From: Ascidiaceihabitans sp.
GTDB lineage: Bacteria > Pseudomonadota > Alphaproteobacteria > Rhodobacterales > Rhodobacteraceae
Reading direction: 5' to 3'
DNA length: 64,000 nucleotides
Assembly (NCBI GenBank): GCA_028825475.1
Contig: JAPKAB010000011.1
Location: 1-64,000, forward strand
Of this stretch, positions 1 through 64,000 are shown piece after piece. Every line of letters starts with the position of its first letter. The first letter of the stretch is position 1. A model generated the notes under the pieces. The model saw only the letters and a list, made by a program, of their open reading frames with translations. It made no database searches and was not told the origin of the DNA. The position numbers and the translations under genes are program-made.

Positions 1-305
1 AGTTCACCCGCTTCAGCCTTGGTGTCATCATCGTCGAGGCTGCGGGCATAGGCTTGCGCTTATAGGCACTTTAAATCTTTTCCATTTCCATCGGTAAACA
101 ATATGAAAGGTTGCCCATGATTTCCGAACACGCGTGTGCAAAGTGCCCTGTGAATCGAAAATCAATAACAACAGAACTTGACCCTTAGGAAAATATAATT
201 ATTTTAGGGAAAATACGTGGTGACCAAAAGCACCTCATTTAGATATGATTTGGGATGCCCAGTTTGCCAATCATAGATGTAAATTTCTGTTGAGGGTAAA
301 TTGAC
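1..305. other. Intergenic / window edge
   Basis: No gene can be supported here. The first 60 or so bases read open in more than one frame but have no start codon inside the window, so the end of a truncated neighbour is possible but unproven. The stretch before 306 is AT-rich and should hold the promoter of the AraC-type regulator; a GAGGG ribosome site precedes that gene. Confidence 0.4.
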
Positions 306-1325
306 ATGCGACAGGGCAGGCAAGATCAGAAAACGATCGTATCGCTCTTCGTAGGTTCGCGACAGGAAACCCAGTCTACTAGGTTTGAAATCTTCGTATC
401 GAAAGGTTTTTGTGAGCTTGAGGTCGCCGCAGTAACCCACACGCTTGCCTTGGCTAACCAAATCTTAGGCCAGAATGCCTTTGAATATCGTTATGTGTCC
501 GACAGACCAGGGGTGGTTTCAGGTTCGAATAACATGTTGTTGCGCGCAGAGCCTGCTATCGTTGATTACGGGTTTGCAGATGTTATGATTGTCGTGGGTG
601 GGGGTAAAGGGCACTTTGAGCCATGGATAAAGCGTTTGCGAGCTATGCAAAGGCGATTGCTTCCGGTCGTTCTACTGTCTGATGCGGCAACCGCGTACAT
701 TCAAGAAACCAAAAACCCTGCTGGCAAGGTTACAACCCATTGGCATGACGCATTGATGTTGACTGAAACCGGGTATCACCCGAAGTTGACAAACAATTTG
801 GCTGAAAGTTCAGATGGCATTGTCACGGCGGGTGGGCGGTCTTCTACCCAGGAATTGATAATCGGGTTAATCTCGCCATTCTTTGATGCACCGCAACTTG
901 CAGAGATGGGGAACCGAACGCTGCTGCAAAATATCCGACCAACAAATACCGAGCAGCCACGCGGCATCGGTCACAACGCCAGTTTTTTCGATGGGCGTAT
1001 CACTGCGGCAATTCAGCTGATGGAAAACAACATCAGCGAACCGTTGTCTATGGCTGAACTCACGCAGCAGCTCGGTGTTTCAACGCGACAACTTGAACGT
1101 CAGTTTCGAGAGGTTTTCAACGACACACCTGCGAAGTTCTACAAACGGATCCGTTCAAAACAAGCGCGGGTTATGATTCAGGAAACATTGCTTCCAATCA
1201 TCGACGTAGCAGTGGCAACTGGTTTCGGTTCTTGCTCGACGTTAGCAAAAGCAGTGAAGGACGAGTACGGTCAAACCCCTGCCAAAATGCGTGAGCGACG
1301 GACAGTCGATCTGGTCAATTTCTAA
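306..1325 (+). CDS. GlxA-family transcriptional regulator (DJ-1/PfpI-like + AraC HTH)
   Basis: A 339-residue cytoplasmic DNA-binding regulator. Residues about 1-190 resemble the DJ-1/PfpI (class I glutamine amidotransferase-like) sensor domain. Residues about 225-325 form an AraC/XylS double helix-turn-helix, seen in the stretches SMAELTQQLGVSTRQLERQF and IIDVAVATGFGSCSTLAKAV. The length is normal for GlxA-type regulators, relatives of which control carnitine, glycine betaine and other quaternary amine genes. The ATG at 306 has GAGGG nine bases upstream. It lies about 110 bp before tdm on the same strand, so activation of tdm or of the whole methylated-amine set by TMAO or a related ligand is a reasonable inference. 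The effector is unknown. Confidence 0.85.
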   Translation: MRQGRQDQKTIVSLFVGSRQETQSTRFEIFVSKGFCELEVAAVTHTLALANQILGQNAFEYRYVSDRPGVVSGSNNMLLRAEPAIVDYGFADVMIVVGGGKGHFEPWIKRLRAMQRRLLPVVLLSDAATAYIQETKNPAGKVTTHWHDALMLTETGYHPKLTNNLAESSDGIVTAGGRSSTQELIIGLISPFFDAPQLAEMGNRTLLQNIRPTNTEQPRGIGHNASFFDGRITAAIQLMENNISEPLSMAELTQQLGVSTRQLERQFREVFNDTPAKFYKRIRSKQARVMIQETLLPIIDVAVATGFGSCSTLAKAVKDEYGQTPAKMRERRTVDLVNF

Positions 1326-1371
1326 TGCCGTCGAGAATCACTTGCGCGATGCATATTTATGGATATTCTTT

Positions 1372-1400
1372 TTAATAAATAAATATTCCGCTCAGGCAAT
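1372..1400. promoter_or_regulatory. Candidate regulatory box upstream of tdm, shared with dmmD
   Basis: TTAATAAATAAA at 1372-1383 is followed directly by TATTCCGCTCAGGCAAT at 1384-1400. The same 12-base AT-rich string stands before dmmD at 12149-12160, followed by ATTGCCTGACAGGAA, which is the second element in the opposite orientation (ATTGCCTGA, two bases, GGAA). The site lies 30-60 bp before the tdm start. Regulation by the neighbouring GlxA-type or XRE-cupin protein is inference. Confidence 0.4.
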
Positions 1401-1432
1401 ATTCTGAGTGAAACACGTTCGAAGGATATTGC

Positions 1433-3802
1433 ATGCTCGACGACCCTTATCCGAAGGTCCAGCCTGGTCCACCGCGTCCAAGTCAGGCTTATAGGCCTTT
1501 GCAGTTTTCGATGCCGCAAGGCACGGAGCGTTATGTTGTTGAAGGCAATAGTGCTGTTCTTATTCCTGTAGAAGCCAACGATCAAATCACGCTGATCAAC
1601 ACCGAAGGAGGGCAGCACTGTGAAATCGTAGCAACTGGTGTTGGCGGTTTGATCGACGCGTCCGTGATCGGGACGACGGCTAATGGCCCTGCAGACGGAT
1701 TGAGGGCGCTTTTGACTAGTTCTGAATACTCATTGCGCGGAATGCGCATGGGGCTAGAGGCGCGGGGAATTAATTTGGGTGGGGCGCAGGCCGTCCATAT
1801 TTTTGACGCGTTGAGCGCCGCCAAGACCGAAGAAACGTTCCGCGTTCAACGTGACGGTGCCGTGATTATCGCAGCGCCTGGTGGGCCGATGGATGCAGAG
1901 GCCCAAGACACAACAACGCCAATCACGGTGATAGTTAAACGTGCGGTCATCAAAAGCCACACGAAATTCGAAGTACCTGATCCACTTGCTGACCCTCTCG
2001 CAGATATTCGTGTACACGCACAAACCGCTGAGTCCTTTTTTGTAAAAGCGGGCGACTACATCCAGATCACCGATGTAGATGGTCGCCAATGTTCGGATTT
2101 TGAATGCTTCAGCGCGCGTAAATTGGACAAAGGGATAGAGCACGCTTTAGACGTGACAACCACGCGCACGCTGATTGGTCACGCCTATCCAATGCCCGGT
2201 GTGCACGCGAAGTACTACGATCAGGAAATGCTACCTCTTGTCGAGGTGGTTCAAGACACCTGTGGGCGCCATGATGCCTTTGCCTTGGCATGTTCGGCGA
2301 AATATTACGATGATATTGGTTATCCAGGACACATAAATTGCTCTGACAACTTCAACGGTGCATTGGCCAATTTTAACGTCGCACCGCGCAAAGGTTGGAT
2401 GGCGATCAATTTCTTCTTCAACACGTCCTTGGACGATCACGGTGTGATGTATTCCGACGAACCTTGGTCCCGACCAGGTGACTATGTGTTGCTACGGGCC
2501 TTGACCGATATCGTTTGCGTTAGTTCTGCCTGTCCTGATGACACCAGTGCGGCAAACGGGTGGAACCCGACAGACATTCACGTACGTACCTACAGCGGCA
2601 AAGAAACATTTCAACGGTCGGTCGCGTACCGCCCCACACCAGATGCGGACCCCATTATGACCAAGCAAACCGGTTTTCACGACAAATTCGCCGAGCACAC
2701 CCGTAATTTCATCGAATATAATGGCTACTGGTTGGCGAACTGTTTCGCTGAAGCAGGACCAATCGAAGAATACCATGCTTGTCGTGAAAAAGTAGTGATT
2801 TTGGACCTGTCGCCATTGCGCAAGTTTGAGATTACGGGACCAGATGCAGAGGCATTGTGCCAATATATATTCACTCGGAATATGAAAATTTTGGCCATTG
2901 GCGGCGTCGTCTACACGGCCATGTGCTATGAGCATGGCGGCATGATTGATGACGGCACGGTGTTTCGTCTGGGCAAGGATAACTTCCGCTGGATAGGTGG
3001 CAATGATTACGGTGGTGATTGGATGCGAGAGCAGGCTGAAAAGCTGGGGCTTAACGTGCTTGTCCGTGCCTCAACTGATCAAATGCACAACGTCGCGGTG
3101 CAAGGGCCAGAGAGCCGCGATTTACTGCGCAAGATCGTTTGGACAGCACCGCACAATCCGGAGTTTGATCAATTGGGTTGGTTCCGCTTTACGCCCGCAC
3201 GCCTAAACAATGAAAGTGGAACGCCGTTTGTGGTCTCGCGTACAGGATACACCGGTGAGTTGGGATATGAGGTCATGTGTCACCCAAAAGATTGCGCCGA
3301 AATTTTTGACGCTATTTGGGAGGCTGGACAAGACCATGGGATCAGGCCAATGGGCCTTGAGGCTCTTGATATGGTGCGCATCGAATCTGGTCTTATCTTC
3401 GCGGGCTATGACTTTACCGATCAAACCGACCCATTCGAGGCCGGCATTGGGTTCACTGTGCCGCTTAAATCCAAAACGGATGATTTCATCGGTCGTGATG
3501 CGCTGATCCGTCGAAAAGAGAATCCTATGCGCAAGTTGGTTGGCCTTGATATCGATAGCAATATCGACGTGGCCCACGGTGATTGCATTCACATTGGACG
3601 CGCGCAGATTGGTGAAGTGACATCGTCCATGCGTTCGCCCTTGCTCGGGAAAAATATCGCTTTGGCGCGCTTAGATGTAGCCCATGCTGACATAGGAACG
3701 CAGGTCGAGATCGGTAAACTAGATGGGCATCAGATGCGCATTCCTGCCGAGGTGGTGCCGTTTGCGCATTATGATCCGACTAAGTCGCGCCCAAGGTCGT
3801 AA
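1433..3802 (+). CDS. tdm: Trimethylamine N-oxide demethylase (TMAO aldolase) Tdm
   Basis: Tdm splits TMAO into dimethylamine and formaldehyde and can pass the one-carbon unit to tetrahydrofolate. This 789-residue protein has the known layout: a DUF1989 (urea-carboxylase-associated) metal domain at about 200-400, and a GcvT/aminomethyltransferase domain at about 415-785 with the typical SRTGYTGELGYEV stretch at 602-614. Candidate metal-binding cysteines are C277 (in QDTCGRHDAF) and C362/C367 (in VCVSSACPDD). An N-terminal section (about 35-170) looks like a degenerate copy of the DUF1989 fold. The ATG at 1433 follows GAAGGATATTGC, a good ribosome site. The neighbouring tmm and dmm genes make the TMAO role much more likely than a glycine-cleavage role. 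Confidence 0.88.
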   Translation: MLDDPYPKVQPGPPRPSQAYRPLQFSMPQGTERYVVEGNSAVLIPVEANDQITLINTEGGQHCEIVATGVGGLIDASVIGTTANGPADGLRALLTSSEYSLRGMRMGLEARGINLGGAQAVHIFDALSAAKTEETFRVQRDGAVIIAAPGGPMDAEAQDTTTPITVIVKRAVIKSHTKFEVPDPLADPLADIRVHAQTAESFFVKAGDYIQITDVDGRQCSDFECFSARKLDKGIEHALDVTTTRTLIGHAYPMPGVHAKYYDQEMLPLVEVVQDTCGRHDAFALACSAKYYDDIGYPGHINCSDNFNGALANFNVAPRKGWMAINFFFNTSLDDHGVMYSDEPWSRPGDYVLLRALTDIVCVSSACPDDTSAANGWNPTDIHVRTYSGKETFQRSVAYRPTPDADPIMTKQTGFHDKFAEHTRNFIEYNGYWLANCFAEAGPIEEYHACREKVVILDLSPLRKFEITGPDAEALCQYIFTRNMKILAIGGVVYTAMCYEHGGMIDDGTVFRLGKDNFRWIGGNDYGGDWMREQAEKLGLNVLVRASTDQMHNVAVQGPESRDLLRKIVWTAPHNPEFDQLGWFRFTPARLNNESGTPFVVSRTGYTGELGYEVMCHPKDCAEIFDAIWEAGQDHGIRPMGLEALDMVRIESGLIFAGYDFTDQTDPFEAGIGFTVPLKSKTDDFIGRDALIRRKENPMRKLVGLDIDSNIDVAHGDCIHIGRAQIGEVTSSMRSPLLGKNIALARLDVAHADIGTQVEIGKLDGHQMRIPAEVVPFAHYDPTKSRPRS

Positions 3803-3803
3803 T

Positions 3804-4247
3804 CTATTCTTCATTTTGGCTTGTCTCTTCTTGGTCAATGACTTCGACTTTGTCTGGAATATCATCGCCCAATAGTCGATCAAGGTCGACATTGATCTGT
3901 CGCGGTGCTGTGGCTTTGCTGACGGGCGCGGCAGCCATGGTTGGGGGCGGGGCAGGGCGTGCGATGCGGGTGAGGCTACTGGCACCGTGTGCCGTTAAGG
4001 CATGGTTTTGGATCAATTTGGTGTAGACACTATGTGTCGCCGTGGTCGAAATACCCATGCCACGTGAGATTCCACCCATATTTTGCACGCTGCCTGCTTG
4101 AGCGTACAGGCTACCCCAGAGCATTTGCGAAGTCGTTAGACCTGCCGCTGTGGTCGTTATTGCGCTTGCCGCAAATGCGGGCATCGCGGGGGCCAAACCT
4201 GCAGCACTGAGCACTTGCAAAAAACGACGACGATTGAGCTTTGGCAT
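3804..4247 (-). CDS. Hypothetical Tat-exported protein
   Basis: Function not recognised. The 147-residue protein opens with MPKLNRRRFLQVLSAAGLAP and an AFA-A cleavage site near residue 25, a clear twin-arginine (RRxFL) signal, so it should be exported to the periplasm, perhaps with a bound cofactor or partner. The mature part is Ala/Thr/Gly-rich in its first half, has a Pro/Ala linker (ARPAPPPTMAAAP, about 97-109) and a highly acidic C-terminal tail. The start at 4247 is chosen because AAGGAAAGG precedes it and the signal begins there; an upstream in-frame start at 4328 would spoil the signal. Its stop is one base from the convergent tdm stop, and it lies downstream of tmm on the same strand. 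Confidence 0.7.
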   Translation of the reverse strand: MPKLNRRRFLQVLSAAGLAPAMPAFAASAITTTAAGLTTSQMLWGSLYAQAGSVQNMGGISRGMGISTTATHSVYTKLIQNHALTAHGASSLTRIARPAPPPTMAAAPVSKATAPRQINVDLDRLLGDDIPDKVEVIDQEETSQNEE

Positions 4248-4458
4248 CAGATTGCCTTTCCTTAACACATGGATCACATTTTGACCCTTGAGGTAGATAT
4301 AGACATTCGCGGCAGGGTTTTTAACCAAATGCCTCGTAATTTACTGTTTTAAAGGTTAACTTTTCTAATTTTGAGAGTTCCAATGCTGCGGATTGTGCAC
4401 CCTCTCGGCCGTATTCCTTGCTGCCTTTAAGCTTATGATTCAGGCAGCAAGGCGTTAT

Positions 4459-5793
4459 TTAGTTTTCGAGGTAGACGTCTAAGCTATCGTCTAACGCATC
4501 TTTCCACGGTGTGTGGTGTTTTGGCGCCATTGTGCCTGTGATTACTGACTTATAGCCATTGTCGCGGAAGGTCATGATGTTGGTCTTTTTGTGCCCCTTC
4601 CACGCTTTGAACGCCTGACAGGCCCCTTCGAGATCAAAGGATGGGTAGTCTGTTTCAGCAATCAATTCCTTAACGTAATCGCCCTGATACCAAATCGCAT
4701 CGTAGTCATCGCTACCCGCCGCTTCTCGTGTTTGGCGATCGTCGATATCGGCCTGCATCGCGGTTGTGTTAGGGATTTCAATTCTATTCATCATAACATC
4801 ACGCGCCCACCAAGCTTGGGCATCAAACATATTGAACGTGAACCATTGATCTTGCATCCCAATATAGAAAACATTCGGATTTTTGATGTATGCTACGCCT
4901 TTGTACAAATCGTCAGAGGCGAGCACATTTGGCGTGCGTAAACGGATTGCGTTGTCCATAAACGGGAAGTGGTGTTTGTAACCTGTGCACAAGATCACGG
5001 CGTCGACATCTTTGGTTGTGCCGTCTTTAAAATGGGCCGTCTTGCCTTCCATTCTCTGTAGCAGCGGCACTTCTTGCCAGTTGTCAGGCCATGCATAACC
5101 CATTGGTGCTGTTCGGTGGCTGACTGTAATGGATTTTGCGCCGTATTTCCAAAGTTGGCTGCCGATGTCCTCGGCTGAATAGCTAGTGCCAATGATCAAG
5201 ATGTCCTTGCCTGTGAACTCCATTGCGTCTCGGAAGTCGTGGGCATGCAGGACACGGCCTTGATAAGTTTCAAAGCCATCGAAATGCGGGACATTCGGGG
5301 TTGAGAAGTGGCCAGAGCAAACGACCACATGGTCGAATTCCTCTGAGTAATCGCGGTCGTTAGGGAGGTCGGTTACGTTGACAGTAAATTTGCCGTCATT
5401 TTCGCTGACGTTCCTTACTGCAGTTTCAAACCTGATCCAGTCGCGAATACCGGCCTTTTCAACGCGACCTTGGATATAGTCGAACAAGACAGCCCGTGGC
5501 GGATAAGAGGCGATTTGTTTACCGAAATGTTCTTCAAAAGAGTAGTCAGCGAACTCAAGCCCTTCTTTTGGTCCATTCGACCAAAGGTAGCGATACATTG
5601 AACCATGAACTGGCTCTCCGTACTTATCGAGGCCGGTACGCCAGGAGTAGTTCCATAATCCACCCCAGTTTGCTTGTTTTTCAAAACAAACAATTTCTGG
5701 GATCTCTGCGCCTTTTGCTGCAGCGGATTGAAAGGCTCGCATTTGTGCAAGTCCAGAGGGGCCTGCGCCGATGATGGCTACGCGTTTGGTCAT
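4459..5793 (-). CDS. tmm: Trimethylamine monooxygenase (flavin-containing monooxygenase) Tmm
   Basis: Tmm is a cytoplasmic NADPH- and FAD-dependent enzyme that oxidises trimethylamine to TMAO, and can also oxidise sulfides such as DMS. The 444 residues match the bacterial Tmm length. Visible motifs are the FAD GxGxxG (GAGPSG, 9-14), an FMO-identifying motif [11 protein letters not shown] at 177-187, the NADPH-binding region GTSYSAEDI at 202-210 (the tyrosine here corresponds to a position reported as functionally important in Tmm) and CTGYKHHFP at 269-277. The start at 5793 has AAGGAG six bases upstream. It is the last enzyme of a minus-strand run mgsABC-gmaS-tmm, which links TMA oxidation with methylamine use. 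Confidence 0.93.
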
Positions 5794-5880
5794 AAGTTAC
5801 TCCTTATTTCGAACCGCTGTGGGGGCTGAAACATGTGGAGCCTCCGGCGGGAGTTTCTTTTGTAAGATGAAGTTGGCGTA

Positions 5881-5900
5881 GAGCGGACCGAAGCCCGCCC
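5881..5900 (-). other. UUCG-type RNA hairpin between gmaS and tmm
   Basis: Read on the minus strand, an 8-bp GC-rich stem (with two G-T pairs) closes a TTCG tetraloop, eight bases after the gmaS stop. No U-run follows, so it looks like an mRNA stability or processing element that could set gmaS above tmm, not a terminator. Confidence 0.45.
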
Positions 5901-5907
5901 TATGGTT

Positions 5908-7236
5908 TTAAATGTCCAAGGTGTTGGCTTTTTCCCATGCGGAGAAATGTCCGCAAAAGTCGTTCCATTCTTGCATTTTCATTTTGAGGTAAGCGGCGGA
6001 AAATTCTTCGCCCATGGCAGCTTTTAGCCCAGCGTCTTTGTCGTATTCGCGCATGGCATCCAGCATATTCAATGGCAGTTTTGGTGCATCAGTGATGGTG
6101 TGCCCTTCGGCATACATGTCGATGTCGTGGCGCTTTCCAGGGTCTGCCTTGGAACGGACACCTGATAAACCAGCTGCGATGATAATCGCTTGAAGCAAGT
6201 ATGGGTTTACGGCGCCATCAGGCAGGCGAAGTTCGAAACGGCCAGGACCAGGGACACGGACCATGTGTGTCCGGTTGTTACCTGTCCAAGTGACAGTGTT
6301 TGGTGCCCACGTTGCACCAGAGGTGGTGCGTGGCGCGTTGATGCGTTTGTAGCTATTCACTGTTGGATTTGTGATGGCGGCCAAGGCGGACGCGTGTTTC
6401 ATAATGCCGCCAAGGAAGTGTTTGCCGCGTTCTGATAAACCAAGCTCACCCGTTTGGCCTGTTCCTTCGCCTGCGAAGACGTTTGTTTTGGCTGCAGAAC
6501 CAGGTGCATCCCAAACAGAGATGTGCGCATGGCAGCCGTTGCCTGTAAGGCCTTCAATTGGTTTAGGCATGAATGTGGCGCGATATCCATGTTTTTCGGC
6601 GACGCATTTGGTCATGAATTTGAAGAAACTGTGCTTGTCAGCTGTTTTTAAGGCGTCGTCATAGTCCCAGTTCATTTCCCACTGGCCGTTCGCGTCTTCG
6701 TGGTCGTTTTGATATGCGCCCCAACCCAGTTCGAGCATGTAATCAGATATTTCGCGGATCACGTTCAAGCGGCGCATAAAGGCTTGTTGATCGTAACAAG
6801 GTTTTGCTGCTGTATCGAATTCGTCCGAAATTTGATCGCCTGCGGGTGTGAGCAAGAAAAATTCAGCTTCGATCCCTGTCTTGACGTGCATGCCTTCTTC
6901 GGCGGCTTCAGCGATCAGTTTGCGTAGTACGTTGCGAGGTGCTTGGGCTACGTCTTGGCCTTCCATGACGCAGTTACCGGGAACCCATGCCAGTTCCTTG
7001 TTCCAAGGAAGAATGATCACTGCCTCTGGGTCAGGCACCGCCAACATATCGGGGTGGGCCGGGGTCAGGTCTAACCATGTGGCGAAACCGGCAAAGCCAG
7101 CGCCATCTTCCTGCATGCCTGCGATAGCGCGCGCAGGAACCAATTTGGCCCGTTGCCCACCAAACAGATCGGTGAAGGAAATCATAAAGTATTTTATGCC
7201 GTTCTCTTCGGCAAATTTTGCGAGATCAGTAGCCAT
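5908..7236 (-). CDS. gmaS: Gamma-glutamylmethylamide synthetase GmaS
   Basis: GmaS ligates methylamine to glutamate using ATP, forming gamma-glutamylmethylamide, the first step of the indirect methylamine pathway. The 442 residues are of the glutamine synthetase fold: an N-terminal beta-grasp domain (about 1-100), then the catalytic core with EAEFF (metal ligand glutamates, near 125), ENxDxNGQWE-type acidic loop seen as NDHEDANGQWEMN, and the GNGCHAHISVWD stretch with the substrate-site histidine. ATG at 7236 is preferred over the TTG two codons upstream, because AGGGA lies nine bases before it. The synteny with mgsABC and tmm distinguishes it from ordinary glutamine synthetase, which is not separable by eye. 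Confidence 0.92.
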   Translation of the reverse strand: MATDLAKFAEENGIKYFMISFTDLFGGQRAKLVPARAIAGMQEDGAGFAGFATWLDLTPAHPDMLAVPDPEAVIILPWNKELAWVPGNCVMEGQDVAQAPRNVLRKLIAEAAEEGMHVKTGIEAEFFLLTPAGDQISDEFDTAAKPCYDQQAFMRRLNVIREISDYMLELGWGAYQNDHEDANGQWEMNWDYDDALKTADKHSFFKFMTKCVAEKHGYRATFMPKPIEGLTGNGCHAHISVWDAPGSAAKTNVFAGEGTGQTGELGLSERGKHFLGGIMKHASALAAITNPTVNSYKRINAPRTTSGATWAPNTVTWTGNNRTHMVRVPGPGRFELRLPDGAVNPYLLQAIIIAAGLSGVRSKADPGKRHDIDMYAEGHTITDAPKLPLNMLDAMREYDKDAGLKAAMGEEFSAAYLKMKMQEWNDFCGHFSAWEKANTLDI

Positions 7237-7274
7237 GATCAATTATCCCTGTTGTCTTTGTATTTTTATGAATT

Positions 7275-7309
7275 GGGGCGCGTGCACCAATGTGCCGCGC
7301 CCCTTTTTT
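7275..7309. terminator. Strong GC hairpin between mgsC and gmaS
   Basis: Positions 7275-7303 form an 8+4 bp stem with one bulged T and a CAAT loop. A T-run (7304-7309) follows on the plus strand, although both flanking genes are on the minus strand. On the minus strand no U-run follows, so inside the operon it would be a leaky terminator or processing site; on the plus strand it could stop antisense transcription. Confidence 0.55.
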
Positions 7310-7313
7310 AATT

Positions 7314-8660
7314 TTAGTATGATGTGTTTGGTTTGCCTGGGTACCAATCGGTTCCACAAAGGGGCACTTTGGCCATTGCCGCAGCTTCCATTGTCAGTGC
7401 CACCAAATCTTCTGGCTCTAGATTGTGCAGGTGGTTTTTACCACAAGCACGCGCGATGGTTTGCGCCTCTAACGTCATAACTTTGAGGTAGTTTTTCAAG
7501 CGACGTCCACCCTCAATCGGGTCAAAGCGCTTCATCAGCTCTGGATCTTGGGTCGTTATGCCTGCGGGGTCTTTGCCCTCGTGCCAATCATCGTATGCGC
7601 CTGAGGTTGTACCAAGCGCATTGTACTCGGCTTCGTATTTCGGATCATTGTCGCCAAGTGCGATCAAAGCGGCTGTGCCGATGGCAACAGCATCTGCGCC
7701 TAACGCCATGGCTTTGGCCACATCTGCACCAGAACGGATGCCGCCAGAAAGGATCAATTGCACTTTGCGGTGCATGCCGAGGTCTTGTAGGGCCTGAACC
7801 GCGGGGCGAATGATTGCCAGCGTTGGTTGGCCGACGTGTTCGATGAACACATCTTGGGTCGCCGCTGTACCGCCTTGCATACCGTCCAGAACGATTGCAT
7901 CTGCACCGGCTTTAACGGCCAATGTTACATCGTAGTAAGGACGAGCACCCGCTACTTTTACATAGATTGGCACTTTCCAACCTGTGATTTCACGCAGTTC
8001 CAATATCTTGATTTCTAGATCATCGGGGCCAGTCCAATCCGGGTGACGACAAGCAGAACGCTGATCGATCCCTTTTGGAAGATTGCGCATTCCAGCGACA
8101 CGGTCCGAGATTTTTTGACCCAACAACATGCCGCCGCCGCCAGGTTTGGCCCCTTGGCCGACCACGATTTCGATTGCATCCGCTTTTCTCAGGTCGTCCG
8201 GGTTCATTCCATAGCGTGATGGTAGATATTGATAGACCAGCTTGTTTGAATGCCCACGCTCTTCGGGTGTCATGCCGCCGTCACCAGTCGTCGTTGATGT
8301 GCCAGCCATGGATGCACCTCGGCCCAAAGCTTCTTTTGCTGGGCCGGATAGGGCACCAAAAGACATGCCCGCGATGGTGATCGGGATATCCAAATGGATC
8401 GGGTTAGAGGCGTGAAGCCCACCGATAGTTACGGAGGTGTCGCATTTCTCGCGGTAGCCTTCTAAAGGGTAGCGCGAAATGGAAGCACCCATAAACAACA
8501 AGTCATCAAAGGATGGAACTTTGCGTTTTGCCCCACCGCCGCGAATATCATAGATACCCGTGGCTGCGGCGCGGCGGATGTCGCTGTTTACATCAGCGGA
8601 GAAGGTCGCAGACTGCCGTGGCGTCGTGTGCGGGATACCTTTATCGTCGTGGCTATTCAT
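7314..8660 (-). CDS. mgsC: N-methylglutamate synthase subunit C (glutamate synthase FMN domain)
   Basis: The catalytic subunit of N-methylglutamate synthase, which transfers methylamine from gamma-glutamylmethylamide onto the glutamate skeleton. The 448-residue protein is the FMN-binding TIM-barrel domain of glutamate synthase: MSFGALSGPAKEALGRG near 115-130, a KPGGGGMLLGQKIS stretch (about 172-185), GGTAATQ, and ILSGGIRSGADVAKAMALGADAVAIG for the phosphate of FMN. The cysteine cluster of full-length GltB is not obvious in this form. AAGGATACTGACA precedes the ATG. It sits third in mgsABC, followed by gmaS, which is the usual order and supports the methylamine role over plain glutamate synthase. 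Confidence 0.9.
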   Translation of the reverse strand: MNSHDDKGIPHTTPRQSATFSADVNSDIRRAAATGIYDIRGGGAKRKVPSFDDLLFMGASISRYPLEGYREKCDTSVTIGGLHASNPIHLDIPITIAGMSFGALSGPAKEALGRGASMAGTSTTTGDGGMTPEERGHSNKLVYQYLPSRYGMNPDDLRKADAIEIVVGQGAKPGGGGMLLGQKISDRVAGMRNLPKGIDQRSACRHPDWTGPDDLEIKILELREITGWKVPIYVKVAGARPYYDVTLAVKAGADAIVLDGMQGGTAATQDVFIEHVGQPTLAIIRPAVQALQDLGMHRKVQLILSGGIRSGADVAKAMALGADAVAIGTAALIALGDNDPKYEAEYNALGTTSGAYDDWHEGKDPAGITTQDPELMKRFDPIEGGRRLKNYLKVMTLEAQTIARACGKNHLHNLEPEDLVALTMEAAAMAKVPLCGTDWYPGKPNTSY

Positions 8661-8672
8661 GTGTCAGTATCC

Positions 8673-9356
8673 TTAATACGCGCCGGCGTTGTCGACGTCG
8701 AAGTTATAAAGCGTGCGGGCAGAGCCGTAGCGCGTGAATTCTTCCGGCTTTGCATCCACTCCAGATTCCGCGATGATTTCTTTCAGGAATTCGATGTGCT
8801 CAGGCCGCATTTCTTTTTTCTCGCAGTCAGCGCCAAGGGATTTAACTGAGCCGCGTACAAAGAAACGTGCCTCATAACAGCTGTCCCCCAACGCATCGCC
8901 TGCGTCGCCACATACAACCAGGTTACCAGATTGGCCCATAAACGCGGACATGTGGCCGATGTTGCCTTGTACGACAATATTCACGCCCTTCATCGAAATG
9001 CCGCAGCGCGAGGATGCGTTGCCTTTGACAACGATCAGCCCACCATGGGCGGTGGCTCCAAGATATTGGCTGGCGTCGCCCTCGATGATAATTTTCCCTG
9101 ACATCATGTTTTCGCCAGTCCCCGGACCGGCCGAACCATGGACGTGAATGGTGGCCTGTTTGTTCATGCCGCCACAGTAATATCCGGTGGATCCTTTAAC
9201 ATTCACCTCAATCGGGGCGTCTAGACCAACGGCTATAGCATGGCTGCCTTTGGGATTGGTTACTTCCCAAACGGTTTGGTTGGTTTCCGTAGATTGAGCG
9301 TTCAGCGTTGAGTTCAACGCGCGCAACCCCTGCGCTTCAAGATCGAAACTTTGCAT
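8673..9356 (-). CDS. mgsB: N-methylglutamate synthase subunit B (GXGXG domain)
   Basis: A 227-residue protein equal to the C-terminal GXGXG beta-helix domain of glutamate synthase large subunit. Repeated glycine turns such as GSAGPGTGENMMSGKIIIEG, GDASQYLGATAHGGLIVVKG and GNIGHMSAFMGQSGNLVVCG are clear. In the three-part MgsABC enzyme it is the structural subunit linking the amidotransferase and FMN parts. Its ATG overlaps the mgsA stop (TAATG), which implies translational coupling, and mgsC starts 12 bases downstream. Confidence 0.9.
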   Translation of the reverse strand: MQSFDLEAQGLRALNSTLNAQSTETNQTVWEVTNPKGSHAIAVGLDAPIEVNVKGSTGYYCGGMNKQATIHVHGSAGPGTGENMMSGKIIIEGDASQYLGATAHGGLIVVKGNASSRCGISMKGVNIVVQGNIGHMSAFMGQSGNLVVCGDAGDALGDSCYEARFFVRGSVKSLGADCEKKEMRPEHIEFLKEIIAESGVDAKPEEFTRYGSARTLYNFDVDNAGAY

Positions 9357-10285
9357 TAGGCGGCTTTCTCTTTTGACGTTGGTGCCTCGTTATGGCTCCA
9401 GAAATATACTGTCGCGGGCTCTGGCTCCCAAACGCGGGCTGTTTCTATGCCCGGCAGGTTCACCAGCGCACGATACTCGGACCCGAAGGCGACGTATTGA
9501 TCGGTTTCGGCCATCACGGCTGGCTTACAGGCAATTGGGTCACGGACGACGCCGAAACCGTCCTTGGTGCCAACAACAAATGTGAAGAACCCGTCTAAGT
9601 CCTCAAGGGCACTTTCCATGGCTTGGCCAAGGGTGGCACCCTCTTGCATGCGCCATGTGAGATAAGCTGCACCAACTTCAGTGTCGTTCTCGGTTTCAAT
9701 GTGAACACCAAGGCGGCGCAAACGGCGGCGCAATGAATTGTGGTTGGATAGCGAACCGTTGTGCACAAGGCACTGATCTGGACCAGTGTTGAAGGGGTGT
9801 GCGCCCATTGTTGTCACGGCTGATTCCGTTGCCATTCGCGTATGTCCGATTCCATGGGTCCCGGACATTGTTCGCACGTCAAAACGAGAGGCTACATCTT
9901 TTGGCAGGCCAATCTCTTTGTAAATCTCAAGCGTGTCACCACGACTCATGACACGCACATTGGGGCGCAAGTTACTAAGGGCAGCGCGTGCGATATCCAG
10001 CTGATCCGCTTGCATTTCCAGCACTGCGTGAGTGTCCTTGGTCGACATCTCAACCTTACCCTTTACGAGTTTGCGTAGGTCATTATCGAGCTTTGAAAAG
10101 TCTGCATCGGGCGTGTCTGACTGGACTGTCAGTTTAGCGTTACCAATTGTTTCAGCGCCATAAATCGCGATCCCAGCACTGTCGGGGCCACGATCAGTCA
10201 TTGTAACCAACATATCGGTTAGCATGTCGCCAAGCATTGGCTCAAGCGTTGGGTCTTTGAGAAATAGTCCGACGATCCCGCACAT
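9356..10285 (-). CDS. mgsA: N-methylglutamate synthase subunit A (class II glutamine amidotransferase)
   Basis: The amidotransferase part of MgsABC, expected to release methylamine from gamma-glutamylmethylamide. The 309 residues form an Ntn-type GATase II domain. The start at 10285 gives MCGIVGLF with the nucleophilic cysteine at position 2, and GGGAGG lies eight bases upstream; a longer in-frame start at 10324 would bury the cysteine and is rejected. Other family marks are MTDRGPDSAGIAIY, the GIGHTRMATESAVTTMGAHPF stretch and VHNGSLSNHNSLR. It is the first gene of the minus-strand run mgsA-mgsB-mgsC-gmaS-tmm, and the 225 bp to the divergent amt gene should hold its promoter. Confidence 0.9.
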   Translation of the reverse strand: MCGIVGLFLKDPTLEPMLGDMLTDMLVTMTDRGPDSAGIAIYGAETIGNAKLTVQSDTPDADFSKLDNDLRKLVKGKVEMSTKDTHAVLEMQADQLDIARAALSNLRPNVRVMSRGDTLEIYKEIGLPKDVASRFDVRTMSGTHGIGHTRMATESAVTTMGAHPFNTGPDQCLVHNGSLSNHNSLRRRLRRLGVHIETENDTEVGAAYLTWRMQEGATLGQAMESALEDLDGFFTFVVGTKDGFGVVRDPIACKPAVMAETDQYVAFGSEYRALVNLPGIETARVWEPEPATVYFWSHNEAPTSKEKAA

Positions 10286-10510
10286 GGCGTTGGCCTCCCG
10301 AAAATTGATGTCATTGCGACTCAAACGCTAGCATCAAAGTTTTATCTTCTCAACCGTCAGGAAACTATTTTTCACTATGGTTAAGAAATTACTAGCCAGA
10401 GTGGGGCGTATCGTGGTTCTTTTTTGGCAGCACCGCGGGACTGCATACGACGGTGCACGAAAGAGAACTGAATTTGCCAACAGAATTCCAAACCTAACAG
10501 GGGATAAATT

Positions 10511-11899
10511 GTGGAAGAACAACTAGCAGAATTGACGGCTCAAGTAGCCGCATTGAAAGGTGGAGGGGCAACGACGAACACTATGTTCGCCGAGATGTTC
10601 TATTACCTCACCATTCCATTGATGATCATCATTCACGCGGGCTTTTTGGCCTACGAAATGGGATCGTCACGTATGAAAAACGTCTTGTCATCGGGTGTTA
10701 AGAACATTTTGGCGTTCGCCTTTATGATACCGACGTTTTATTTCTTTGGTTGGTGGGTCTATTGGGGCTTCCCAACAGGGCTAACACTGTCCGCAGGTGA
10801 AGCAGGTATCTCGGGTGCCGCTTATGCTAGCTCGATCGCGTTTGGTTGGGGCGAAAGCGCTCAATATATGGGGCCAAACATTGCAGACAACGCATCTGGT
10901 GTGTTCTTTGGGGCTTTCGCGTTGTTTGCCGCCACAACAGCTTCCATCATGTCTGGTGCAGTAATTGAGCGCATTCAGACTGTTGGGTTTGTGATCCTTG
11001 CCATTGTCCTTGGCAGCTTTGCTTGGGTGGTTGCGGCCGCTTGGGGTTGGCACGCTGACGGTTGGTTGGTTACGAAATTCGGTGTTCACGACTTTGGCGC
11101 GGCGGGCCTTGTGCACGCGGTTGCTGGTTTCTTTGCACTTGGTGTTTTGATCAATCTTGGACCACGCATTGGCAAGTTTAACGCTGATGGTAGCGCAAAC
11201 CACATCGCTGGTCACAATATGCCACTGACTGTTGTTGGCTTGATGCTGATTATCGTTGGGTTCTGGGGCTTTTTGATGGCCTGCGTTATTGTACCGGGCG
11301 AAGCATGGAGCTGGTTTGGCGATAAGTTCGCAACCATCTACGGCACGCCAATCACGCTATCTGCGCTGTCCTTTAATATCCTGATGGCTGTTGCTGGTGG
11401 AATCATTGGTGCATGGATCTGGACCAAAGATCCCTTCTGGATGATGTCTGGTGCGCTTGCTGGGATTATTTCGACCGCTTCTGGTTTGGATATCTACTTC
11501 CCTGCTCTTGCCTTTATAATTGCGTTCTCTGCCGGTATCATTGTGGCACCCGCAGCCGCATGGCTGGAACGGCGCGGTATTGATGACGCGGTTGGCGCGG
11601 TGACAGTCCACGGTACAATCGGCCTCTATGGTGTGGTTATGTTGGGTGTTTTCGCATCTGGCTATCCCGCGCTACAAGGTGAAGGCGTCGCAACTATCAG
11701 CCTGTTTGGCCAGATCGTTGGTGCAGTCGTGTTCTTCTTGTGCGGTTTCGTACCGGGTTACGTAGTGTCCTACATCCTAAAAGGGATGGGCATGTTGCGT
11801 GTTCCAGAAGGTGCAGAAATTGCGGGTATGGATACCGTCAAGGTACCTGCACAGGGTTATCCTGAAGGTATCCCAACGTCACCAGCACCTGCTGAATAA
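10511..11899 (+). CDS. amt: Ammonium transporter (Amt family)
   Basis: An inner-membrane ammonium channel of about eleven helices; 462 residues is normal for Amt/MEP/Rh proteins. It starts with GTG at 10511, preceded by AGGGGATAAATT. Recognisable are the FAGGxVVH-type stretch, here FGAAGLVHAVAGFFAL, with the first pore histidine, and VGAVTVHGTIGLYG with the second. An N-terminal extension with ELTAQVAALKGG could form a short coiled coil before the first helix. Its place between mgs and dmm suggests a role in recapturing ammonium released from methylated amines, or in taking up methylammonium itself; the latter is inference from the family's known methylammonium transport. Confidence 0.9.
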   Translation: MEEQLAELTAQVAALKGGGATTNTMFAEMFYYLTIPLMIIIHAGFLAYEMGSSRMKNVLSSGVKNILAFAFMIPTFYFFGWWVYWGFPTGLTLSAGEAGISGAAYASSIAFGWGESAQYMGPNIADNASGVFFGAFALFAATTASIMSGAVIERIQTVGFVILAIVLGSFAWVVAAAWGWHADGWLVTKFGVHDFGAAGLVHAVAGFFALGVLINLGPRIGKFNADGSANHIAGHNMPLTVVGLMLIIVGFWGFLMACVIVPGEAWSWFGDKFATIYGTPITLSALSFNILMAVAGGIIGAWIWTKDPFWMMSGALAGIISTASGLDIYFPALAFIIAFSAGIIVAPAAAWLERRGIDDAVGAVTVHGTIGLYGVVMLGVFASGYPALQGEGVATISLFGQIVGAVVFFLCGFVPGYVVSYILKGMGMLRVPEGAEIAGMDTVKVPAQGYPEGIPTSPAPAE

Positions 11900-11919
11900 C
11901 TTTAGAAAAGGAGAGAACC

Positions 11920-12087
11920 ATGGGTTTTCCATATGATGAAGCAAACTGGGCCGTTGTCGATGGTGCCATGTATATGGGCCACGGTAGCATTATGCCTGGC
12001 GTCTATACTCTGATCGCGGCAGTTATCTGCGTGGCTGTATTGTTCATCGGACATAAGTCCGAGGCTGAAAAATCAGCAAAGCACTAA
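11920..12087 (+). CDS. Small single-helix membrane protein behind amt
   Basis: Function not recognised. A 55-residue gene with a very good ribosome site (AAAAGGAGAG) 20 bases after the amt stop. It begins MGFPYDEANWAVVDGAMYMG, then has one hydrophobic helix (about IMPGVYTLIAAVICVAVLFIG, residues 24-44) and a basic/acidic tail ending SAKH. The layout and position suggest a single-pass inner-membrane partner of the Amt channel or of another methylated-amine protein. A terminator directly follows, so it is co-transcribed with amt. Confidence 0.75.
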   Translation: MGFPYDEANWAVVDGAMYMGHGSIMPGVYTLIAAVICVAVLFIGHKSEAEKSAKH

Positions 12088-12110
12088 AGCTAAAAATCCG
12101 ATATCTACGC

Positions 12111-12139
12111 AAGGGCTGCCCACAACGGGTGGCCCTTTT
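12111..12139 (+). terminator. Intrinsic terminator of amt operon
   Basis: AAGGGCTGCCC (12111-12121) pairs with GGGTGGCCCTT (12127-12137) around a five-base loop, ending in TTTT. It closes the amt plus small membrane protein transcript and separates it from dmmD. Confidence 0.75.
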
Positions 12140-12148
12140 GCATTTGAG

Positions 12149-12175
12149 TTAATAAATAAAATTGCCTGACAGGAA
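12149..12175. promoter_or_regulatory. Candidate regulatory box upstream of dmmD, shared with tdm
   Basis: TTAATAAATAAA (12149-12160) is followed by ATTGCCTGACAGGAA (12161-12175), about 100 bp before the dmmD start. It matches the box before tdm (1372-1400), with the second element inverted there. Joint control of tdm and dmmDABC is inferred. Confidence 0.4.
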
Positions 12176-12277
12176 ATAAATTTGCATCTCATTCTTGCTT
12201 TTTGACTCTGCCTGAGGCTGAATGATGTTAACGAAGACTCAGGACAAAACTGGGTCGTATCAAAATAGGGAAATCAA

Positions 12278-13423
12278 ATGGCCATCATCTGGAGACATTC
12301 CGCGCTCGCACACCGTCACGCAGAAATCGGTGGGGAGCTTGAAGATTGGAACGGCATGGGAACCGCATGGTTCTATGACCACACACCTGAACGCGCTAAA
12401 GCCGATTATGAAGCGATCCGTACCAAAGCGGGTTTGATGGATGTTTCTGGGCTTAAAAAGTGCCACGTTACTGGCGCAGATGCGGCCTACGTCATCGACC
12501 GTTGCACCACACGCAATGTCGAAAAAATTGCGCCAGGACGCGCAGTTTATGCAGCGATGTTGAATTCGCAAGGCAAGTTCATTGATGATTGCGTTATCTA
12601 TCACCTCGCGGTGAATTCTTGGATGGTTGTTATCGGGACAGGCACGGGGATGGAATCCCTAACATCTGTTGCCGCGGGCAAAAATTGCACCGTCCTATTT
12701 GATGATGACCTGCACGATATGTCGCTGCAGGGTCCAGTTTCTGTTGATCTTTTGGCTACTGAAGTGGCTGGCATTCGCGATTTAGCCTATTTTGGTATTA
12801 TGCAGACGCGCCTTTATGGCCGTGATGTCATGATCTCGCGTACAGGTTATACGGGCGAGCGGGGGTATGAGATTTTCTGCCGCGCCAAGGATGCAGTGCA
12901 TCTTTGGGACAGCATTTTGGAAGCGGGCAAAGACATGGGCGTCCGTCCAGTCCAGTTCTCGACACTCGATTTGCTCCGCACGGAAAGCTATTTACTGTTC
13001 TATCCGGGCGATAACTCTGAGACCTACCCGTTTGAGGATGAGCCATGCGGCGATACATTGTGGGAGCTGGGCCTTGAGTTCACAGTTTCGCCGGGCAAAA
13101 TCGGCTTTATCGGCGCTGAAAACCACTATTCTGCCAAAGGCAAAGAGCGTTTCAAAATTTATGGCGTTAAGCTGGAAGGCACCGTTGCTGCGGACGAGGG
13201 TGCTGAGCTGCTTCAAGACGGCAAGAAAGTCGGTGATGTCACATTCGGGATGTATTCGGACGTGAATGGCCACAACGTTGGTATCGCGCGTATGCCTGTT
13301 GCCGCCGCCACACCGGGCACTGCTTTGACAGTGCGCAATGCGGATGGAACCGAGATCAAGGCGACTGCATCCGATATGCCGTTCTACGATTTGGATAAAT
13401 CGATCCGTACCGCAAAAGGTTAA
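12278..13423 (+). CDS. dmmD: DmmD, GcvT-like tetrahydrofolate aminomethyltransferase of the dimethylamine module
   Basis: A 381-residue protein of the glycine cleavage T / DmdA superfamily, with SRTGYTGERGYEI at 187-199 and the N-terminal GLMDVSGLKKCHVTGADAA stretch of the folate-binding fold. In roseobacters the dimethylamine monooxygenase genes occur as dmmDABC, and the order here is the same. Its likely role is to take up the formaldehyde released by demethylation onto tetrahydrofolate. Taken alone the sequence could be any GcvT-like protein; the assignment rests on context. A strong hairpin separates it from dmmA, so its transcript level may exceed that of the three enzyme subunits. Confidence 0.85.
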   Translation: MAIIWRHSALAHRHAEIGGELEDWNGMGTAWFYDHTPERAKADYEAIRTKAGLMDVSGLKKCHVTGADAAYVIDRCTTRNVEKIAPGRAVYAAMLNSQGKFIDDCVIYHLAVNSWMVVIGTGTGMESLTSVAAGKNCTVLFDDDLHDMSLQGPVSVDLLATEVAGIRDLAYFGIMQTRLYGRDVMISRTGYTGERGYEIFCRAKDAVHLWDSILEAGKDMGVRPVQFSTLDLLRTESYLLFYPGDNSETYPFEDEPCGDTLWELGLEFTVSPGKIGFIGAENHYSAKGKERFKIYGVKLEGTVAADEGAELLQDGKKVGDVTFGMYSDVNGHNVGIARMPVAAATPGTALTVRNADGTEIKATASDMPFYDLDKSIRTAKG

Positions 13424-13429
13424 CTTTAC

Positions 13430-13461
13430 AAGGGGCGCACTAAAATAAGTGCGCCCCTTTT
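13430..13461 (+). terminator. Perfect 12-bp terminator-like hairpin inside the dmm operon
   Basis: AAGGGGCGCACT (13430-13441) and AGTGCGCCCCTT (13448-13459) pair perfectly over an AAAATA loop and end in TTTT. It lies between the dmmD stop and the dmmA ribosome site, so it should terminate part of the transcripts or stabilise the dmmD message. Confidence 0.8.
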
Positions 13462-13480
13462 GTCATTCCCTGAGGGTTTT

Positions 13481-14077
13481 ATGCCAAAATTTGAATTTCC
13501 AACGTCGATCCTAAGTCGCCCAGTCTATGGTGTTCTTGAGGCCCGTGCAGGTCATCAACATCTGATGATCGCAGATGCGGAAGGTGCCGAGGCAATCCTA
13601 GATATTGCCACTCCCGACCTTATGGCCAAGACCCATATTATTTACATCCCTAAAGGCACTGATTTTGCCGATGAATTACGCGCTTTGAACCCTGCTCAAT
13701 TTTACCAGGGACCATCTTATGCCGCTTCCGTCAGCCGGATCCAAAGGGTCTTGCAAGATGCAGCAATGGGTTTGCAACTGTATCTCGCGGGGACTGAGGG
13801 GCTGATGGGCCAAGTGCAAAGTGAGGCGATGAAGGCCGGAATTCCGCATACCGCGATCCAAACTGAGCATCGCGGATCAATCGCGCGTCGTATGCAATGT
13901 GTGCATTGCAAAGGTATCACTGAAGATGTTGCGACAGATCCATTTCAATGCAGCCACTGCAATTTAAACCTGTTCGTGCGTGATCACTATTCGCGCCGTC
14001 TCGCAGCTTATCAGGCGGTCTGCATTGACGCTGAAGATCCTGGCAATGTGCCAGTTAAAAAGGGATTGTACGAATGA
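13481..14077 (+). CDS. dmmA: Dimethylamine monooxygenase subunit DmmA
   Basis: The small subunit of dimethylamine monooxygenase, which converts dimethylamine to methylamine and formaldehyde. The 198-residue protein ends with a zinc-ribbon-like cysteine pattern: MQCVHC and FQCSHC around residues 144-168, seen in the DmmA family. The ATG at 13481 has GAGGG just upstream; a TTG at 13460 is in frame but falls in the terminator's T-run and is rejected. It overlaps dmmB by ATGA, so A and B are coupled. Recognition is by family memory and the D-A-B-C order. Confidence 0.85.
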   Translation: MPKFEFPTSILSRPVYGVLEARAGHQHLMIADAEGAEAILDIATPDLMAKTHIIYIPKGTDFADELRALNPAQFYQGPSYAASVSRIQRVLQDAAMGLQLYLAGTEGLMGQVQSEAMKAGIPHTAIQTEHRGSIARRMQCVHCKGITEDVATDPFQCSHCNLNLFVRDHYSRRLAAYQAVCIDAEDPGNVPVKKGLYE

Positions 14078-15036
14078 GCGGAGCAGAAAAAATCGCAGTC
14101 CGCGTGACCGAAGTGACGCCTTTGAACGATCTGGTCACTCGGTTCCGTTTTGAACGCCTTGATGGGGCCCTTTTGCCAACTTTTTCTGGCGGTGCCCACA
14201 CGGTCGTTGAGATGAAGGACGGTGATGTAACACGCTTGAATCCTTATTCCTTGATGTCTGACCCGTTCGATCAAACTGCCTATACGATTTCAGTGCGGCG
14301 CGATGATGAGGGACGGGGTGGTTCATTGTTCTTGCACAATTCAGTCAGTGTTGGTGATGAGATGATTATTTCCAATCCTGTAAATCTGTTCTCATTGGAT
14401 CTACGGGCGAAGAAACACCTGATGATTGCAGGGGGAATTGGGATCACACCGTCCCTTGCGCAGATAAAACAGCTGGATCGTGCTCACGGAAATTGGGAAT
14501 TACACTATGCTTGTCGCTCCGTTGCGTTGGGTTCTTATGTTGACTATCTGACCAGCACCCATCCCAACGACGTGAACGTCTATTACGATGATCAGAATCA
14601 GGCGATTGATCTTGAAAACCTGTTCAGCGGCCAACCTCTGGGTACACATGTTTATGTTTGTGGTCCCAAGGGTATGATCAATTGGGTGCGTGGAAAAGCG
14701 GCCGAACTGGGCTGGCCTCGTGAAGCGATCCATTACGAGGAATTCTTGGCACCACAACCGGGCAAACCGTTTGAGGTAAAACTGGCTGTGTCCAACAAAG
14801 TGATCCAAGTGGGCGAACAAGAAAGCTTGTTAGAAGCGATGGAACGTAGCGGTGTTGATGCGCCTTACCTATGCCGTGGCGGTGCCTGTGGCATGTGTGA
14901 AACGCGAGTGATCGATTACACCGGTAACTTCATCCACCGTGATCACTGGCTTGACGATGAAGAACACTCATCAGGCGAAAAAATTATGCCATGCGTGTCG
15001 CGCTTTGAAGGCAAAACTTTAGTATTGGACCGTTGA
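14074..15036 (+). CDS. dmmB: Dimethylamine monooxygenase reductase subunit DmmB (PDR/VanB type)
   Basis: The electron-transfer subunit: takes electrons from NAD(P)H through FMN and a plant-type [2Fe-2S] cluster to the oxygenase part. The 320-residue layout is that of phthalate dioxygenase reductase: flavin domain with LNPYSLMSDP (about 53-62), NAD domain with MIAGGIGITPSLAQI (about 118-132) and VCGPKGMI, then a C-terminal ferredoxin domain with CRGGACGMC (268-276) and a fourth cysteine in MPCVSR. The 3-base gap before dmmC and ATGA overlap with dmmA make it part of one translational unit. Confidence 0.9.
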   Translation: MSGAEKIAVRVTEVTPLNDLVTRFRFERLDGALLPTFSGGAHTVVEMKDGDVTRLNPYSLMSDPFDQTAYTISVRRDDEGRGGSLFLHNSVSVGDEMIISNPVNLFSLDLRAKKHLMIAGGIGITPSLAQIKQLDRAHGNWELHYACRSVALGSYVDYLTSTHPNDVNVYYDDQNQAIDLENLFSGQPLGTHVYVCGPKGMINWVRGKAAELGWPREAIHYEEFLAPQPGKPFEVKLAVSNKVIQVGEQESLLEAMERSGVDAPYLCRGGACGMCETRVIDYTGNFIHRDHWLDDEEHSSGEKIMPCVSRFEGKTLVLDR

Positions 15037-15037
15037 T

Positions 15038-16108
15038 ATGACACTTCAATTTAACGACGAAACCTTCCGCGAGGATTATTCGTTCCACAATTCTGAACGC
15101 GCCATAAAGCGGTTTCCGTTTCCGTTCGACAAAGACAGCTACATGTATGCTGTCAACATGGAGCAGCACCGCGGCGGCCCATCAGATAGTATCTATGAGA
15201 AACGGTTTGATGTGGATGAGCACTACGTTTCAGAAATGCGGGATCGCGCAATGGTTTTGGCGGACGACCCGCTGCGTTGCCAGTCGTTGCCGCATATGAC
15301 GCTTGCGGGTTGGGATCTGTTGGAACTGATCATGGTGTCCAAATCCGAGGACTATCCTGACCTGTTTGAATTGCACCGTGATGGCGACAAATGGCATTGG
15401 GTCAATAAACCACTCGGTATCGACGATCACTTTACGTTTATGGACGAAACCACGTTACCATATGGACCAATGGAATACATCACGCGTCAAACCCAAGGGG
15501 ATTTTTGCGTTTTAGATCAACGTGATGATAATCTATGGATGGACGCGGGTACGATAACGACGCAAGCGGATTGGTCTCTGGATTTTGACATTGGCATGAA
15601 CTTTTTCGAATGGCATGCACCTGTGCCCTTGGCCCATGAAAAAGGTATCTTTGTACGGGCGCTTAAATTCTTGCTCAACATTCAACAAAGCGCACCTGCA
15701 CGGCGCCTGAACTGGACTATGACGGTCAATCCATTGCTCGATACCAGCCCAGAGAACTACCACAAATGGGGCATTCAGAAGACATCCCTGACACCTGAAA
15801 ACATCGGCGCAAAACAGCATCTGCGGGTTGAATTACAAACCTTTTTCCGTCTGCCACGATCAAACGCATTGGTGTTCCCAATCCGTTGTTATCTTTGCGC
15901 ATTCCAAGATTTGATGACTGTTCCCAAGTGGGGCCGTCGTTTGCACCGCGTGATCCGCGATTTGCCTGAGGAATTGGCAACATACAAAGGTTTTATCGAC
16001 AATCGCCCAATGATGCTGGATTATCTGTCAAAGTTTGATGACGGGTTGCCTACGTCAAACGGAATCTGGCCCGAGATCGACAGTGAACCGCCGTTGAAGT
16101 CTGACTAA
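15038..16108 (+). CDS. dmmC: Dimethylamine monooxygenase heme subunit DmmC (DUF3445)
   Basis: A 356-residue protein of the DUF3445 / heme-dependent oxidative N-demethylase alpha-subunit family. In dimethylamine monooxygenase this is the putative catalytic subunit. Family-type stretches include LPHMTLAGWDLLELIM, the FMDETTLPYGPMEYITRQTQGDFCVLDQ region and EWHAPVPLAHEKG. It follows dmmB by one base. Its last bases overlap the convergent XRE-cupin regulator gene by four bases, so the two transcripts collide tail to tail. Confidence 0.88.
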   Translation: MTLQFNDETFREDYSFHNSERAIKRFPFPFDKDSYMYAVNMEQHRGGPSDSIYEKRFDVDEHYVSEMRDRAMVLADDPLRCQSLPHMTLAGWDLLELIMVSKSEDYPDLFELHRDGDKWHWVNKPLGIDDHFTFMDETTLPYGPMEYITRQTQGDFCVLDQRDDNLWMDAGTITTQADWSLDFDIGMNFFEWHAPVPLAHEKGIFVRALKFLLNIQQSAPARRLNWTMTVNPLLDTSPENYHKWGIQKTSLTPENIGAKQHLRVELQTFFRLPRSNALVFPIRCYLCAFQDLMTVPKWGRRLHRVIRDLPEELATYKGFIDNRPMMLDYLSKFDDGLPTSNGIWPEIDSEPPLKSD

Positions 16109-16755
16109 GATTTAGCTGTCTGCGGATAACTGATAATTGAAAGATAGCGGGCAGGGAGCTTCACCAACTTTTCTGGCCCGTGTGGCGCATCGGCGTCAAA
16201 GAACAGCGTGTCACCAGGGGCGAGCGAATACACCTCATCACCATGGCGGTAATCAACTTCGCCTTCCAGCATGTAAATCGTTTCAATCCCACCGTGCTGG
16301 AACGTTGGAAATATATCTGACTTGTCGGACAATGTAATTAAATAGGGTTCAACAATCACACCTGATGCATTTGCCCCGATGTGGCCCAACAGGTTGTATT
16401 GATGGTTTGCGCGCGTGCCTTCGCGGTCCGTCTCAAGTCCTTCGCCTGATTTTGTGTGGACAGCCTGACGGCTTTCTTCAAAACGGCGGAAGAAGCTGGT
16501 CAAAGGCACGCTCAGGGCGTTGGCTAAGGTTTGCAACGTTGTAAGTGATGGGGAGGTGTTGCCGTTCTCGATTTTAGATAACATCCCGATGGAAATGCCA
16601 GTTTGGGCAGACAGATCAGCAACTGTTGTTTCCTGTTGGCGACGAAACGCTCGGACCTCGCGGCCAATGGCAACTTCGAGTACCTTTTCGCGCTCATTCT
16701 CGCGCGTGCGGTGTGGATCTTGCGTCAGCATACTGGCCATATCGAGTGAACTCAT
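16105..16755 (-). CDS. XRE-family transcriptional regulator with cupin sensor domain
   Basis: A 216-residue regulator: an N-terminal XRE helix-turn-helix (VADLSAQTGISIGMLSKIEN, about 45-64) and a C-terminal cupin domain (IETIYMLEGEVDYRHGDEVY, then PGDTLFFDADAPHGPEKL). Proteins of this build (PuuR/SutR-like) often regulate amine or amino-acid use. The start at 16755 is preferred over 16803 because GGAG lies ten bases upstream and the longer form adds a poorly ordered leader. It is between dmm and mgd and convergent with dmmC, so control of methylamine genes is likely. The 16756-16901 gap has a repeated GGTCTA (16825 and 16836) that could be an autoregulatory site. Confidence 0.85.
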   Translation of the reverse strand: MSSLDMASMLTQDPHRTRENEREKVLEVAIGREVRAFRRQQETTVADLSAQTGISIGMLSKIENGNTSPSLTTLQTLANALSVPLTSFFRRFEESRQAVHTKSGEGLETDREGTRANHQYNLLGHIGANASGVIVEPYLITLSDKSDIFPTFQHGGIETIYMLEGEVDYRHGDEVYSLAPGDTLFFDADAPHGPEKLVKLPARYLSIISYPQTAKS

Positions 16756-16901
16756 AATATAATTTCTCCGATGCTGCGTAAGGATCATCTGGTCTGTGGG
16801 CAATTCCCTAATTGGACAAAATAAGGTCTACTATAGGTCTAAATTGTCGCGGGAATGGAAAAAATGACAAAAATGGATTTTGAGGCCAAAATTATTCCTT
16901 A

Positions 16902-17462
16902 TTAGGCGATTGTTTGCAAAGCAGTCAAAATCGCATGGTGCAATGATCCTGCCGATGCACGCGGGCCGTAAACACTGAATTTATTAGTGTTGCGGCATAA
17001 GATGAAACAACCGAGATGATGAATGCTGCTGCGGGTGCAAGCTCCTACCAACATGGAACGCGTGTTCGCATTGCAGAGCAATTCCATCGCGTCCAATACA
17101 TCGTCGCCAAATATATCAAATCGTGTCCACGCATCTGTTTGTTCAACTACAGTAGCGTTCGTTTTTAGGATAACTTTAGCGCGTGCTGCCAAATCTTCGT
17201 GGCTGTCAAACGATGCCTCAAGCATCCATTGTTCTGGCCCAGACCAAAATGCACTAACAGTGCCCCCGTCAAAGCGATTAACATCTGGAGCATCTGCTTT
17301 GATGAGCTTTTTAATGGCGGTTCGTGTTTGGCTTTCTTTTCCCGTACGGGCAGAAACGGCGGCTAGCGCAACTTCGGGCACTTCACGGCAAGTCAGATTA
17401 CCGATGGTATCAATGCGGGCTTCGTCGCTGCCAAGCGCGGTAATGGGGGTTAGGTCATGCAC
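16902..17462 (-). CDS. mgdD: N-methylglutamate dehydrogenase gamma-type subunit (SoxG-like)
   Basis: A 186-residue protein like the gamma subunit of heterotetrameric sarcosine oxidase. The family stretches are WSGPEQWMLEA, ATVVEQTDAWTRFDIFGDD and the GACTRSSIHHLG segment. Together with mgdA-C it should oxidise N-methylglutamate to glutamate, giving up the methyl group to tetrahydrofolate as a one-carbon unit. The GTG start at 17462 is chosen because AGGAGG sits eight bases upstream; the start overlaps the mgdC stop by eight bases. A plain sarcosine oxidase cannot be excluded from this subunit alone, but the mgs/gmaS context argues for N-methylglutamate. Confidence 0.82.
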   Translation of the reverse strand: MHDLTPITALGSDEARIDTIGNLTCREVPEVALAAVSARTGKESQTRTAIKKLIKADAPDVNRFDGGTVSAFWSGPEQWMLEASFDSHEDLAARAKVILKTNATVVEQTDAWTRFDIFGDDVLDAMELLCNANTRSMLVGACTRSSIHHLGCFILCRNTNKFSVYGPRASAGSLHHAILTALQTIA

Positions 17463-20400
17463 GTTGGCGGCCTCCTTCTGGATCGATAAAGTGAGCCGAA
17501 ACAATCTCAACATCGACGTTTAGGTCAGTTACGGGTGAGACAAGGCGCATTTTTTCGCCCAACCGTTCATCACCATTCTTGAGAAAACCAAGGCCAATCA
17601 TACTGTTCAAGCTGGGTGAAAAAGCGGCTGAGGTGACATATCCCTGATCATGAGCCGCATCGACGGGGCCATCCTTGTTCATCAAATGGCCACCTGCAGT
17701 CACTTTGTCATTTCCATCTATCGGTTTAATACCAATCATTTTCAGCGCATCTGGCTCATTCAAACCCTCACGTTCAGACAACTTAGATCCAATGCTGTCT
17801 TTGATTTTAGAAACCATTCTCCCCATGCCAAGGTTTAAGGCCGTTGTGGTTCCATTCAGCTCGTTTCCGGCGGCGTGGCCTTTCTCGATGCGCATCACGC
17901 TAAGGGCTTCAGTGCCATAAGGTGTGACGTTGAATTCTTCGCCTTCCACCATCAATTTACGCATGAGCGCGTCGCCGTAGCGGGCAGGGACTGCGACTTC
18001 GAATGCCAATTCTCCAGAGAACGAAATACGGAACAGCCTTGCTCGCAATCCACCACACACGGTGATGTTTGCACAGGCCATAAACGGAAAGCCTTCGTTG
18101 GTTATGTCGAAATCTGCGTCTACAATTTTTTGCAGCAATGCCCGGGAATTCGGTCCCGCAACGGCATATTGTGCCCACGATTCGGTGGTCGAGATCAGCT
18201 GCACATCCAAATCTGGGTATAAACACTGGCGTACAAATTCCATGTGTTGATACACTTTGCCTGCATTTGCTGTGGTGGTGGTAACCACGAAATGATCCTC
18301 ATCCAACCGCGCCGCAGTGCCGTCGTCCATAGCGATCCCATCCTCGCGCAGCATGAGGCCGTAGCGAACCTTGCCAACAGCAAGCTTAGCGAAACCGTTA
18401 CAGTAAACTTTGTTCAAAAACGCAGCAGCATCAGTGCCTTGCACGTCTATTTTTCCCAAAGTTGTACAATCACATACGCCAACTGAAGCGCGTGTTGCAG
18501 CGACTTCACGGTCAACTGATTGACGCCAATGTGTTTCGCCCTCGATTGGGAACCATTGCGCACGCAACCAATTGCCGACTTCAACAAACACTGCGCCACG
18601 TTCCTTAGCCCAATAATGGGACGGAGTTAGGCGTGTCGGGTGAAAGTCCATGCCCCTGATCCGACCAGCCATGACACCGATTGCTGTGGGCGTATATGGG
18701 GGGCGAAAAATTGTTGTACCCACTTCTGGGATGGATTTTCCCGCAAGTTCCGCCATGATCGCTAGGCCACCAAGGTTGGATGTTTTGCCCTGATCCGTCG
18801 CCATACCCAAAGTTGTGTAGCGCTTAAGGTGTTCGACAGATCGAAAGCCTTCTTGGTGGCTCAGTTTGACGTCCTTGACCGTCACATCGTTTTGTTGATC
18901 GAGCCATGCGCGACTGCACCCTTCAACATACCAGAACGGAGTTTGTGTGACGGGTGCGTCCTCGGCAGATGGCAATTTCGCCGTGCGCCCCTTTAAGCCA
19001 AGTGCGGCTTTTGCTGCTTTGACCCCAGTTTCTAGGGCACCGTGAGTTGATAGCTGACCCAACGCAGCACCTGTAACGCTCATTCCTGGGGGCAAGATTC
19101 CACCTGGAACAAATGCCGCCAGTCCCTCATCCCAAGTTGGGCGACCGCGTTGATGGCAAGTCAGATGAACATTGGGGTTCCAACCACCAGAAACTCCCAT
19201 AGCGTTACATTCGATTGTGCGCATCGAGCCGTCGGCTAGTTCTACTTCGGCGAATGACAGACCCAAGCGCCCTTTGGTATCGGTTACTTGGGCACCTTGT
19301 AGGACTTCATAATCCAAGCTGCGGGGAGCATCCGCACGCGTATCAATAACCGCAGCGATCTTAACGCCAGCCGCGTGAAGGTCTGTGGCGGTACGGTGTC
19401 CATCGTCATTGTTGGTGAAAATCGCAATGCGTTGCGCAGGGGTTGCAGCCCAGCGGTTTGCATAAGATCGGATCGCTGAGGCGAGCATGATGCCAGGACG
19501 GTCGTTGTTTTCAAACGCGATTGGGCGTTCAGTTGCACCAGCTGCAAGAATGGTTTTTGCTGCGTATATACGCCATAGTATCTGACGTGGTTTACCGCTG
19601 TCGGGTTGGATCAGGTGGTCTGAAACCCGTTCAACCGCGCCGTAAATTCCGTGATCAAAAGCGCCAATGACAGTTGTGCGCGTCATAAGACGTACGTTTG
19701 GCAATGCAGATAATTCTGCAATGCTGGCCTGTACCCAGATATCGCCGGCTTCATCGTTGATGGCAAAAGTTTCGCTGTTGAGGCGACCACCAAAGGCGAA
19801 GTCTTCATCGGCGAGGATCACTTGCGCACCAGATCGCCCAGCAGTTAATGCAGCCATGATCCCGGATGGGCCCGCGCCGATGATTAAAAGATCACAGTGC
19901 CGGAACCCTTTGTCATATTCATCTGGATCGGCCTGCATGGAAAGCGAACCCAAGCCTGCGGCCTTGCGGATAATTGGTTCGTAAACCTTTTCCCAGAAAG
20001 CTGCCGGCCACATGAATGTTTTGTAATAGAAGCCTGCGGTCAGGAAGTTTGAGAAACGGTCATTGATGGCCATCGCGTCAAATTTCAACGAAGGCCAGCG
20101 GTTCTGAGAGTTTGCAGACAGACCCTCAAACAATTCAGCCGTCGTAGCACGTGTGTTGGGTTCTTGGCGCGCACCGCTGCGCAATTCCACCAACGCGTTC
20201 GGTTCTTCAGAACCAGCCGTCAACGGTCCACGTGGACGGTGATATTTGAATGAACGCCCCATAAGGCGCACATTGTTGGCAAGCAGGGCAGAGGCCAAAG
20301 TGTCGCCACCATGCCCCTTATAAGACTTGCCATCAAAGGTGAAGTTCAGCGTTTGGGTGCGATCAATTTGACCGCCTTTTAAACGATTGACTTGGGTCAT
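17455..20400 (-). CDS. mgdC: N-methylglutamate dehydrogenase large subunit (SoxA-like)
   Basis: A 981-residue homologue of sarcosine oxidase alpha. Order of parts: ferredoxin-like N-terminus without cluster cysteines (about 15-80, with FKYHRPRG), a dinucleotide-binding domain opening with [21 protein letters not shown] (about 170-190), a second FAD/NAD region, and a C-terminal GcvT-like folate domain (about 600-975, starting near EVGNWLRAQWFPIEGETHWR). The folate domain is where methylene-tetrahydrofolate should form. It overlaps mgdB by ATGA and mgdD by eight bases, giving a tight mgdABCD operon on the minus strand. Confidence 0.88.
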   Translation of the reverse strand: MTQVNRLKGGQIDRTQTLNFTFDGKSYKGHGGDTLASALLANNVRLMGRSFKYHRPRGPLTAGSEEPNALVELRSGARQEPNTRATTAELFEGLSANSQNRWPSLKFDAMAINDRFSNFLTAGFYYKTFMWPAAFWEKVYEPIIRKAAGLGSLSMQADPDEYDKGFRHCDLLIIGAGPSGIMAALTAGRSGAQVILADEDFAFGGRLNSETFAINDEAGDIWVQASIAELSALPNVRLMTRTTVIGAFDHGIYGAVERVSDHLIQPDSGKPRQILWRIYAAKTILAAGATERPIAFENNDRPGIMLASAIRSYANRWAATPAQRIAIFTNNDDGHRTATDLHAAGVKIAAVIDTRADAPRSLDYEVLQGAQVTDTKGRLGLSFAEVELADGSMRTIECNAMGVSGGWNPNVHLTCHQRGRPTWDEGLAAFVPGGILPPGMSVTGAALGQLSTHGALETGVKAAKAALGLKGRTAKLPSAEDAPVTQTPFWYVEGCSRAWLDQQNDVTVKDVKLSHQEGFRSVEHLKRYTTLGMATDQGKTSNLGGLAIMAELAGKSIPEVGTTIFRPPYTPTAIGVMAGRIRGMDFHPTRLTPSHYWAKERGAVFVEVGNWLRAQWFPIEGETHWRQSVDREVAATRASVGVCDCTTLGKIDVQGTDAAAFLNKVYCNGFAKLAVGKVRYGLMLREDGIAMDDGTAARLDEDHFVVTTTTANAGKVYQHMEFVRQCLYPDLDVQLISTTESWAQYAVAGPNSRALLQKIVDADFDITNEGFPFMACANITVCGGLRARLFRISFSGELAFEVAVPARYGDALMRKLMVEGEEFNVTPYGTEALSVMRIEKGHAAGNELNGTTTALNLGMGRMVSKIKDSIGSKLSEREGLNEPDALKMIGIKPIDGNDKVTAGGHLMNKDGPVDAAHDQGYVTSAAFSPSLNSMIGLGFLKNGDERLGEKMRLVSPVTDLNVDVEIVSAHFIDPEGGRQRA

Positions 20401-20684
20401 TTCGAGCGCCCTATTTTTCGGGCCACATCGCGGGCCATTTGAACGTCAGAAATATCGTGGGTCATGGTGTTACGTGTGACAACCAGCCATGAACGGTCCC
20501 CAGCTTCGTGAAACCATAGCTCGCGCAAACTACCTGCAGGGTTTTCACGCATGTACGCATAGTCGACAAAATCGGCCAGTGCAGTTTCTGCTGCGGGATC
20601 TGGGCGCTCTATCAACGACGCATCGCCCAGATAAACGAATTCGGCGCTGTCACGGGGGCCAAGGAGTGGGTGATTGATAATCAT
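20397..20684 (-). CDS. mgdB: N-methylglutamate dehydrogenase small subunit (SoxD-like, zinc site lost)
   Basis: A 95-residue SoxD-like subunit. It starts MIINHPLLGPRDSAEFVYLG; the usual sarcosine oxidase delta starts with a CPxCG motif at this point. The later conserved region reads LWFHEAGDRSWLVVTRNT, where typical SoxD has a GCGRWF segment. So the zinc-ligand cysteines appear replaced while one histidine is kept. The start at 20684 follows GAGGGAG at eight bases; a longer start at 20735 lies inside mgdA and is rejected. Loss of zinc may be a mark of the N-methylglutamate branch. Confidence 0.83.
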   Translation of the reverse strand: MIINHPLLGPRDSAEFVYLGDASLIERPDPAAETALADFVDYAYMRENPAGSLRELWFHEAGDRSWLVVTRNTMTHDISDVQMARDVARKIGRSK

Positions 20685-20697
20685 GTTTCGTACTCCC

Positions 20698-21948
20698 TCA
20701 ATGCAGATTGGGCTGATTGCCCATGCCTTTTTCATCGATCATGTGACCGGTTTTGAAGCGATCAAATCGATAGGCTGTTGCGGTTTCGTGCGGTTCGTCT
20801 TTTGCCAGTAAGTGCGCAAAGACCATGCCCGAAGCAGGCGTCGCTTTGAAACCGCCGTAACACCAGCCACCATTGAAATAGAGGCCGTCAATATGCGTTC
20901 GGTCAATGATGGGAGAGCCGTCCATCGACATGTCCATAATCCCACCCCACATGCGCAAAAGGCGGGCGCGGCCAATCATTGGCATGATAGCCATACCGCC
21001 CTCGCATACGTCTTCAACAACGGGTAGGTTTCCGCGTTGGGCGTAAGAGTTGTAGCCGTCTAGGTCACCGCCAAACACCAAACCACCTTTGTCTGACTGA
21101 CTGACATAGAAATGGCCTGCGCCAAAAGTGATCACGCCAGGAAGAACTGGCTTTAAGCCTTCAGATACAAAAGCCTGTAAAACGTGGGATTCAATTGGCA
21201 GACGCATGTTTGCCTTAGCCATCAAACGGCCAGAAGAGCCGGCTACCGCACAGCCAACTTTGCTGGCTCCAATATAACCCCGCGATGTTTCAACTCCCAA
21301 ACATTTGCCATTTTCGATGCGAAATCCGGTGACTTCACAGTTCTGAATAATATCAACGCCGTGACTATCGGCGCTGCGGGCATAACCCCAAGCCACTGCG
21401 TCATGGCGCACTGTGCCGCCGCGTCGCTGGGCCAACCCACCTTTGATCGGAAAACGAGCATCATCGAAATTAAGAAAAGGATATTCTTTTTTGATTTGGT
21501 CCAGATCAAGGTATTCTGCATCTGCGCCGTTCAACATCATCGCATTGCCACGGCGGACAAAGGCATCGCGCTGGGCGTCAGAGTGGATCAGGTTCATGAT
21601 CCCACGTTGGCTGATCATTGCATTGTAGTTCAGATCTTGCTCTAGGCCCTCCCATAGTTTCAGTGACATTTCATAGAAGGGTTCATTGCCATCAAGCAGG
21701 TAATTGGATCGTACAATTGTAGTATTGCGGCCGACGTTACCACCACCAATCCAGCCCTTTTCAAGGACTGCGATTTTTTTCTCGCCGTAAATTTTCGCTA
21801 GATAGTGAGCCGTTGCTAATCCATGACCGCCGCCACCAATGATCACTATATCATAATGGCTTTGAGGTTCAGGATCGCGCCACGCAGGCTTCCAGCCTTT
21901 GTGGCCAGTCAGCGCTTCCTTAATTACTTTGAATCCAGAATACCGCAT
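20698..21948 (-). CDS. mgdA: N-methylglutamate dehydrogenase catalytic flavin subunit (SoxB-like)
   Basis: A 416-residue flavoprotein of the DAO/sarcosine oxidase beta family. It has the FAD-binding GxGxxG (IIGGGGHGLATAHYLA, about 36-51) and GGTVRHDAVAWGYAR at 177-191, whose histidine (H182) matches the residue that binds FMN covalently in heterotetrameric sarcosine oxidase. It should oxidise the N-methyl group of N-methylglutamate. It is the first gene of the minus-strand operon mgdABCD, divergent from tmoX, with about 290 bp between them for two promoters. Confidence 0.88.
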   Translation of the reverse strand: MRYSGFKVIKEALTGHKGWKPAWRDPEPQSHYDIVIIGGGGHGLATAHYLAKIYGEKKIAVLEKGWIGGGNVGRNTTIVRSNYLLDGNEPFYEMSLKLWEGLEQDLNYNAMISQRGIMNLIHSDAQRDAFVRRGNAMMLNGADAEYLDLDQIKKEYPFLNFDDARFPIKGGLAQRRGGTVRHDAVAWGYARSADSHGVDIIQNCEVTGFRIENGKCLGVETSRGYIGASKVGCAVAGSSGRLMAKANMRLPIESHVLQAFVSEGLKPVLPGVITFGAGHFYVSQSDKGGLVFGGDLDGYNSYAQRGNLPVVEDVCEGGMAIMPMIGRARLLRMWGGIMDMSMDGSPIIDRTHIDGLYFNGGWCYGGFKATPASGMVFAHLLAKDEPHETATAYRFDRFKTGHMIDEKGMGNQPNLH

Positions 21949-22114
21949 GAAACAAACTCCTCTAGTTTAAAAGTTATTCAAAGCGGTTGCATAACTAGTT
22001 CTAAAAACCGACGTAAATTTCATCGAATCGGACCTCTTCTCGTGTTTGTTTATGTATAGTCGCCTGAATAAGGACGCGCCGCCACAAGAAAAAAACTTGA
22101 TTGTGAGGAAAATC

Positions 22115-23184
<1,070 letters not shown>

Positions 23185-23211
23185 GCCTAAGATCACGATG
23201 ATCTAAACTGT

Positions 23212-23239
23212 GCCCGTCCGAGACAATCCTCGGGCGGGC
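23212..23239 (+). other. Hairpin between tmoX and tmoV
   Basis: GCCCGTCCGAG (23212-23222) pairs with CTCGGGCGGGC (23229-23239) over a six-base loop, followed only by ATTTCT. This is a usual position for a stabilising or partly terminating stem-loop that keeps the binding-protein mRNA above the ATPase and permease mRNA. Confidence 0.6.
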
Positions 23240-23281
23240 ATTTCTAGCCATTCTAATTTTTAAGCGGGAAGACCTATAGCT

Positions 23282-24298
23282 ATGACCTCCGAAACTGTGA
23301 TCTCCTGCAAAAACGTTTGGAAGATGTTTGGTAAATCGCCAGAAACCTATTTGAAGAGCATGCCATTTGGCCATAGCTTTGATCAAATTCGTGCTGATGG
23401 CTATATTGCTGGCGTGGCAGATGTTTCGATTGAGGTCAGCCGAGGAGAAATGTTGGTTATCATGGGCCTGTCGGGTTCAGGTAAGTCGACGCTGGTACGC
23501 TGCTTCTCTCGACTTCATGATATCACTGGCGGCACAATTGAGGTTGAGGGCCAGAATATCATGGCACTCCCAGAAAAAGAGCTGATTGATCTGCGTCGTA
23601 ACAAGATGGGCATGGTATTCCAGAGCTTTGGCTTACTGCCACATCGCACAGTCTTAGAAAATATCGCTTTCCCGTTGGAGATGCGCGGCCAAGATCGCCA
23701 TACTCGCCGTGCCCGTGCTCTTGAGGTAATTGAACTTGTTGGGTTATCTGGCCGTGAAGATTATTTCCCACGCGAGCTGTCAGGTGGACAGCAACAACGT
23801 GTAGGTATCGCCCGTAGCCTTGCGATCGAGCCTGATATCTGGTTTTTGGATGAGCCGTTTTCGGCGCTTGATCCCTTGATCCGTCGTGAAATGCAGGATG
23901 AATTCCTGCGTCTCCAAGGGCTGCTGGGAAAGACTATTGTATTTATTACACACGATTTCGATGAGGCTCTGCGTCTTGCTGATCGCATCGCGATAATGAA
24001 AGATGGCGCTGTTGAACAGTGCGATACACCTGATCAGATTGTTTTAAATCCGGCCACAGATTACGTTAGAAAATTCACGGAAGAAATCGATAAGGCGCGT
24101 GTGGTTCACGCAGGTGTTTTGGCAATAGCCGAAACCAATGGGACCGGGGAACCAGTCGACGCCAGAGCAACCGTTAAACAATTGGCTAAGCTTTTGGTGC
24201 ATGACACGCGCGAGGTTATTCCAGTCGCCAAAGACGGTAAAGTTATAGGTGGTATGAACCGCCAAGACGCGTTGACAGTTTTGTTGGAGGCTGACTAA
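23282..24298 (+). CDS. tmoV: TMAO ABC transporter ATP-binding protein TmoV
   Basis: A 338-residue ATPase of the ProV/OpuAA type. Walker A is GLSGSGKST (62-70), the signature is LSGGQQQRV, and Walker B is IWFLDEPFSALD, followed by the THDFDEA switch histidine. The C-terminal part (about 285-338, ARATVKQLAKLLVHDTREVIPVAKDGKVIGGMNRQDAL) is CBS-like, as in osmoregulated betaine importers. Its stop overlaps the tmoW start (TAATG), so the two are translationally coupled. Confidence 0.88.
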   Translation: MTSETVISCKNVWKMFGKSPETYLKSMPFGHSFDQIRADGYIAGVADVSIEVSRGEMLVIMGLSGSGKSTLVRCFSRLHDITGGTIEVEGQNIMALPEKELIDLRRNKMGMVFQSFGLLPHRTVLENIAFPLEMRGQDRHTRRARALEVIELVGLSGREDYFPRELSGGQQQRVGIARSLAIEPDIWFLDEPFSALDPLIRREMQDEFLRLQGLLGKTIVFITHDFDEALRLADRIAIMKDGAVEQCDTPDQIVLNPATDYVRKFTEEIDKARVVHAGVLAIAETNGTGEPVDARATVKQLAKLLVHDTREVIPVAKDGKVIGGMNRQDALTVLLEAD

Positions 24299-26511
24299 TG
24301 GCCATCGCCAGTGAGCAGGGCGTTTCGCGCCAAGGTCCAACGCGCAATCTGGCGGTCCGGTTTCTACTTGGTCTTGCGGCACTCTTGACGCTTGTACAAT
24401 GGGCTGGAGTGTTGCCGGAGGCATTGCACCGCATGCCGCTTGCTTTGTTGCCGCCATTTGAGTGGGCATTGGATAGTATATTCAATTTCGTGAAAGACGA
24501 TCTTGGCCTGCTCAAGTTCACGCGCTTTCTGACGGCAGGACTTGAAGATGTCCTCGATGTCACTGCAAACCTTTTGTACGGCAAACGGCGCTGGCCAAAC
24601 ATTGGTCCAGTTCCATGGGTTGCGATTGCGTCTGTTGCTGCTGTGATCGGTTATTATTTAGGAGGCTGGAAGTTAGCCTTATTGGCTGGAGGGACGTTCA
24701 CGTGGACTGCCCTGATTGGCCAATGGAAAATTGCAATGGAAACGATGTCTGTCCTGACAGTCGTTGCTCCATTGGCTTTTGTCATAGGCCTGAGCCTTGG
24801 GATCTCTGCATGGCGTAGACCGTGGGTGGATCGTTTGTTGCAGCCTATCCTTTCCGTTCTGCAAACCCTTCCGTTTTTCACTTATTTGTTGCCTGCGGTT
24901 ATCTTTTTCAAAGTTGGCCCAACCGCTGGAGCCGTGGCTACGACGATCTACGCGATACCGCCGATGATTTTGATGACGACGCTCGGCCTGAAAAAGGTCA
25001 GCCCTGAAGTCGTCGAAGCGGGTAAAATGTCGGGTTGCTCAAAATGGCAAATGTTGCGTCATGTCTACATCCCTTCAGCGCGGACCGAAATTTTGGTGGG
25101 CGTGAACCAAGTCATCATGCTGTGCTTGGCGATGGTTGTGTTGACAGCGTTTATTGGGATGCCCGGGCTTGGGGCAAAACTGCTCGCGATGATGGGCAGC
25201 TTCAAAATCGGGCGCAGCTTTGAGATTGGCATTACGATTGTTTTATTGGCAGTCACCTTGGATCGATTATCCAAAGCTTGGGTAGCGAAACAACCAGAAC
25301 ATTTTGATAAAGGTGCACCATGGGTACAGCAGCACAAGTTCCTTGTGCTCGCGATTGCTGCTTTTGTGGTCAGTGTTATTGTCGCGCAGTTCGTGGATGT
25401 TCTGTCTGAAATCGGACGCAAACAGCATTTTAGCCAAGGGCGTGAACTGGATACGTTTATTAAAAAAACGGTTTTGACAAATGATGTTCTGCAAGGGGTT
25501 ACTGGGACGCTACGCTACGTGATGAACATCTACGTTTTGATCCCGTTCCGCGACTTTTTACTGTCAATCCCAACGCCTGCATTCATCATGATAATCGCTG
25601 CTGGTGCATGGAAAATAGCAGGGCCGCGCCAGGCAGCCATCGCCTGTGCGTTCTTCACCTATGTCGCTCTAAGCGGCTGGTGGGACCGTTCAGTCATCAC
25701 TATCTATTATGTGTTGTCCTCAACCTTTGTCGCAATGGCGCTTGCTATCCCATTGGCCGTTTGGGGAGCAGGGCCACCCGCGCAAAGAATTGACTTCTCC
25801 ATAGGTCTAAATACAGGCATGATCACGGGCCTTATCAGTCTCGTCTTCCGCCGATCCTTTATTGCATTCGTTGCATTGATCGCCGCGGGTGTCGGTCGAT
25901 ACATATTGTGGACCTTGGGGGTGTTTGGGGAAGAGCCATCGCTCATTCCATACCGTTTCACATTTTGGCTGTTGTTTGGCGCAAGCTTCTATTTGATGTG
26001 GCGGTTTGCAGGCCAAATGATGCGAGACGTATTTTTACTGCTGGTTTCAGATTCTGCACAAACGTTTCCGAGTTTCGTCTACCTGATCCCAGCGATCATG
26101 CTGTTTGGGATTACGGACATTGCAGTCATCTTTGCGATTACAATCTTCGCTATGGTCCCATTGGTGCGCTACACAATTGAGGGCTTACGGAATGTGCCTG
26201 AGGAAATGACAGAAGCTGCTGACATGTCGGGGGCTACGCGGCTGCAAAAACTTTGGTTGGTACAATTTCCACTGGCTTTGCCGACCATGGCCGTTGGTTT
26301 CAATCAGGCGCTGATGTTCGCGTTCTTCATGACCATGATCGCTGCCTTTATCGGGACAATTGATCTTGGACAGGAATTACAACGGACATTGGCTGGTACA
26401 GACTTAGGGCGTAATTTTGTTTTGGGTATTTGTGTATCACTGATGGCTCTATCGTTCGATCTTGTGATCCTCAAATGGGCCTCAGACAAGAAAAAGATAC
26501 TTGGCTTGTAA
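24298..26511 (+). CDS. tmoW: TMAO ABC transporter permease TmoW (double ProW-type)
   Basis: A 737-residue inner-membrane permease, about twice the usual ProW size. It has two permease cores: residues about 140-335 with an EAA loop MSGCSKWQMLRHVYIPSARTE, and about 470-735 with MSGATRLQKLWLVQFPLALPT. Each half carries its own set of helices, so a single chain may form both halves of the channel. The start directly overlaps the tmoV stop. A terminator hairpin is found 180 bp downstream; the bases between show no convincing gene. Confidence 0.87.
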   Translation: MAIASEQGVSRQGPTRNLAVRFLLGLAALLTLVQWAGVLPEALHRMPLALLPPFEWALDSIFNFVKDDLGLLKFTRFLTAGLEDVLDVTANLLYGKRRWPNIGPVPWVAIASVAAVIGYYLGGWKLALLAGGTFTWTALIGQWKIAMETMSVLTVVAPLAFVIGLSLGISAWRRPWVDRLLQPILSVLQTLPFFTYLLPAVIFFKVGPTAGAVATTIYAIPPMILMTTLGLKKVSPEVVEAGKMSGCSKWQMLRHVYIPSARTEILVGVNQVIMLCLAMVVLTAFIGMPGLGAKLLAMMGSFKIGRSFEIGITIVLLAVTLDRLSKAWVAKQPEHFDKGAPWVQQHKFLVLAIAAFVVSVIVAQFVDVLSEIGRKQHFSQGRELDTFIKKTVLTNDVLQGVTGTLRYVMNIYVLIPFRDFLLSIPTPAFIMIIAAGAWKIAGPRQAAIACAFFTYVALSGWWDRSVITIYYVLSSTFVAMALAIPLAVWGAGPPAQRIDFSIGLNTGMITGLISLVFRRSFIAFVALIAAGVGRYILWTLGVFGEEPSLIPYRFTFWLLFGASFYLMWRFAGQMMRDVFLLLVSDSAQTFPSFVYLIPAIMLFGITDIAVIFAITIFAMVPLVRYTIEGLRNVPEEMTEAADMSGATRLQKLWLVQFPLALPTMAVGFNQALMFAFFMTMIAAFIGTIDLGQELQRTLAGTDLGRNFVLGICVSLMALSFDLVILKWASDKKKILGL

Positions 26512-26690
26512 ACTGGCAGTACAGAAAATTAGGGGACACAATCAAGTTGACCAACACTTTGCTTACGGCTGACGACCGGGTCACCTTGTTGTCTGATGCG
26601 TTGCATCGATATGTGGTCCCCTTGACGCGGTGACTTAAAAAACGGTTGTTAAACGTGGCCAAATCGAATTTCAGCAACGCTGAAACCGAA

Positions 26691-26714
26691 ACCCCGCCAA
26701 TAAGGCGGGGTTTG
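26691..26714 (+). terminator. Intrinsic terminator after tmoXVW
   Basis: ACCCCGCC (26691-26698) and GGCGGGGT (26704-26711) pair over AATAA, followed by TTG. It ends the methylated-amine island and faces the minus-strand end of the next cluster. Confidence 0.75.
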
Positions 26715-26790
26715 TCATTTCTGAAGCAAGACAACTCCAATACAGGTAAACTTATCAGCTTCGTTGCACCCGCGGAAAAATGCTAAAGCT

Positions 26791-27486
26791 TTAAGTACGG
26801 CTCTTTTCGAAGGTGTCCCAAGCTTCTTCAAATACTTCGAAATTAAACTCTGCGCTTCGGGCAGGCTCTAATATCAAAGTCTCTGTCGACAACAGCTTTT
26901 CGATTGAGGCTTCTAGCGTTTCGATCACGTCCTTGGGAATTACTAAAGCACCGTGACGGTCGGCGTGGATCAAATCGCCTTCGGTAACTGTCATCCCAAA
27001 AATCTCGACTTGAGTTCCAATCTCTTGAACGTGAACAAAGCCGTGGCTTGGACCGATTGACCCTGCAATAACTGGATAACCTGTTGGGACATCCCCTAGA
27101 TCGCGCATAACACCGTTTGTCAGCGTACCTGACAGCCCAAATCCTTTGTGCACAGTCGTGTTTATCTCTCCCCAATAGGCACCGATACAATCAGGGAAGT
27201 CGGTGTCCTCAACAACGGCCACTGCAGGCATTGGGGCATCGGCCATATGTTTGTAATAGGCCATGCGGCGCGCTTTGATTACTTCAGGAGCCTCGGTTGG
27301 TGCATTGACGGCAGCGATCTTAGCCGTGCGGGCATATCCAACAATTGCCGGTTCATCCGGTGCACTGCACAGCATCGTACCACGAGTAAATGCATCGAAG
27401 CCGCGTTTCCCTTGAGCAACTTCGATGGCGTTGCAAACTGTAGGCGTGTCCACAGATTGAAGGAGTTTTAGAAGTGATGGTGTCAT
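26791..27486 (-). CDS. RraA-family protein (4-hydroxy-4-methyl-2-oxoglutarate aldolase-like)
   Basis: A 231-residue protein of the RraA fold. Members include class II pyruvate aldolases acting on 4-hydroxy-2-oxoacids and oxaloacetate decarboxylases. Visible family stretches are SVDTPTVCNAIEVAQGKRG, GYARTAKI, YWGEINTTVHKGFGLSGTLTNGVMRD (with the RD arginine) and HADRHGALVIPKDV with the metal-site DR H. It is last in the cluster's minus-strand operon, six bases after the MetE-like gene. A terminal aldolase step giving pyruvate or glyoxylate would fit, but the substrate is unknown. Confidence 0.8.
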   Translation of the reverse strand: MTPSLLKLLQSVDTPTVCNAIEVAQGKRGFDAFTRGTMLCSAPDEPAIVGYARTAKIAAVNAPTEAPEVIKARRMAYYKHMADAPMPAVAVVEDTDFPDCIGAYWGEINTTVHKGFGLSGTLTNGVMRDLGDVPTGYPVIAGSIGPSHGFVHVQEIGTQVEIFGMTVTEGDLIHADRHGALVIPKDVIETLEASIEKLLSTETLILEPARSAEFNFEVFEEAWDTFEKSRT

Positions 27487-27492
27487 GATCTG

Positions 27493-28620
27493 TTATTCCT
27501 TCACCAATGCAGCGCCTTCGGAGAGGCTGGTCAGTTTTGCATATGCAATGTCTGGGTCAACGGCACCGAAGCCAGCAAAGGTTCCGAATCCACAATCGGA
27601 TCCTGCAATAACACGGTCTGAGCCAACGATCCCCGTGAAGCGTTCAATGCGTTGCGCCACCAACTCTGGATGCTCGACAAAGTTTGTGGTGGTGTCAACA
27701 ACGCCGGGCACAAGAACTTTGTTGTCAGGAATTTCAGATTTGCGGTCACGGAAAACTGTCCACTCGTGGGCATGGCGTGGGTTTGATGTTTCAAACAACA
27801 GGTATTTCGCCTTGGTCGACATAAGGGTCGAGAAAACAGTGTCCATCGGGATGTCGCAACAATGCGGTCCCTCGTAGTTGCCCCAACAGATGTGAATGCG
27901 CACCTTGTCCTCTGGGACGTTTTCTAAGGCGTGGTTCAGTGCTTCAACATGAGAGGCTGCAACCTTTAGAAACTCTTTGTCAGATAGGTCTTGGAACAGC
28001 ATGTGGCGCGATAGTGCGAGGTCTGGGCAGTCCAGTTGCAGATCAAGGCCAGAGGCGACAATGGTCTCGTATTCTTCGCGCATCGCGTCTGCGAGAGCTG
28101 CTAAATATGCCTCTCGCGTTTTGTAGTGATCGTTCTGCAAGAACAATGAAATCACGCCCGGTGATGCCGCGTTCATAAAGCCGCGTTTGGCCCCGTGGTT
28201 CGCCATCGCCCCCTTCAGATTGTCGATGTCCTTTTGCAGTTCACCTTGACCTTTTGACGTTACATCACTGGTGCACATTGGGCGCGCGTATTGGGGTGTT
28301 CCACCATCGTTTGCCAGACGTTTTAAAAAGCCTGGGAACATTTTTAAATCCGCTGGCGCATTGCGCGGGCTGTCACCAGAAAAACCAGTATAGCGGTCCT
28401 TAACATAAGTGGCATATGAGATTTTTGAGGTCTCGCCATCACTGACAATATCGATACCCGCTTTGACCTGTTTTGCTACAGTTTCATCAACTGCTGACGT
28501 CATAGCCGCATCAAAAGCGGCTTGGTCAAAAGGCTGTTCGTTTTCACGTGCGAAAATGAAATCTACAACATCTTGGGTGCGCGGCAAGCTGCCAACATGT
28601 GAGGTTAGGATTTTGGTCAT
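27493..28620 (-). CDS. MetE C-terminal-like zinc methyltransferase
   Basis: A 375-residue protein of the cobalamin-independent methionine synthase family, catalytic barrel only. The zinc ligands of MetE can be traced: H243 and C245 in RIHICWGNYEG, E277 in LLFETSNPR and C343 in GSDCGFGTF. So it should activate a thiol for alkyl transfer. It lacks the N-terminal half of full MetE, as do the short relatives that use small methyl donors. Set in a catabolic operon, it may demethylate the growth substrate or a product of it, or perform thiol-dependent cleavage. An additional CC pair (GPHCCDIP) is unusual. Substrate unknown. Confidence 0.78.
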   Translation of the reverse strand: MTKILTSHVGSLPRTQDVVDFIFARENEQPFDQAAFDAAMTSAVDETVAKQVKAGIDIVSDGETSKISYATYVKDRYTGFSGDSPRNAPADLKMFPGFLKRLANDGGTPQYARPMCTSDVTSKGQGELQKDIDNLKGAMANHGAKRGFMNAASPGVISLFLQNDHYKTREAYLAALADAMREEYETIVASGLDLQLDCPDLALSRHMLFQDLSDKEFLKVAASHVEALNHALENVPEDKVRIHICWGNYEGPHCCDIPMDTVFSTLMSTKAKYLLFETSNPRHAHEWTVFRDRKSEIPDNKVLVPGVVDTTTNFVEHPELVAQRIERFTGIVGSDRVIAGSDCGFGTFAGFGAVDPDIAYAKLTSLSEGAALVKE

Positions 28621-28653
28621 GGTGCTTCTTTCAAAATAAACATGGGTCCGATG

Positions 28654-29622
28654 TTATTTTCCGGTCCAGGTTGGCCCCGCAGGATCGTCGTTAGAAATCA
28701 CTCGATACAGGCTTGCTTCGCCTGTCATTGAGGGCTGTAGCGTGTGAGCAAAACCTGCAGGCAGCAGACACGTATCACCAGGGTTCAATGTTGATGATCC
28801 ACCATTCCAAGATAACTTCCAGTGCCCACGCATCGGCATCAAAACAACTGAATGATCGATGGCAATGGAAGCGTTCGTCAAAGACCCGCGTGTAATGAAT
28901 TCAACATCAAAGCCAGGTTTGTCTGGTAAAATGGCGTCACAACCAATGACTTTGGCTGGCGATTTGCCCGCAAGCCCCATTAGATCAAGGTAACGCGCGA
29001 CATGGCGCGGGATCACGTCCAAAGCGGCCGGCTCGGGTATTTTGGCAAGTTCTGCATCGCTCAGAACGGGCATGGGGTGCACGCCCTCGGGCAATGTGAC
29101 CCCTTGTTTGGTGTCATACAACTTACCATTTTCACCCAGAACCAGCCCATGTTCGGCGGCATCTTGTATCACTTGCGGTGCCCATGTCACGCCGCCACCG
29201 GCATCATCACCACCAAGGACAGCCATGATCATACCATAATCGGTTCCGATATTTTCAAAGCCACGAAAAATGTCAGTTGGGATATTGATGATATCGCCTT
29301 CTTCCAGCGTAACCTCACCTGCATCACCCCAACGTCCCCAAAAGAAGCGCCAGCGCCCTTTGAGGACAAAGAAAACCTCAGCAGTGGTGTGACTGTGTAA
29401 TGAATTGCGACATTTGGGCGGCTGACCTGCTGCCCCAATGTTGAAGCCGGGTGTGTCGTTGATGTGAACATGCTGGTCTGCGCTTTCGCTTACACCGCCG
29501 CCAATGATCGTAAAGTTCTCCTTCTGATCGCTGCCCGGTGTGTGGGCATCGATAAAGGCTGTTTTGCACGGGATCAGGTCACCGTAGCGAACGATCCGTT
29601 TTTCCATTTCTGCTGGTGTCAT
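28654..29622 (-). CDS. Double-cupin domain protein
   Basis: A 322-residue cytoplasmic protein with two cupin folds. The first (about 75-150) has the metal pattern HSHTTAEVFFVLKGRWRFFWG, then GDIINIPTDIFRGFEN. The second (about 235-310) has HWKLSWNGGSSTLNPGDTCLLPAGFAHTLQPS and kept only part of the metal ligands. The build is similar to gentisate-dioxygenase-type or sugar isomerase bicupins, but I do not recognise the exact family. The gene is tightly packed between the SnoaL-like and MetE-like genes (gaps of 4 and 33 bases), so it should act on the cluster's substrate or an intermediate. Confidence 0.7.
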   Translation of the reverse strand: MTPAEMEKRIVRYGDLIPCKTAFIDAHTPGSDQKENFTIIGGGVSESADQHVHINDTPGFNIGAAGQPPKCRNSLHSHTTAEVFFVLKGRWRFFWGRWGDAGEVTLEEGDIINIPTDIFRGFENIGTDYGMIMAVLGGDDAGGGVTWAPQVIQDAAEHGLVLGENGKLYDTKQGVTLPEGVHPMPVLSDAELAKIPEPAALDVIPRHVARYLDLMGLAGKSPAKVIGCDAILPDKPGFDVEFITRGSLTNASIAIDHSVVLMPMRGHWKLSWNGGSSTLNPGDTCLLPAGFAHTLQPSMTGEASLYRVISNDDPAGPTWTGK

Positions 29623-29626
29623 GGGG

Positions 29627-30595
29627 TTACCCTGTCTTCATCGCGATCTGTTTCCAGACCGAAGTTTCATCAAACAATGTGTATTCGCGGCGGATGCCCC
29701 AAGGACCAAACTCAACATGGCTGATGCCCATTACATGAACTTCCGCTCCAGAAGGTTTGCCAAATGCTCCCCAACCGTCGTGTTTGCCCGTTAGGCTCCA
29801 ACGAATTGCGGCGCGTGGTGACATCATTGGGTCTTCGCGTCCAATTTGATGATCGATCGTAAAGGAGGCTGAAGGGAAAGCCGCGCGCAGGCCGATCCAA
29901 AAATCATCAACGCCATCGGTGGAAATCAGTTCCTTTCCTCCGGGGTAAAACCCAGTGACTGCACGGTCATATTCTGAAGGGATAACACCCAGATCGGCGC
30001 CCATAATACGGTTCAAAATATCCGCGTATTTGGCACCCCAAGCGTTGTCATTGCCGCGACCGGTATAGGGTCCAACCTGATCGATAGAGGGATGGAAAGG
30101 TTGTACGCAGTTTTCAGGGCCACCTTCGCGTTCGATCAAATCGATAGCGTATACTTTTGGATCCCAGCCAAGTTGGCGCACGACAGCACCTTGGTCGCGG
30201 ATCAGCCATTCGTCATTGATTTGATTGTCGATTGCATGGCAGTCGGCAATAATGCGGTAGCGCAATTTTTTGCCAGTGGCTTTGCCATAGACGCCGTCGC
30301 CCAAATGAGTGGCCGTAGATAGAATACGGTGGGAGGACAGCATGCCTTCCTCAGGGGATCCCGACCAAATGACGTCTTCGCCAAGCAATCGTCGATCAGG
30401 AAATTCCGCAAGCGTTGCCATGGTGGCACCAATCACGCCCTCATTTCCAAACACGATGGAGCCTGGAGACCGCACAGGGATATCCGGCGCATAGTAGTGA
30501 TGCAATGTCGCAAGGTTGCGATGCTCCCAAATCTCTTGGGTAATCCCCAAAATATAGTCAGGGAAATCGGTGAACCGATCTGAGAAACCTTTCAT
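29627..30595 (-). CDS. Tandem SnoaL/NTF2-like protein (first of four)
   Basis: A 322-residue protein made of two SnoaL-like (NTF2-fold) halves. The first has ITQEIWEHRNLATLHHYYAP and FGNEGVIGATMATLAEFPD; the second has YDRAVTGFYPGGKELISTDGVDDFWIGLRAAFPSA and the typical final WKQIAMKTG. SnoaL-like proteins include small-molecule cyclases, dehydratases and hydroxylases. The start at 30595 is preferred over 30604: AAGGA lies eight bases before it, and ATGA overlaps the LacI-type regulator stop. It differs from the other tandem proteins in the cluster and seems to be a second subfamily. Confidence 0.68.
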   Translation of the reverse strand: MKGFSDRFTDFPDYILGITQEIWEHRNLATLHHYYAPDIPVRSPGSIVFGNEGVIGATMATLAEFPDRRLLGEDVIWSGSPEEGMLSSHRILSTATHLGDGVYGKATGKKLRYRIIADCHAIDNQINDEWLIRDQGAVVRQLGWDPKVYAIDLIEREGGPENCVQPFHPSIDQVGPYTGRGNDNAWGAKYADILNRIMGADLGVIPSEYDRAVTGFYPGGKELISTDGVDDFWIGLRAAFPSASFTIDHQIGREDPMMSPRAAIRWSLTGKHDGWGAFGKPSGAEVHVMGISHVEFGPWGIRREYTLFDETSVWKQIAMKTG

Positions 30596-31611
30596 GAGGT
30601 CCATCCTTCTGGGATTTTGGCAGAGCCACGCACAACAAGTGGACTATCCACTTTGATATGCCGCGGTTCGGACGCAGGGTTGCTGATTTTATCGATCATG
30701 AGAGCGACAGTTTCTTGGACCATGACATTGGCGCGTTGGCGTACAGTGGTCAGGTCATATGCAGCCCATGCTGCAGGTGGGACGTCATCATAACCAACGA
30801 CGCTGACATCTTCAGGAATACGCAGGCCAAGTTCGCTGCGAATGACATCCATCACCGCAAAAGCCATGTGGTCAGTGGCAACAAAAACGGCATCAGGGCG
30901 GGGAGAAGTGTTAAACATTTTACGTGCACCTTCTTTGGCACCGTCTACAGTAAATCCACCCAATTCATGCGCTGCAAGGGGTAGGCCCGCTTGGGTTAGT
31001 CCATCGCGAAAACCCGCTTCACGGTCACGCTGTGTTGATGCGCCTTCCCAGCCACCGATGTATCCGATGCGCTGGTGCTGACCGGCGGCAAAGAATGCGG
31101 CAACAGATTGTCCACCAGCAAAGTTGTTGGAGGTGACCGCCGAATGGTCAGTCGTATCTTGTGATCTGTTGAACAGGACAACAGGAACACCAGCCGCCGC
31201 ACAACGGGCGGTCAAATCGCTAGAGATACCAACGCTTGCAGTAATAATCCCATCGACCTGATAATCCAACAATTCGTCGATCACTTGATCCGTTGATTGT
31301 GTATCGTTGGACGCCATGAAGACGAGCACGTGATACCCCTCAGCCTGTAAGGAGTTCGATAGTTTCTCAAGTGCGAGAGGATAAAAGTAGTTGTCCAAAT
31401 ATGCGACTATCAACCCGATGATCCGGCTTTTACCTGTGATCAACGACCGCGCGAGTACGTTTGGGCGATATCCCAGTTCAAGGGCCGCTTGGCGTACCTT
31501 CAGTGCAGTTTTGGGGCTGACGGACGCGCCCTTTGTGAATACGCGGCTGACTGCGGACTGACTAACTCCTGCACGCTGGGCAACTTGGAACGATGTGATA
31601 CGATCAGCCAG
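30592..31611 (-). CDS. LacI-family transcriptional regulator within the SnoaL cluster
   Basis: A 339-residue repressor-type regulator: N-terminal LacI helix-turn-helix (FQVAQRAGVSQSAVSRVFTKG) with hinge YRPNVLARSL, then a periplasmic-binding-like sugar domain (IIGLIVAYLDNYFYPLALEKL, VGYDDVPPAAWAAYDLTTVRQ). The start is uncertain. GTG at 31665 lacks a ribosome site and overlaps the SDR gene by 62 bases; CTG at 31611 has GGAGGG seven bases upstream, overlaps the SDR stop and gives LADRITSFQVAQ, so it is used here. The probable targets are the paired 20-bp palindromes at 39655-39729. Being inside its own operon it would be autoregulated. Confidence 0.85.
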   Translation of the reverse strand: MADRITSFQVAQRAGVSQSAVSRVFTKGASVSPKTALKVRQAALELGYRPNVLARSLITGKSRIIGLIVAYLDNYFYPLALEKLSNSLQAEGYHVLVFMASNDTQSTDQVIDELLDYQVDGIITASVGISSDLTARCAAAGVPVVLFNRSQDTTDHSAVTSNNFAGGQSVAAFFAAGQHQRIGYIGGWEGASTQRDREAGFRDGLTQAGLPLAAHELGGFTVDGAKEGARKMFNTSPRPDAVFVATDHMAFAVMDVIRSELGLRIPEDVSVVGYDDVPPAAWAAYDLTTVRQRANVMVQETVALMIDKISNPASEPRHIKVDSPLVVRGSAKIPEGWTS

Positions 31612-32362
31612 CGGTCCACCCTCCGTCGATAAGAAGGTGGGTGCCCGTAACCATCGAAGACGCACCAGAGGCTAGGTACAATGCAGCCCCCATAATGTCT
31701 TCAACTTCACCGACGCGATCAAGCTTGATCTTATCATTGATCCACGCAGCACGAACTGGATCATCCAGAGTCGCAGCAGTTAAAGGTGTTCGAATGAAGG
31801 TTGGGCAGATTGTGTTGATCCTGATCCCCAATTCGCCCCATTCAATCGCCATGCTTTTGACCATGCCCTCAAGCGCGTGTTTGGACGTGCAATAGACTGT
31901 GCGATCGACGCCGCCCACGTGGCCCATTTGGGAGGAAATGTGGATGATTGATCCTTTGACACCGGCTGTTTTCATCGCTGTCGCAGCATAGGTCGATAAA
32001 AAATATGCAGAGCGCAAGTTGACATCCATAACGGCATCAAAGTCTTCTGGTTGGGTTTCAAATGCCGATTTGTGGCGGGCAAGGCCTGCTGAATTTATAA
32101 CTATGTCAAAGGGTTCAGCCAATGCTGTTTTTAAAGCGCCCAAATCCGATTGATCCAAAATCAACCCTTCAGCGCTTAAGCCCTGAGCTTTCATTGCGGC
32201 TACTGTTTCTTGCAGACGGTCTGCACCACGGGCCGCGCACACGACATGTGCACCAGCTTGCGCCATGGCCACGGCGCAGGCTTGTCCAATGCCAGATGAA
32301 GCACCAGTGACCAAAGCACGTTTGCCATTTAGCGAATGCGACGGTGTTGTCGGCAACTTCAT
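31604..32362 (-). CDS. Short-chain dehydrogenase/reductase
   Basis: A 252-residue classical SDR: nucleotide motif TGASSGIG (about 18-25), NSAG (89-92), and the catalytic Ser-Tyr-Lys set with YCTSK (Y157/K161 region). The acidic residue after beta-2 is absent (CAARGADR follows), which suggests NADP(H) as possible cofactor. It ends with the usual LLIDGGWTAG. In this cluster it should oxidise or reduce a hydroxyl group of a sugar-like intermediate. ATGA overlap with the upstream tandem SnoaL gene and overlap with the regulator start point to one polycistron. Confidence 0.85.
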   Translation of the reverse strand: MKLPTTPSHSLNGKRALVTGASSGIGQACAVAMAQAGAHVVCAARGADRLQETVAAMKAQGLSAEGLILDQSDLGALKTALAEPFDIVINSAGLARHKSAFETQPEDFDAVMDVNLRSAYFLSTYAATAMKTAGVKGSIIHISSQMGHVGGVDRTVYCTSKHALEGMVKSMAIEWGELGIRINTICPTFIRTPLTAATLDDPVRAAWINDKIKLDRVGEVEDIMGAALYLASGASSMVTGTHLLIDGGWTAG

Positions 32363-33405
32363 TCAGGTTCTCCGATTGGGAAATTTAAAGGACCCATATT
32401 CCGCGCTTTGTTGAATTCACGCAAGCGCGCAAACACATCAACGCCCAACTGGCGATATACGTCCAACAAGTCGACAAGGACCCAATTCTCCCGAATTTTA
32501 TCGCCGTCTAAACGCCAGAAATCCAAGGAACGCATTTCGATCTTCTGACCATTTGGCGCTATGCCCATCCAGCCTGATCCCGTTACAGTTTGCACCATAT
32601 CGGGCCAGCCAGTGACGGCGACATAATCGCCCTCAGCAAAGAAGTGGAACGTTGTTTCATCGGGAAATTGTCCGCGATCAGGCATGGCGTTGAGGAAGGG
32701 GATTTGATGCCAATTGCGAAAGCCTGAAATACCACGTGCTGTGCCAATGCCAGCAGGCCCGTACCACGTCATTTTTGGGTGCCAAAAGCGTTCAAGCTCC
32801 ATCGCTTCAACAGGTTCCGCAGGATGGCGCACCAGGGCCGTTAGCATGTCTAAGATATGGGCTTGGCAGAACTGCGCGCGATCCGTTTGATCGGTTGTAT
32901 CCAACAATCCATCTTGGGTGATCGGACCGGGCGTATGCCATTCACGACCCAAGCTTGGAGCCATAGGCCATGCACCGGCCTGCATCATCAGTTCTGGAAT
33001 ATCCCAGATCGCCTGAACCTCGACAATTTGCCCGTTCTCAATGCGGTAAAACTCGTGAAACCGCATGTGGGCAAGATGACCCGTTGGTGGGATATCTAGA
33101 AACGGGGCTGCAAAGGTACCAATATAGGAACCACAACATCCTATCCATTCGTTGCCCTCAGGAGTTTTGCCGCTGACAAGGATCGTATCGCGCCGCTCAA
33201 GGTCAGGCATGGCGGTGTACAAGGGCGCGAAACAAGTGTCGTAAAGCGCCTCTGCTGGAAGATCCCCAAAGGGGTGACACATGTGAACAATTGCACCCGG
33301 TGCCATGAGCCGTTGTAATGCCGTTCGCACAGTCGCTTCGGTAAAATCATGCAATGCCGCCAGTAGCGGCTGGATTGATTTTGTATTGCTGCGCGCCGTG
33401 TTCAT
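32359..33405 (-). CDS. Tandem SnoaL/NTF2-like protein (second of four)
   Basis: A 348-residue protein with two SnoaL-like halves. Marks are FYRIENGQIVEVQAIWDIPE and MMQAGAWPM in the first half, and WYGPAGIGTARGISGFRNWH, GQKIEMRSLDFWRLDGDKIR and NWVLVDLLDVYRQLGVDVFA in the second. It is plainly related to the plus-strand protein at 39786-40784 (WWGPAGIG, DIPHFMMQAGYKP, NWVFLDMLHFFNQQGVDILG). Related single-domain proteins are called ester cyclases, which need not be the function here. Directly adjoins the HisD-like gene and overlaps the SDR gene by ATGA. Confidence 0.72.
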   Translation of the reverse strand: MNTARSNTKSIQPLLAALHDFTEATVRTALQRLMAPGAIVHMCHPFGDLPAEALYDTCFAPLYTAMPDLERRDTILVSGKTPEGNEWIGCCGSYIGTFAAPFLDIPPTGHLAHMRFHEFYRIENGQIVEVQAIWDIPELMMQAGAWPMAPSLGREWHTPGPITQDGLLDTTDQTDRAQFCQAHILDMLTALVRHPAEPVEAMELERFWHPKMTWYGPAGIGTARGISGFRNWHQIPFLNAMPDRGQFPDETTFHFFAEGDYVAVTGWPDMVQTVTGSGWMGIAPNGQKIEMRSLDFWRLDGDKIRENWVLVDLLDVYRQLGVDVFARLREFNKARNMGPLNFPIGEPE

Positions 33406-34734
33406 TTAGTCTTTTGCATCCCGATAAGGTGCGCCTGTGCCGTATGGGACGTTGATCCCACCGTAGCGGCGTACGCGAACATTACATTGCTCTGCGTGGC
33501 CTACAAAGCCCTCAAGCATACATAGGCGGCTGCCGTATTCGCCCACTAATGTTGCGGCTTCATCGGTGGTGATTTTCTGATAGGAATGCGTCTTTAGGAA
33601 TTTGCCAACCCAAAGCCCACCAGTGTAACGGCCCGCCTTCTTGGTCGGTAAAGTGTGGTTCGTTCCAATAACTTTGTCCCCGTTTGAAACATTGGTCCGT
33701 GCCCCTAAGAACAGTGCACCGTAGCACGTCATTTTCTCAAGGAACCAATCGTCGCGATCTGTCATGACTTGCACGTGCTCAGAGGCGATATCGTCAGCAA
33801 CTGCCAACATTTCTTCATAGGTGTCGCACAAAATAACTTCGCCGTAGTCCGCCCAGCTGACTGATGCAGTATCCGCAGTGGGCAAGATTTTGAGCAAGCG
33901 ATCGATTTCGCGTAGCGTGTCTTCGGCCAGTTTGCGTGAATTGGTTAGCAGAACAGCGGGGCTGTTATAGCCATGCTCGGCTTGGCCTAAAAGGTCTGTC
34001 GCACATAACTCGCCATCAACGGTGTCGTCAGCAATTACCATCGTTTCTGTCGGGCCCGCGAACAGATCAATGCCAACACGCCCAAACAACTGGCGTTTGG
34101 CTTCAGCGACAAAGGCGTTGCCTGGCCCGACGAGCATATGAACGGGTTCAATTGTCTCTGTGCCAATAGCCATCGCGCCAACTGCTTGGATCCCGCCCAT
34201 CACATGAATTTCATGGGCACCGCCAAGATGCATGGCGGCAATCACAGCCGCGTTCGGCTTACCATTGAAGGGAGGGGTGCAGGCAATAATCCGTGGAACG
34301 CCAGCAACCGTGGCGGTGGCAACAGACATATGTGCTGATGCAACCATCGGGAACTTGCCACCCGGAACATAACAGCCAACAGATTGGACCGGGATATTTT
34401 TGTGGCCTAGAATAACGCCTGGCATCGTTTCAACTTCGATGTCTAACATGCTGTCGCGCTGGGCTTGGGCGAAGTTGCGCACCTGCGCTTGGGCGAATTT
34501 GATGTCAGCCAATTCACGATCCGACAAGGATGCGATCAGATCGTCAATTTCTGCTTGTGACAGTTTGAAGGATGCAGGCGTATAGTTGTCGAACTTGGCC
34601 GAAAGGTCACGCACTGCTGCATCACCGCGCAGCTCAATATCTTTTAATGTGGCTTCGACAACAGCTTTGGTCTTTGCATCGTCTTCAGCGCGCTCTGCGT
34701 CAGGTTTGCCGCGTTTTAGGTATTCTACTGCCAT
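33406..34734 (-). CDS. HpsN/HisD-family NAD-dependent alcohol dehydrogenase
   Basis: A 442-residue zinc enzyme of the histidinol dehydrogenase family that oxidises a primary alcohol to a carboxylate in two NAD-linked steps. Typical stretches are [66 protein letters not shown] (metal-site Q and H) and [19 protein letters not shown]. By memory it is closer to HpsN (sulfopropanediol 3-dehydrogenase of roseobacters) than to biosynthetic HisD. There are no his genes nearby, and no sulfonate lyase gene either. So a related polyol or sugar alcohol substrate is inferred, with DHPS as an alternative. Confidence 0.82.
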
Positions 34735-35279
34735 TAGTCTTTTCCTGTTTCTGTCGTGGGGGAGGGCGGTGTCTTCTCACCACGGTCATAAGCTTCCCAC
34801 CCGTGACCGTTGAAAACATCCACGCCCAATTGCGCAAGAACATGCGGAAAATCGACCATCACCCAGTTATCAGTGATCTTGCCGTTTTCCACTCTCCAAA
34901 AATCCATATAGCGAATTTCGATCCGCTTACCTGTGGCTTCGACGCCCATGAACTTGCCCGAATGCAACGCTTCTTGACGTCCAAAGGCCGCGGCCCATTC
35001 GCCCATGTAGAGGCGCGCTTCATCAACGCAAACCTTGTCTGAGAAGGCCGCTTGAAATGGCTTTTGCCAATTGTTTTGAAATTCCTTGATGCCTTCTTTG
35101 GTCCCGCATCCTGTGTTGCCCATCCAACTGAACCCTTGACTAAAGAATTCACCGATGTCCGCAATGCGGTGGTCATTCAGTCCATCCACCATACCCTCGA
35201 TAACCGCGCGGGTTTCTTCGGTTTTAGACATGTCTGTATCGCGCGACAATACCGCTTGTTCTGGGCGTGCTCCGCTCAT
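34734..35279 (-). CDS. Single-domain SnoaL/NTF2-like protein (third of four)
   Basis: A 181-residue protein equal to one SnoaL-like domain. Its end, [38 protein letters not shown], lines up with the C-terminal halves of the tandem proteins at 32359 and 39786, so it is a paralogue. The start at 35279 overlaps the MalG-type permease stop by ATGA. It is thus translated right behind the transporter, as first enzyme-like gene of the operon. Catalytic residues cannot be named with certainty. Confidence 0.72.
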
Positions 35280-36160
35280 CCTTTGACGGCTCCTGCTGTA
35301 AGGCCACTTACGATTTGGCGTTGGAAGAATAGGATCAAGACGAACAAGGGTGCCGTCGCTGAAACAACTGCTGCAACTGCAAACATGACGTTGCCTTCGG
35401 TCTGGGTTGTTCCCAAGAAACTGGCAATTTTTGGCACCATCGTTTGGTTCGCTTGGCTTAGCAATGTCGCGGTAACAGTGAAGTCATTGTAGGCCAACAG
35501 GAATGAGAACAACCCTGTGGTTACAACGCCTGGCCACATGACGGGGACGATGACATGGCGAAATGCTTGGAAGCGTGTGCAGCCATCAACCATTGCGCTT
35601 TCATCAAGGTCTTTGGGGATGTTGAGAAAAAAACTGTGTAACATCCATAGGGTGAAGGGCTGATTGATTGCCACCATGACGATGATCGCGGTCGGCAAAT
35701 GCCCCCAGAGGTTCCATTCAAAGAACGGCAGGAGATATCCAGACACCAAAGTGATGTGTGGCATGGCGCGAAACACGAGGGCGAGCATCAGCAAATAGAA
35801 CGCATACTTCTTGCCAGAGCGGGCAAGGGCGTAACCGCCAAGCGTGCCAAGGGTCAGTGAGATGATCACGACAGACACGACTACGATGCTGGTGTTTAAA
35901 GCGGCAAGCCAGAACTCTTTGGTGACCCACGCGCCGTAATACCCTTTGCCAGTGAATGCGCCGCCCGTTTCGATTTGAGTGCGCACGCCGTAAACTGCGT
36001 TGGTCCAATCAGCTTTAGAGAAGAAGTCACCCTGTACTTTGAAAGATCCCCAAAGCGTCCAAAGGAACGGAAACCCTGCGGCAACGATCCAGACCAAGAC
36101 AAGGCCCCAGATGATTATATTTAATACGGGTGAACGGCGATGAACGATATCTGACATCAT
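35276..36160 (-). CDS. CUT1-type ABC transporter permease (MalG-like)
   Basis: A 294-residue inner-membrane permease with about six helices and the EAA loop MVDGCTRFQAFRHVIVPVMWPG. It belongs to the carbohydrate uptake 1 group, which imports sugars, oligosaccharides, polyols or glycerophosphates. There is a periplasmic stretch after helix 1 (about 45-80). Overlaps the MalF-like gene upstream and the SnoaL-like gene downstream by ATGA each. Confidence 0.88.
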   Translation of the reverse strand: MMSDIVHRRSPVLNIIIWGLVLVWIVAAGFPFLWTLWGSFKVQGDFFSKADWTNAVYGVRTQIETGGAFTGKGYYGAWVTKEFWLAALNTSIVVVSVVIISLTLGTLGGYALARSGKKYAFYLLMLALVFRAMPHITLVSGYLLPFFEWNLWGHLPTAIIVMVAINQPFTLWMLHSFFLNIPKDLDESAMVDGCTRFQAFRHVIVPVMWPGVVTTGLFSFLLAYNDFTVTATLLSQANQTMVPKIASFLGTTQTEGNVMFAVAAVVSATAPLFVLILFFQRQIVSGLTAGAVKG

Positions 36161-37188
36161 ACCAGCTTCTGATTAAAGTCGCGCCACGTGCGGATCAGCA
36201 CTGGAATAAGCAGGATGCTCACCCCGATAATGGTTAGGACAGAGGTTGCGCCGGCTGAGCCAAAGAATTGGCTCTCGTTACCCACAAGATCATTGTAGAT
36301 AATCCACGACAAAGAGGTGGCGCTGGCTTGGGCCGAGAAACTGACGATCGGTTCAAAGACTCGGAAGTTGTCCATCAATTGGATCAACGAGATGAAGACG
36401 GTGAGCGGCATCAAATGAGGTAGAACAACATAGCGTGTCCGCTCCCAACGTGATGCACCATCAATCATCGCAGCTTCCATTGTGTCAGCAGGAACCGTTT
36501 GTAGCCCTGCGTAAAAGACGATGAATGCGAAAGGGGCAGAGTGCCAAACGCCGTAGACCATAAGCATAATCCAAGTCAGGGTAGGCGATGCTTTCAACGA
36601 TAGGTTTGGATCGTCGAATATCCGCTGCAAGGTCGCGCCAAGGATACCGTTGGCATCAATCATCCAGAACAGGATCAACGAACCAATCAGCGGCGTTACG
36701 ATCATTGGCAACAGGGAGATAAAGATCGTTGGCCCTTTAATCCTCTTTGGCAATGTGTTCACGCCAAGCGCGATCATGAAGCCAAAGATGATGACCAATG
36801 GTGTCACCACGAAAGTGTAGGTCAACGTAAACGCAAGGGCGCGATAGAACGGGAGGTTCAGGGCTTTGGGCATGAAGTCAACAAAGCCAGTGCTGGACTG
36901 CCACGCCAAACCGATTTCGGTGAAGGCAAGGTGATTGCGGTTGGTGTAGGTGCCCAAGCCATTGAACTGACCCAACGGGCGCTCTTCTTTCAGCTTGGCT
37001 GTTTCTTCTACATCTACCTGTAATTCTTGTTTGCACCCAAACGGGCCACAGTTTTCAACTTCAACCATGACGGCTTCATGCTCGATATGCACGGACTGCA
37101 CTGCAACAGAAACAATCGGCAAAGCTATAAACAGCAACATCGTAATCAACGATGGCAATATAAACCAAAAGAAGGTGCGGTTTTTCAT
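36157..37188 (-). CDS. CUT1-type ABC transporter permease (MalF-like)
   Basis: A 343-residue permease with an EAA loop MIDGASRWERTRYVVLPHLMPL. After the first helix there is a periplasmic insert of about 80 residues (roughly 30-110) containing the two cysteines of ENCGPFGCKQE, which could form a disulfide. It pairs with the MalG-like protein to form the channel. A hairpin separates it from the binding-protein gene. Confidence 0.88.
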   Translation of the reverse strand: MKNRTFFWFILPSLITMLLFIALPIVSVAVQSVHIEHEAVMVEVENCGPFGCKQELQVDVEETAKLKEERPLGQFNGLGTYTNRNHLAFTEIGLAWQSSTGFVDFMPKALNLPFYRALAFTLTYTFVVTPLVIIFGFMIALGVNTLPKRIKGPTIFISLLPMIVTPLIGSLILFWMIDANGILGATLQRIFDDPNLSLKASPTLTWIMLMVYGVWHSAPFAFIVFYAGLQTVPADTMEAAMIDGASRWERTRYVVLPHLMPLTVFISLIQLMDNFRVFEPIVSFSAQASATSLSWIIYNDLVGNESQFFGSAGATSVLTIIGVSILLIPVLIRTWRDFNQKLV

Positions 37189-37227
37189 CAGGCTCGCCTA
37201 CGGCTGGGGTGAAAGAGGATGGGTGAA

Positions 37228-37250
37228 GAAGGGGGCGATATGCCCCCTTC
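37228..37250 (-). other. Hairpin between binding-protein and permease genes
   Basis: GAAGGGGGC (37228-37236) and GCCCCCTTC (37242-37250) pair over a five-base loop. On the minus strand it follows the binding-protein stop and is followed by TTCACCC, so it should stabilise the binding-protein mRNA or weaken read-through. Confidence 0.6.
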
Positions 37251-37259
37251 CGTAGTGGT

Positions 37260-38495
37260 TTAGTTTAAGAAGCCTTGCTCTTTTGCTGCTGCGGTATATG
37301 CCGCTTCAACGTCAGCCAATGCTTGCTCTGCGCTTTCAGAGCCCTGCAAGAAATCGGTGATTTCTGCGCCAAGAGCTGTGTGAAGTGCACCCATGAATGG
37401 CAACATTGGGTAGGGCGCTGCGCCGCCAGCTGCTGTGCCTGAAACACCTGCTGATGCTGGGCTTGGCATGTATGCACCGTCCAACCATACAGCTGCGTCA
37501 TTGTTGGCTTTGACAACGTCAGAAGAAATGCCGTTCATCATAGCAACGAATGTTGCTTCTGCATCTTCGTCAGATACGTTGGTTGAGATTGCAATGCCGT
37601 CCCACCATAGTGTTGAAGCTGGGCGTGCGTCGTTGCCCCATGTTGGTGCTGCTGATAGAACAGTGCCGGACACGACTTCGGCTGTTGAGCCTTCGTCGTC
37701 CAGAATGGCGCTGCCGCGTGATCCCCACATTGTTGCCAATGCAAGATTGCCAGCTTCCCACTCAGCCTGTGTCGCGTTGGAGTCATACGTCAGATAATCT
37801 GGATTAGAGTAAGCAACCAGTGACTTAAGCATTTCCAATGTAGCAACGCCGTTTTCGTTGTTTACCGCAGCTTCTGCAGTGCCTGATTTAAAGAAGTCAG
37901 CGCCTGTACCCATGTACATGTTCACGAACTCTTCGGCCAAGTTCCAGCCAGCTTTTGTGTTCAAAGCAACGGGATAGTCCATCAAGCCAGCAGCGCGGAT
38001 TTTTTCAGCGGCAGCAAGAACGTCTTCGTAAGTTGCTGGGATGCCCTCAACGCCAGCTGCTTCCAACACGTCAGTGCGTGAGAACAAGTGTTGTGCGTTG
38101 GCCATGAAGGCAACAGCCATCACTTTGCCGTTCACTGTGATCAACTGGCTTTTGCTCAATGCAGCGCCGTGTTTGGCAACCATTTCGTCCAGTGGGCGAA
38201 CCAAACCGTCGTTCATCAATGTGACGAGGGTAGAGTTGGAAACAACCACTGAGGAGTATTGAGCAGGGTTAGCGGTAAGAGCCGCAACCATAATGTCTTT
38301 GTGATCCTTGGTAAGGTTGGTTTCAACCGTTACGCCGTCACCAGCACATGCTGCTGCGGCAGATGTCACGGCTTGAATTGCTGGGAAATCGTTGGATAAA
38401 ACGCTGACGTTGCCGCCTGAAATACCGCATCCGGCGATTGCTGTGCTTCCCAAAAGTGCGAAAGCACCTGCGAATGTAATAGTCTTTAGAAACAT
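37260..38495 (-). CDS. CUT1-type ABC transporter substrate-binding protein
   Basis: A 411-residue periplasmic binding protein with a signal peptide (MFLKTITFAGAFALLGSTAIAG, cleavage about residue 21). The start at 38495 is preferred over 38516, since GGGAG sits six bases before it. The mature chain has the extracellular solute-binding family 1 pattern (MVAALTANPAQYSSVVVSN, GWNLAEEFVNMYMGTGADFF, WWDGIAISTNVSDEDAE). The ligand is not deducible by eye; the CUT1 type and the LacI regulator suggest a sugar or polyol. Confidence 0.87.
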   Translation of the reverse strand: MFLKTITFAGAFALLGSTAIAGCGISGGNVSVLSNDFPAIQAVTSAAAACAGDGVTVETNLTKDHKDIMVAALTANPAQYSSVVVSNSTLVTLMNDGLVRPLDEMVAKHGAALSKSQLITVNGKVMAVAFMANAQHLFSRTDVLEAAGVEGIPATYEDVLAAAEKIRAAGLMDYPVALNTKAGWNLAEEFVNMYMGTGADFFKSGTAEAAVNNENGVATLEMLKSLVAYSNPDYLTYDSNATQAEWEAGNLALATMWGSRGSAILDDEGSTAEVVSGTVLSAAPTWGNDARPASTLWWDGIAISTNVSDEDAEATFVAMMNGISSDVVKANNDAAVWLDGAYMPSPASAGVSGTAAGGAAPYPMLPFMGALHTALGAEITDFLQGSESAEQALADVEAAYTAAAKEQGFLN

Positions 38496-38577
38496 TTGTT
38501 TCTCCCTGGTTTTCATTAAGATGCGCCTTGCAAGATCGCACCTTGGTTACTCCCCTTTCTGGGGATTTGGTTCGGGG

Positions 38578-39627
38578 TTATCCCCCAATTCGCGCACCTG
38601 TTTGTGTATCGAACAAATGGCAAATGTCGTTTGGCACAGAGATACGAACCATGTCGCCGATCTGTGCGCGGTATTCTTTGGATGCCTTGACCGAGACCAG
38701 CTCGCCGTTCACCCGAACAGTTATCATCGTCGCGTCCCCAAGCAGTTCCATCGTGTAAACAGCCGCGTGGATTTCACCGCCAGTGTCCACGATGGATGCG
38801 TCTTCTGCGCGAAATCCTAGCTGAACAGGGCCATCGGCTATGTCAAAGCCTGCGACCTTGATATGATCGCCCTCAAAGACGCCGCCCGCAGATAATCCGG
38901 TCACCAAGTTCATGGCAGGTGAGCCAATAAAACTGGCGACGAAAGCGTTGGCAGGGCGGTCATAGATTTCAGTCGGGCTGCCCACTTGCTGCACAACGCC
39001 GCCTTTCATCACGACCACCCGGTCTGCCAATGTCATGGCTTCGATCTGATCGTGGGTGACGTAGATGGTTGTGACCTTCAGTTCGTGGCTTAGGTTTTTG
39101 ATTTGGGCACGGGTCGAAACCCGCAGCTTTGCGTCCAAATTGGAAAGAGGTTCATCCATTAAGAAGACATTGGGCTCACGTACAATCGCACGGGCCAATG
39201 CCACGCGTTGGCGTTGGCCACCAGATAGTTCTGCTGGTTTGCGATGTAGGAAATCATCCAGTTCAACCATGGCAGAGGCACGCATCACACGTTTTTCATG
39301 CTCGGCCTCAGGGATTTTGCGTACCTTCAAAGGAAAACGAATGTTTTCGTAAACATTCATGTTCGGGTACAAAGCATAGGATTGGAACACCATCGCAACA
39401 TCGCGATCTTTGGGGTCCAAATCATTCACTCGAACGCCGTCGATCAGGATGTCGCCACCTGTTACGTCCTCTAAACCAGCGATCATACGCATGGTTGTCG
39501 TCTTGCCGCAGCCGGATGGGCCAAGCAGCACAAGAAACTCTTGATCCGCAATTGTAAGGTTGAAGTCTTCGACCCCAACGAAGGTTCCCCATCGCTTTGA
39601 TAGATTGCGCAATTGGATTTCGGCCAT
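38578..39627 (-). CDS. CUT1-type ABC transporter ATPase (UgpC/MalK-like)
   Basis: A 349-residue ATPase: Walker A GPSGCGKTT (about 36-44), LSGGQRQRVALARAIV signature, Walker B VFLMDEPLSNLDAKLR, then a C-terminal TOBE/OB regulatory domain ending in DTQTGARIGG. The start at 39627 has GGGGGG five bases upstream and is better than 39648. It is the first gene of the minus-strand operon and starts about 30 bp from the nearer LacI-type operator. Confidence 0.9.
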   Translation of the reverse strand: MAEIQLRNLSKRWGTFVGVEDFNLTIADQEFLVLLGPSGCGKTTTMRMIAGLEDVTGGDILIDGVRVNDLDPKDRDVAMVFQSYALYPNMNVYENIRFPLKVRKIPEAEHEKRVMRASAMVELDDFLHRKPAELSGGQRQRVALARAIVREPNVFLMDEPLSNLDAKLRVSTRAQIKNLSHELKVTTIYVTHDQIEAMTLADRVVVMKGGVVQQVGSPTEIYDRPANAFVASFIGSPAMNLVTGLSAGGVFEGDHIKVAGFDIADGPVQLGFRAEDASIVDTGGEIHAAVYTMELLGDATMITVRVNGELVSVKASKEYRAQIGDMVRISVPNDICHLFDTQTGARIGG

Positions 39628-39654
39628 GCAGTCCCCCCGGATGATCATTGATCA

Positions 39655-39674
39655 TTTTGCATACGTTTGCAAAA
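39655..39674. promoter_or_regulatory. LacI-type operator O1
   Basis: TTTTGCATACGTTTGCAAAA, a 20-bp near-palindrome centred on CG as in GalR/LacI operators. It is the exact reverse complement of the second site at 39710-39729. It lies about 30 bp before the ATPase start. Confidence 0.85.
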
Positions 39675-39709
39675 AGGATAGACTTCGATCAAACGCTCAT
39701 GCAAGCTAA

Positions 39710-39729
39710 TTTTGCAAACGTATGCAAAA
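39710..39729. promoter_or_regulatory. LacI-type operator O2
   Basis: TTTTGCAAACGTATGCAAAA, reverse complement of O1, 55 bp away start to start. Placed between the two divergent operons, the pair suits binding by the cluster's own LacI-type regulator, possibly as a tetramer or two dimers. Confidence 0.85.
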
Positions 39730-39785
39730 TACTGATGCGGTTCGATGCAAAGCCCTTTGTATCAAAGGAAAAAAAGGAAAATACG

Positions 39786-40784
39786 TTGAGTTTTCAAGCT
39801 GAAAAACAAGTGATACGGGAATACTATGGCGCTTTGGACAATGCCAAAGGGGATGGAATCACCGCCGTTCTGGGCCAGTACACTGCTGACAACTACACAT
39901 GGCGCGCTTTTCATCCTTTTCATTTGCAAACAGAGTCAAAAACGGTGTCGGAACTGTTCTGGCAGCCGTTTCGCGGCGCTGTAACGTCCATGCAGCGGCG
40001 GATGGATGTCTTTTTCGCGGGTAACAACTTTATCGACGACAGTGGTTCTGTTTGGGTTTGTTCGATGGGTCACTTGATGGGTTTGTTTGACGCCCCTTGG
40101 TTGGGAATTCAGCCAACCGGCAAAATGATCATGTTACGTTATGCTGAGTTCCACAAAGTTGTAGATGGCAAGATCGCCGAAACTGCATTCTACTTTGATA
40201 TTCCACATTTCATGATGCAGGCAGGTTATAAACCTTTTCCAGACCAAGCCGCCGCACACATGGTCCAACCTGGACCCGCACCCCATGACGCGCTGTTGTT
40301 TGAAGATGCTGATCCCGAAGAGGGGCAAAAGACATTAGACGTCATGCATAAAATGATCAGCGACTTGGGGCAATGGAACAGCGGTTTGCCACTTGAGGAA
40401 GAGCTAGCCCTAAGTTGGCACGACGATATGATCTGGTGGGGTCCTGCGGGTATTGGAGCGACTTATACGATCGCTCGCTATGCTCAGCAACATTCAGGTC
40501 CATTCCGCGCTGGGCTAAGCGACCGATCGGGAACAGGTCACATCGCCCGTATCGCTGAGGGAAATTATAGTGGTTTCTTTGGGTGGCCAAACTTCAAGGC
40601 AAAAGCAACAGGTGGATATCTGGGGCTGCCATCCAATGACAAAATTTGCGAGTTTCGGGTTATTGACGTTTATCGACGGGATGGGGACAAGCTCAAGGAA
40701 AACTGGGTGTTTCTCGATATGTTGCACTTTTTCAACCAGCAAGGTGTAGACATTTTGGGAGAACTGGAAGGCGGGCAGGAATGA
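39786..40784 (+). CDS. Tandem SnoaL/NTF2-like protein (fourth of four)
   Basis: A 332-residue protein with two SnoaL-like halves, paralogous to the protein at 32359-33405: both have DIPxxMMQAG, W-GPAGIG and a closing NWV-D-L---QGVD-L segment. The TTG at 39786 is chosen because AAGGA precedes it by seven bases; upstream in-frame ATG codons at 39735 and earlier fall in or near the operators and lack a ribosome site. It opens the short plus-strand operon divergent from the transporter and overlaps the amidohydrolase gene by ATGA. Confidence 0.72.
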   Translation: MSFQAEKQVIREYYGALDNAKGDGITAVLGQYTADNYTWRAFHPFHLQTESKTVSELFWQPFRGAVTSMQRRMDVFFAGNNFIDDSGSVWVCSMGHLMGLFDAPWLGIQPTGKMIMLRYAEFHKVVDGKIAETAFYFDIPHFMMQAGYKPFPDQAAAHMVQPGPAPHDALLFEDADPEEGQKTLDVMHKMISDLGQWNSGLPLEEELALSWHDDMIWWGPAGIGATYTIARYAQQHSGPFRAGLSDRSGTGHIARIAEGNYSGFFGWPNFKAKATGGYLGLPSNDKICEFRVIDVYRRDGDKLKENWVFLDMLHFFNQQGVDILGELEGGQE

Positions 40785-41659
40785 AATACATCGACGCGCA
40801 CCATCACCTTTGGGACTTAAATGCGGTTTCATATCCGTGGCTTGAGGCAAAGGGCGTAACGCGTTTCTTTGGTGATCCCGCACCCATCCAACGCAATTAC
40901 CTGATTGATGAGTTCAGCGCAGAGGCGGCGCCTTTTGGATTTGTGGGCTCTGTTCATGTTCAAGTGGGGGCCGCGGATGCGTGGGAAGAAGCCAAATGGG
41001 TTCAGGTAGTCGCCGATTCAAATCCCGATTGGCCGATGGCGCAGGTTGTTTTTTGTGACCTGACCAGCCCAGATTTAGCAGATCAACTTGACCGTTTCCA
41101 AACCCTGTCTACCGTGCGCGGGGTGCGCCAGATTGTTGGGCGTGCGCCGGGTGAAGATGCACAAACGGGCACCAATGAATTGGCCCAGTCAGATGCGTTC
41201 TTGGAAGGGCTAAAAGCGGTCGGCGAACGCGGGTTAAGTTTCGATTTGCAACTTATTCCCGAGCTGATGCCTGCGATGGCCGACGTGTTGAAGCAGGTGC
41301 CGCAAACGCGAGTTGCTCTGTGCCATGCCGGATCGCCTCATGACCGCAGTCTTGAGGGGGTGCGTGGGTATGCACAGGCGCTACGGTCTCTATCTCAGCT
41401 GCCCCAAGTTTATTGCAAGCTGTCTGGTCTTGGCATGTTCGACCACAATTGGAATGCGCAAAGCATCCGGCCAATTGTTGACGTCTGTCTAGATCAGTTT
41501 GGGCCTGAACGCTGTATGTTTGGTTCAAACTTCCCAGTTGATAAACTGTATTCAAGCTATGAAAAGTTGGCGAACAGTTACGGTGAAATTGTCCCGGTGG
41601 GAGTACACAGGCTCGTGTTTTCTGATGTTAGTCGGACGTTTTATGGTCTTACTGAGTAG
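40781..41659 (+). CDS. Amidohydrolase-2 / COG3618 lactonase-like hydrolase
   Basis: A 292-residue TIM-barrel hydrolase of the COG3618 group, which includes L-fuconolactonase, L-rhamnono-lactonase and 4-sulfomuconolactone hydrolase. It opens with YIDAHHHLWDL (metal-type HxH) and has VRGVRQIVG, ALCHAGSP and a late MFGSNFPVDKLYSSYEK with the conserved aspartate. In a cluster with two alcohol dehydrogenases, lactone hydrolysis after sugar oxidation is the simplest idea. It is the last gene of the plus-strand operon. Confidence 0.83.
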   Translation: MKYIDAHHHLWDLNAVSYPWLEAKGVTRFFGDPAPIQRNYLIDEFSAEAAPFGFVGSVHVQVGAADAWEEAKWVQVVADSNPDWPMAQVVFCDLTSPDLADQLDRFQTLSTVRGVRQIVGRAPGEDAQTGTNELAQSDAFLEGLKAVGERGLSFDLQLIPELMPAMADVLKQVPQTRVALCHAGSPHDRSLEGVRGYAQALRSLSQLPQVYCKLSGLGMFDHNWNAQSIRPIVDVCLDQFGPERCMFGSNFPVDKLYSSYEKLANSYGEIVPVGVHRLVFSDVSRTFYGLTE

Positions 41660-42079
41660 TTCATTGTTTTCATTATTTGGGATGGGAAAATTCGGTCTGT
41701 TGCTTCCCAGCATTTGCGTCGTCCCCAAACAACGTTGCCTTAATCCTAGCGATGCTCTCTAAAAGACCATGTAGCAAGGCAATATCACAATTCGGCCGCA
41801 ACGACGGCGCGATTGTGGGTGCTTCTTTGCGTTAAATTAGAGGTGGGCAGAGACTGATCTACCCCCTTCATCGATCCGAACCTTTGATGGAGAATTCGCG
41901 GTTTCCAGACAGGACCGAGAGCGTCAAACGTCTCCAATGTTGAGCTCGTCTATTTTGGTTTCCCCTTGGTCAATTTGCCGCTTCTCAAGATAGTGTGGTA
42001 GCAAGGTAAAACTAAATTGAATAAAACGGCTGAAACGGATAGTACTAGTGGATTATAACCTATCAATAAGGGACGTAGG
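41660..42079. other. Gene-poor spacer
   Basis: About 420 bases with no convincing gene on either strand. An imperfect inverted repeat CACAAT...ATTGTG flanks a GC-rich core near 41806-41837, and a 28-codon minus-strand frame (about 41785-41871) lacks a ribosome site. It may be a relic of a lost gene or mobile element. The last 80 bases should carry the promoter of the H-NOX operon. Confidence 0.4.
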
Positions 42080-42622
42080 ATGAAGGGCACGGTTTTTGTA
42101 GAACTTCTCAAAATGGCAGAAGATGCATTTGGAGAGGATGTTGTCGATTCCGTTCTGGACAAAGCGGACCTTGAAAATGATGGGGCTTATACTTCAGTTG
42201 GAAACTATTCCTGTGCAGAACTTATGAAAGTTGTTGAAGCTTTCAGTGAGCATTCGGGGCTTAGCCCAGAGGTGTTGCAGCGTAAGTTTGGGAACTGGAT
42301 GCATGAACATTTTGCCCAAAATTTTCCAGAATTTTACAAAGACAAAGATGGATCGTTTGACATGCTTGAAGCATTGGATGGCGAAATTCATGTTGAGGTT
42401 AGAAAGCTCTACCCGGAAGCAGAATTGCCGCGTTTCACAACGAACCGAAAATCAGACAATCACTTAGAGATGGTTTATTCTTCTCCGCGCCCACTCGTTG
42501 GATTCTGCCACGGTCTGATTGAGGCATGTACGGCTAATTTTGGTGAGACGGCGGAGATCGAGCGCGGTGAAACCGAAGCTGAAGACAACTGCACGACCTT
42601 TCAAATCAAAGTTACAAGTTAA
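42080..42622 (+). CDS. hnoX: H-NOX heme nitric oxide sensor
   Basis: A 180-residue heme protein of the H-NOX (HNOB) family, which senses nitric oxide. It starts MKGTVFVELLKM as the family does. The proximal heme histidine is H104 in LEALDGEIHVEV, the conserved proline is P117 in AELPRF, and the heme-propionate YxSxR motif is YSSPR at 133-137. The segment after it, PLVGFCHGL, shows no distal tyrosine of the oxygen-binding type, so NO selectivity is expected. Twelve bases separate it from the hybrid kinase, the usual partner. Confidence 0.92.
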   Translation: MKGTVFVELLKMAEDAFGEDVVDSVLDKADLENDGAYTSVGNYSCAELMKVVEAFSEHSGLSPEVLQRKFGNWMHEHFAQNFPEFYKDKDGSFDMLEALDGEIHVEVRKLYPEAELPRFTTNRKSDNHLEMVYSSPRPLVGFCHGLIEACTANFGETAEIERGETEAEDNCTTFQIKVTS

Positions 42623-42634
42623 TCAGGTTGCCCG

Positions 42635-44377
42635 ATGCCAACAGTAGAAGATGATCGTGTATCCCGCCGGAGATACCAAAGAGAGCAACGCGCGCGCGCT
42701 GAAGCTGAAGAGCTTCTGGAAAACAAAAGCCGTGAGCTGTTTTTGGCAAATCAGAAACTCAGCGAATACTCCGGACATTTAGAAACGGCTGTACTGGAAC
42801 GCACAACGGAATTGCGTCAGGCGCTTGTTCAAGCTGAAGCAGCTTCCGCTGTTCGAACGCGTTTTGTTGCGACCATGAGCCATGAAATTCGCACCCCATT
42901 GGGTGGAATGCTTGGTATGATTGACCTTCTTGAGATGGACGAGGACAATCCAGAGAAGCTTGAGTTCCTAAAGAATGCAAGGATTTCGGGGCAAGCGTTA
43001 AGCCGCATTGTGAATGACGTGTTGGATTTTTCCAAAATGGAAGCTGGTGTTTTTGTCTTTGAAGACGAGGGCGTGGATATCCGTGCCCTTATTGGCAGCG
43101 TTATTGCAATGGCTGGCGCAAACCTAATAAGCGAAGGCCGCATGATTGAGAGCAAGGTGGACCTATCCGTGCCGCCGTTGTTCTTTGGCGATGCAACACG
43201 CATTCGTCAGGTCATTTCTAACTTGGTCAGCAATGCGGTTAACTATTCAACTGATGGTATAATCACTGTTTGTGCAAAATCGACACCGCATGCAAAAGGC
43301 ATTTTACTGCGCGTCGAAGTTCAAGATTTTGGCATAGGTATTGATAAGGAACAGTTGGGCAACCTGTTTAAAGATTTCTCACAAATTTCCAACTCACTGA
43401 CCGCAGCGGCGCGTGGCACTGGCCTTGGGCTCGCGATCAGCAAACGTATTGTTGAGGGATGTGGTGGTGCGATTGGTGTTGATAGCACCCCGGGCTTTGG
43501 CTCCACTTTTTGGTTTGAGATCCCAGCAGAAGTTTTGGCGACACCACAAATTGTTGAAGCTGAACATACCTTGGATGAGGAATTTGCTGAAACCTTTAGC
43601 CTCAAAGGTACTCGTGTTCTTTTGGCGGAAGACAACGCGATCAACCAAAAACTGTTGCTTACCTATCTTGATCGAATGGGTGTTGAGGCTGTGTTGGCTG
43701 AGAATGGGCGTATTGCGGTTGAGAAGTTCGAACCCGGTTTGTTTGATCTGATCCTGATGGATGTTGCGATGCCTGAGATGGATGGCCTTGAAGCAACGGG
43801 CCTGATCCGCAAATCTGCTGACTTAAAGGATATTCCACCAGTTATCGTTTTGACAGCACACGTCATGGACGCGATTCAAGAAGAGGCATCTGTCGTTGGT
43901 GTTGATACAGTCCTGTGTAAGCCAATACCGTTCAGAGAGTTGAAAGCCGCGATGATCAAGACATTGGGTCGCAGCCTAATGTTCGAACCCGTTCATGAAG
44001 AGGCATCTGTGCCAGCCGTGGAAACGCTCGTTAAAGCTGCACCGCGAAATGTAACGGCGCTTATGTCTGGGCCGATGGCAGAAGATCTCTTGCTAATGTT
44101 TTCGCAAGAAGATCTTTCACAACTCGTTTCAAAATACGTTGCCGATGGTCAAGAAACCCTAACGAAAATATCCGAAGCCCATGGTTTGGGTCAGGCAGCT
44201 AACTTGCGTGAAAATGCGCATTACCTCAAGGGTTCTTCACTGCTTATGGGTTTTAATCGGGTTGCTGCATTGTGCACCGAGGTTGAAGATAACGCCGTAG
44301 ATATCAGTGCATCGCGGATGTTGGGAATTGGACAAGAAATGTCTGATCTGTTTTCAGAGATTCTAGATCACGTTTGA
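42635..44377 (+). CDS. Hybrid histidine kinase with receiver and Hpt domains, H-NOX partner
   Basis: A 580-residue soluble kinase. Order: N-terminal coiled coil (about 10-75), HisKA with H83 in MSHEIRTPLGGM, HATPase with N200, DFGIGI and GTGLGLAISKRI, a receiver domain (325-445) with LLAEDNAINQ and phosphoacceptor D376 in LILMDVAMPEMDG, and a C-terminal Hpt with H529 in ENAHYLKGSSLLMGF. It has no membrane segment or PAS sensor, so the H-NOX protein should provide the input. Such pairs regulate biofilm and cyclic-di-GMP in other bacteria. A cognate output regulator is not in the window. Confidence 0.9.
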   Translation: MPTVEDDRVSRRRYQREQRARAEAEELLENKSRELFLANQKLSEYSGHLETAVLERTTELRQALVQAEAASAVRTRFVATMSHEIRTPLGGMLGMIDLLEMDEDNPEKLEFLKNARISGQALSRIVNDVLDFSKMEAGVFVFEDEGVDIRALIGSVIAMAGANLISEGRMIESKVDLSVPPLFFGDATRIRQVISNLVSNAVNYSTDGIITVCAKSTPHAKGILLRVEVQDFGIGIDKEQLGNLFKDFSQISNSLTAAARGTGLGLAISKRIVEGCGGAIGVDSTPGFGSTFWFEIPAEVLATPQIVEAEHTLDEEFAETFSLKGTRVLLAEDNAINQKLLLTYLDRMGVEAVLAENGRIAVEKFEPGLFDLILMDVAMPEMDGLEATGLIRKSADLKDIPPVIVLTAHVMDAIQEEASVVGVDTVLCKPIPFRELKAAMIKTLGRSLMFEPVHEEASVPAVETLVKAAPRNVTALMSGPMAEDLLLMFSQEDLSQLVSKYVADGQETLTKISEAHGLGQAANLRENAHYLKGSSLLMGFNRVAALCTEVEDNAVDISASRMLGIGQEMSDLFSEILDHV

Positions 44378-44430
44378 TGTTTAGCCTCAGGTAAGCGGTT
44401 GGTTGATCGGTTTAATTTATACGTAAGGGT

Positions 44431-45894
44431 ATGAAATATATACCCTTTCTGCTTAATTTGATGAAACTTACTAATGCGATTGCGCTTTACCCTGTGGTTG
44501 CATTAGGTGTTGTATATACCCCCATTAAGTGTATCGATTGGATTTTGACTGTGCCTAGGCATTCTGCGTTTTCTGAGTCTGTACGTGTATTATTTGTTGC
44601 TGTTTTGTCCGCTATTATCTTGGTCCTTTGCTTTGGTCCCTCCTATTTCTTGCGGCCCAAAGTTGAGCCCTATCAACTGAAAAACAAAACACCGTTCTCA
44701 CAAGTCTGGATTTCCGAAGACGAGAATGCGGCTCATATTTCGTTGGTTTTAGTCTATCCTTACGGTGAACGGGCCAATCCTTATGAGCTGGGCCTTGCAC
44801 ATTACGTGGAACACCTTGCGTGGCATAACGTGCGCAGCGAAAGCGGCAATCAAGGTCGCCACAGCAATGCATGGACCAGTGCGACATCAACAGGGTACCT
44901 GATGAGCGTTGATGTAGATGCGCTGTCGAATGGCATCGAAAGATTGATGGCGACGGCGCAACCATTGCAGATTTCGCCCGAGGATGCGGTACAAGAACGA
45001 GATATCGTCGTTAGTGAATACGACTTTCGCGTTTCTGAGAACCCTTTTCAAGACATGCGCGACGAAATGGTGAATGAACTCTACGGAGCGTCAGGTTATG
45101 CACGATCAGAAATCGGAACCCGTGAAAGCATAGCCAGCTTCACCTTTGAGGGTGCGCAACAATTGCACCGGAGTTCCCACAAGCTTAGTCAAGCTAAGTT
45201 GCTGATTTCAGGACCTGTTGATCGCAACCTGGTCCAGGATATTTTAGAACAGTTGCCCCAGCAGCCTGATCTAGAACCATCCATAGACCTAACTGTCGCT
45301 CATCCAACGATGGTCCCATCCGCAGATATTAAGTCGATCACAATTGTTGGTGCCGCAGAACGACAATTGATTGTACGATCTGTTGTTTCTGTTCCTGAAA
45401 GTGTGAACCCGTTGATGCTGGAGGCATTGATCAACGCGACCAATCAAATGATGCTCAGCACAAAGCATAGTGGATTGACCAAATCATTGCGCTTTGACGA
45501 ATTCTGGGCACGTACAATTCGGTTTACTTTGTTTCAGTCGGGGCCAAGTGTGCTTGAGATATTTACCAGTGCAGTCCCTGACAGCAAGGTTGGCTTAAGC
45601 GCCCTCAAAGCAGAATTTGAGAAGACGATGGCCAATGCGCGGACCAATGCGACACAAACGGACTTTGAATCGATTAAAAGCCGTTTATTGAATAAGGTCG
45701 ACTCCGACATTCACGTGCTGCAAACGAATGAGAAACGTCTTCGTTTTGCTTTGTCCACCGGCGGGACATATTCATCATTAAGCTCATATCGCAAAGCTTT
45801 GAAAAGTATGACTTTTGGAATTTATACCGATTTCCAGACCCATCTTGATACCGCGCCGCGCACGTCAACGCGCATGATTTTACCTAGCAATTAA
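44431..45894 (+). CDS. Membrane-anchored M16 zinc peptidase
   Basis: A 487-residue M16 (pitrilysin/PqqL-like) protease. Two hydrophobic helices (about 12-32 and 52-72) anchor it, with the peptidase domain following. The inverted zinc motif HxxEH is HYVEH at 124-128, and a downstream acidic ligand lies in ERDIVVSEYDF. The start at 44431 has a close AAGGG; the start could be a few codons later. It is followed at 25 bases by a non-catalytic M16 lipoprotein, which suggests an active/inactive pair for processing a peptide in the periplasm. Confidence 0.82.
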   Translation: MKYIPFLLNLMKLTNAIALYPVVALGVVYTPIKCIDWILTVPRHSAFSESVRVLFVAVLSAIILVLCFGPSYFLRPKVEPYQLKNKTPFSQVWISEDENAAHISLVLVYPYGERANPYELGLAHYVEHLAWHNVRSESGNQGRHSNAWTSATSTGYLMSVDVDALSNGIERLMATAQPLQISPEDAVQERDIVVSEYDFRVSENPFQDMRDEMVNELYGASGYARSEIGTRESIASFTFEGAQQLHRSSHKLSQAKLLISGPVDRNLVQDILEQLPQQPDLEPSIDLTVAHPTMVPSADIKSITIVGAAERQLIVRSVVSVPESVNPLMLEALINATNQMMLSTKHSGLTKSLRFDEFWARTIRFTLFQSGPSVLEIFTSAVPDSKVGLSALKAEFEKTMANARTNATQTDFESIKSRLLNKVDSDIHVLQTNEKRLRFALSTGGTYSSLSSYRKALKSMTFGIYTDFQTHLDTAPRTSTRMILPSN

Positions 45895-45919
45895 TTAAAC
45901 TACATTTTCGAGGCTTCAA

Positions 45920-47296
45920 ATGATCCGCAACTCTTTATTTATTCTGCTTTCTGCCAGTACCTTCATTTTGGGAGGCTGTAAAAAGGACAACAGATTGATC
46001 ACCGAAGAGGTGTCGCCATTGGGGTATGCCTTTACGCACATGCCCATATGGGAAGACGGGGTTACCGATCTTACAGTGGCAATCGCGTGGGATAGCGATT
46101 GGTCGCTGGATTCAAACCGTAATCCTTTGGTCCCTCACATTGCGGTTTCTGTGATGCAAAGCGGGGGCACCGCTGGTTTGGGTCCTGACCAAGTGATCGA
46201 GCTGTTTGAGGAGAAAAACGCATACGCCCAAATCTATGCAACGGCAGATATGATTGTTGCCGAAACAGAGTTTCCAAATGACTACACGGATGACATCCTG
46301 CCTGTCCTTACAGAGTTATTTCAAAAACCCACATTTGATGAAGCATGGATAGCGCGATCACGTGATGGTGCTGTGGAATTTACCCAAGGCAACATACGGT
46401 CGCTTTGGCAGCAAATGTGGGACGTGGGACGTCAGGCGTTGCTTTCGGACGGGCCGCAGACCGATTTTGCCAACTACTTTGATGTTGATCAGATGAAGGC
46501 GATCACGCGCGATGATTTGATCGCGTGGCATCAGCGCAGTTTTTCTGCAGCACCGCGCGCGATCACGGTAGCGGGGGCAATTGACGTCAAAGATGCGGGT
46601 GAAATCATCGACCAAATTCTTGGGGTGGTGCAGCCAGATTTCGTTGCAAATGCCGTTGTGCAGCCTGTGCGTCACAACGCAAAGCGAATTTATCTGCATA
46701 TCGCGGATGCTGAAAAGACGGTCATGGGTCTGGTAGGTAAATTACCGGCAACAACGGATGGTAAGGACTACCAAGACTTGGTGGCCTTGAACTTATTTGC
46801 AGGTGGCGCTGGCAGCCCTTTGTTTGAGGCCATCCGCACCGACCTTGGTTCATCATATGGGCTAAGTGCCGGCATGGATAACCTTGGTCGCAATCAAAGG
46901 CTGCTCTACATCGGCGGGGAGGTCGAAACAGACAAGTTGAATAAAGCCATCGATGCGACGCTTGAAACATACGCCGCGTTTCTCAATCAGCCCAATTTCG
47001 AGGCATTGAGCGGGATTACCAGTCGTATCGCAGGAGGGGTCAGAAAGAATGTACAGGCCGTAAATACCTCTGCGCGTGCATTGCTTCAGTTGAAAATAGA
47101 CAACTTGGACCCAACCAACTTTGCCAAACTTGCGGATAATTTTGAGGGCATAACTGAGGGTGAAATCAAAGAGCGGCTTAACACTGCATATCCCAAGGCC
47201 GATGAGTTCTTGATCTTGGCCGTTGGTCCAAATTCGGAAGGTTTTCCAGATGCTTGTGTCGTCAAAGATTTGAGCGAAGTCGCAGCATGTGAGTGA
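45920..47296 (+). CDS. Non-catalytic M16-family lipoprotein
   Basis: A 458-residue M16-like protein with lipobox FILGGC (cysteine 19), so a lipoprotein. At the place of HxxEH it reads VPHIAVSVMQSGG, so zinc binding is lost. It keeps the second-domain signature LFEAIRTDLGSSYGLSAGMD, with the arginine and tyrosine used for substrate binding in the beta subunits of M16B heterodimers. It should pair with the preceding active peptidase. The next 200 bases hold only a weak hairpin and the preT promoter. Confidence 0.82.
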   Translation: MIRNSLFILLSASTFILGGCKKDNRLITEEVSPLGYAFTHMPIWEDGVTDLTVAIAWDSDWSLDSNRNPLVPHIAVSVMQSGGTAGLGPDQVIELFEEKNAYAQIYATADMIVAETEFPNDYTDDILPVLTELFQKPTFDEAWIARSRDGAVEFTQGNIRSLWQQMWDVGRQALLSDGPQTDFANYFDVDQMKAITRDDLIAWHQRSFSAAPRAITVAGAIDVKDAGEIIDQILGVVQPDFVANAVVQPVRHNAKRIYLHIADAEKTVMGLVGKLPATTDGKDYQDLVALNLFAGGAGSPLFEAIRTDLGSSYGLSAGMDNLGRNQRLLYIGGEVETDKLNKAIDATLETYAAFLNQPNFEALSGITSRIAGGVRKNVQAVNTSARALLQLKIDNLDPTNFAKLADNFEGITEGEIKERLNTAYPKADEFLILAVGPNSEGFPDACVVKDLSEVAACE

Positions 47297-47434
47297 TATT
47301 TGGATGCTTAGTTTTGGGCCAGCGTTGGCCTTAAACGAGCGGGACAGCGGGCCTAATTACCTGAGGTGATCTGGCAGAAGACACTTCCTAGTCGGATTGT
47401 ATTTTGCTGGCCCATCAAATCAAAATTCAAAAAT

Positions 47435-47450
47435 TTTACCGTTTGATAAA
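47435..47450. promoter_or_regulatory. Possible degenerate RutR-type site before preT
   Basis: TTTACCGTTTGATAAA resembles the RutR consensus TTGACCA-N2-TGGTCAA with two mismatches in each half. It lies 50 bp before preT. Weak on its own; the better site at 50907 makes it worth noting. Confidence 0.25.
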
Positions 47451-47499
47451 AAAATAAACTGTGTAATGGTGATTCCATAATTCGACCGATGGAGGACCT

Positions 47500-48837
47500 A
47501 TGACCAGCCCGATGACCCCAGGTATTGCAGCGGATCGCCTTAGCGACGAAGCGCTCGCACAGAACTTTGTGGACCTACACGCACCGCTTGAACCGCATGA
47601 AGTGCGCGTTGCGGCGGACCGCTGTTATTTCTGCCATGATGCTCCTTGTGTGACGGCATGTCCCACGGACATTGATATCCCGTTGTTCATCCGCCAAATC
47701 AGCACAGGAACGTCAGAGGCTGCGGCCAAAACGATTTTTGATATGAATATTTTGGGCGGTATGTGCGCCCGTGTTTGTCCAACAGAAGAACTATGTGAAC
47801 AGGCCTGCGTGCGTGAAGTGTCAGAGGGAAAGCCGGTCGAAATTGGTCGCCTTCAACGCCACGCCACAGATACCTTGATGGCACAAAATATCCATCCGTT
47901 TAACCGCGCAGCCTTGACGGGCAAAAAGGTTGCGGTTGTCGGGGCAGGGCCTGCGGGCCTGTCCTGCGCGCACCGTTTGGCGATGCAGGGTACTGACGTC
48001 AAAATTTATGATGCGCGTCCAAAGGCGGGTGGTCTGAACGAATATGGGATCGCAGCGTATAAATCGACAAATGACTTTGCCGCGAAAGAAGTGGACTGGT
48101 TGCTGTCCATCGGTGGGATCACGATTGAGAACAACAAAGCACTGGGCGAGGACCTGACACTTGATGGCCTAAGCGCGGGTTTTGACGCGGTATTCCTGAG
48201 TGTTGGTTTGGGTGGTGTGAACGCCCTGGGTATCGCGGGTGATGATGATGACAGCGTTTCAGACGCAGTTGGTTTCATCGAAACGCTGCGCCAGTCCTCT
48301 GATTTGGCAAGTCTGCCCATTGGACGCAACGTGGTTGTTATTGGTGGTGGCATGACCGCGGTTGATACTGCGGTTCAGTCGAAACTACTGGGCGCAGAGC
48401 AGGTTACAATCGCCTATAGACGCGGTCGCGAAGCCATGAGCGCTAGCCGTTATGAACAAGACCTTGCTGCGTCACAAGGCGTAAAACTGCTGTTCAATGT
48501 CCAGCCAAAAAAGGTTGAGGTAGAGGGAACAAGTGCGGTGCTTGAAGTTGAATATACGGCCACGAAGGACGGTAAGCTGACAGGCACAGGTGAGACACTG
48601 CGCATTGCAGCGGATCAAGTGTTCGCTGCAATCGGCCAAACGCTTGCGACTGACGGCGGTCTGACGCTTGATGGTCGCAAAATCGCGGTGACAGGCACTG
48701 GTCGCACCAGCCGTGAAGGTGTTTGGGCCGGTGGCGACTGTGCCTCTGGCGGTGATGATCTGACCGTAACTGCGGTGGCCGAAGGGCGTGACGCAGCAAT
48801 GGATATTCATGCAACCTTAATGGGAGGGGCGAACTAA
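47500..48837 (+). CDS. preT: Dihydropyrimidine dehydrogenase (NAD) subunit PreT
   Basis: The FAD and Fe-S subunit of NAD-dependent dihydropyrimidine dehydrogenase, which reduces uracil or thymine to the dihydro form. The 445 residues resemble the glutamate synthase small-subunit fold: N-terminal cysteine clusters in RCYFCHDAPCVTACPTD and CARVCPTEELCEQAC, FAD motif VVGAGPAGLSCAHRL (about 147-161), NAD motif VVIGGGMTAVDTAVQ, and closing GVWAGGDCASGGDDLTVTAV. It overlaps preA by one base (TAATG), so they are coupled. Confidence 0.92.
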   Translation: MTSPMTPGIAADRLSDEALAQNFVDLHAPLEPHEVRVAADRCYFCHDAPCVTACPTDIDIPLFIRQISTGTSEAAAKTIFDMNILGGMCARVCPTEELCEQACVREVSEGKPVEIGRLQRHATDTLMAQNIHPFNRAALTGKKVAVVGAGPAGLSCAHRLAMQGTDVKIYDARPKAGGLNEYGIAAYKSTNDFAAKEVDWLLSIGGITIENNKALGEDLTLDGLSAGFDAVFLSVGLGGVNALGIAGDDDDSVSDAVGFIETLRQSSDLASLPIGRNVVVIGGGMTAVDTAVQSKLLGAEQVTIAYRRGREAMSASRYEQDLAASQGVKLLFNVQPKKVEVEGTSAVLEVEYTATKDGKLTGTGETLRIAADQVFAAIGQTLATDGGLTLDGRKIAVTGTGRTSREGVWAGGDCASGGDDLTVTAVAEGRDAAMDIHATLMGGAN

Positions 48838-50141
48838 TGGCTGATCTAACAACAGATTTCTTGGGTATCAAAAGCCCAAACCCTTTCTGGCTCGCCTCTG
48901 CGCCCCCAACGGACAAAGAATACAATGTGCGCCGCGCGTTTGAAGCAGGTTGGGGCGGCGTTGTTTGGAAAACTTTAGGTTCCGAAGGGCCGCCTGTTGT
49001 GAATGTAAATGGCCCACGTTACGGCGTGATCCACGGTGCGGATCGCCGCGTTCTGGGCTTGAACAACATTGAGTTGATCACGGACCGCCCGTTGGAAGTG
49101 AACCTCGAAGAAATTACCCGCGTGAAGAGGGATTACCCAAACCACGCGGTGATCGTGTCCATCATGGTGCCTTGCGAAGAACAGGCATGGAAAGACATCT
49201 TACCAAAGGTCGAAGCAACAGGTGCTGATGGAATCGAACTGAACTTTGGCTGCCCGCACGGGATGTCCGAACGGGGTATGGGCGCGGCTGTTGGACAGGT
49301 TCCTGAATACATCGAAATGGTGACACGCTGGTGTAAACAATACTATTCCAAGCCAGTGATCGTAAAGCTGACGCCAAATATCACAGATGTTCGTTTGCCC
49401 GCTGCGGCGGCCAAACGTGGTGGTGCGGATGCGGTGTCTTTGATCAATACGATCAACTCGATCGTCTCTGTCGATCTAGACAGTATGAGTCCAGAACCAT
49501 CCATCAATGGCAAAGGGACGCACGGCGGCTATTGCGGCCCTGCGGTTAAGCCAATTGCGATGTCAATGGTGTCTGAAATTGCCCGCGCACCAGCCACAGC
49601 CGGATTGCCGATCTCAGGTATTGGCGGCGTAACAACATGGCGCGACGCGGCTGAATTTATCACGCTTGGTTGTGGCAATGTTCAGGTTTGCACCGCCGCG
49701 ATGACCTATGGTTTTAAGGTGGTACAGGAAATGATCAGTGGCCTGTCCCAGTGGATGGATGAAAAGGGGCACACCAGTATCCAAGATTTCATGGGTGCTG
49801 CGATCCCCAACACCACTGATTGGCAGTACCTTGATCTGAATTATGTGGCCAAGGCCGAGATCAACCAAGATGACTGCATCAGCTGTGGCCGTTGCTTTGC
49901 TGCATGCGAAGACACATCACACCAAGCGATTGCTATGTCTGCTGATCGCAAGTTCAGCGTGATCGACGCGGAATGTGTGGCGTGTAATCTATGTGTCGAA
50001 GTTTGCCCTGTCGAAAACTGCATCACGATGGTTGAGCAAACCGCAGGTACCGTTGATCCGCGCACAGGAAAAACTGTTGTGGATGACTATGCCAACTGGA
50101 CAACACACCCGAACAATCCGGGCGCTGTTGCGGCTGAATAA
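48837..50141 (+). CDS. preA: Dihydropyrimidine dehydrogenase (NAD) subunit PreA
   Basis: The FMN-containing catalytic subunit, 434 residues. The barrel domain resembles dihydroorotate dehydrogenase (NPFWLASAPPTDKEYNV, ELNFGCPHGMSERGMGAAVG, VKLTPNITD, PISGIGGVTTWRDAAEF). The C-terminus has two 4Fe-4S motifs: CISCGRCFAAC and CVACNLCVEVCPVENC. With PreT it starts the reductive pyrimidine pathway, whose later steps are coded at 50967-53708. Confidence 0.93.
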   Translation: MADLTTDFLGIKSPNPFWLASAPPTDKEYNVRRAFEAGWGGVVWKTLGSEGPPVVNVNGPRYGVIHGADRRVLGLNNIELITDRPLEVNLEEITRVKRDYPNHAVIVSIMVPCEEQAWKDILPKVEATGADGIELNFGCPHGMSERGMGAAVGQVPEYIEMVTRWCKQYYSKPVIVKLTPNITDVRLPAAAAKRGGADAVSLINTINSIVSVDLDSMSPEPSINGKGTHGGYCGPAVKPIAMSMVSEIARAPATAGLPISGIGGVTTWRDAAEFITLGCGNVQVCTAAMTYGFKVVQEMISGLSQWMDEKGHTSIQDFMGAAIPNTTDWQYLDLNYVAKAEINQDDCISCGRCFAACEDTSHQAIAMSADRKFSVIDAECVACNLCVEVCPVENCITMVEQTAGTVDPRTGKTVVDDYANWTTHPNNPGAVAAE

Positions 50142-50154
50142 TGAATGAAAAGAT

Positions 50155-50184
50155 CGGCGCGTGACCAATACCTCGCGCCGTTTT
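50155..50184. terminator. Terminator between preA and the regulator
   Basis: CGGCGCG (50155-50161) and CGCGCCG (50174-50180) pair over a 12-base loop, followed by TTTT. It ends the preTA transcript just before the convergent regulator stop. Confidence 0.65.
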
Positions 50185-50785
50185 AAACGGTCAGCATACG
50201 ACGCAGCATATCTTCTAGGTATTGCTCAGCATCATCAAAGTGATCGCCGTCACCCAAGACCGCCTGCACCTGCACATCAAAATCAGCGTAATGCTGTGTC
50301 ATGGCCCAGATCGAAAAAATCAGATGATAAGGATCAATAACGCGGATTAACCCAGCCTCTGACCAGTTTTTGATTAACTGGGCTAAGGTCGCAACAACGT
50401 CACGCAATTCACCCGTCAAAACGGATTTGATACGTGGGGCACCTTGGATGATTTCATTGGCGTAAAGGCGGCTTTCACGGGGATATAGCCGGCTCATCTT
50501 AAGCTTGTGTTTGGCGTATTTGAGGATTTCCTCAACCGGATCGCCCGCGGGGTCAATATCGCGAACAGGCTGTAACCAATCGGTCAGCAGCTGGGCCAGT
50601 AACGCCTCATAGATCGCCTCTTTGGAGGAGAAGTAATAAAGGATATTGGGTTTTGACAGGCCAGACTCAGTCGCGATTTGATCCAATGTTGATCCGCGAA
50701 AACCAAATTGGGCAAAGACCTTTAGTCCAGCGGCCTTGATCGCTGAGTGGTTCTTTTTCTGGATGCGGGTCTCTGTCTTTTTCAT
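50183..50785 (-). CDS. rutR: TetR-family regulator, RutR-like
   Basis: A 200-residue TetR-type regulator with helix-turn-helix TLDQIATESGLSKPNILYYFSSKEAIYEALL (about 34-64). The LSKPNILYYF recognition helix and the C-terminal part (MSRLYPRESRLYANEIIQGAP, WSEAGLIRVIDPYHLIFSIWAMTQHYADF) match RutR, which senses uracil and represses pyrimidine genes. It is convergent with preA and divergent from the hydrolase gene, where a RutR-like operator is visible. Confidence 0.87.
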   Translation of the reverse strand: MKKTETRIQKKNHSAIKAAGLKVFAQFGFRGSTLDQIATESGLSKPNILYYFSSKEAIYEALLAQLLTDWLQPVRDIDPAGDPVEEILKYAKHKLKMSRLYPRESRLYANEIIQGAPRIKSVLTGELRDVVATLAQLIKNWSEAGLIRVIDPYHLIFSIWAMTQHYADFDVQVQAVLGDGDHFDDAEQYLEDMLRRMLTV

Positions 50786-50906
50786 ACCGAATTATCCCAT
50801 GGAAAACCCGAGGGAGTAAATGACTAAATCTAAGGCACTTCGGGAATGGGTGCACGATTTATAAAAGCAATTCCTTGACTCGTGTCCGACCTCTGTTAGC
50901 GTTAGT

Positions 50907-50922
50907 TTTACCAGTTGGTCAA
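50907..50922. promoter_or_regulatory. RutR-type operator
   Basis: TTTACCAGTTGGTCAA differs at one base from the RutR consensus TTGACCA-N2-TGGTCAA. It sits between the divergent rutR-like gene and the N-carbamoyl-beta-alanine hydrolase gene, 45 bp before the latter's start. Confidence 0.75.
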
Positions 50923-50966
50923 ATTAATTGAGAAATCGAAATCATACTAAAGTGAAGGACGGGTCC

Positions 50967-52217
50967 ATGGCTGCTATTGGCGAAAATCTGAAGATTAACA
51001 GCGAACGTCTTTGGGATAGCCTGATGGAGATGGCCAAGATTGGGCCAGGCGTTGCAGGTGGCAACAACCGCCAGACCGTCACGGATGAAGACAGTGAAGG
51101 CCGTCATCTCTTTCAGGATTGGTGCAAGGCTGCTGGCTGCACGATGGGCCTTGACCAAATGGGCAACATGTTTGCGCATCGCGATGGGACAGATCCTGAC
51201 GCCTTGCCAATCTACGTGGGATCACATTTGGACACGCAACCAACGGGTGGGAAATATGACGGTGTGCTTGGGGTTCTGAGTGGCCTCGAACTTTTGCGCA
51301 CGATGAATGATCTGGACATCAAAACCAAACACCCAATAGTTGTAACCAATTGGACGAATGAGGAGGGGACCCGCTACGCACCGGCCATGCTGTCGTCTGG
51401 CGTGTTCGCAGGTATCCATACCCAAGACTGGGCATATGATCGCGTGGATGCTGAGGGCAAAGCCTTTGGCGATGAACTGCAGCGCATCGGTTGGCGCGGT
51501 GATGAAGAAGTAGGTGCACGTAAAATGCACGCCTTTTTTGAACTTCATATCGAACAAGGCCCGATCTTAGAAGCAGAAGGTAAGCAAATTGGTGTCGTGA
51601 CGCACGGGCAGGGCCTGTCGTGGACCCAAGTGACTATCACCGGCAAAGACGCGCACACTGGCTCGACTCCGATGCCCATGCGCAAGAATGCGGGGCTCGC
51701 CATGGCGCGTGTTTTGAACAAGGTTGAGGAAATCGCCCTATCACATGCACCCCATGCGGTTGGTGCCGCAGGCCACATCGATGTGTACCCTAATTCGCGC
51801 AACGTGATCCCAGGCAAGGTGGTGTTCACGATCGATTTCCGCTCTCCTGATTTGGCGGTGATCACTGACATGGAGGCGTGTTTGCGCGTTGAGGCACAGG
51901 CGATCTGTGACGCGATGGGGATGGAAATTGAGTTTGAAAAGGTCGGTGGGTTTGATCCCGTGGCCTTTGACGAAACATGTGTTCAGGCCGTGCGCAGCGC
52001 AGCTGAGCGTTTAGGCTACAGCCACATGGATCTGATTTCAGGTGCGGGGCACGATGCCTGTTGGATCAATAAGGTTGCGCCAACGGCAATGATCATGTGC
52101 CCTTGCGTAGATGGCCTAAGCCACAACGAAACCGAAGAAATCAGCCAAGAATGGGCAGCCGCGGGCACAGACGTACTGCTGCACGCTGTTTTGGAGACAG
52201 CAATAATCACAACCTAA
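50967..52217 (+). CDS. pydC: N-carbamoyl-beta-alanine amidohydrolase (M20 type)
   Basis: Third enzyme of the reductive pyrimidine route: hydrolyses N-carbamoyl-beta-alanine to beta-alanine, CO2 and ammonia. The 416-residue protein is an M20/AmaB-type zinc hydrolase: VGSHLDTQPTGGKYDGVLGV (first metal site), TNWTNEEGTRYAPAM, FFELHIEQGPILE, SGAGHDACWINKVAPTAMIMCP, and DGLSHNETE. The start at 50967 follows AGGA at seven bases; an in-frame start at 50928 lies close to the operator and is less likely. N-carbamoyl-L-amino acid hydrolase is the alternative, but the neighbours argue against it. Confidence 0.88.
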   Translation: MAAIGENLKINSERLWDSLMEMAKIGPGVAGGNNRQTVTDEDSEGRHLFQDWCKAAGCTMGLDQMGNMFAHRDGTDPDALPIYVGSHLDTQPTGGKYDGVLGVLSGLELLRTMNDLDIKTKHPIVVTNWTNEEGTRYAPAMLSSGVFAGIHTQDWAYDRVDAEGKAFGDELQRIGWRGDEEVGARKMHAFFELHIEQGPILEAEGKQIGVVTHGQGLSWTQVTITGKDAHTGSTPMPMRKNAGLAMARVLNKVEEIALSHAPHAVGAAGHIDVYPNSRNVIPGKVVFTIDFRSPDLAVITDMEACLRVEAQAICDAMGMEIEFEKVGGFDPVAFDETCVQAVRSAAERLGYSHMDLISGAGHDACWINKVAPTAMIMCPCVDGLSHNETEEISQEWAAAGTDVLLHAVLETAIITT

Positions 52218-52253
52218 GCCCCATCGAAGATACCAATAGACAGGGAGACTACC

Positions 52254-53708
52254 ATGAGCACAGTCATCAAGAACGGTACAATCGTCACGCATGATTTGAC
52301 TTACAAAGCGGACGTTTTGATTGATGATGGGAAGATCATAGAAATCGGTCAAAACCTGTCTGGCGCTGACGAATTGGACGCTACAGATTGCTATGTCATG
52401 CCCGGTGGCATTGACCCCCATACCCATCTTGAGATGCCGTTCATGGGTACATATTCCACAGATGATTTCGAAAGCGGCACCCGCGCTGCATTGGCTGGCG
52501 GCACCACGATGGTCATCGATTTCGCGCTGCCCAGCCCTGGCCAAGGGCTGCATGATGCATTGAAAATGTGGGATAACAAATCAACCCGCGCCAACTGCGA
52601 CTATTCTTTCCACATGGCTGTGACATGGTGGGGCGAACAGGTGTTCGACGAGATGGAGAGCGTGATTAAAGAACGTGGTATCAACACGTTCAAGCATTTC
52701 TTGGCCTATAAAGGTGCCTTGATGGTAAACGATGATGAATTGTTCGCCAGCTTCAATCGCCTGTCTGAATTAGGTGGTATCGCGATGGTTCACGCCGAAA
52801 ACGGTGATGTTGTGGCTGAACTATCCGCCAAGTTATTGGCAGAGGGCAACACAGGGCCAGAAGCGCACGCATATTCGCGCCCTCCACAAGTTGAGGGCGA
52901 AGCCACCAACCGCGCGATCATGATCGCCGATATGGCAGGGGTGCCGCTTTATGTGGTGCACACGTCTTGTGAAGAATCCCACGAGGCGATCCGCCGTGCC
53001 CGTCAACAGGGCAAGCGGGTTTGGGGCGAACCATTGATCCAGCACCTGACGCTGGACGAAAGCGAGTACTTTAACAAAGATTGGGACCACGCCGCACGTC
53101 GCGTCATGTCCCCGCCATTTCGCAACAAACAACACCAAGACAGCCTTTGGGCAGGCCTTCAGTCTGGTTCCCTTAGCGTTGTGGCAACGGATCACTGCGC
53201 CTTTTCGACAGAACAAAAACGGTTCGGTTTGGGTGACTTTACCAAGATCCCGAATGGTACGGGCGGTTTGGAAGATCGTATGCCGATGCTGTGGACCCAT
53301 GGCGTTGCGACGGGTCGGTTGACGCCCAATGAATTCGTGGCTGTGACATCGACCAACATCGCTAAAATCCTCAATTGCTATCCACGCAAGGGCGCAATCC
53401 TTGTTGGGGCTGACGCCGATATCGTTGTTTGGGATCCCGAAAAAGAGAAGACGATTGCAGCAAGCACACAGCAATCTGCTATCGATTACAATGTGTTCGA
53501 GGGCAAAAAGGTCAAAGGCTTGCCGCGCTTCACCCTGACCCGAGGCCATGTTGCCGTCTATGATGGGGAAATGCGCACACAAGAGGGGCATGGCAAATTC
53601 GTGAAACGTGCTGGCAACACAGCCACGAACAAAGCACTGTCCTCTTGGAAAGCACTGACGTCCCCGCGTCCAGTTGAACGCACAGGCATTCCGGCTAGTG
53701 GAGTTTGA
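52254..53708 (+). CDS. pydB: Dihydropyrimidinase
   Basis: Second enzyme of the pathway: opens dihydrouracil or dihydrothymine to the N-carbamoyl-beta-amino acid. The 484 residues form the D-hydantoinase type amidohydrolase: metal site DPHTHLEMPFMG (about 60-71), carbamylated lysine in HFLAYKGALMV, second-site histidines in MVHAENGD and YVVHTSC, and the VATDHCAF aspartate. GGGAG precedes the ATG at 52254. It follows pydC by 36 bases. Confidence 0.92.
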   Translation: MSTVIKNGTIVTHDLTYKADVLIDDGKIIEIGQNLSGADELDATDCYVMPGGIDPHTHLEMPFMGTYSTDDFESGTRAALAGGTTMVIDFALPSPGQGLHDALKMWDNKSTRANCDYSFHMAVTWWGEQVFDEMESVIKERGINTFKHFLAYKGALMVNDDELFASFNRLSELGGIAMVHAENGDVVAELSAKLLAEGNTGPEAHAYSRPPQVEGEATNRAIMIADMAGVPLYVVHTSCEESHEAIRRARQQGKRVWGEPLIQHLTLDESEYFNKDWDHAARRVMSPPFRNKQHQDSLWAGLQSGSLSVVATDHCAFSTEQKRFGLGDFTKIPNGTGGLEDRMPMLWTHGVATGRLTPNEFVAVTSTNIAKILNCYPRKGAILVGADADIVVWDPEKEKTIAASTQQSAIDYNVFEGKKVKGLPRFTLTRGHVAVYDGEMRTQEGHGKFVKRAGNTATNKALSSWKALTSPRPVERTGIPASGV

Positions 53709-53750
53709 TGCTTTGATCAAAATTTCGTTGCCCCATTTGCAGGACGCCCC

Positions 53751-54533
53751 ATGACGCAAAACCCAACCATCGAAGCCAAAGGGCTTCACCTGACGTTTGA
53801 AACCAATGACGGTCCTGTACATGCGCTTCAGGACGTGAACCTTGAGATTAACAAGGGTGATTTCGTCAGCTTTATCGGGCCATCGGGCTGCGGTAAGACC
53901 ACATTCCTGCGCTGTATTGCAGGGCTTGAGGCCCCAACGTCGGGTGAGATTTCCGTAAACGGAATGTCACCAGATGAGGCACGCCGCGCACGGGCCTATG
54001 GCTATGTGTTTCAGGCGGCTGGGCTGTATCCGTGGCGCACAATCGGCGGCAATATTCGCCTCCCACTTGAGATCATGGGTTTTTCTAAATCTGAAATGTC
54101 AGAGCGCTTGGACCGCGTTCTGGATCTGGTAGACCTCTCTGGGTTTGATAAGAAATTCCCGTGGCAACTGTCTGGTGGAATGCAGCAACGGGCCAGTATC
54201 GCGCGCGCACTTGCCTTTGACGCTGACATCTTGCTGATGGATGAGCCCTTTGGTGCGCTTGATGAAATTGTGCGCGATCACCTGAACGAACAGCTGTTGC
54301 AGCTGTGGGCACGTACGCAAAAGACGATTGGGTTTGTGACGCACTCGATCCCCGAGGCGGTCTATTTATCGACCAAGATCGTGGTGATGAGCCCACGACC
54401 AGGCCGCATTTCAGACGTGATCGAAAGTACATTGCCAAAGGAACGGCCGTTGGAAATTCGCGACAGCCCTGAATTCATCGCCATTGCCCAACGGGTGCGT
54501 GATGGGCTGCGGGCAGGGCATGCCCATGTATAA
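53751..54533 (+). CDS. ABC transporter ATP-binding protein (SsuB/ThiZ-like), pyrimidine cluster
   Basis: A 260-residue ATPase of the nitrate/sulfonate/taurine/thiamine-precursor group: Walker A GPSGCGKTT (43-51), LSGGMQQRASIARAL signature and Walker B ILLMDEPFGALDE. It ends with the usual short tail. It lies 42 bases behind pydB and heads the four transporter genes. Uptake of pyrimidine bases or a reduced or ring-opened relative is inferred from context. Confidence 0.87.
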   Translation: MTQNPTIEAKGLHLTFETNDGPVHALQDVNLEINKGDFVSFIGPSGCGKTTFLRCIAGLEAPTSGEISVNGMSPDEARRARAYGYVFQAAGLYPWRTIGGNIRLPLEIMGFSKSEMSERLDRVLDLVDLSGFDKKFPWQLSGGMQQRASIARALAFDADILLMDEPFGALDEIVRDHLNEQLLQLWARTQKTIGFVTHSIPEAVYLSTKIVVMSPRPGRISDVIESTLPKERPLEIRDSPEFIAIAQRVRDGLRAGHAHV

Positions 54534-54560
54534 GTCAATCAGCAAAAAAGGGCGGGTCGC

Positions 54561-55481
54561 GTGAAGTCAATTTTGCCTGTTCTTACCGTTATTGTCGCTG
54601 TTCTGTTGATCTGGGTCGTGGCTGTTGTACCGATGAATGTGCATTTGACCGCAGATCAAGCGCAGCGTGACGGTGCGGTTGTTATGCCCGATACCCCGAT
54701 CGCGCGCAAAGAGGTGTCGGGATTTGCCCTTGCGCTGAAAAACCCACATCTGATCCCACTGACCTATTTTGGGAAACGCCCTAATCTACCGTCCCCGCAT
54801 CAAGTTGCGGCAGAGATGTTTAACACCATTTTCGGGAAAAAGATCACCTCGAAGCGCAGCCTTGTTTATCATGGTTGGGTCACTTTGGCTCCAACTTTGC
54901 TGGGCTTTGTAATTGGTACCTTCCTTGGTGTGCTACTGGCTGTGGGCATTGTCTTTAGCCGCGTGATGGACAAATCGGTCATGCCTTGGGCGATTGTTAG
55001 CCAGACTATTCCGATCCTTGCGCTGGCCCCGATGATCATTGTGGTTCTTGGCGCGGCGGGTATTCACGGTGTCTTACCCAAATCTTTTATTGCGGCTTAT
55101 CTGTCGTTTTTTCCTGTTGTTGTCGGCATGGTCAAAGGTCTGCGCAGTCCGGATCAGATGCAGTTGGATTTACTGCGCACCTACAGCACCAACAACAATC
55201 AGGGGTTCTGGAAGCTGCGCCTGCCATCCTCCACGCCGTACTTGTTTGCCTCGCTAAAAATTGGAATATCCGCATCCTTGATCGGCACAATCGTCGCCGA
55301 ATTGCCCACTGGGGCAAAGGCAGGGTTCGGTGCGCGTATGTTGGTTGGTGATCAATACGGTCAGCCGATCCTATCATGGGCGGCCCTATTTGCAGCGGCC
55401 CTTACAGCGGCTGCATTGGTTGGGATTATATCCCTGATTGAACGGGGCACGCTGCGCAAAATGGGGATGAAACCGGCATGA
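54561..55481 (+). CDS. ABC transporter permease 1, pyrimidine cluster
   Basis: A 306-residue SsuC/ThiX-type permease starting with GTG. It has an N-terminal helix (about 5-22), a periplasmic stretch to about residue 95, then the core with the EAA-like loop TYSTNNNQGFWKLRLPSSTPYLFA. It overlaps the second permease gene by four bases. Having two permease genes implies a heterodimeric channel. Confidence 0.85.
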   Translation: MKSILPVLTVIVAVLLIWVVAVVPMNVHLTADQAQRDGAVVMPDTPIARKEVSGFALALKNPHLIPLTYFGKRPNLPSPHQVAAEMFNTIFGKKITSKRSLVYHGWVTLAPTLLGFVIGTFLGVLLAVGIVFSRVMDKSVMPWAIVSQTIPILALAPMIIVVLGAAGIHGVLPKSFIAAYLSFFPVVVGMVKGLRSPDQMQLDLLRTYSTNNNQGFWKLRLPSSTPYLFASLKIGISASLIGTIVAELPTGAKAGFGARMLVGDQYGQPILSWAALFAAALTAAALVGIISLIERGTLRKMGMKPA

Positions 55482-56320
55482 TGTATGTAATCGCCGGATT
55501 TGCCATTTGGGCCCTGGGCTGGTTGCTGAATGTATATTTGGCAAACGGTAAGTTATCAGATCACTGGACGATGAATATTGGTATTCCGTTTATCTTTGGG
55601 CTGACCATCCTGTTGGTGTGGGAGTGCTTTGTGATCGGGTTTGAAGTGAACCCTGTGTTTTTGCCGCGCCCCTCTGACATTATTGTGCGTATGGCGAATG
55701 AAGTACCTCGGCTTTGGGCCGACTTCTTCCAGACCATCATCAAGGGTGCATTGACGGGGTACATAATTGGCGGCTTGGCGGCTTTTGGCATCGCAGTGCT
55801 TGCGGATCGATCCGAGTTCTTAACGCGAGGTGTCTTACCTGTTGGCAGCTTTATGGCGGCTTTGCCCATCGTTGGGATCGCACCGATTTTCGTCAAATGG
55901 TTCGGCAGTGATTGGGAATCCAAAGCGGCTGTTGTCGCTGTGATGGTGTTCTTTCCAATCTTGGTAAACGCTGTTGCAGGTCTGCGCGATACAACGTCGA
56001 TGCAGCGTGACCTGATGCGCACCTATGGCGCTGGTTATTGGCCCACGTTGTTCAAGCTGCGCATTCCTGCTGCGCTGCCGTTTATTTTTAATGGCCTAAA
56101 AATCGCAACAACACTGGCGTTGATTGGCGCGATCGTCGCTGAATTCTTTGGCTCCCCGACCGTTGGGATGGGGTTTCGCATTTCCACAAGCTTTGGCCAA
56201 CTTGCGTTGGACATGGTCTGGGCTGAGATCGTTATCGCCGCGATCGCGGGGTCCGCGTTTTACGGTATCGTCACACTAATCGAAAAGGGGGTTACCTTCT
56301 GGCACCCCTCACAACGCTAA
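55478..56320 (+). CDS. ABC transporter permease 2, pyrimidine cluster
   Basis: A 280-residue permease with about six helices and the loop MRTYGAGYWPTLFKLRIPAALPFIFNGLK. The related core of permease 1 differs in loop sequence, so the two probably arose by an old duplication. ATGA-type overlap with the gene before, 48 bases to the binding protein after. Confidence 0.86.
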   Translation: MMYVIAGFAIWALGWLLNVYLANGKLSDHWTMNIGIPFIFGLTILLVWECFVIGFEVNPVFLPRPSDIIVRMANEVPRLWADFFQTIIKGALTGYIIGGLAAFGIAVLADRSEFLTRGVLPVGSFMAALPIVGIAPIFVKWFGSDWESKAAVVAVMVFFPILVNAVAGLRDTTSMQRDLMRTYGAGYWPTLFKLRIPAALPFIFNGLKIATTLALIGAIVAEFFGSPTVGMGFRISTSFGQLALDMVWAEIVIAAIAGSAFYGIVTLIEKGVTFWHPSQR

Positions 56321-56368
56321 CAGTCCAATGAAGATTGTAGCAAAACCACAGACTTGGAGGTCTAAACG

Positions 56369-57364
56369 ATGAAAAATATGATTATTGCTGCCGCTGTTGC
56401 GGCAGGGCTAGGTGGCACGTCTGCTATTGCTGACGGTCACGCGAACTCCGTTACCTTACAATTGCAGTGGGTCACTCAAGCTCAGTTTGCGGGCTACTAC
56501 GTTGCCTTGGACAAAGGGTTCTATGAGGCCGAAGGTTTGGATGTGACTGTATTGGCGGGTGGCCCTGACATAGCCCCACCACAGGTTCTTGCTGGTGGCG
56601 GCGCGGATGCGATGCTGAACTGGATGCCTTCCGCTTTGGCGGCTCGTGAAAAGGGTCTGCCAGTTGTGAACATTGCACAGCCGTTCAAAACATCTGGCTT
56701 GATGCTGACATGTTGGAAAGACACTGGCATCACCAGCGTTGAAGACTTCCGCGGCAAGACAATTGGCGTTTGGTTCTTTGGTAACGAATATCCGTTCCTA
56801 AGCTGGATGAGCCAAGCTGGTATTTCAACAGAGGGCGGCGATGATGGCGTCACTGTTTTGAAGCAAGGCTTTAACGTTGATCCACTGTTGAACCGTGAAG
56901 CGGATTGTATCTCAACCATGACATACAACGAATATGGTCAGGTGATTGATGCAGGCGTGAACCCGGATGAATTGGTGACGTTCAAATACGAAGAGCAAGG
57001 CGTTGCGACACTTGAGGACGGTATCTACGTTCTTGAAGATAACCTTGATGATCCGGTGTTCGTGGACAAAATGGTGCGCTTTGTGCGCGCGTCTATGGAG
57101 GGCTGGAAGTACGCTGAAGCCAATGCAGAAGAAGCGGCTGGCATCATCATGGACAACGATGAAACGGGTGCACAGAATGAAGCGGCCCAAATCCGTATGA
57201 TGGGCGAAATTGCCAAACTAACAGCTGGTTCAAACGGCGCGTTGGATGTGGCTGATTTTGATCGCACCGTTGCAACATTGCTGTCTGGTGGCTCTGATCC
57301 GGTTATTTCTGCCGCTCCTGAAGGCGCGTGGACACATGCAATTACGGACGCTGCGTTGAAGTAA
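56369..57364 (+). CDS. NMT1/THI5-like substrate-binding protein, pyrimidine cluster
   Basis: A 331-residue periplasmic binding protein with signal peptide MKNMIIAAAVAAGLGGTSAIA (cleavage about 21-25). The NMT1/ThiY fold is clear: LQLQWVTQAQFAGYYVALDKGFYEAEGLDVTV and the domain-crossing GKTIGVWFFGNEYPFLSW. Relatives bind formylaminopyrimidine or hydroxymethylpyrimidine, so a pyrimidine-like ligand fits the pyd context; the exact ligand is not deducible. GGAGG precedes the ATG, and a strong terminator follows. Confidence 0.86.
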   Translation: MKNMIIAAAVAAGLGGTSAIADGHANSVTLQLQWVTQAQFAGYYVALDKGFYEAEGLDVTVLAGGPDIAPPQVLAGGGADAMLNWMPSALAAREKGLPVVNIAQPFKTSGLMLTCWKDTGITSVEDFRGKTIGVWFFGNEYPFLSWMSQAGISTEGGDDGVTVLKQGFNVDPLLNREADCISTMTYNEYGQVIDAGVNPDELVTFKYEEQGVATLEDGIYVLEDNLDDPVFVDKMVRFVRASMEGWKYAEANAEEAAGIIMDNDETGAQNEAAQIRMMGEIAKLTAGSNGALDVADFDRTVATLLSGGSDPVISAAPEGAWTHAITDAALK

Positions 57365-57391
57365 TCACAACTAACTTTGTAAATGTTGGAA

Positions 57392-57420
57392 ACGCCCCAC
57401 TTCTCGTGGGGCGTTTTTTT
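57392..57420 (+). terminator. Strong intrinsic terminator after the ABC operon
   Basis: ACGCCCCAC (57392-57400) and GTGGGGCGT (57406-57414) pair perfectly over TTCTC, followed by a T-run. It ends the pyd transcript right at the stop of the convergent dioxygenase gene. Confidence 0.9.
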
Positions 57421-58600
57421 ATGCCTGTTGGTTTAGGCGCATCGTTTCGAGGTCGGCGGCAAAATCATCCGCACCCATCCCCGCGTCCAAAGCGCGGGTA
57501 AAGAACGCGGCCTGCGTCTCAGGCGCAAGCCCCCCTTTGGGTGGATCGCGGTCCAAGTTGGTGGGGAATGAATACCCCTCAGCCGATGACGCGATGGCTG
57601 CGGCCATTTCATGTGGATTTAATATTGCCGCGCGTTGTGCCTCTTTAGCGAATGGATACAAAAGGTTGCACATCTTTTGGCGGTCGACGGTTTCCATTGC
57701 GCGCCCAAATGCAGACGAGACCTGTAGCAGGTTGGCCATACGGTGGATATCTGGACTCGTATTGGCCCCAGCCGCGTGAAAAACCGCTGGATTAAAGAAC
57801 AGCGCGTCGCCCTTGGCCAAGGGCAGTTGGATATAGCGTTCTTCAAATGAGGCCCTGAAATCATCACGCCGCCACGCGGTATATCCCGCAGGGTACAGTT
57901 GTGAGAACGGCAGCAGTTTGGTTGGACCACTCTCAACAGGCATATCGCAGTGCGCGACAGCCCCTTGAAGCGTCAAAGCAGGGGATAAGTCATGCACATG
58001 GGACGGGTAATCCGCGCTGATGTCTGCTGTTTGAAACCCCAAATGATAATCACGGTGGGCCAGTTGTGCCCCGCCACCCGGATGAACCAAGTTGATCTGC
58101 GCCGTCATCTGATAGTTTGGCCCCAACCATGCCTCAGATGCTGCTGCGATGGCCGTATTGGCAAAATAGTGCAGGAACACCTCTGGCGCTGTTTCGCACA
58201 GCTTTTGCAGGGAATTCCAAATGCGGTCATTTGATCCCGCCGCGGCAAAGTGATCACCACCCCCGCCATTTGCCTTTTTCTCTGCTGCTATGATGCTTTC
58301 ATAAACTGTGGTTGCGTCATCCAAAACTGCCGTATCCGCATAGGCACCGCGCAATACGATAATGCCTGCGCCTGATTTCAAAACATGCGCCCATTCAGCC
58401 ATGATCTGGCGGCGGGTGCCTTTGACGTTCAACGCATCGCGCAACGCGGCTATGTCATAGATCGGCACATTGTGCTGAACCTCAGCGGCATGTGGCAAAT
58501 TGGCTAAATCGGTTGTCTGGTCAATCAACGTTTCAAACGTGGATAGGTCGCAAGCTTCGGGATCAAAGAAGCCGGTGTCTGGCTCAATCATGGGTGTCAT
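57419..58600 (-). CDS. Phytanoyl-CoA dioxygenase-family (PhyH) oxygenase
   Basis: A 393-residue Fe(II)/2-oxoglutarate-dependent oxygenase of the PhyH type. The iron triad can be read as H-x-D in LAHRDYHLGF and the distal histidine in HAAGANTSPDIHRMANLLQ, with the nearby arginine for 2-oxoglutarate. The start at 58600 has GGAG seven bases upstream; longer frames run into the divergent gene. Substrate unknown; roseobacter PhyH proteins hydroxylate varied small molecules. Divergent from a LacI-type regulator that should control it. Confidence 0.82.
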   Translation of the reverse strand: MTPMIEPDTGFFDPEACDLSTFETLIDQTTDLANLPHAAEVQHNVPIYDIAALRDALNVKGTRRQIMAEWAHVLKSGAGIIVLRGAYADTAVLDDATTVYESIIAAEKKANGGGGDHFAAAGSNDRIWNSLQKLCETAPEVFLHYFANTAIAAASEAWLGPNYQMTAQINLVHPGGGAQLAHRDYHLGFQTADISADYPSHVHDLSPALTLQGAVAHCDMPVESGPTKLLPFSQLYPAGYTAWRRDDFRASFEERYIQLPLAKGDALFFNPAVFHAAGANTSPDIHRMANLLQVSSAFGRAMETVDRQKMCNLLYPFAKEAQRAAILNPHEMAAAIASSAEGYSFPTNLDRDPPKGGLAPETQAAFFTRALDAGMGADDFAADLETMRLNQQA

Positions 58601-58644
58601 GGTGTTTCTCCGTTCATGTCTCTCCATAAGTTGGCTCAGATTTA

Positions 58645-58674
58645 TGTTGATTGGTGAGTTAAAACACATCAACA
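58645..58674. promoter_or_regulatory. Inverted repeat in the dioxygenase/LacI divergent promoter
   Basis: TGTTGAT (58645-58651) and ATCAACA (58668-58674) form a 7-bp inverted repeat with a 16-base spacer, just before the regulator start at 58683. Candidate operator for that regulator; not of the usual CG-centred type. Confidence 0.4.
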
Positions 58675-58682
58675 ATACATCA

Positions 58683-59714
58683 ATGACGCATCGCTTCCCC
58701 CTCAAAGAAATCGCACAGCAATCGGGCTTAAGTACCGCAACGATTGATCGCGTTATCAATGATCGCCCCAATGTCAGCCCTCAAACCAAGGCGCGGGTTG
58801 AACGGGCAATCTGCGAACTTGAAGGCCAAGAAACCCAACTGGCCGCGCGTGGCCGGCGCATGTTCTTTGACTTTGTGATTGAGGCACCAGACCGCTTTAG
58901 TCGTGAGGTTCGACAAGCCGCTGAACAAGTGTTGCCCAAGATCGGCACCGCCGTTTGCCGTCCCCGCTTTGTTTTGCATCCTAAAATGAGCGAGGCAGAG
59001 GTGTTATCGACACTTGCGCGCATCCTGAAACGGGGCAGTCAGGGTGTCTGCCTGAAGGTACGCGATCTGCCATCTATCCGGGCGGCTGTGGATCGGTTGA
59101 CGAAGGCCGGCATCCCAGTTGTCACATTGGTCACCGACCTGACAGGCACCAACCGGATCGCTTATGTGGGGCTGGATAACAAAAGTGCAGGGCGCACCGC
59201 AGCCTATTTGATCGCCAAGTCCCTGCGAACGATGGATGGCACCGTTCTGACATCGCGCAGCAACGATTTGTTCTTGGGTGAGGAAGAGCGCGAGGCAGAG
59301 TTTATAAAGACCCTTAACCACCACGCTCCAAATCTGCGTATCGTTGATGTGACAGGGGGACAGGGTGTGCATCACGAAACGGCACGGCTGATGGACAAAG
59401 CCGTTGGGCATCTGGGCTATTTATGCGCGGTCTATTCCATGGGTGGGGGCAACATCACGATCCTGGATGTGCTCGAGCAAAACAAGATCACGCCGGACAT
59501 CTACATCGCCCATGATTTGGACAAGGACAATCGGGCGCTTATTGAGGCAGGGCGCATCAGCTTTGTCTTGCACCATGACCTGCGCATCGATCTGGAAAAC
59601 GTCTTTCAGGCGTTCCTGCACCATCACAAACTCTTGAATGGTATTCTGCTCACACCCATTTCAAACATTCAGGTTGTAACGCCCGAAAACATCCCCACCG
59701 AACCGCATAATTGA
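58683..59714 (+). CDS. LacI-family transcriptional regulator
   Basis: A 343-residue regulator. The helix-turn-helix is PLKEIAQQSGLSTATIDRVINDRPNVSPQTKARVERAI (about 6-43), followed by a periplasmic-binding-like domain (IAYVGLDNKSAGRTAAYLIAK, SMGGGNITILDVLEQNKI). The ATG at 58683 gives MTHRFPLKEIAQQSG as expected; longer frames reach into the opposite gene. The ribosome site is weak. It should regulate the divergent dioxygenase and itself; the ligand is unknown. Confidence 0.85.
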   Translation: MTHRFPLKEIAQQSGLSTATIDRVINDRPNVSPQTKARVERAICELEGQETQLAARGRRMFFDFVIEAPDRFSREVRQAAEQVLPKIGTAVCRPRFVLHPKMSEAEVLSTLARILKRGSQGVCLKVRDLPSIRAAVDRLTKAGIPVVTLVTDLTGTNRIAYVGLDNKSAGRTAAYLIAKSLRTMDGTVLTSRSNDLFLGEEEREAEFIKTLNHHAPNLRIVDVTGGQGVHHETARLMDKAVGHLGYLCAVYSMGGGNITILDVLEQNKITPDIYIAHDLDKDNRALIEAGRISFVLHHDLRIDLENVFQAFLHHHKLLNGILLTPISNIQVVTPENIPTEPHN

Positions 59715-59876
59715 TCGGCGAAAAATGAGAATTTCAAAATGGTGGTTGGATGCGCGCTAAATAAGTAAATGGCGCTGCAACAGAACGCTTCAAACGATGA
59801 GGCTGCCAAATTGAGTTCAATTTTCAGTATTTTCACCAATTTGGGTGATGTTCTTTGAATTTTTCGCATGGGATGT

Positions 59877-59908
59877 TTGGACAGGGTCGCAATTACGGCC
59901 CTGTCCAA
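59877..59908. other. 13-bp perfect-stem hairpin upstream of a small secreted-protein gene
   Basis: TTGGACAGGGTCG (59877-59889) and CGGCCCTGTCCAA (59896-59908) pair over CAATTA with one G-T pair. No T-run follows. It could be the terminator-like end of the LacI-type gene, an operator, or a 5' leader structure for the gene at 60001. Confidence 0.55.
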
Positions 59909-60000
59909 TGCTGGAAGAATTCCCAGAGGCATAATTTGGAGGGAACTTTCCAGTCTAACCATGTGGGTATAAACGGCACCCAATTTTGAGGAATATTACT

Positions 60001-60306
60001 ATGACCATTCGTAATTTTGTAGGAAAAACACTTTTACTAAGCATGCTTGCGATCAGTGTGGCTGGAACAGCATCGGCGGGAAAGACACCATGGTTTGATC
60101 GAGATGACATAAGTGGCAGCGGGGACTGGGAGACAACAAACGATATTTTGACGCCACAGTGCCGCATAAAAGGAACGAAGCAACCTGTTAAAACCAATGT
60201 TCCGTCAAAAGGTTATTACAAGAACAATACGGCGGGCTGCTGGTGTAAAAACGCCGAAGTTCCAAATGGCAAGTGCAAAGATATCGAGATTAGGTACAAA
60301 TATTGA
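60001..60306 (+). CDS. Small secreted cysteine-containing protein
   Basis: Function not recognised. A 101-residue protein with signal peptide (MTIRNFVGKTLLLSMLAISV, cleavage after ASA near residue 27), leaving about 75 residues with WFDRDD, GSGDWE and four cysteines (PQCR, GCWCK, KCKD). Two disulfides are possible. The ATG at 60001 is preceded by AGGA at eight bases and is better than an upstream frame start at 59986. It stands alone between a hairpin and a terminator. Confidence 0.7.
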   Translation: MTIRNFVGKTLLLSMLAISVAGTASAGKTPWFDRDDISGSGDWETTNDILTPQCRIKGTKQPVKTNVPSKGYYKNNTAGCWCKNAEVPNGKCKDIEIRYKY

Positions 60307-60393
60307 TCTGAACTGGAAATTGCGTTCGCAGATTTTAGATCTAAATATTTACTATGCATTGCGCGCCAAAAGCGCTCCGAATCATATGGTTTC

Positions 60394-60427
60394 ACCGTCC
60401 CAATACAATGTTGGGGCGGTTTCTTTT
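60394..60427 (+). terminator. Terminator after the small secreted protein
   Basis: ACCGTCCCAA (60394-60403) and TTGGGGCGGT (60411-60420) pair with one T-G over a seven-base loop, followed by TTCTTTTT. Confidence 0.75.
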
Positions 60428-60504
60428 TGATGAAAGTAGATCGGCAAATTTTCTTTCCATAATTTCTTCAAATTCAAATTATATCTGGCAAACGAATCTG
60501 ATAA

Positions 60505-62685
<2,181 letters not shown>

Positions 62686-62725
62686 ACAATAGCGGGCGGG
62701 GGCAACCTCGCCCTGCACCACACAC

Positions 62726-62766
62726 AAAAGCTGCGCGTTGATCTTATTCAACGCGCCGCTTTTTTA
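62726..62766. terminator. Long terminator hairpin between katG and the exchanger gene
   Basis: AAAAGCTGCGCGTTGA (62726-62741) and TCAACGCGCCGCTTTT (62748-62763) pair with one mismatch over a six-base loop. With A-run before and T-run after, it can work in both directions for the two convergent genes. Confidence 0.85.
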
Positions 62767-62786
62767 TGTCTAGGATGCTAAGTGGT

Positions 62787-63752
62787 TTAACCCGCCAAGG
62801 CCAACCAGACCAAGTAGCAGGCATACATCAGATATGTACCCAGCAACGCAGGGCCGACAACACGGCGCACAGGCGCAAGCTTGAAGGACGCCAGCCAGAT
62901 CAACGTCATCACCAATAGAAATCCGATATCAATCGAGATGCCACGAGAATACTCAAACGAGGCAACAAGGCCCGAAACACCCAAGATTCCGAAGATGTTG
63001 AAAATCTGACTGCCCACGATATTGCCGATTACAATGTTCGAACGTTTCATACGGGCCGCCTCGATGCACGAGATAACCTCGGGCAGGCTGCCACCAGCGG
63101 CGATGATTGTCGCGCCAATGACGACGTCAGGAATACCCAATGCCGTTGCTACACCGACGGCATTTGTGACCGTAATATTGGCAAACAGGCTCATGCCGAG
63201 GGCACCCACGATCAAACATGGAATGATAATCGACATGGATTGGCTGATATCGGAAAGGTCTTCTTCGTCATCTTCACAATCAGGATTGCGCAGCGTCCAC
63301 ACTGTGAAACCGATAAAGCCAGCGAACAAAACCATCGCAATCGCGCGGCTGAACACAGCCATCTCAGGGGAGGGACCGGACATCAGGGTAACAAGCAACA
63401 AAAAGACGGTACCCAGCAGACCAATCACAGCAGCCTTCACATAGGCCATTGATGGACATTGGTATTTGACCAGCAATCCAGCCAGACCAATACCAAGGCC
63501 AAGGTTCACAATATTACTACCAACAATGTTGGACGCGATCACATCACCAGCGGACTGAAGGCTGGCCGCAACGTTGATCGCCAGTTCTGGCGCGCTGGTT
63601 CCGATTGCGACGATAATACTACCAACGATAAATTCTGGAATGCCAAACCGTTGAGCCGCGCCAACAGCGCCATTTAGGAATATCTTTGCACAAACAACGA
63701 CACCGATCAGCCCACCAAGAAGCAGTGCAAATTGAAGAGTAACAGGGGTCAA
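62787..63752 (-). CDS. Calcium/sodium antiporter (CaCA family, YrbG-like)
   Basis: A 321-residue inner-membrane exchanger with about ten helices in two inverted halves. The two alpha-repeats are GTSAPELAINVAASLQSAGD with GSNIVNLGLGIGLAG, and GGSLPEVISCIEAARMKRSN with GNIVGSQIFNIFGILG. An acidic loop (NPDCEDDEEDLSD, about 150-165) lies between the halves. It should extrude calcium in exchange for sodium or protons, useful in sea water. Convergent with katG; unrelated to the neighbours by function. Confidence 0.9.
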   Translation of the reverse strand: MTPVTLQFALLLGGLIGVVVCAKIFLNGAVGAAQRFGIPEFIVGSIIVAIGTSAPELAINVAASLQSAGDVIASNIVGSNIVNLGLGIGLAGLLVKYQCPSMAYVKAAVIGLLGTVFLLLVTLMSGPSPEMAVFSRAIAMVLFAGFIGFTVWTLRNPDCEDDEEDLSDISQSMSIIIPCLIVGALGMSLFANITVTNAVGVATALGIPDVVIGATIIAAGGSLPEVISCIEAARMKRSNIVIGNIVGSQIFNIFGILGVSGLVASFEYSRGISIDIGFLLVMTLIWLASFKLAPVRRVVGPALLGTYLMYACYLVWLALAG

Positions 63753-64000
63753 GATTATTCCAGTCTTTTATCAATTCAAGGAGTTGAAGCCCAATACAGT
63801 GCCCGAAACCCTACCACTCGTTAATTGTGCGCGAGCACCGTGAAGTCAAGTTGCCAGATGGACAGTAATGACGGTTACCTTTGGTAGATGTTGCCTCTAG
63901 GCCATTTAATCAACCAACAGGCAGCATCAAATGCGCTATACTCACTGAAAACCGATAGCAGGCACCGCCAAATTGATACATGAATACGACCAAACCCGCC

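Follow-up and report, generated by a model that had tools for sequence, protein, structure and literature searches.

Two inverted copies of a 20-bp palindrome lie in the divergent region between a ugpC-like ATPase gene and a tandem-SnoaL gene of the 64,000-nt stretch of DNA analysed here (the window), which raises the question of which protein binds these sites and which of the flanking genes they control. A preliminary description had read them as LacI-type operators through which the regulator encoded at 30592-31611 governs both divergent operons in a symmetrical manner. Its sequence part is borne out by the letters themselves: positions 39710-39729 are the exact reverse complement of positions 39655-39674, with 55 bp from start to start and a gap of 35 bp, and the pair is adjoined, as had been claimed, by a UgpC-type ATPase gene on the minus strand and a tandem SnoaL gene on the plus strand. 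Each 20-mer is a palindrome around a central CG with nine of its ten half-site pairs symmetric (it differs from its own complement at two letters). In both operators the outer half reads TTTTGCATAC and the inner half TTTTGCAAAC. With their length of 20 bp and the central CG, both sites fall under the even palindromes of 16-22 bp with a central CG that the main text of Ravcheev et al. 2014 (PMC4052901) gives for LacI-type operators. The features of the locus are collected in Table 1, in which the gene starts at 39627 (ugpC) and TTG 39786 (SnoaL) are likely starts read from the sequence.

Table 1. Operators, promoter-like elements and genes of the locus (positions in the window).
Feature	Position	Strand	Remark
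Transporter-proximal operator TTTTGCATACGTTTGCAAAA	39655-39674	.	exact letters, uniqueness, conserved position in relatives
Distal operator TTTTGCAAACGTATGCAAAA	39710-39729	.	uniqueness; 53-56 bp from the proximal operator in all 52 paired loci
-35-like element CTTGCA (relatives mostly CTTGCC)	39700-39705	-	CTTG conserved; window letters
-10-like element TATCCT, abuts proximal operator	39675-39680	-	TA conserved; window letters
UgpC/MalK-type ABC transporter ATPase, first gene of operon	38578-39627	-	likely start 39627; open frame to 39648
Solute-binding protein (SBP_bac_1), sugar-binding PDB relatives	37260-38516	-	
Two ABC permease genes	36157-37188 and 35276-36160	-	
SnoaL	34734-35279	-	catabolic gene
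HisD-fold dehydrogenase, nearest to sulfopropanediol dehydrogenase	33406-34734	-	catabolic gene
Tandem SnoaL	32359-33405	-	catabolic gene
SDR	31604-32362	-	catabolic gene
LacI-family regulator, recognition helix VSQSAVSR	30592-31611	-	open frame to 31665
Further cluster genes: tandem SnoaL, double cupin, MetE-like, RraA-like	26791-30604	-	synteny in relatives
Divergent tandem SnoaL, possible second target	39786-40784	+	likely start TTG 39786
Divergent amidohydrolase, possible second target	40781-41659	+	

The operator pair is unique in the draft genome. No other place with at most three mismatches to the operator was found in the 64,000-nt window, and shuffled windows give 0.03 expected matches at this threshold, with none of 100 shuffles reaching four. 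A search of all 84 contigs of the draft genome (3,101,868 bases) at the same threshold added nothing, so that the genome scan, from which many unrelated copies of the motif would have spoken against the proposal, yielded only the two places in the window. Also for the looser 16-base core TTGCAWWCGWWTGCAA, the two window operators are the only exact matches in the genome.

Furthermore, the conservation of the sites among relatives was assessed. Searching named genomes with the regulator yielded 80 loci, and in most of them a large part of the cluster is present. Another 80 loci of the family and 17 class-wide loci, at least 12 of the latter from other families, brought the total to 177 relatives. 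Of these loci, 46 stay outside the counts: in 40 the lacI strand has no intact ugpC start, in four ugpC is preceded by permeases and no sbp, and in two the upstream DNA is too short. Redundancy was removed only for the 41 pairs (LacI less than 90% identical) that underlie the promoter counts below; the 110 loci with ugpC as first gene and the 21 loci with sbp as first gene were kept whole. In the first set, a TTTTGCANNCGNNTGCAAAA-like site with at most three mismatches is present in 61 of 62 upstream regions (61 relatives whose ugpC start is intact, and the window), as compared to 6 of 1220 random windows. Among the ugpC-first relatives, 105 of 110 contain a site at this threshold and 51 contain a pair, whereas control windows of the same size contained a site in 12 of 2415 cases and a pair in none. 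Within an allowed range of 40-70 bp, the spacing of the 51 pairs is 53 bp (1), 54 bp (22), 55 bp (23) or 56 bp (5); the window adds one pair at 55 bp, giving 52 paired loci, all at 53-56 bp. Being conserved in relatives far above the control windows, the observed sites are confirmed as real, and they are conserved together with the regulator and the target operon across species.

The distribution of the sites is not uniform, however. Five of the 110 ugpC-first relatives (L139, L156, L157, L159 and L188) have no site. In the sbp-first relatives a site lies upstream of sbp in 14 of 21 loci, seven are without one, and a pair occurs in none. More than half of the loci with a site carry a single one; the pair is therefore not obligatory. 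In rearranged loci a site is found upstream of hisD (L158, L160, L190, L199, L205 and L210), and four of these (L160, L199, L205 and L210) have a second, operator-like site upstream of sdr-lacI, so that the regulator may go on controlling itself where lacI no longer belongs to the transporter operon. One further locus (L092), which lies outside the count of 14 of 21, carries its pair, spaced 54 bp, upstream of sbp, and the gene behind this pair is codirectional. As judged from these placements, the sites tend to belong to the promoter of the operon and to move with it, rather than to a fixed neighbour.

The symmetrical control advanced in the preliminary description would mean that two promoters stand back to back, each with its start overlapped by one operator, and that the transporter operon and the SnoaL-amidohydrolase operon are shut off equally. 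The two window operators are indeed exact mirror images, and of 40 paired loci inspected, 39 have a divergent SnoaL gene beside the pair. The mirrored arrangement, exact as it is in the window, is not conserved, as it recurs in only 2 of the 52 pairs (the window and L097). The outer halves have a conserved T in both operators (distal 36/41, proximal 37/41). The inner half of the proximal operator has A in 32 of 41 pairs, and in that of the distal operator the letter varies (T in 22, A in 17, C and G in one each of the 41 pairs). Given this rarity of exact mirrors and the unequal conservation of the inner halves, the arrangement is best read as a single promoter with an operator on either side, and not as a divergent switch that acts symmetrically.

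This promoter would be oriented towards the transporter genes. On the transporter strand, 40 of 41 non-redundant pairs have CTTG at an offset of 3-5 from the distal operator, and 40 of 41 have TA within the 7 nt that immediately precede the proximal one. At the mirrored places on the SnoaL strand, CTTG occurs in one pair and TA in 12, and promoter-like elements mirrored on both strands, as expected for symmetrical divergent control, are thus not seen. In the aligned pairs, CTTGCC directly follows the distal operator and a TA element precedes the proximal one; the rest of the spacer is little conserved. A generic sigma70 and terminator scan of positions 39500-39950 found no promoter and no terminator. 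When both strands of 31 pairs were scored against an alphaproteobacterial promoter consensus (CTTGAC-N16-19-CTATAT), the mean was 8.13 for the transporter strand and 7.58 for its opposite, with 7.78 (sd 0.79) in shuffles. Because such consensus scans miss the promoter or separate it poorly, the claim of a promoter is based on positional conservation, which points to a sigma70-type transporter promoter between the operators. Transcription of the ugpC operon would then be expected to start under the proximal operator. As a separate observation, the conserved spacer heptamer TTGCCAA of the relatives reads TTGGCAA on the opposite strand and could act as a -35-like element in both directions.

A rightward promoter for the divergent genes could be sought in a weak CTTCGA-N17-CTAATT at 39683-39711, which would set its -10 element against the distal operator. 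The pair is, however, kept in L092, which has no divergent SnoaL gene, and conversely the SnoaL gene is still divergent in several close relatives with a single site (e.g. L050, L056, L058 and L098). Together with the missing conserved element on the SnoaL strand and the rarity of the exact mirror, these loci make equal control of both operons possible but doubtful, and this part of the preliminary description is not upheld. The likely SnoaL start lies 56 bp beyond the end of the distal operator, and this site may still act on the gene.

The regulator bound at the distal operator, at about -50, could also activate the transporter promoter through contact with RNA polymerase, and the proximal site would repress. 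In some relatives (e.g. L043, L114 and L118) a distal-type site is indeed found alone, directly upstream of CTTG, and a rough classing puts 20 of 71 single-site loci into the distal type, in a list that miscounts some true pairs (e.g. L085 and L094) as single. However, the distal operator ends 4 nt upstream of the -35-like element, so that a bound protein should clash with polymerase, and autoregulated local LacI regulators are usually repressors. We therefore hold additional activation from the distal site to be decidedly improbable, and repression from both sites is the reading followed below.

Next to the target, the identity of the binding protein had to be considered. The protein encoded at 30592-31611 belongs to the LacI family (PF00356, 45.4 bits; Peripla_BP_3, 103.8 bits; both above cut-off). 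It is one of seven LacI-type HTH proteins found in the genome and the only one with the helix VSQSAVSR. Co-occurrence of site and regulator was analyzed in 198 genomes of the family, where a close LacI homologue was defined by E <=1e-80 and CCGG-centred sites were removed first, because they resemble sites of another LacI protein. Of the 83 genomes with such a homologue, 30 have an exact non-CCGG site, as compared to 1 of the 115 that lack one (Fisher p 2.5e-12). In this single exception (G164) the operon is present, on a contig that breaks off within hisD and does not reach the expected place of lacI. No exact 16-base match is present in 53 of the 83 genomes with a close LacI homologue. Only CCGG-centred sites were found in 4 of the 35 genomes having any exact site.

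The recognition helix appears to vary together with the operator. Most relatives have Gln as helix residue 36, and 18 of 161 have Arg. In a set of 107 site-associated regulators (less than 97% identical), half-site position 8 is C in 15 of 16 rows with Arg36 as compared to 3 of 91 rows with Gln36, corresponding to about five independent changes on the tree. The operator types contrasted in this way are TTTTGCAC-type and TTTTGCAT-type. By mutual information, residue 36 ranks first among the LacI columns (0.425 bits, with 0.280 bits for the next), and an independent-pairs sign test of residue 36 against the operator, underpowered with about five independent changes, gave a median p of 0.25. Exceptions are L075 (Arg, no C) and L152, L205 and L210 (Gln, with C); the 17 class-wide loci added no Arg36 case. 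Arginine reads G and glutamine reads A, and the observed covariation fits this chemistry.

Nevertheless, one of the other LacI-family proteins of the genome might bind the operators, given that seven LacI-type HTH genes are present and that the sites of a paralogue share the frame TTGCA..CG..TGCAA. The nearest paralogue, encoded on contig C32 (helix VSRSAVSRTY, 34% identity), has Arg at the same helix place yet a CCGG-centred operator instead of the ACGT-type centre, which counts against a simple covariation. Its operators TTGCAACCGGTTGCAA are located at G000:C32:20732 and 25006 (L250), one of them upstream of its own gene. This paralogue appears to have a site of its own. A CCGG-centred site also immediately precedes a LacI gene in G075 and G086, whose product has 33% identity to the query. 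The helix VSQSAVSR, the covariation and the co-occurrence all point to the cluster regulator. Binding by a different LacI-family protein is accordingly rated as highly improbable. As the sites co-occur with the LacI orthologue and residue 36 covaries with the operator, the assignment made in the preliminary description, both of the LacI-type character of the palindromes with their central CG and of the regulator at 30592-31611 as their binder, gains support from conservation, co-occurrence and covariation. The cluster regulator is predicted from sequence to bind both operators very probably.

Taken together, we consider it quite probable that these are two operators of the regulator at 30592-31611, whose dimers would bracket and overlap the transporter promoter, block RNA polymerase and thereby also repress the regulator gene. 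In the absence of inducer, two regulator dimers would flank the sigma70-type promoter of the leftward ABC-transporter and catabolic operon, the distal dimer against the -35 region and the proximal dimer over the edge of the -10 element and the start site. Both would lie inside the stretch that polymerase needs and would exclude it from the promoter. The transported compound or its product would bind the regulator, which would then leave the DNA and allow transcription of the operon. From ugpC to lacI all genes are directed leftward, with gaps of at most 71 nt and several overlaps, and lacI is located about 8 kb downstream of the ugpC promoter. Because lacI sits in this controlled gene run, the regulator should limit its own synthesis.

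In E. coli, more than one lac operator is found around one promoter, and repression occurs by occlusion. The arrangement predicted here resembles that of LacI in both respects. It differs in that no tetramerisation tail is evident in the window regulator, whose PurR-type core ends at residue 348-349 of 357, about 8 residues before its end, as judged from alignment length only. DNA looping by a LacI-type tetramer, which calls for a C-terminal tetramerisation helix, was considered on this basis and set aside, and looping at 55 bp is unlikely. Among PDB relatives, the regulator aligns over nearly its whole length with E. coli PurR. From what is generally known of PurR, the two have the ARSL hinge motif in common, as well as a CAAACGTTTG-like core around a central CG; the recognition helix and the target genes are different, and the regulon is local as compared to the global regulon of PurR.

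Local LacI-family regulons with even palindromic operators were described by Ravcheev et al. 2014 (PMC4052901), whose main text reports predicted autoregulation for 72% of the regulators studied and multiple sites in front of about 20% of the regulated operons. The regulon described here is like these in its 20-bp even palindrome with central CG, its local catabolic and transport operon, its predicted autoregulation and its multiple sites. It is unlike them in spacing: the distance peaks named in that text are 13, 22 and 32 bp, whereas the sites found here are 53-56 bp apart and bracket the promoter. This spacing of about five helical turns could itself be functional, such that two dimers and the promoter form a nucleoprotein clamp that acts cooperatively around polymerase or traps it; we regard this as rather unlikely. 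The word SnoaL is absent from the main text of PMC4052901. In the library searched, no paper contained the operator strings, and no description of the cluster or regulon was found in the titles and abstract openings listed. Operator type, local scope and autoregulation are, within the text cited above, already known features of the LacI family. The regulation is well supported, yet of an ordinary kind of gene control.

With regard to the substrate, the gene at 33406-34734 is assigned to histidinol dehydrogenase by family models, yet its product is closer to structures of sulfopropanediol (DHPS) dehydrogenases (380 bits) than to histidinol dehydrogenases (247 bits). The pathway is therefore probably catabolic and not one of histidine synthesis. 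The binding protein has a weak likeness to several sugar binders in the PDB, and the MetE-like protein has weak matches only. The cluster at 26791-41659, frequent in marine bacteria, encodes four SnoaL-domain proteins (three of them tandem) in addition to the MetE-like and RraA-like proteins. Elsewhere in the window, in the region 57419-59714, the open frame 58500-59714 (+) encodes a second LacI-type regulator with a sugar-binding-type domain; this gene overlaps or abuts a divergent gene for a PhyH dioxygenase.

Overall, our results provide a well-supported regulator-operator pair for a catabolic cluster often encountered among marine Rhodobacteraceae and also present in contigs labelled gammaproteobacterial or SUP05. 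The clamp, if true, would represent a site geometry outside the 13, 22 and 32 bp peaks named for the LacI family in the main text of PMC4052901. The covariation offers a testable specificity code, in which Gln36 goes with T:A and Arg36 with C:G. The definition of the regulon groups genes that belong together, and it supplies a reporter for finding the inducer.
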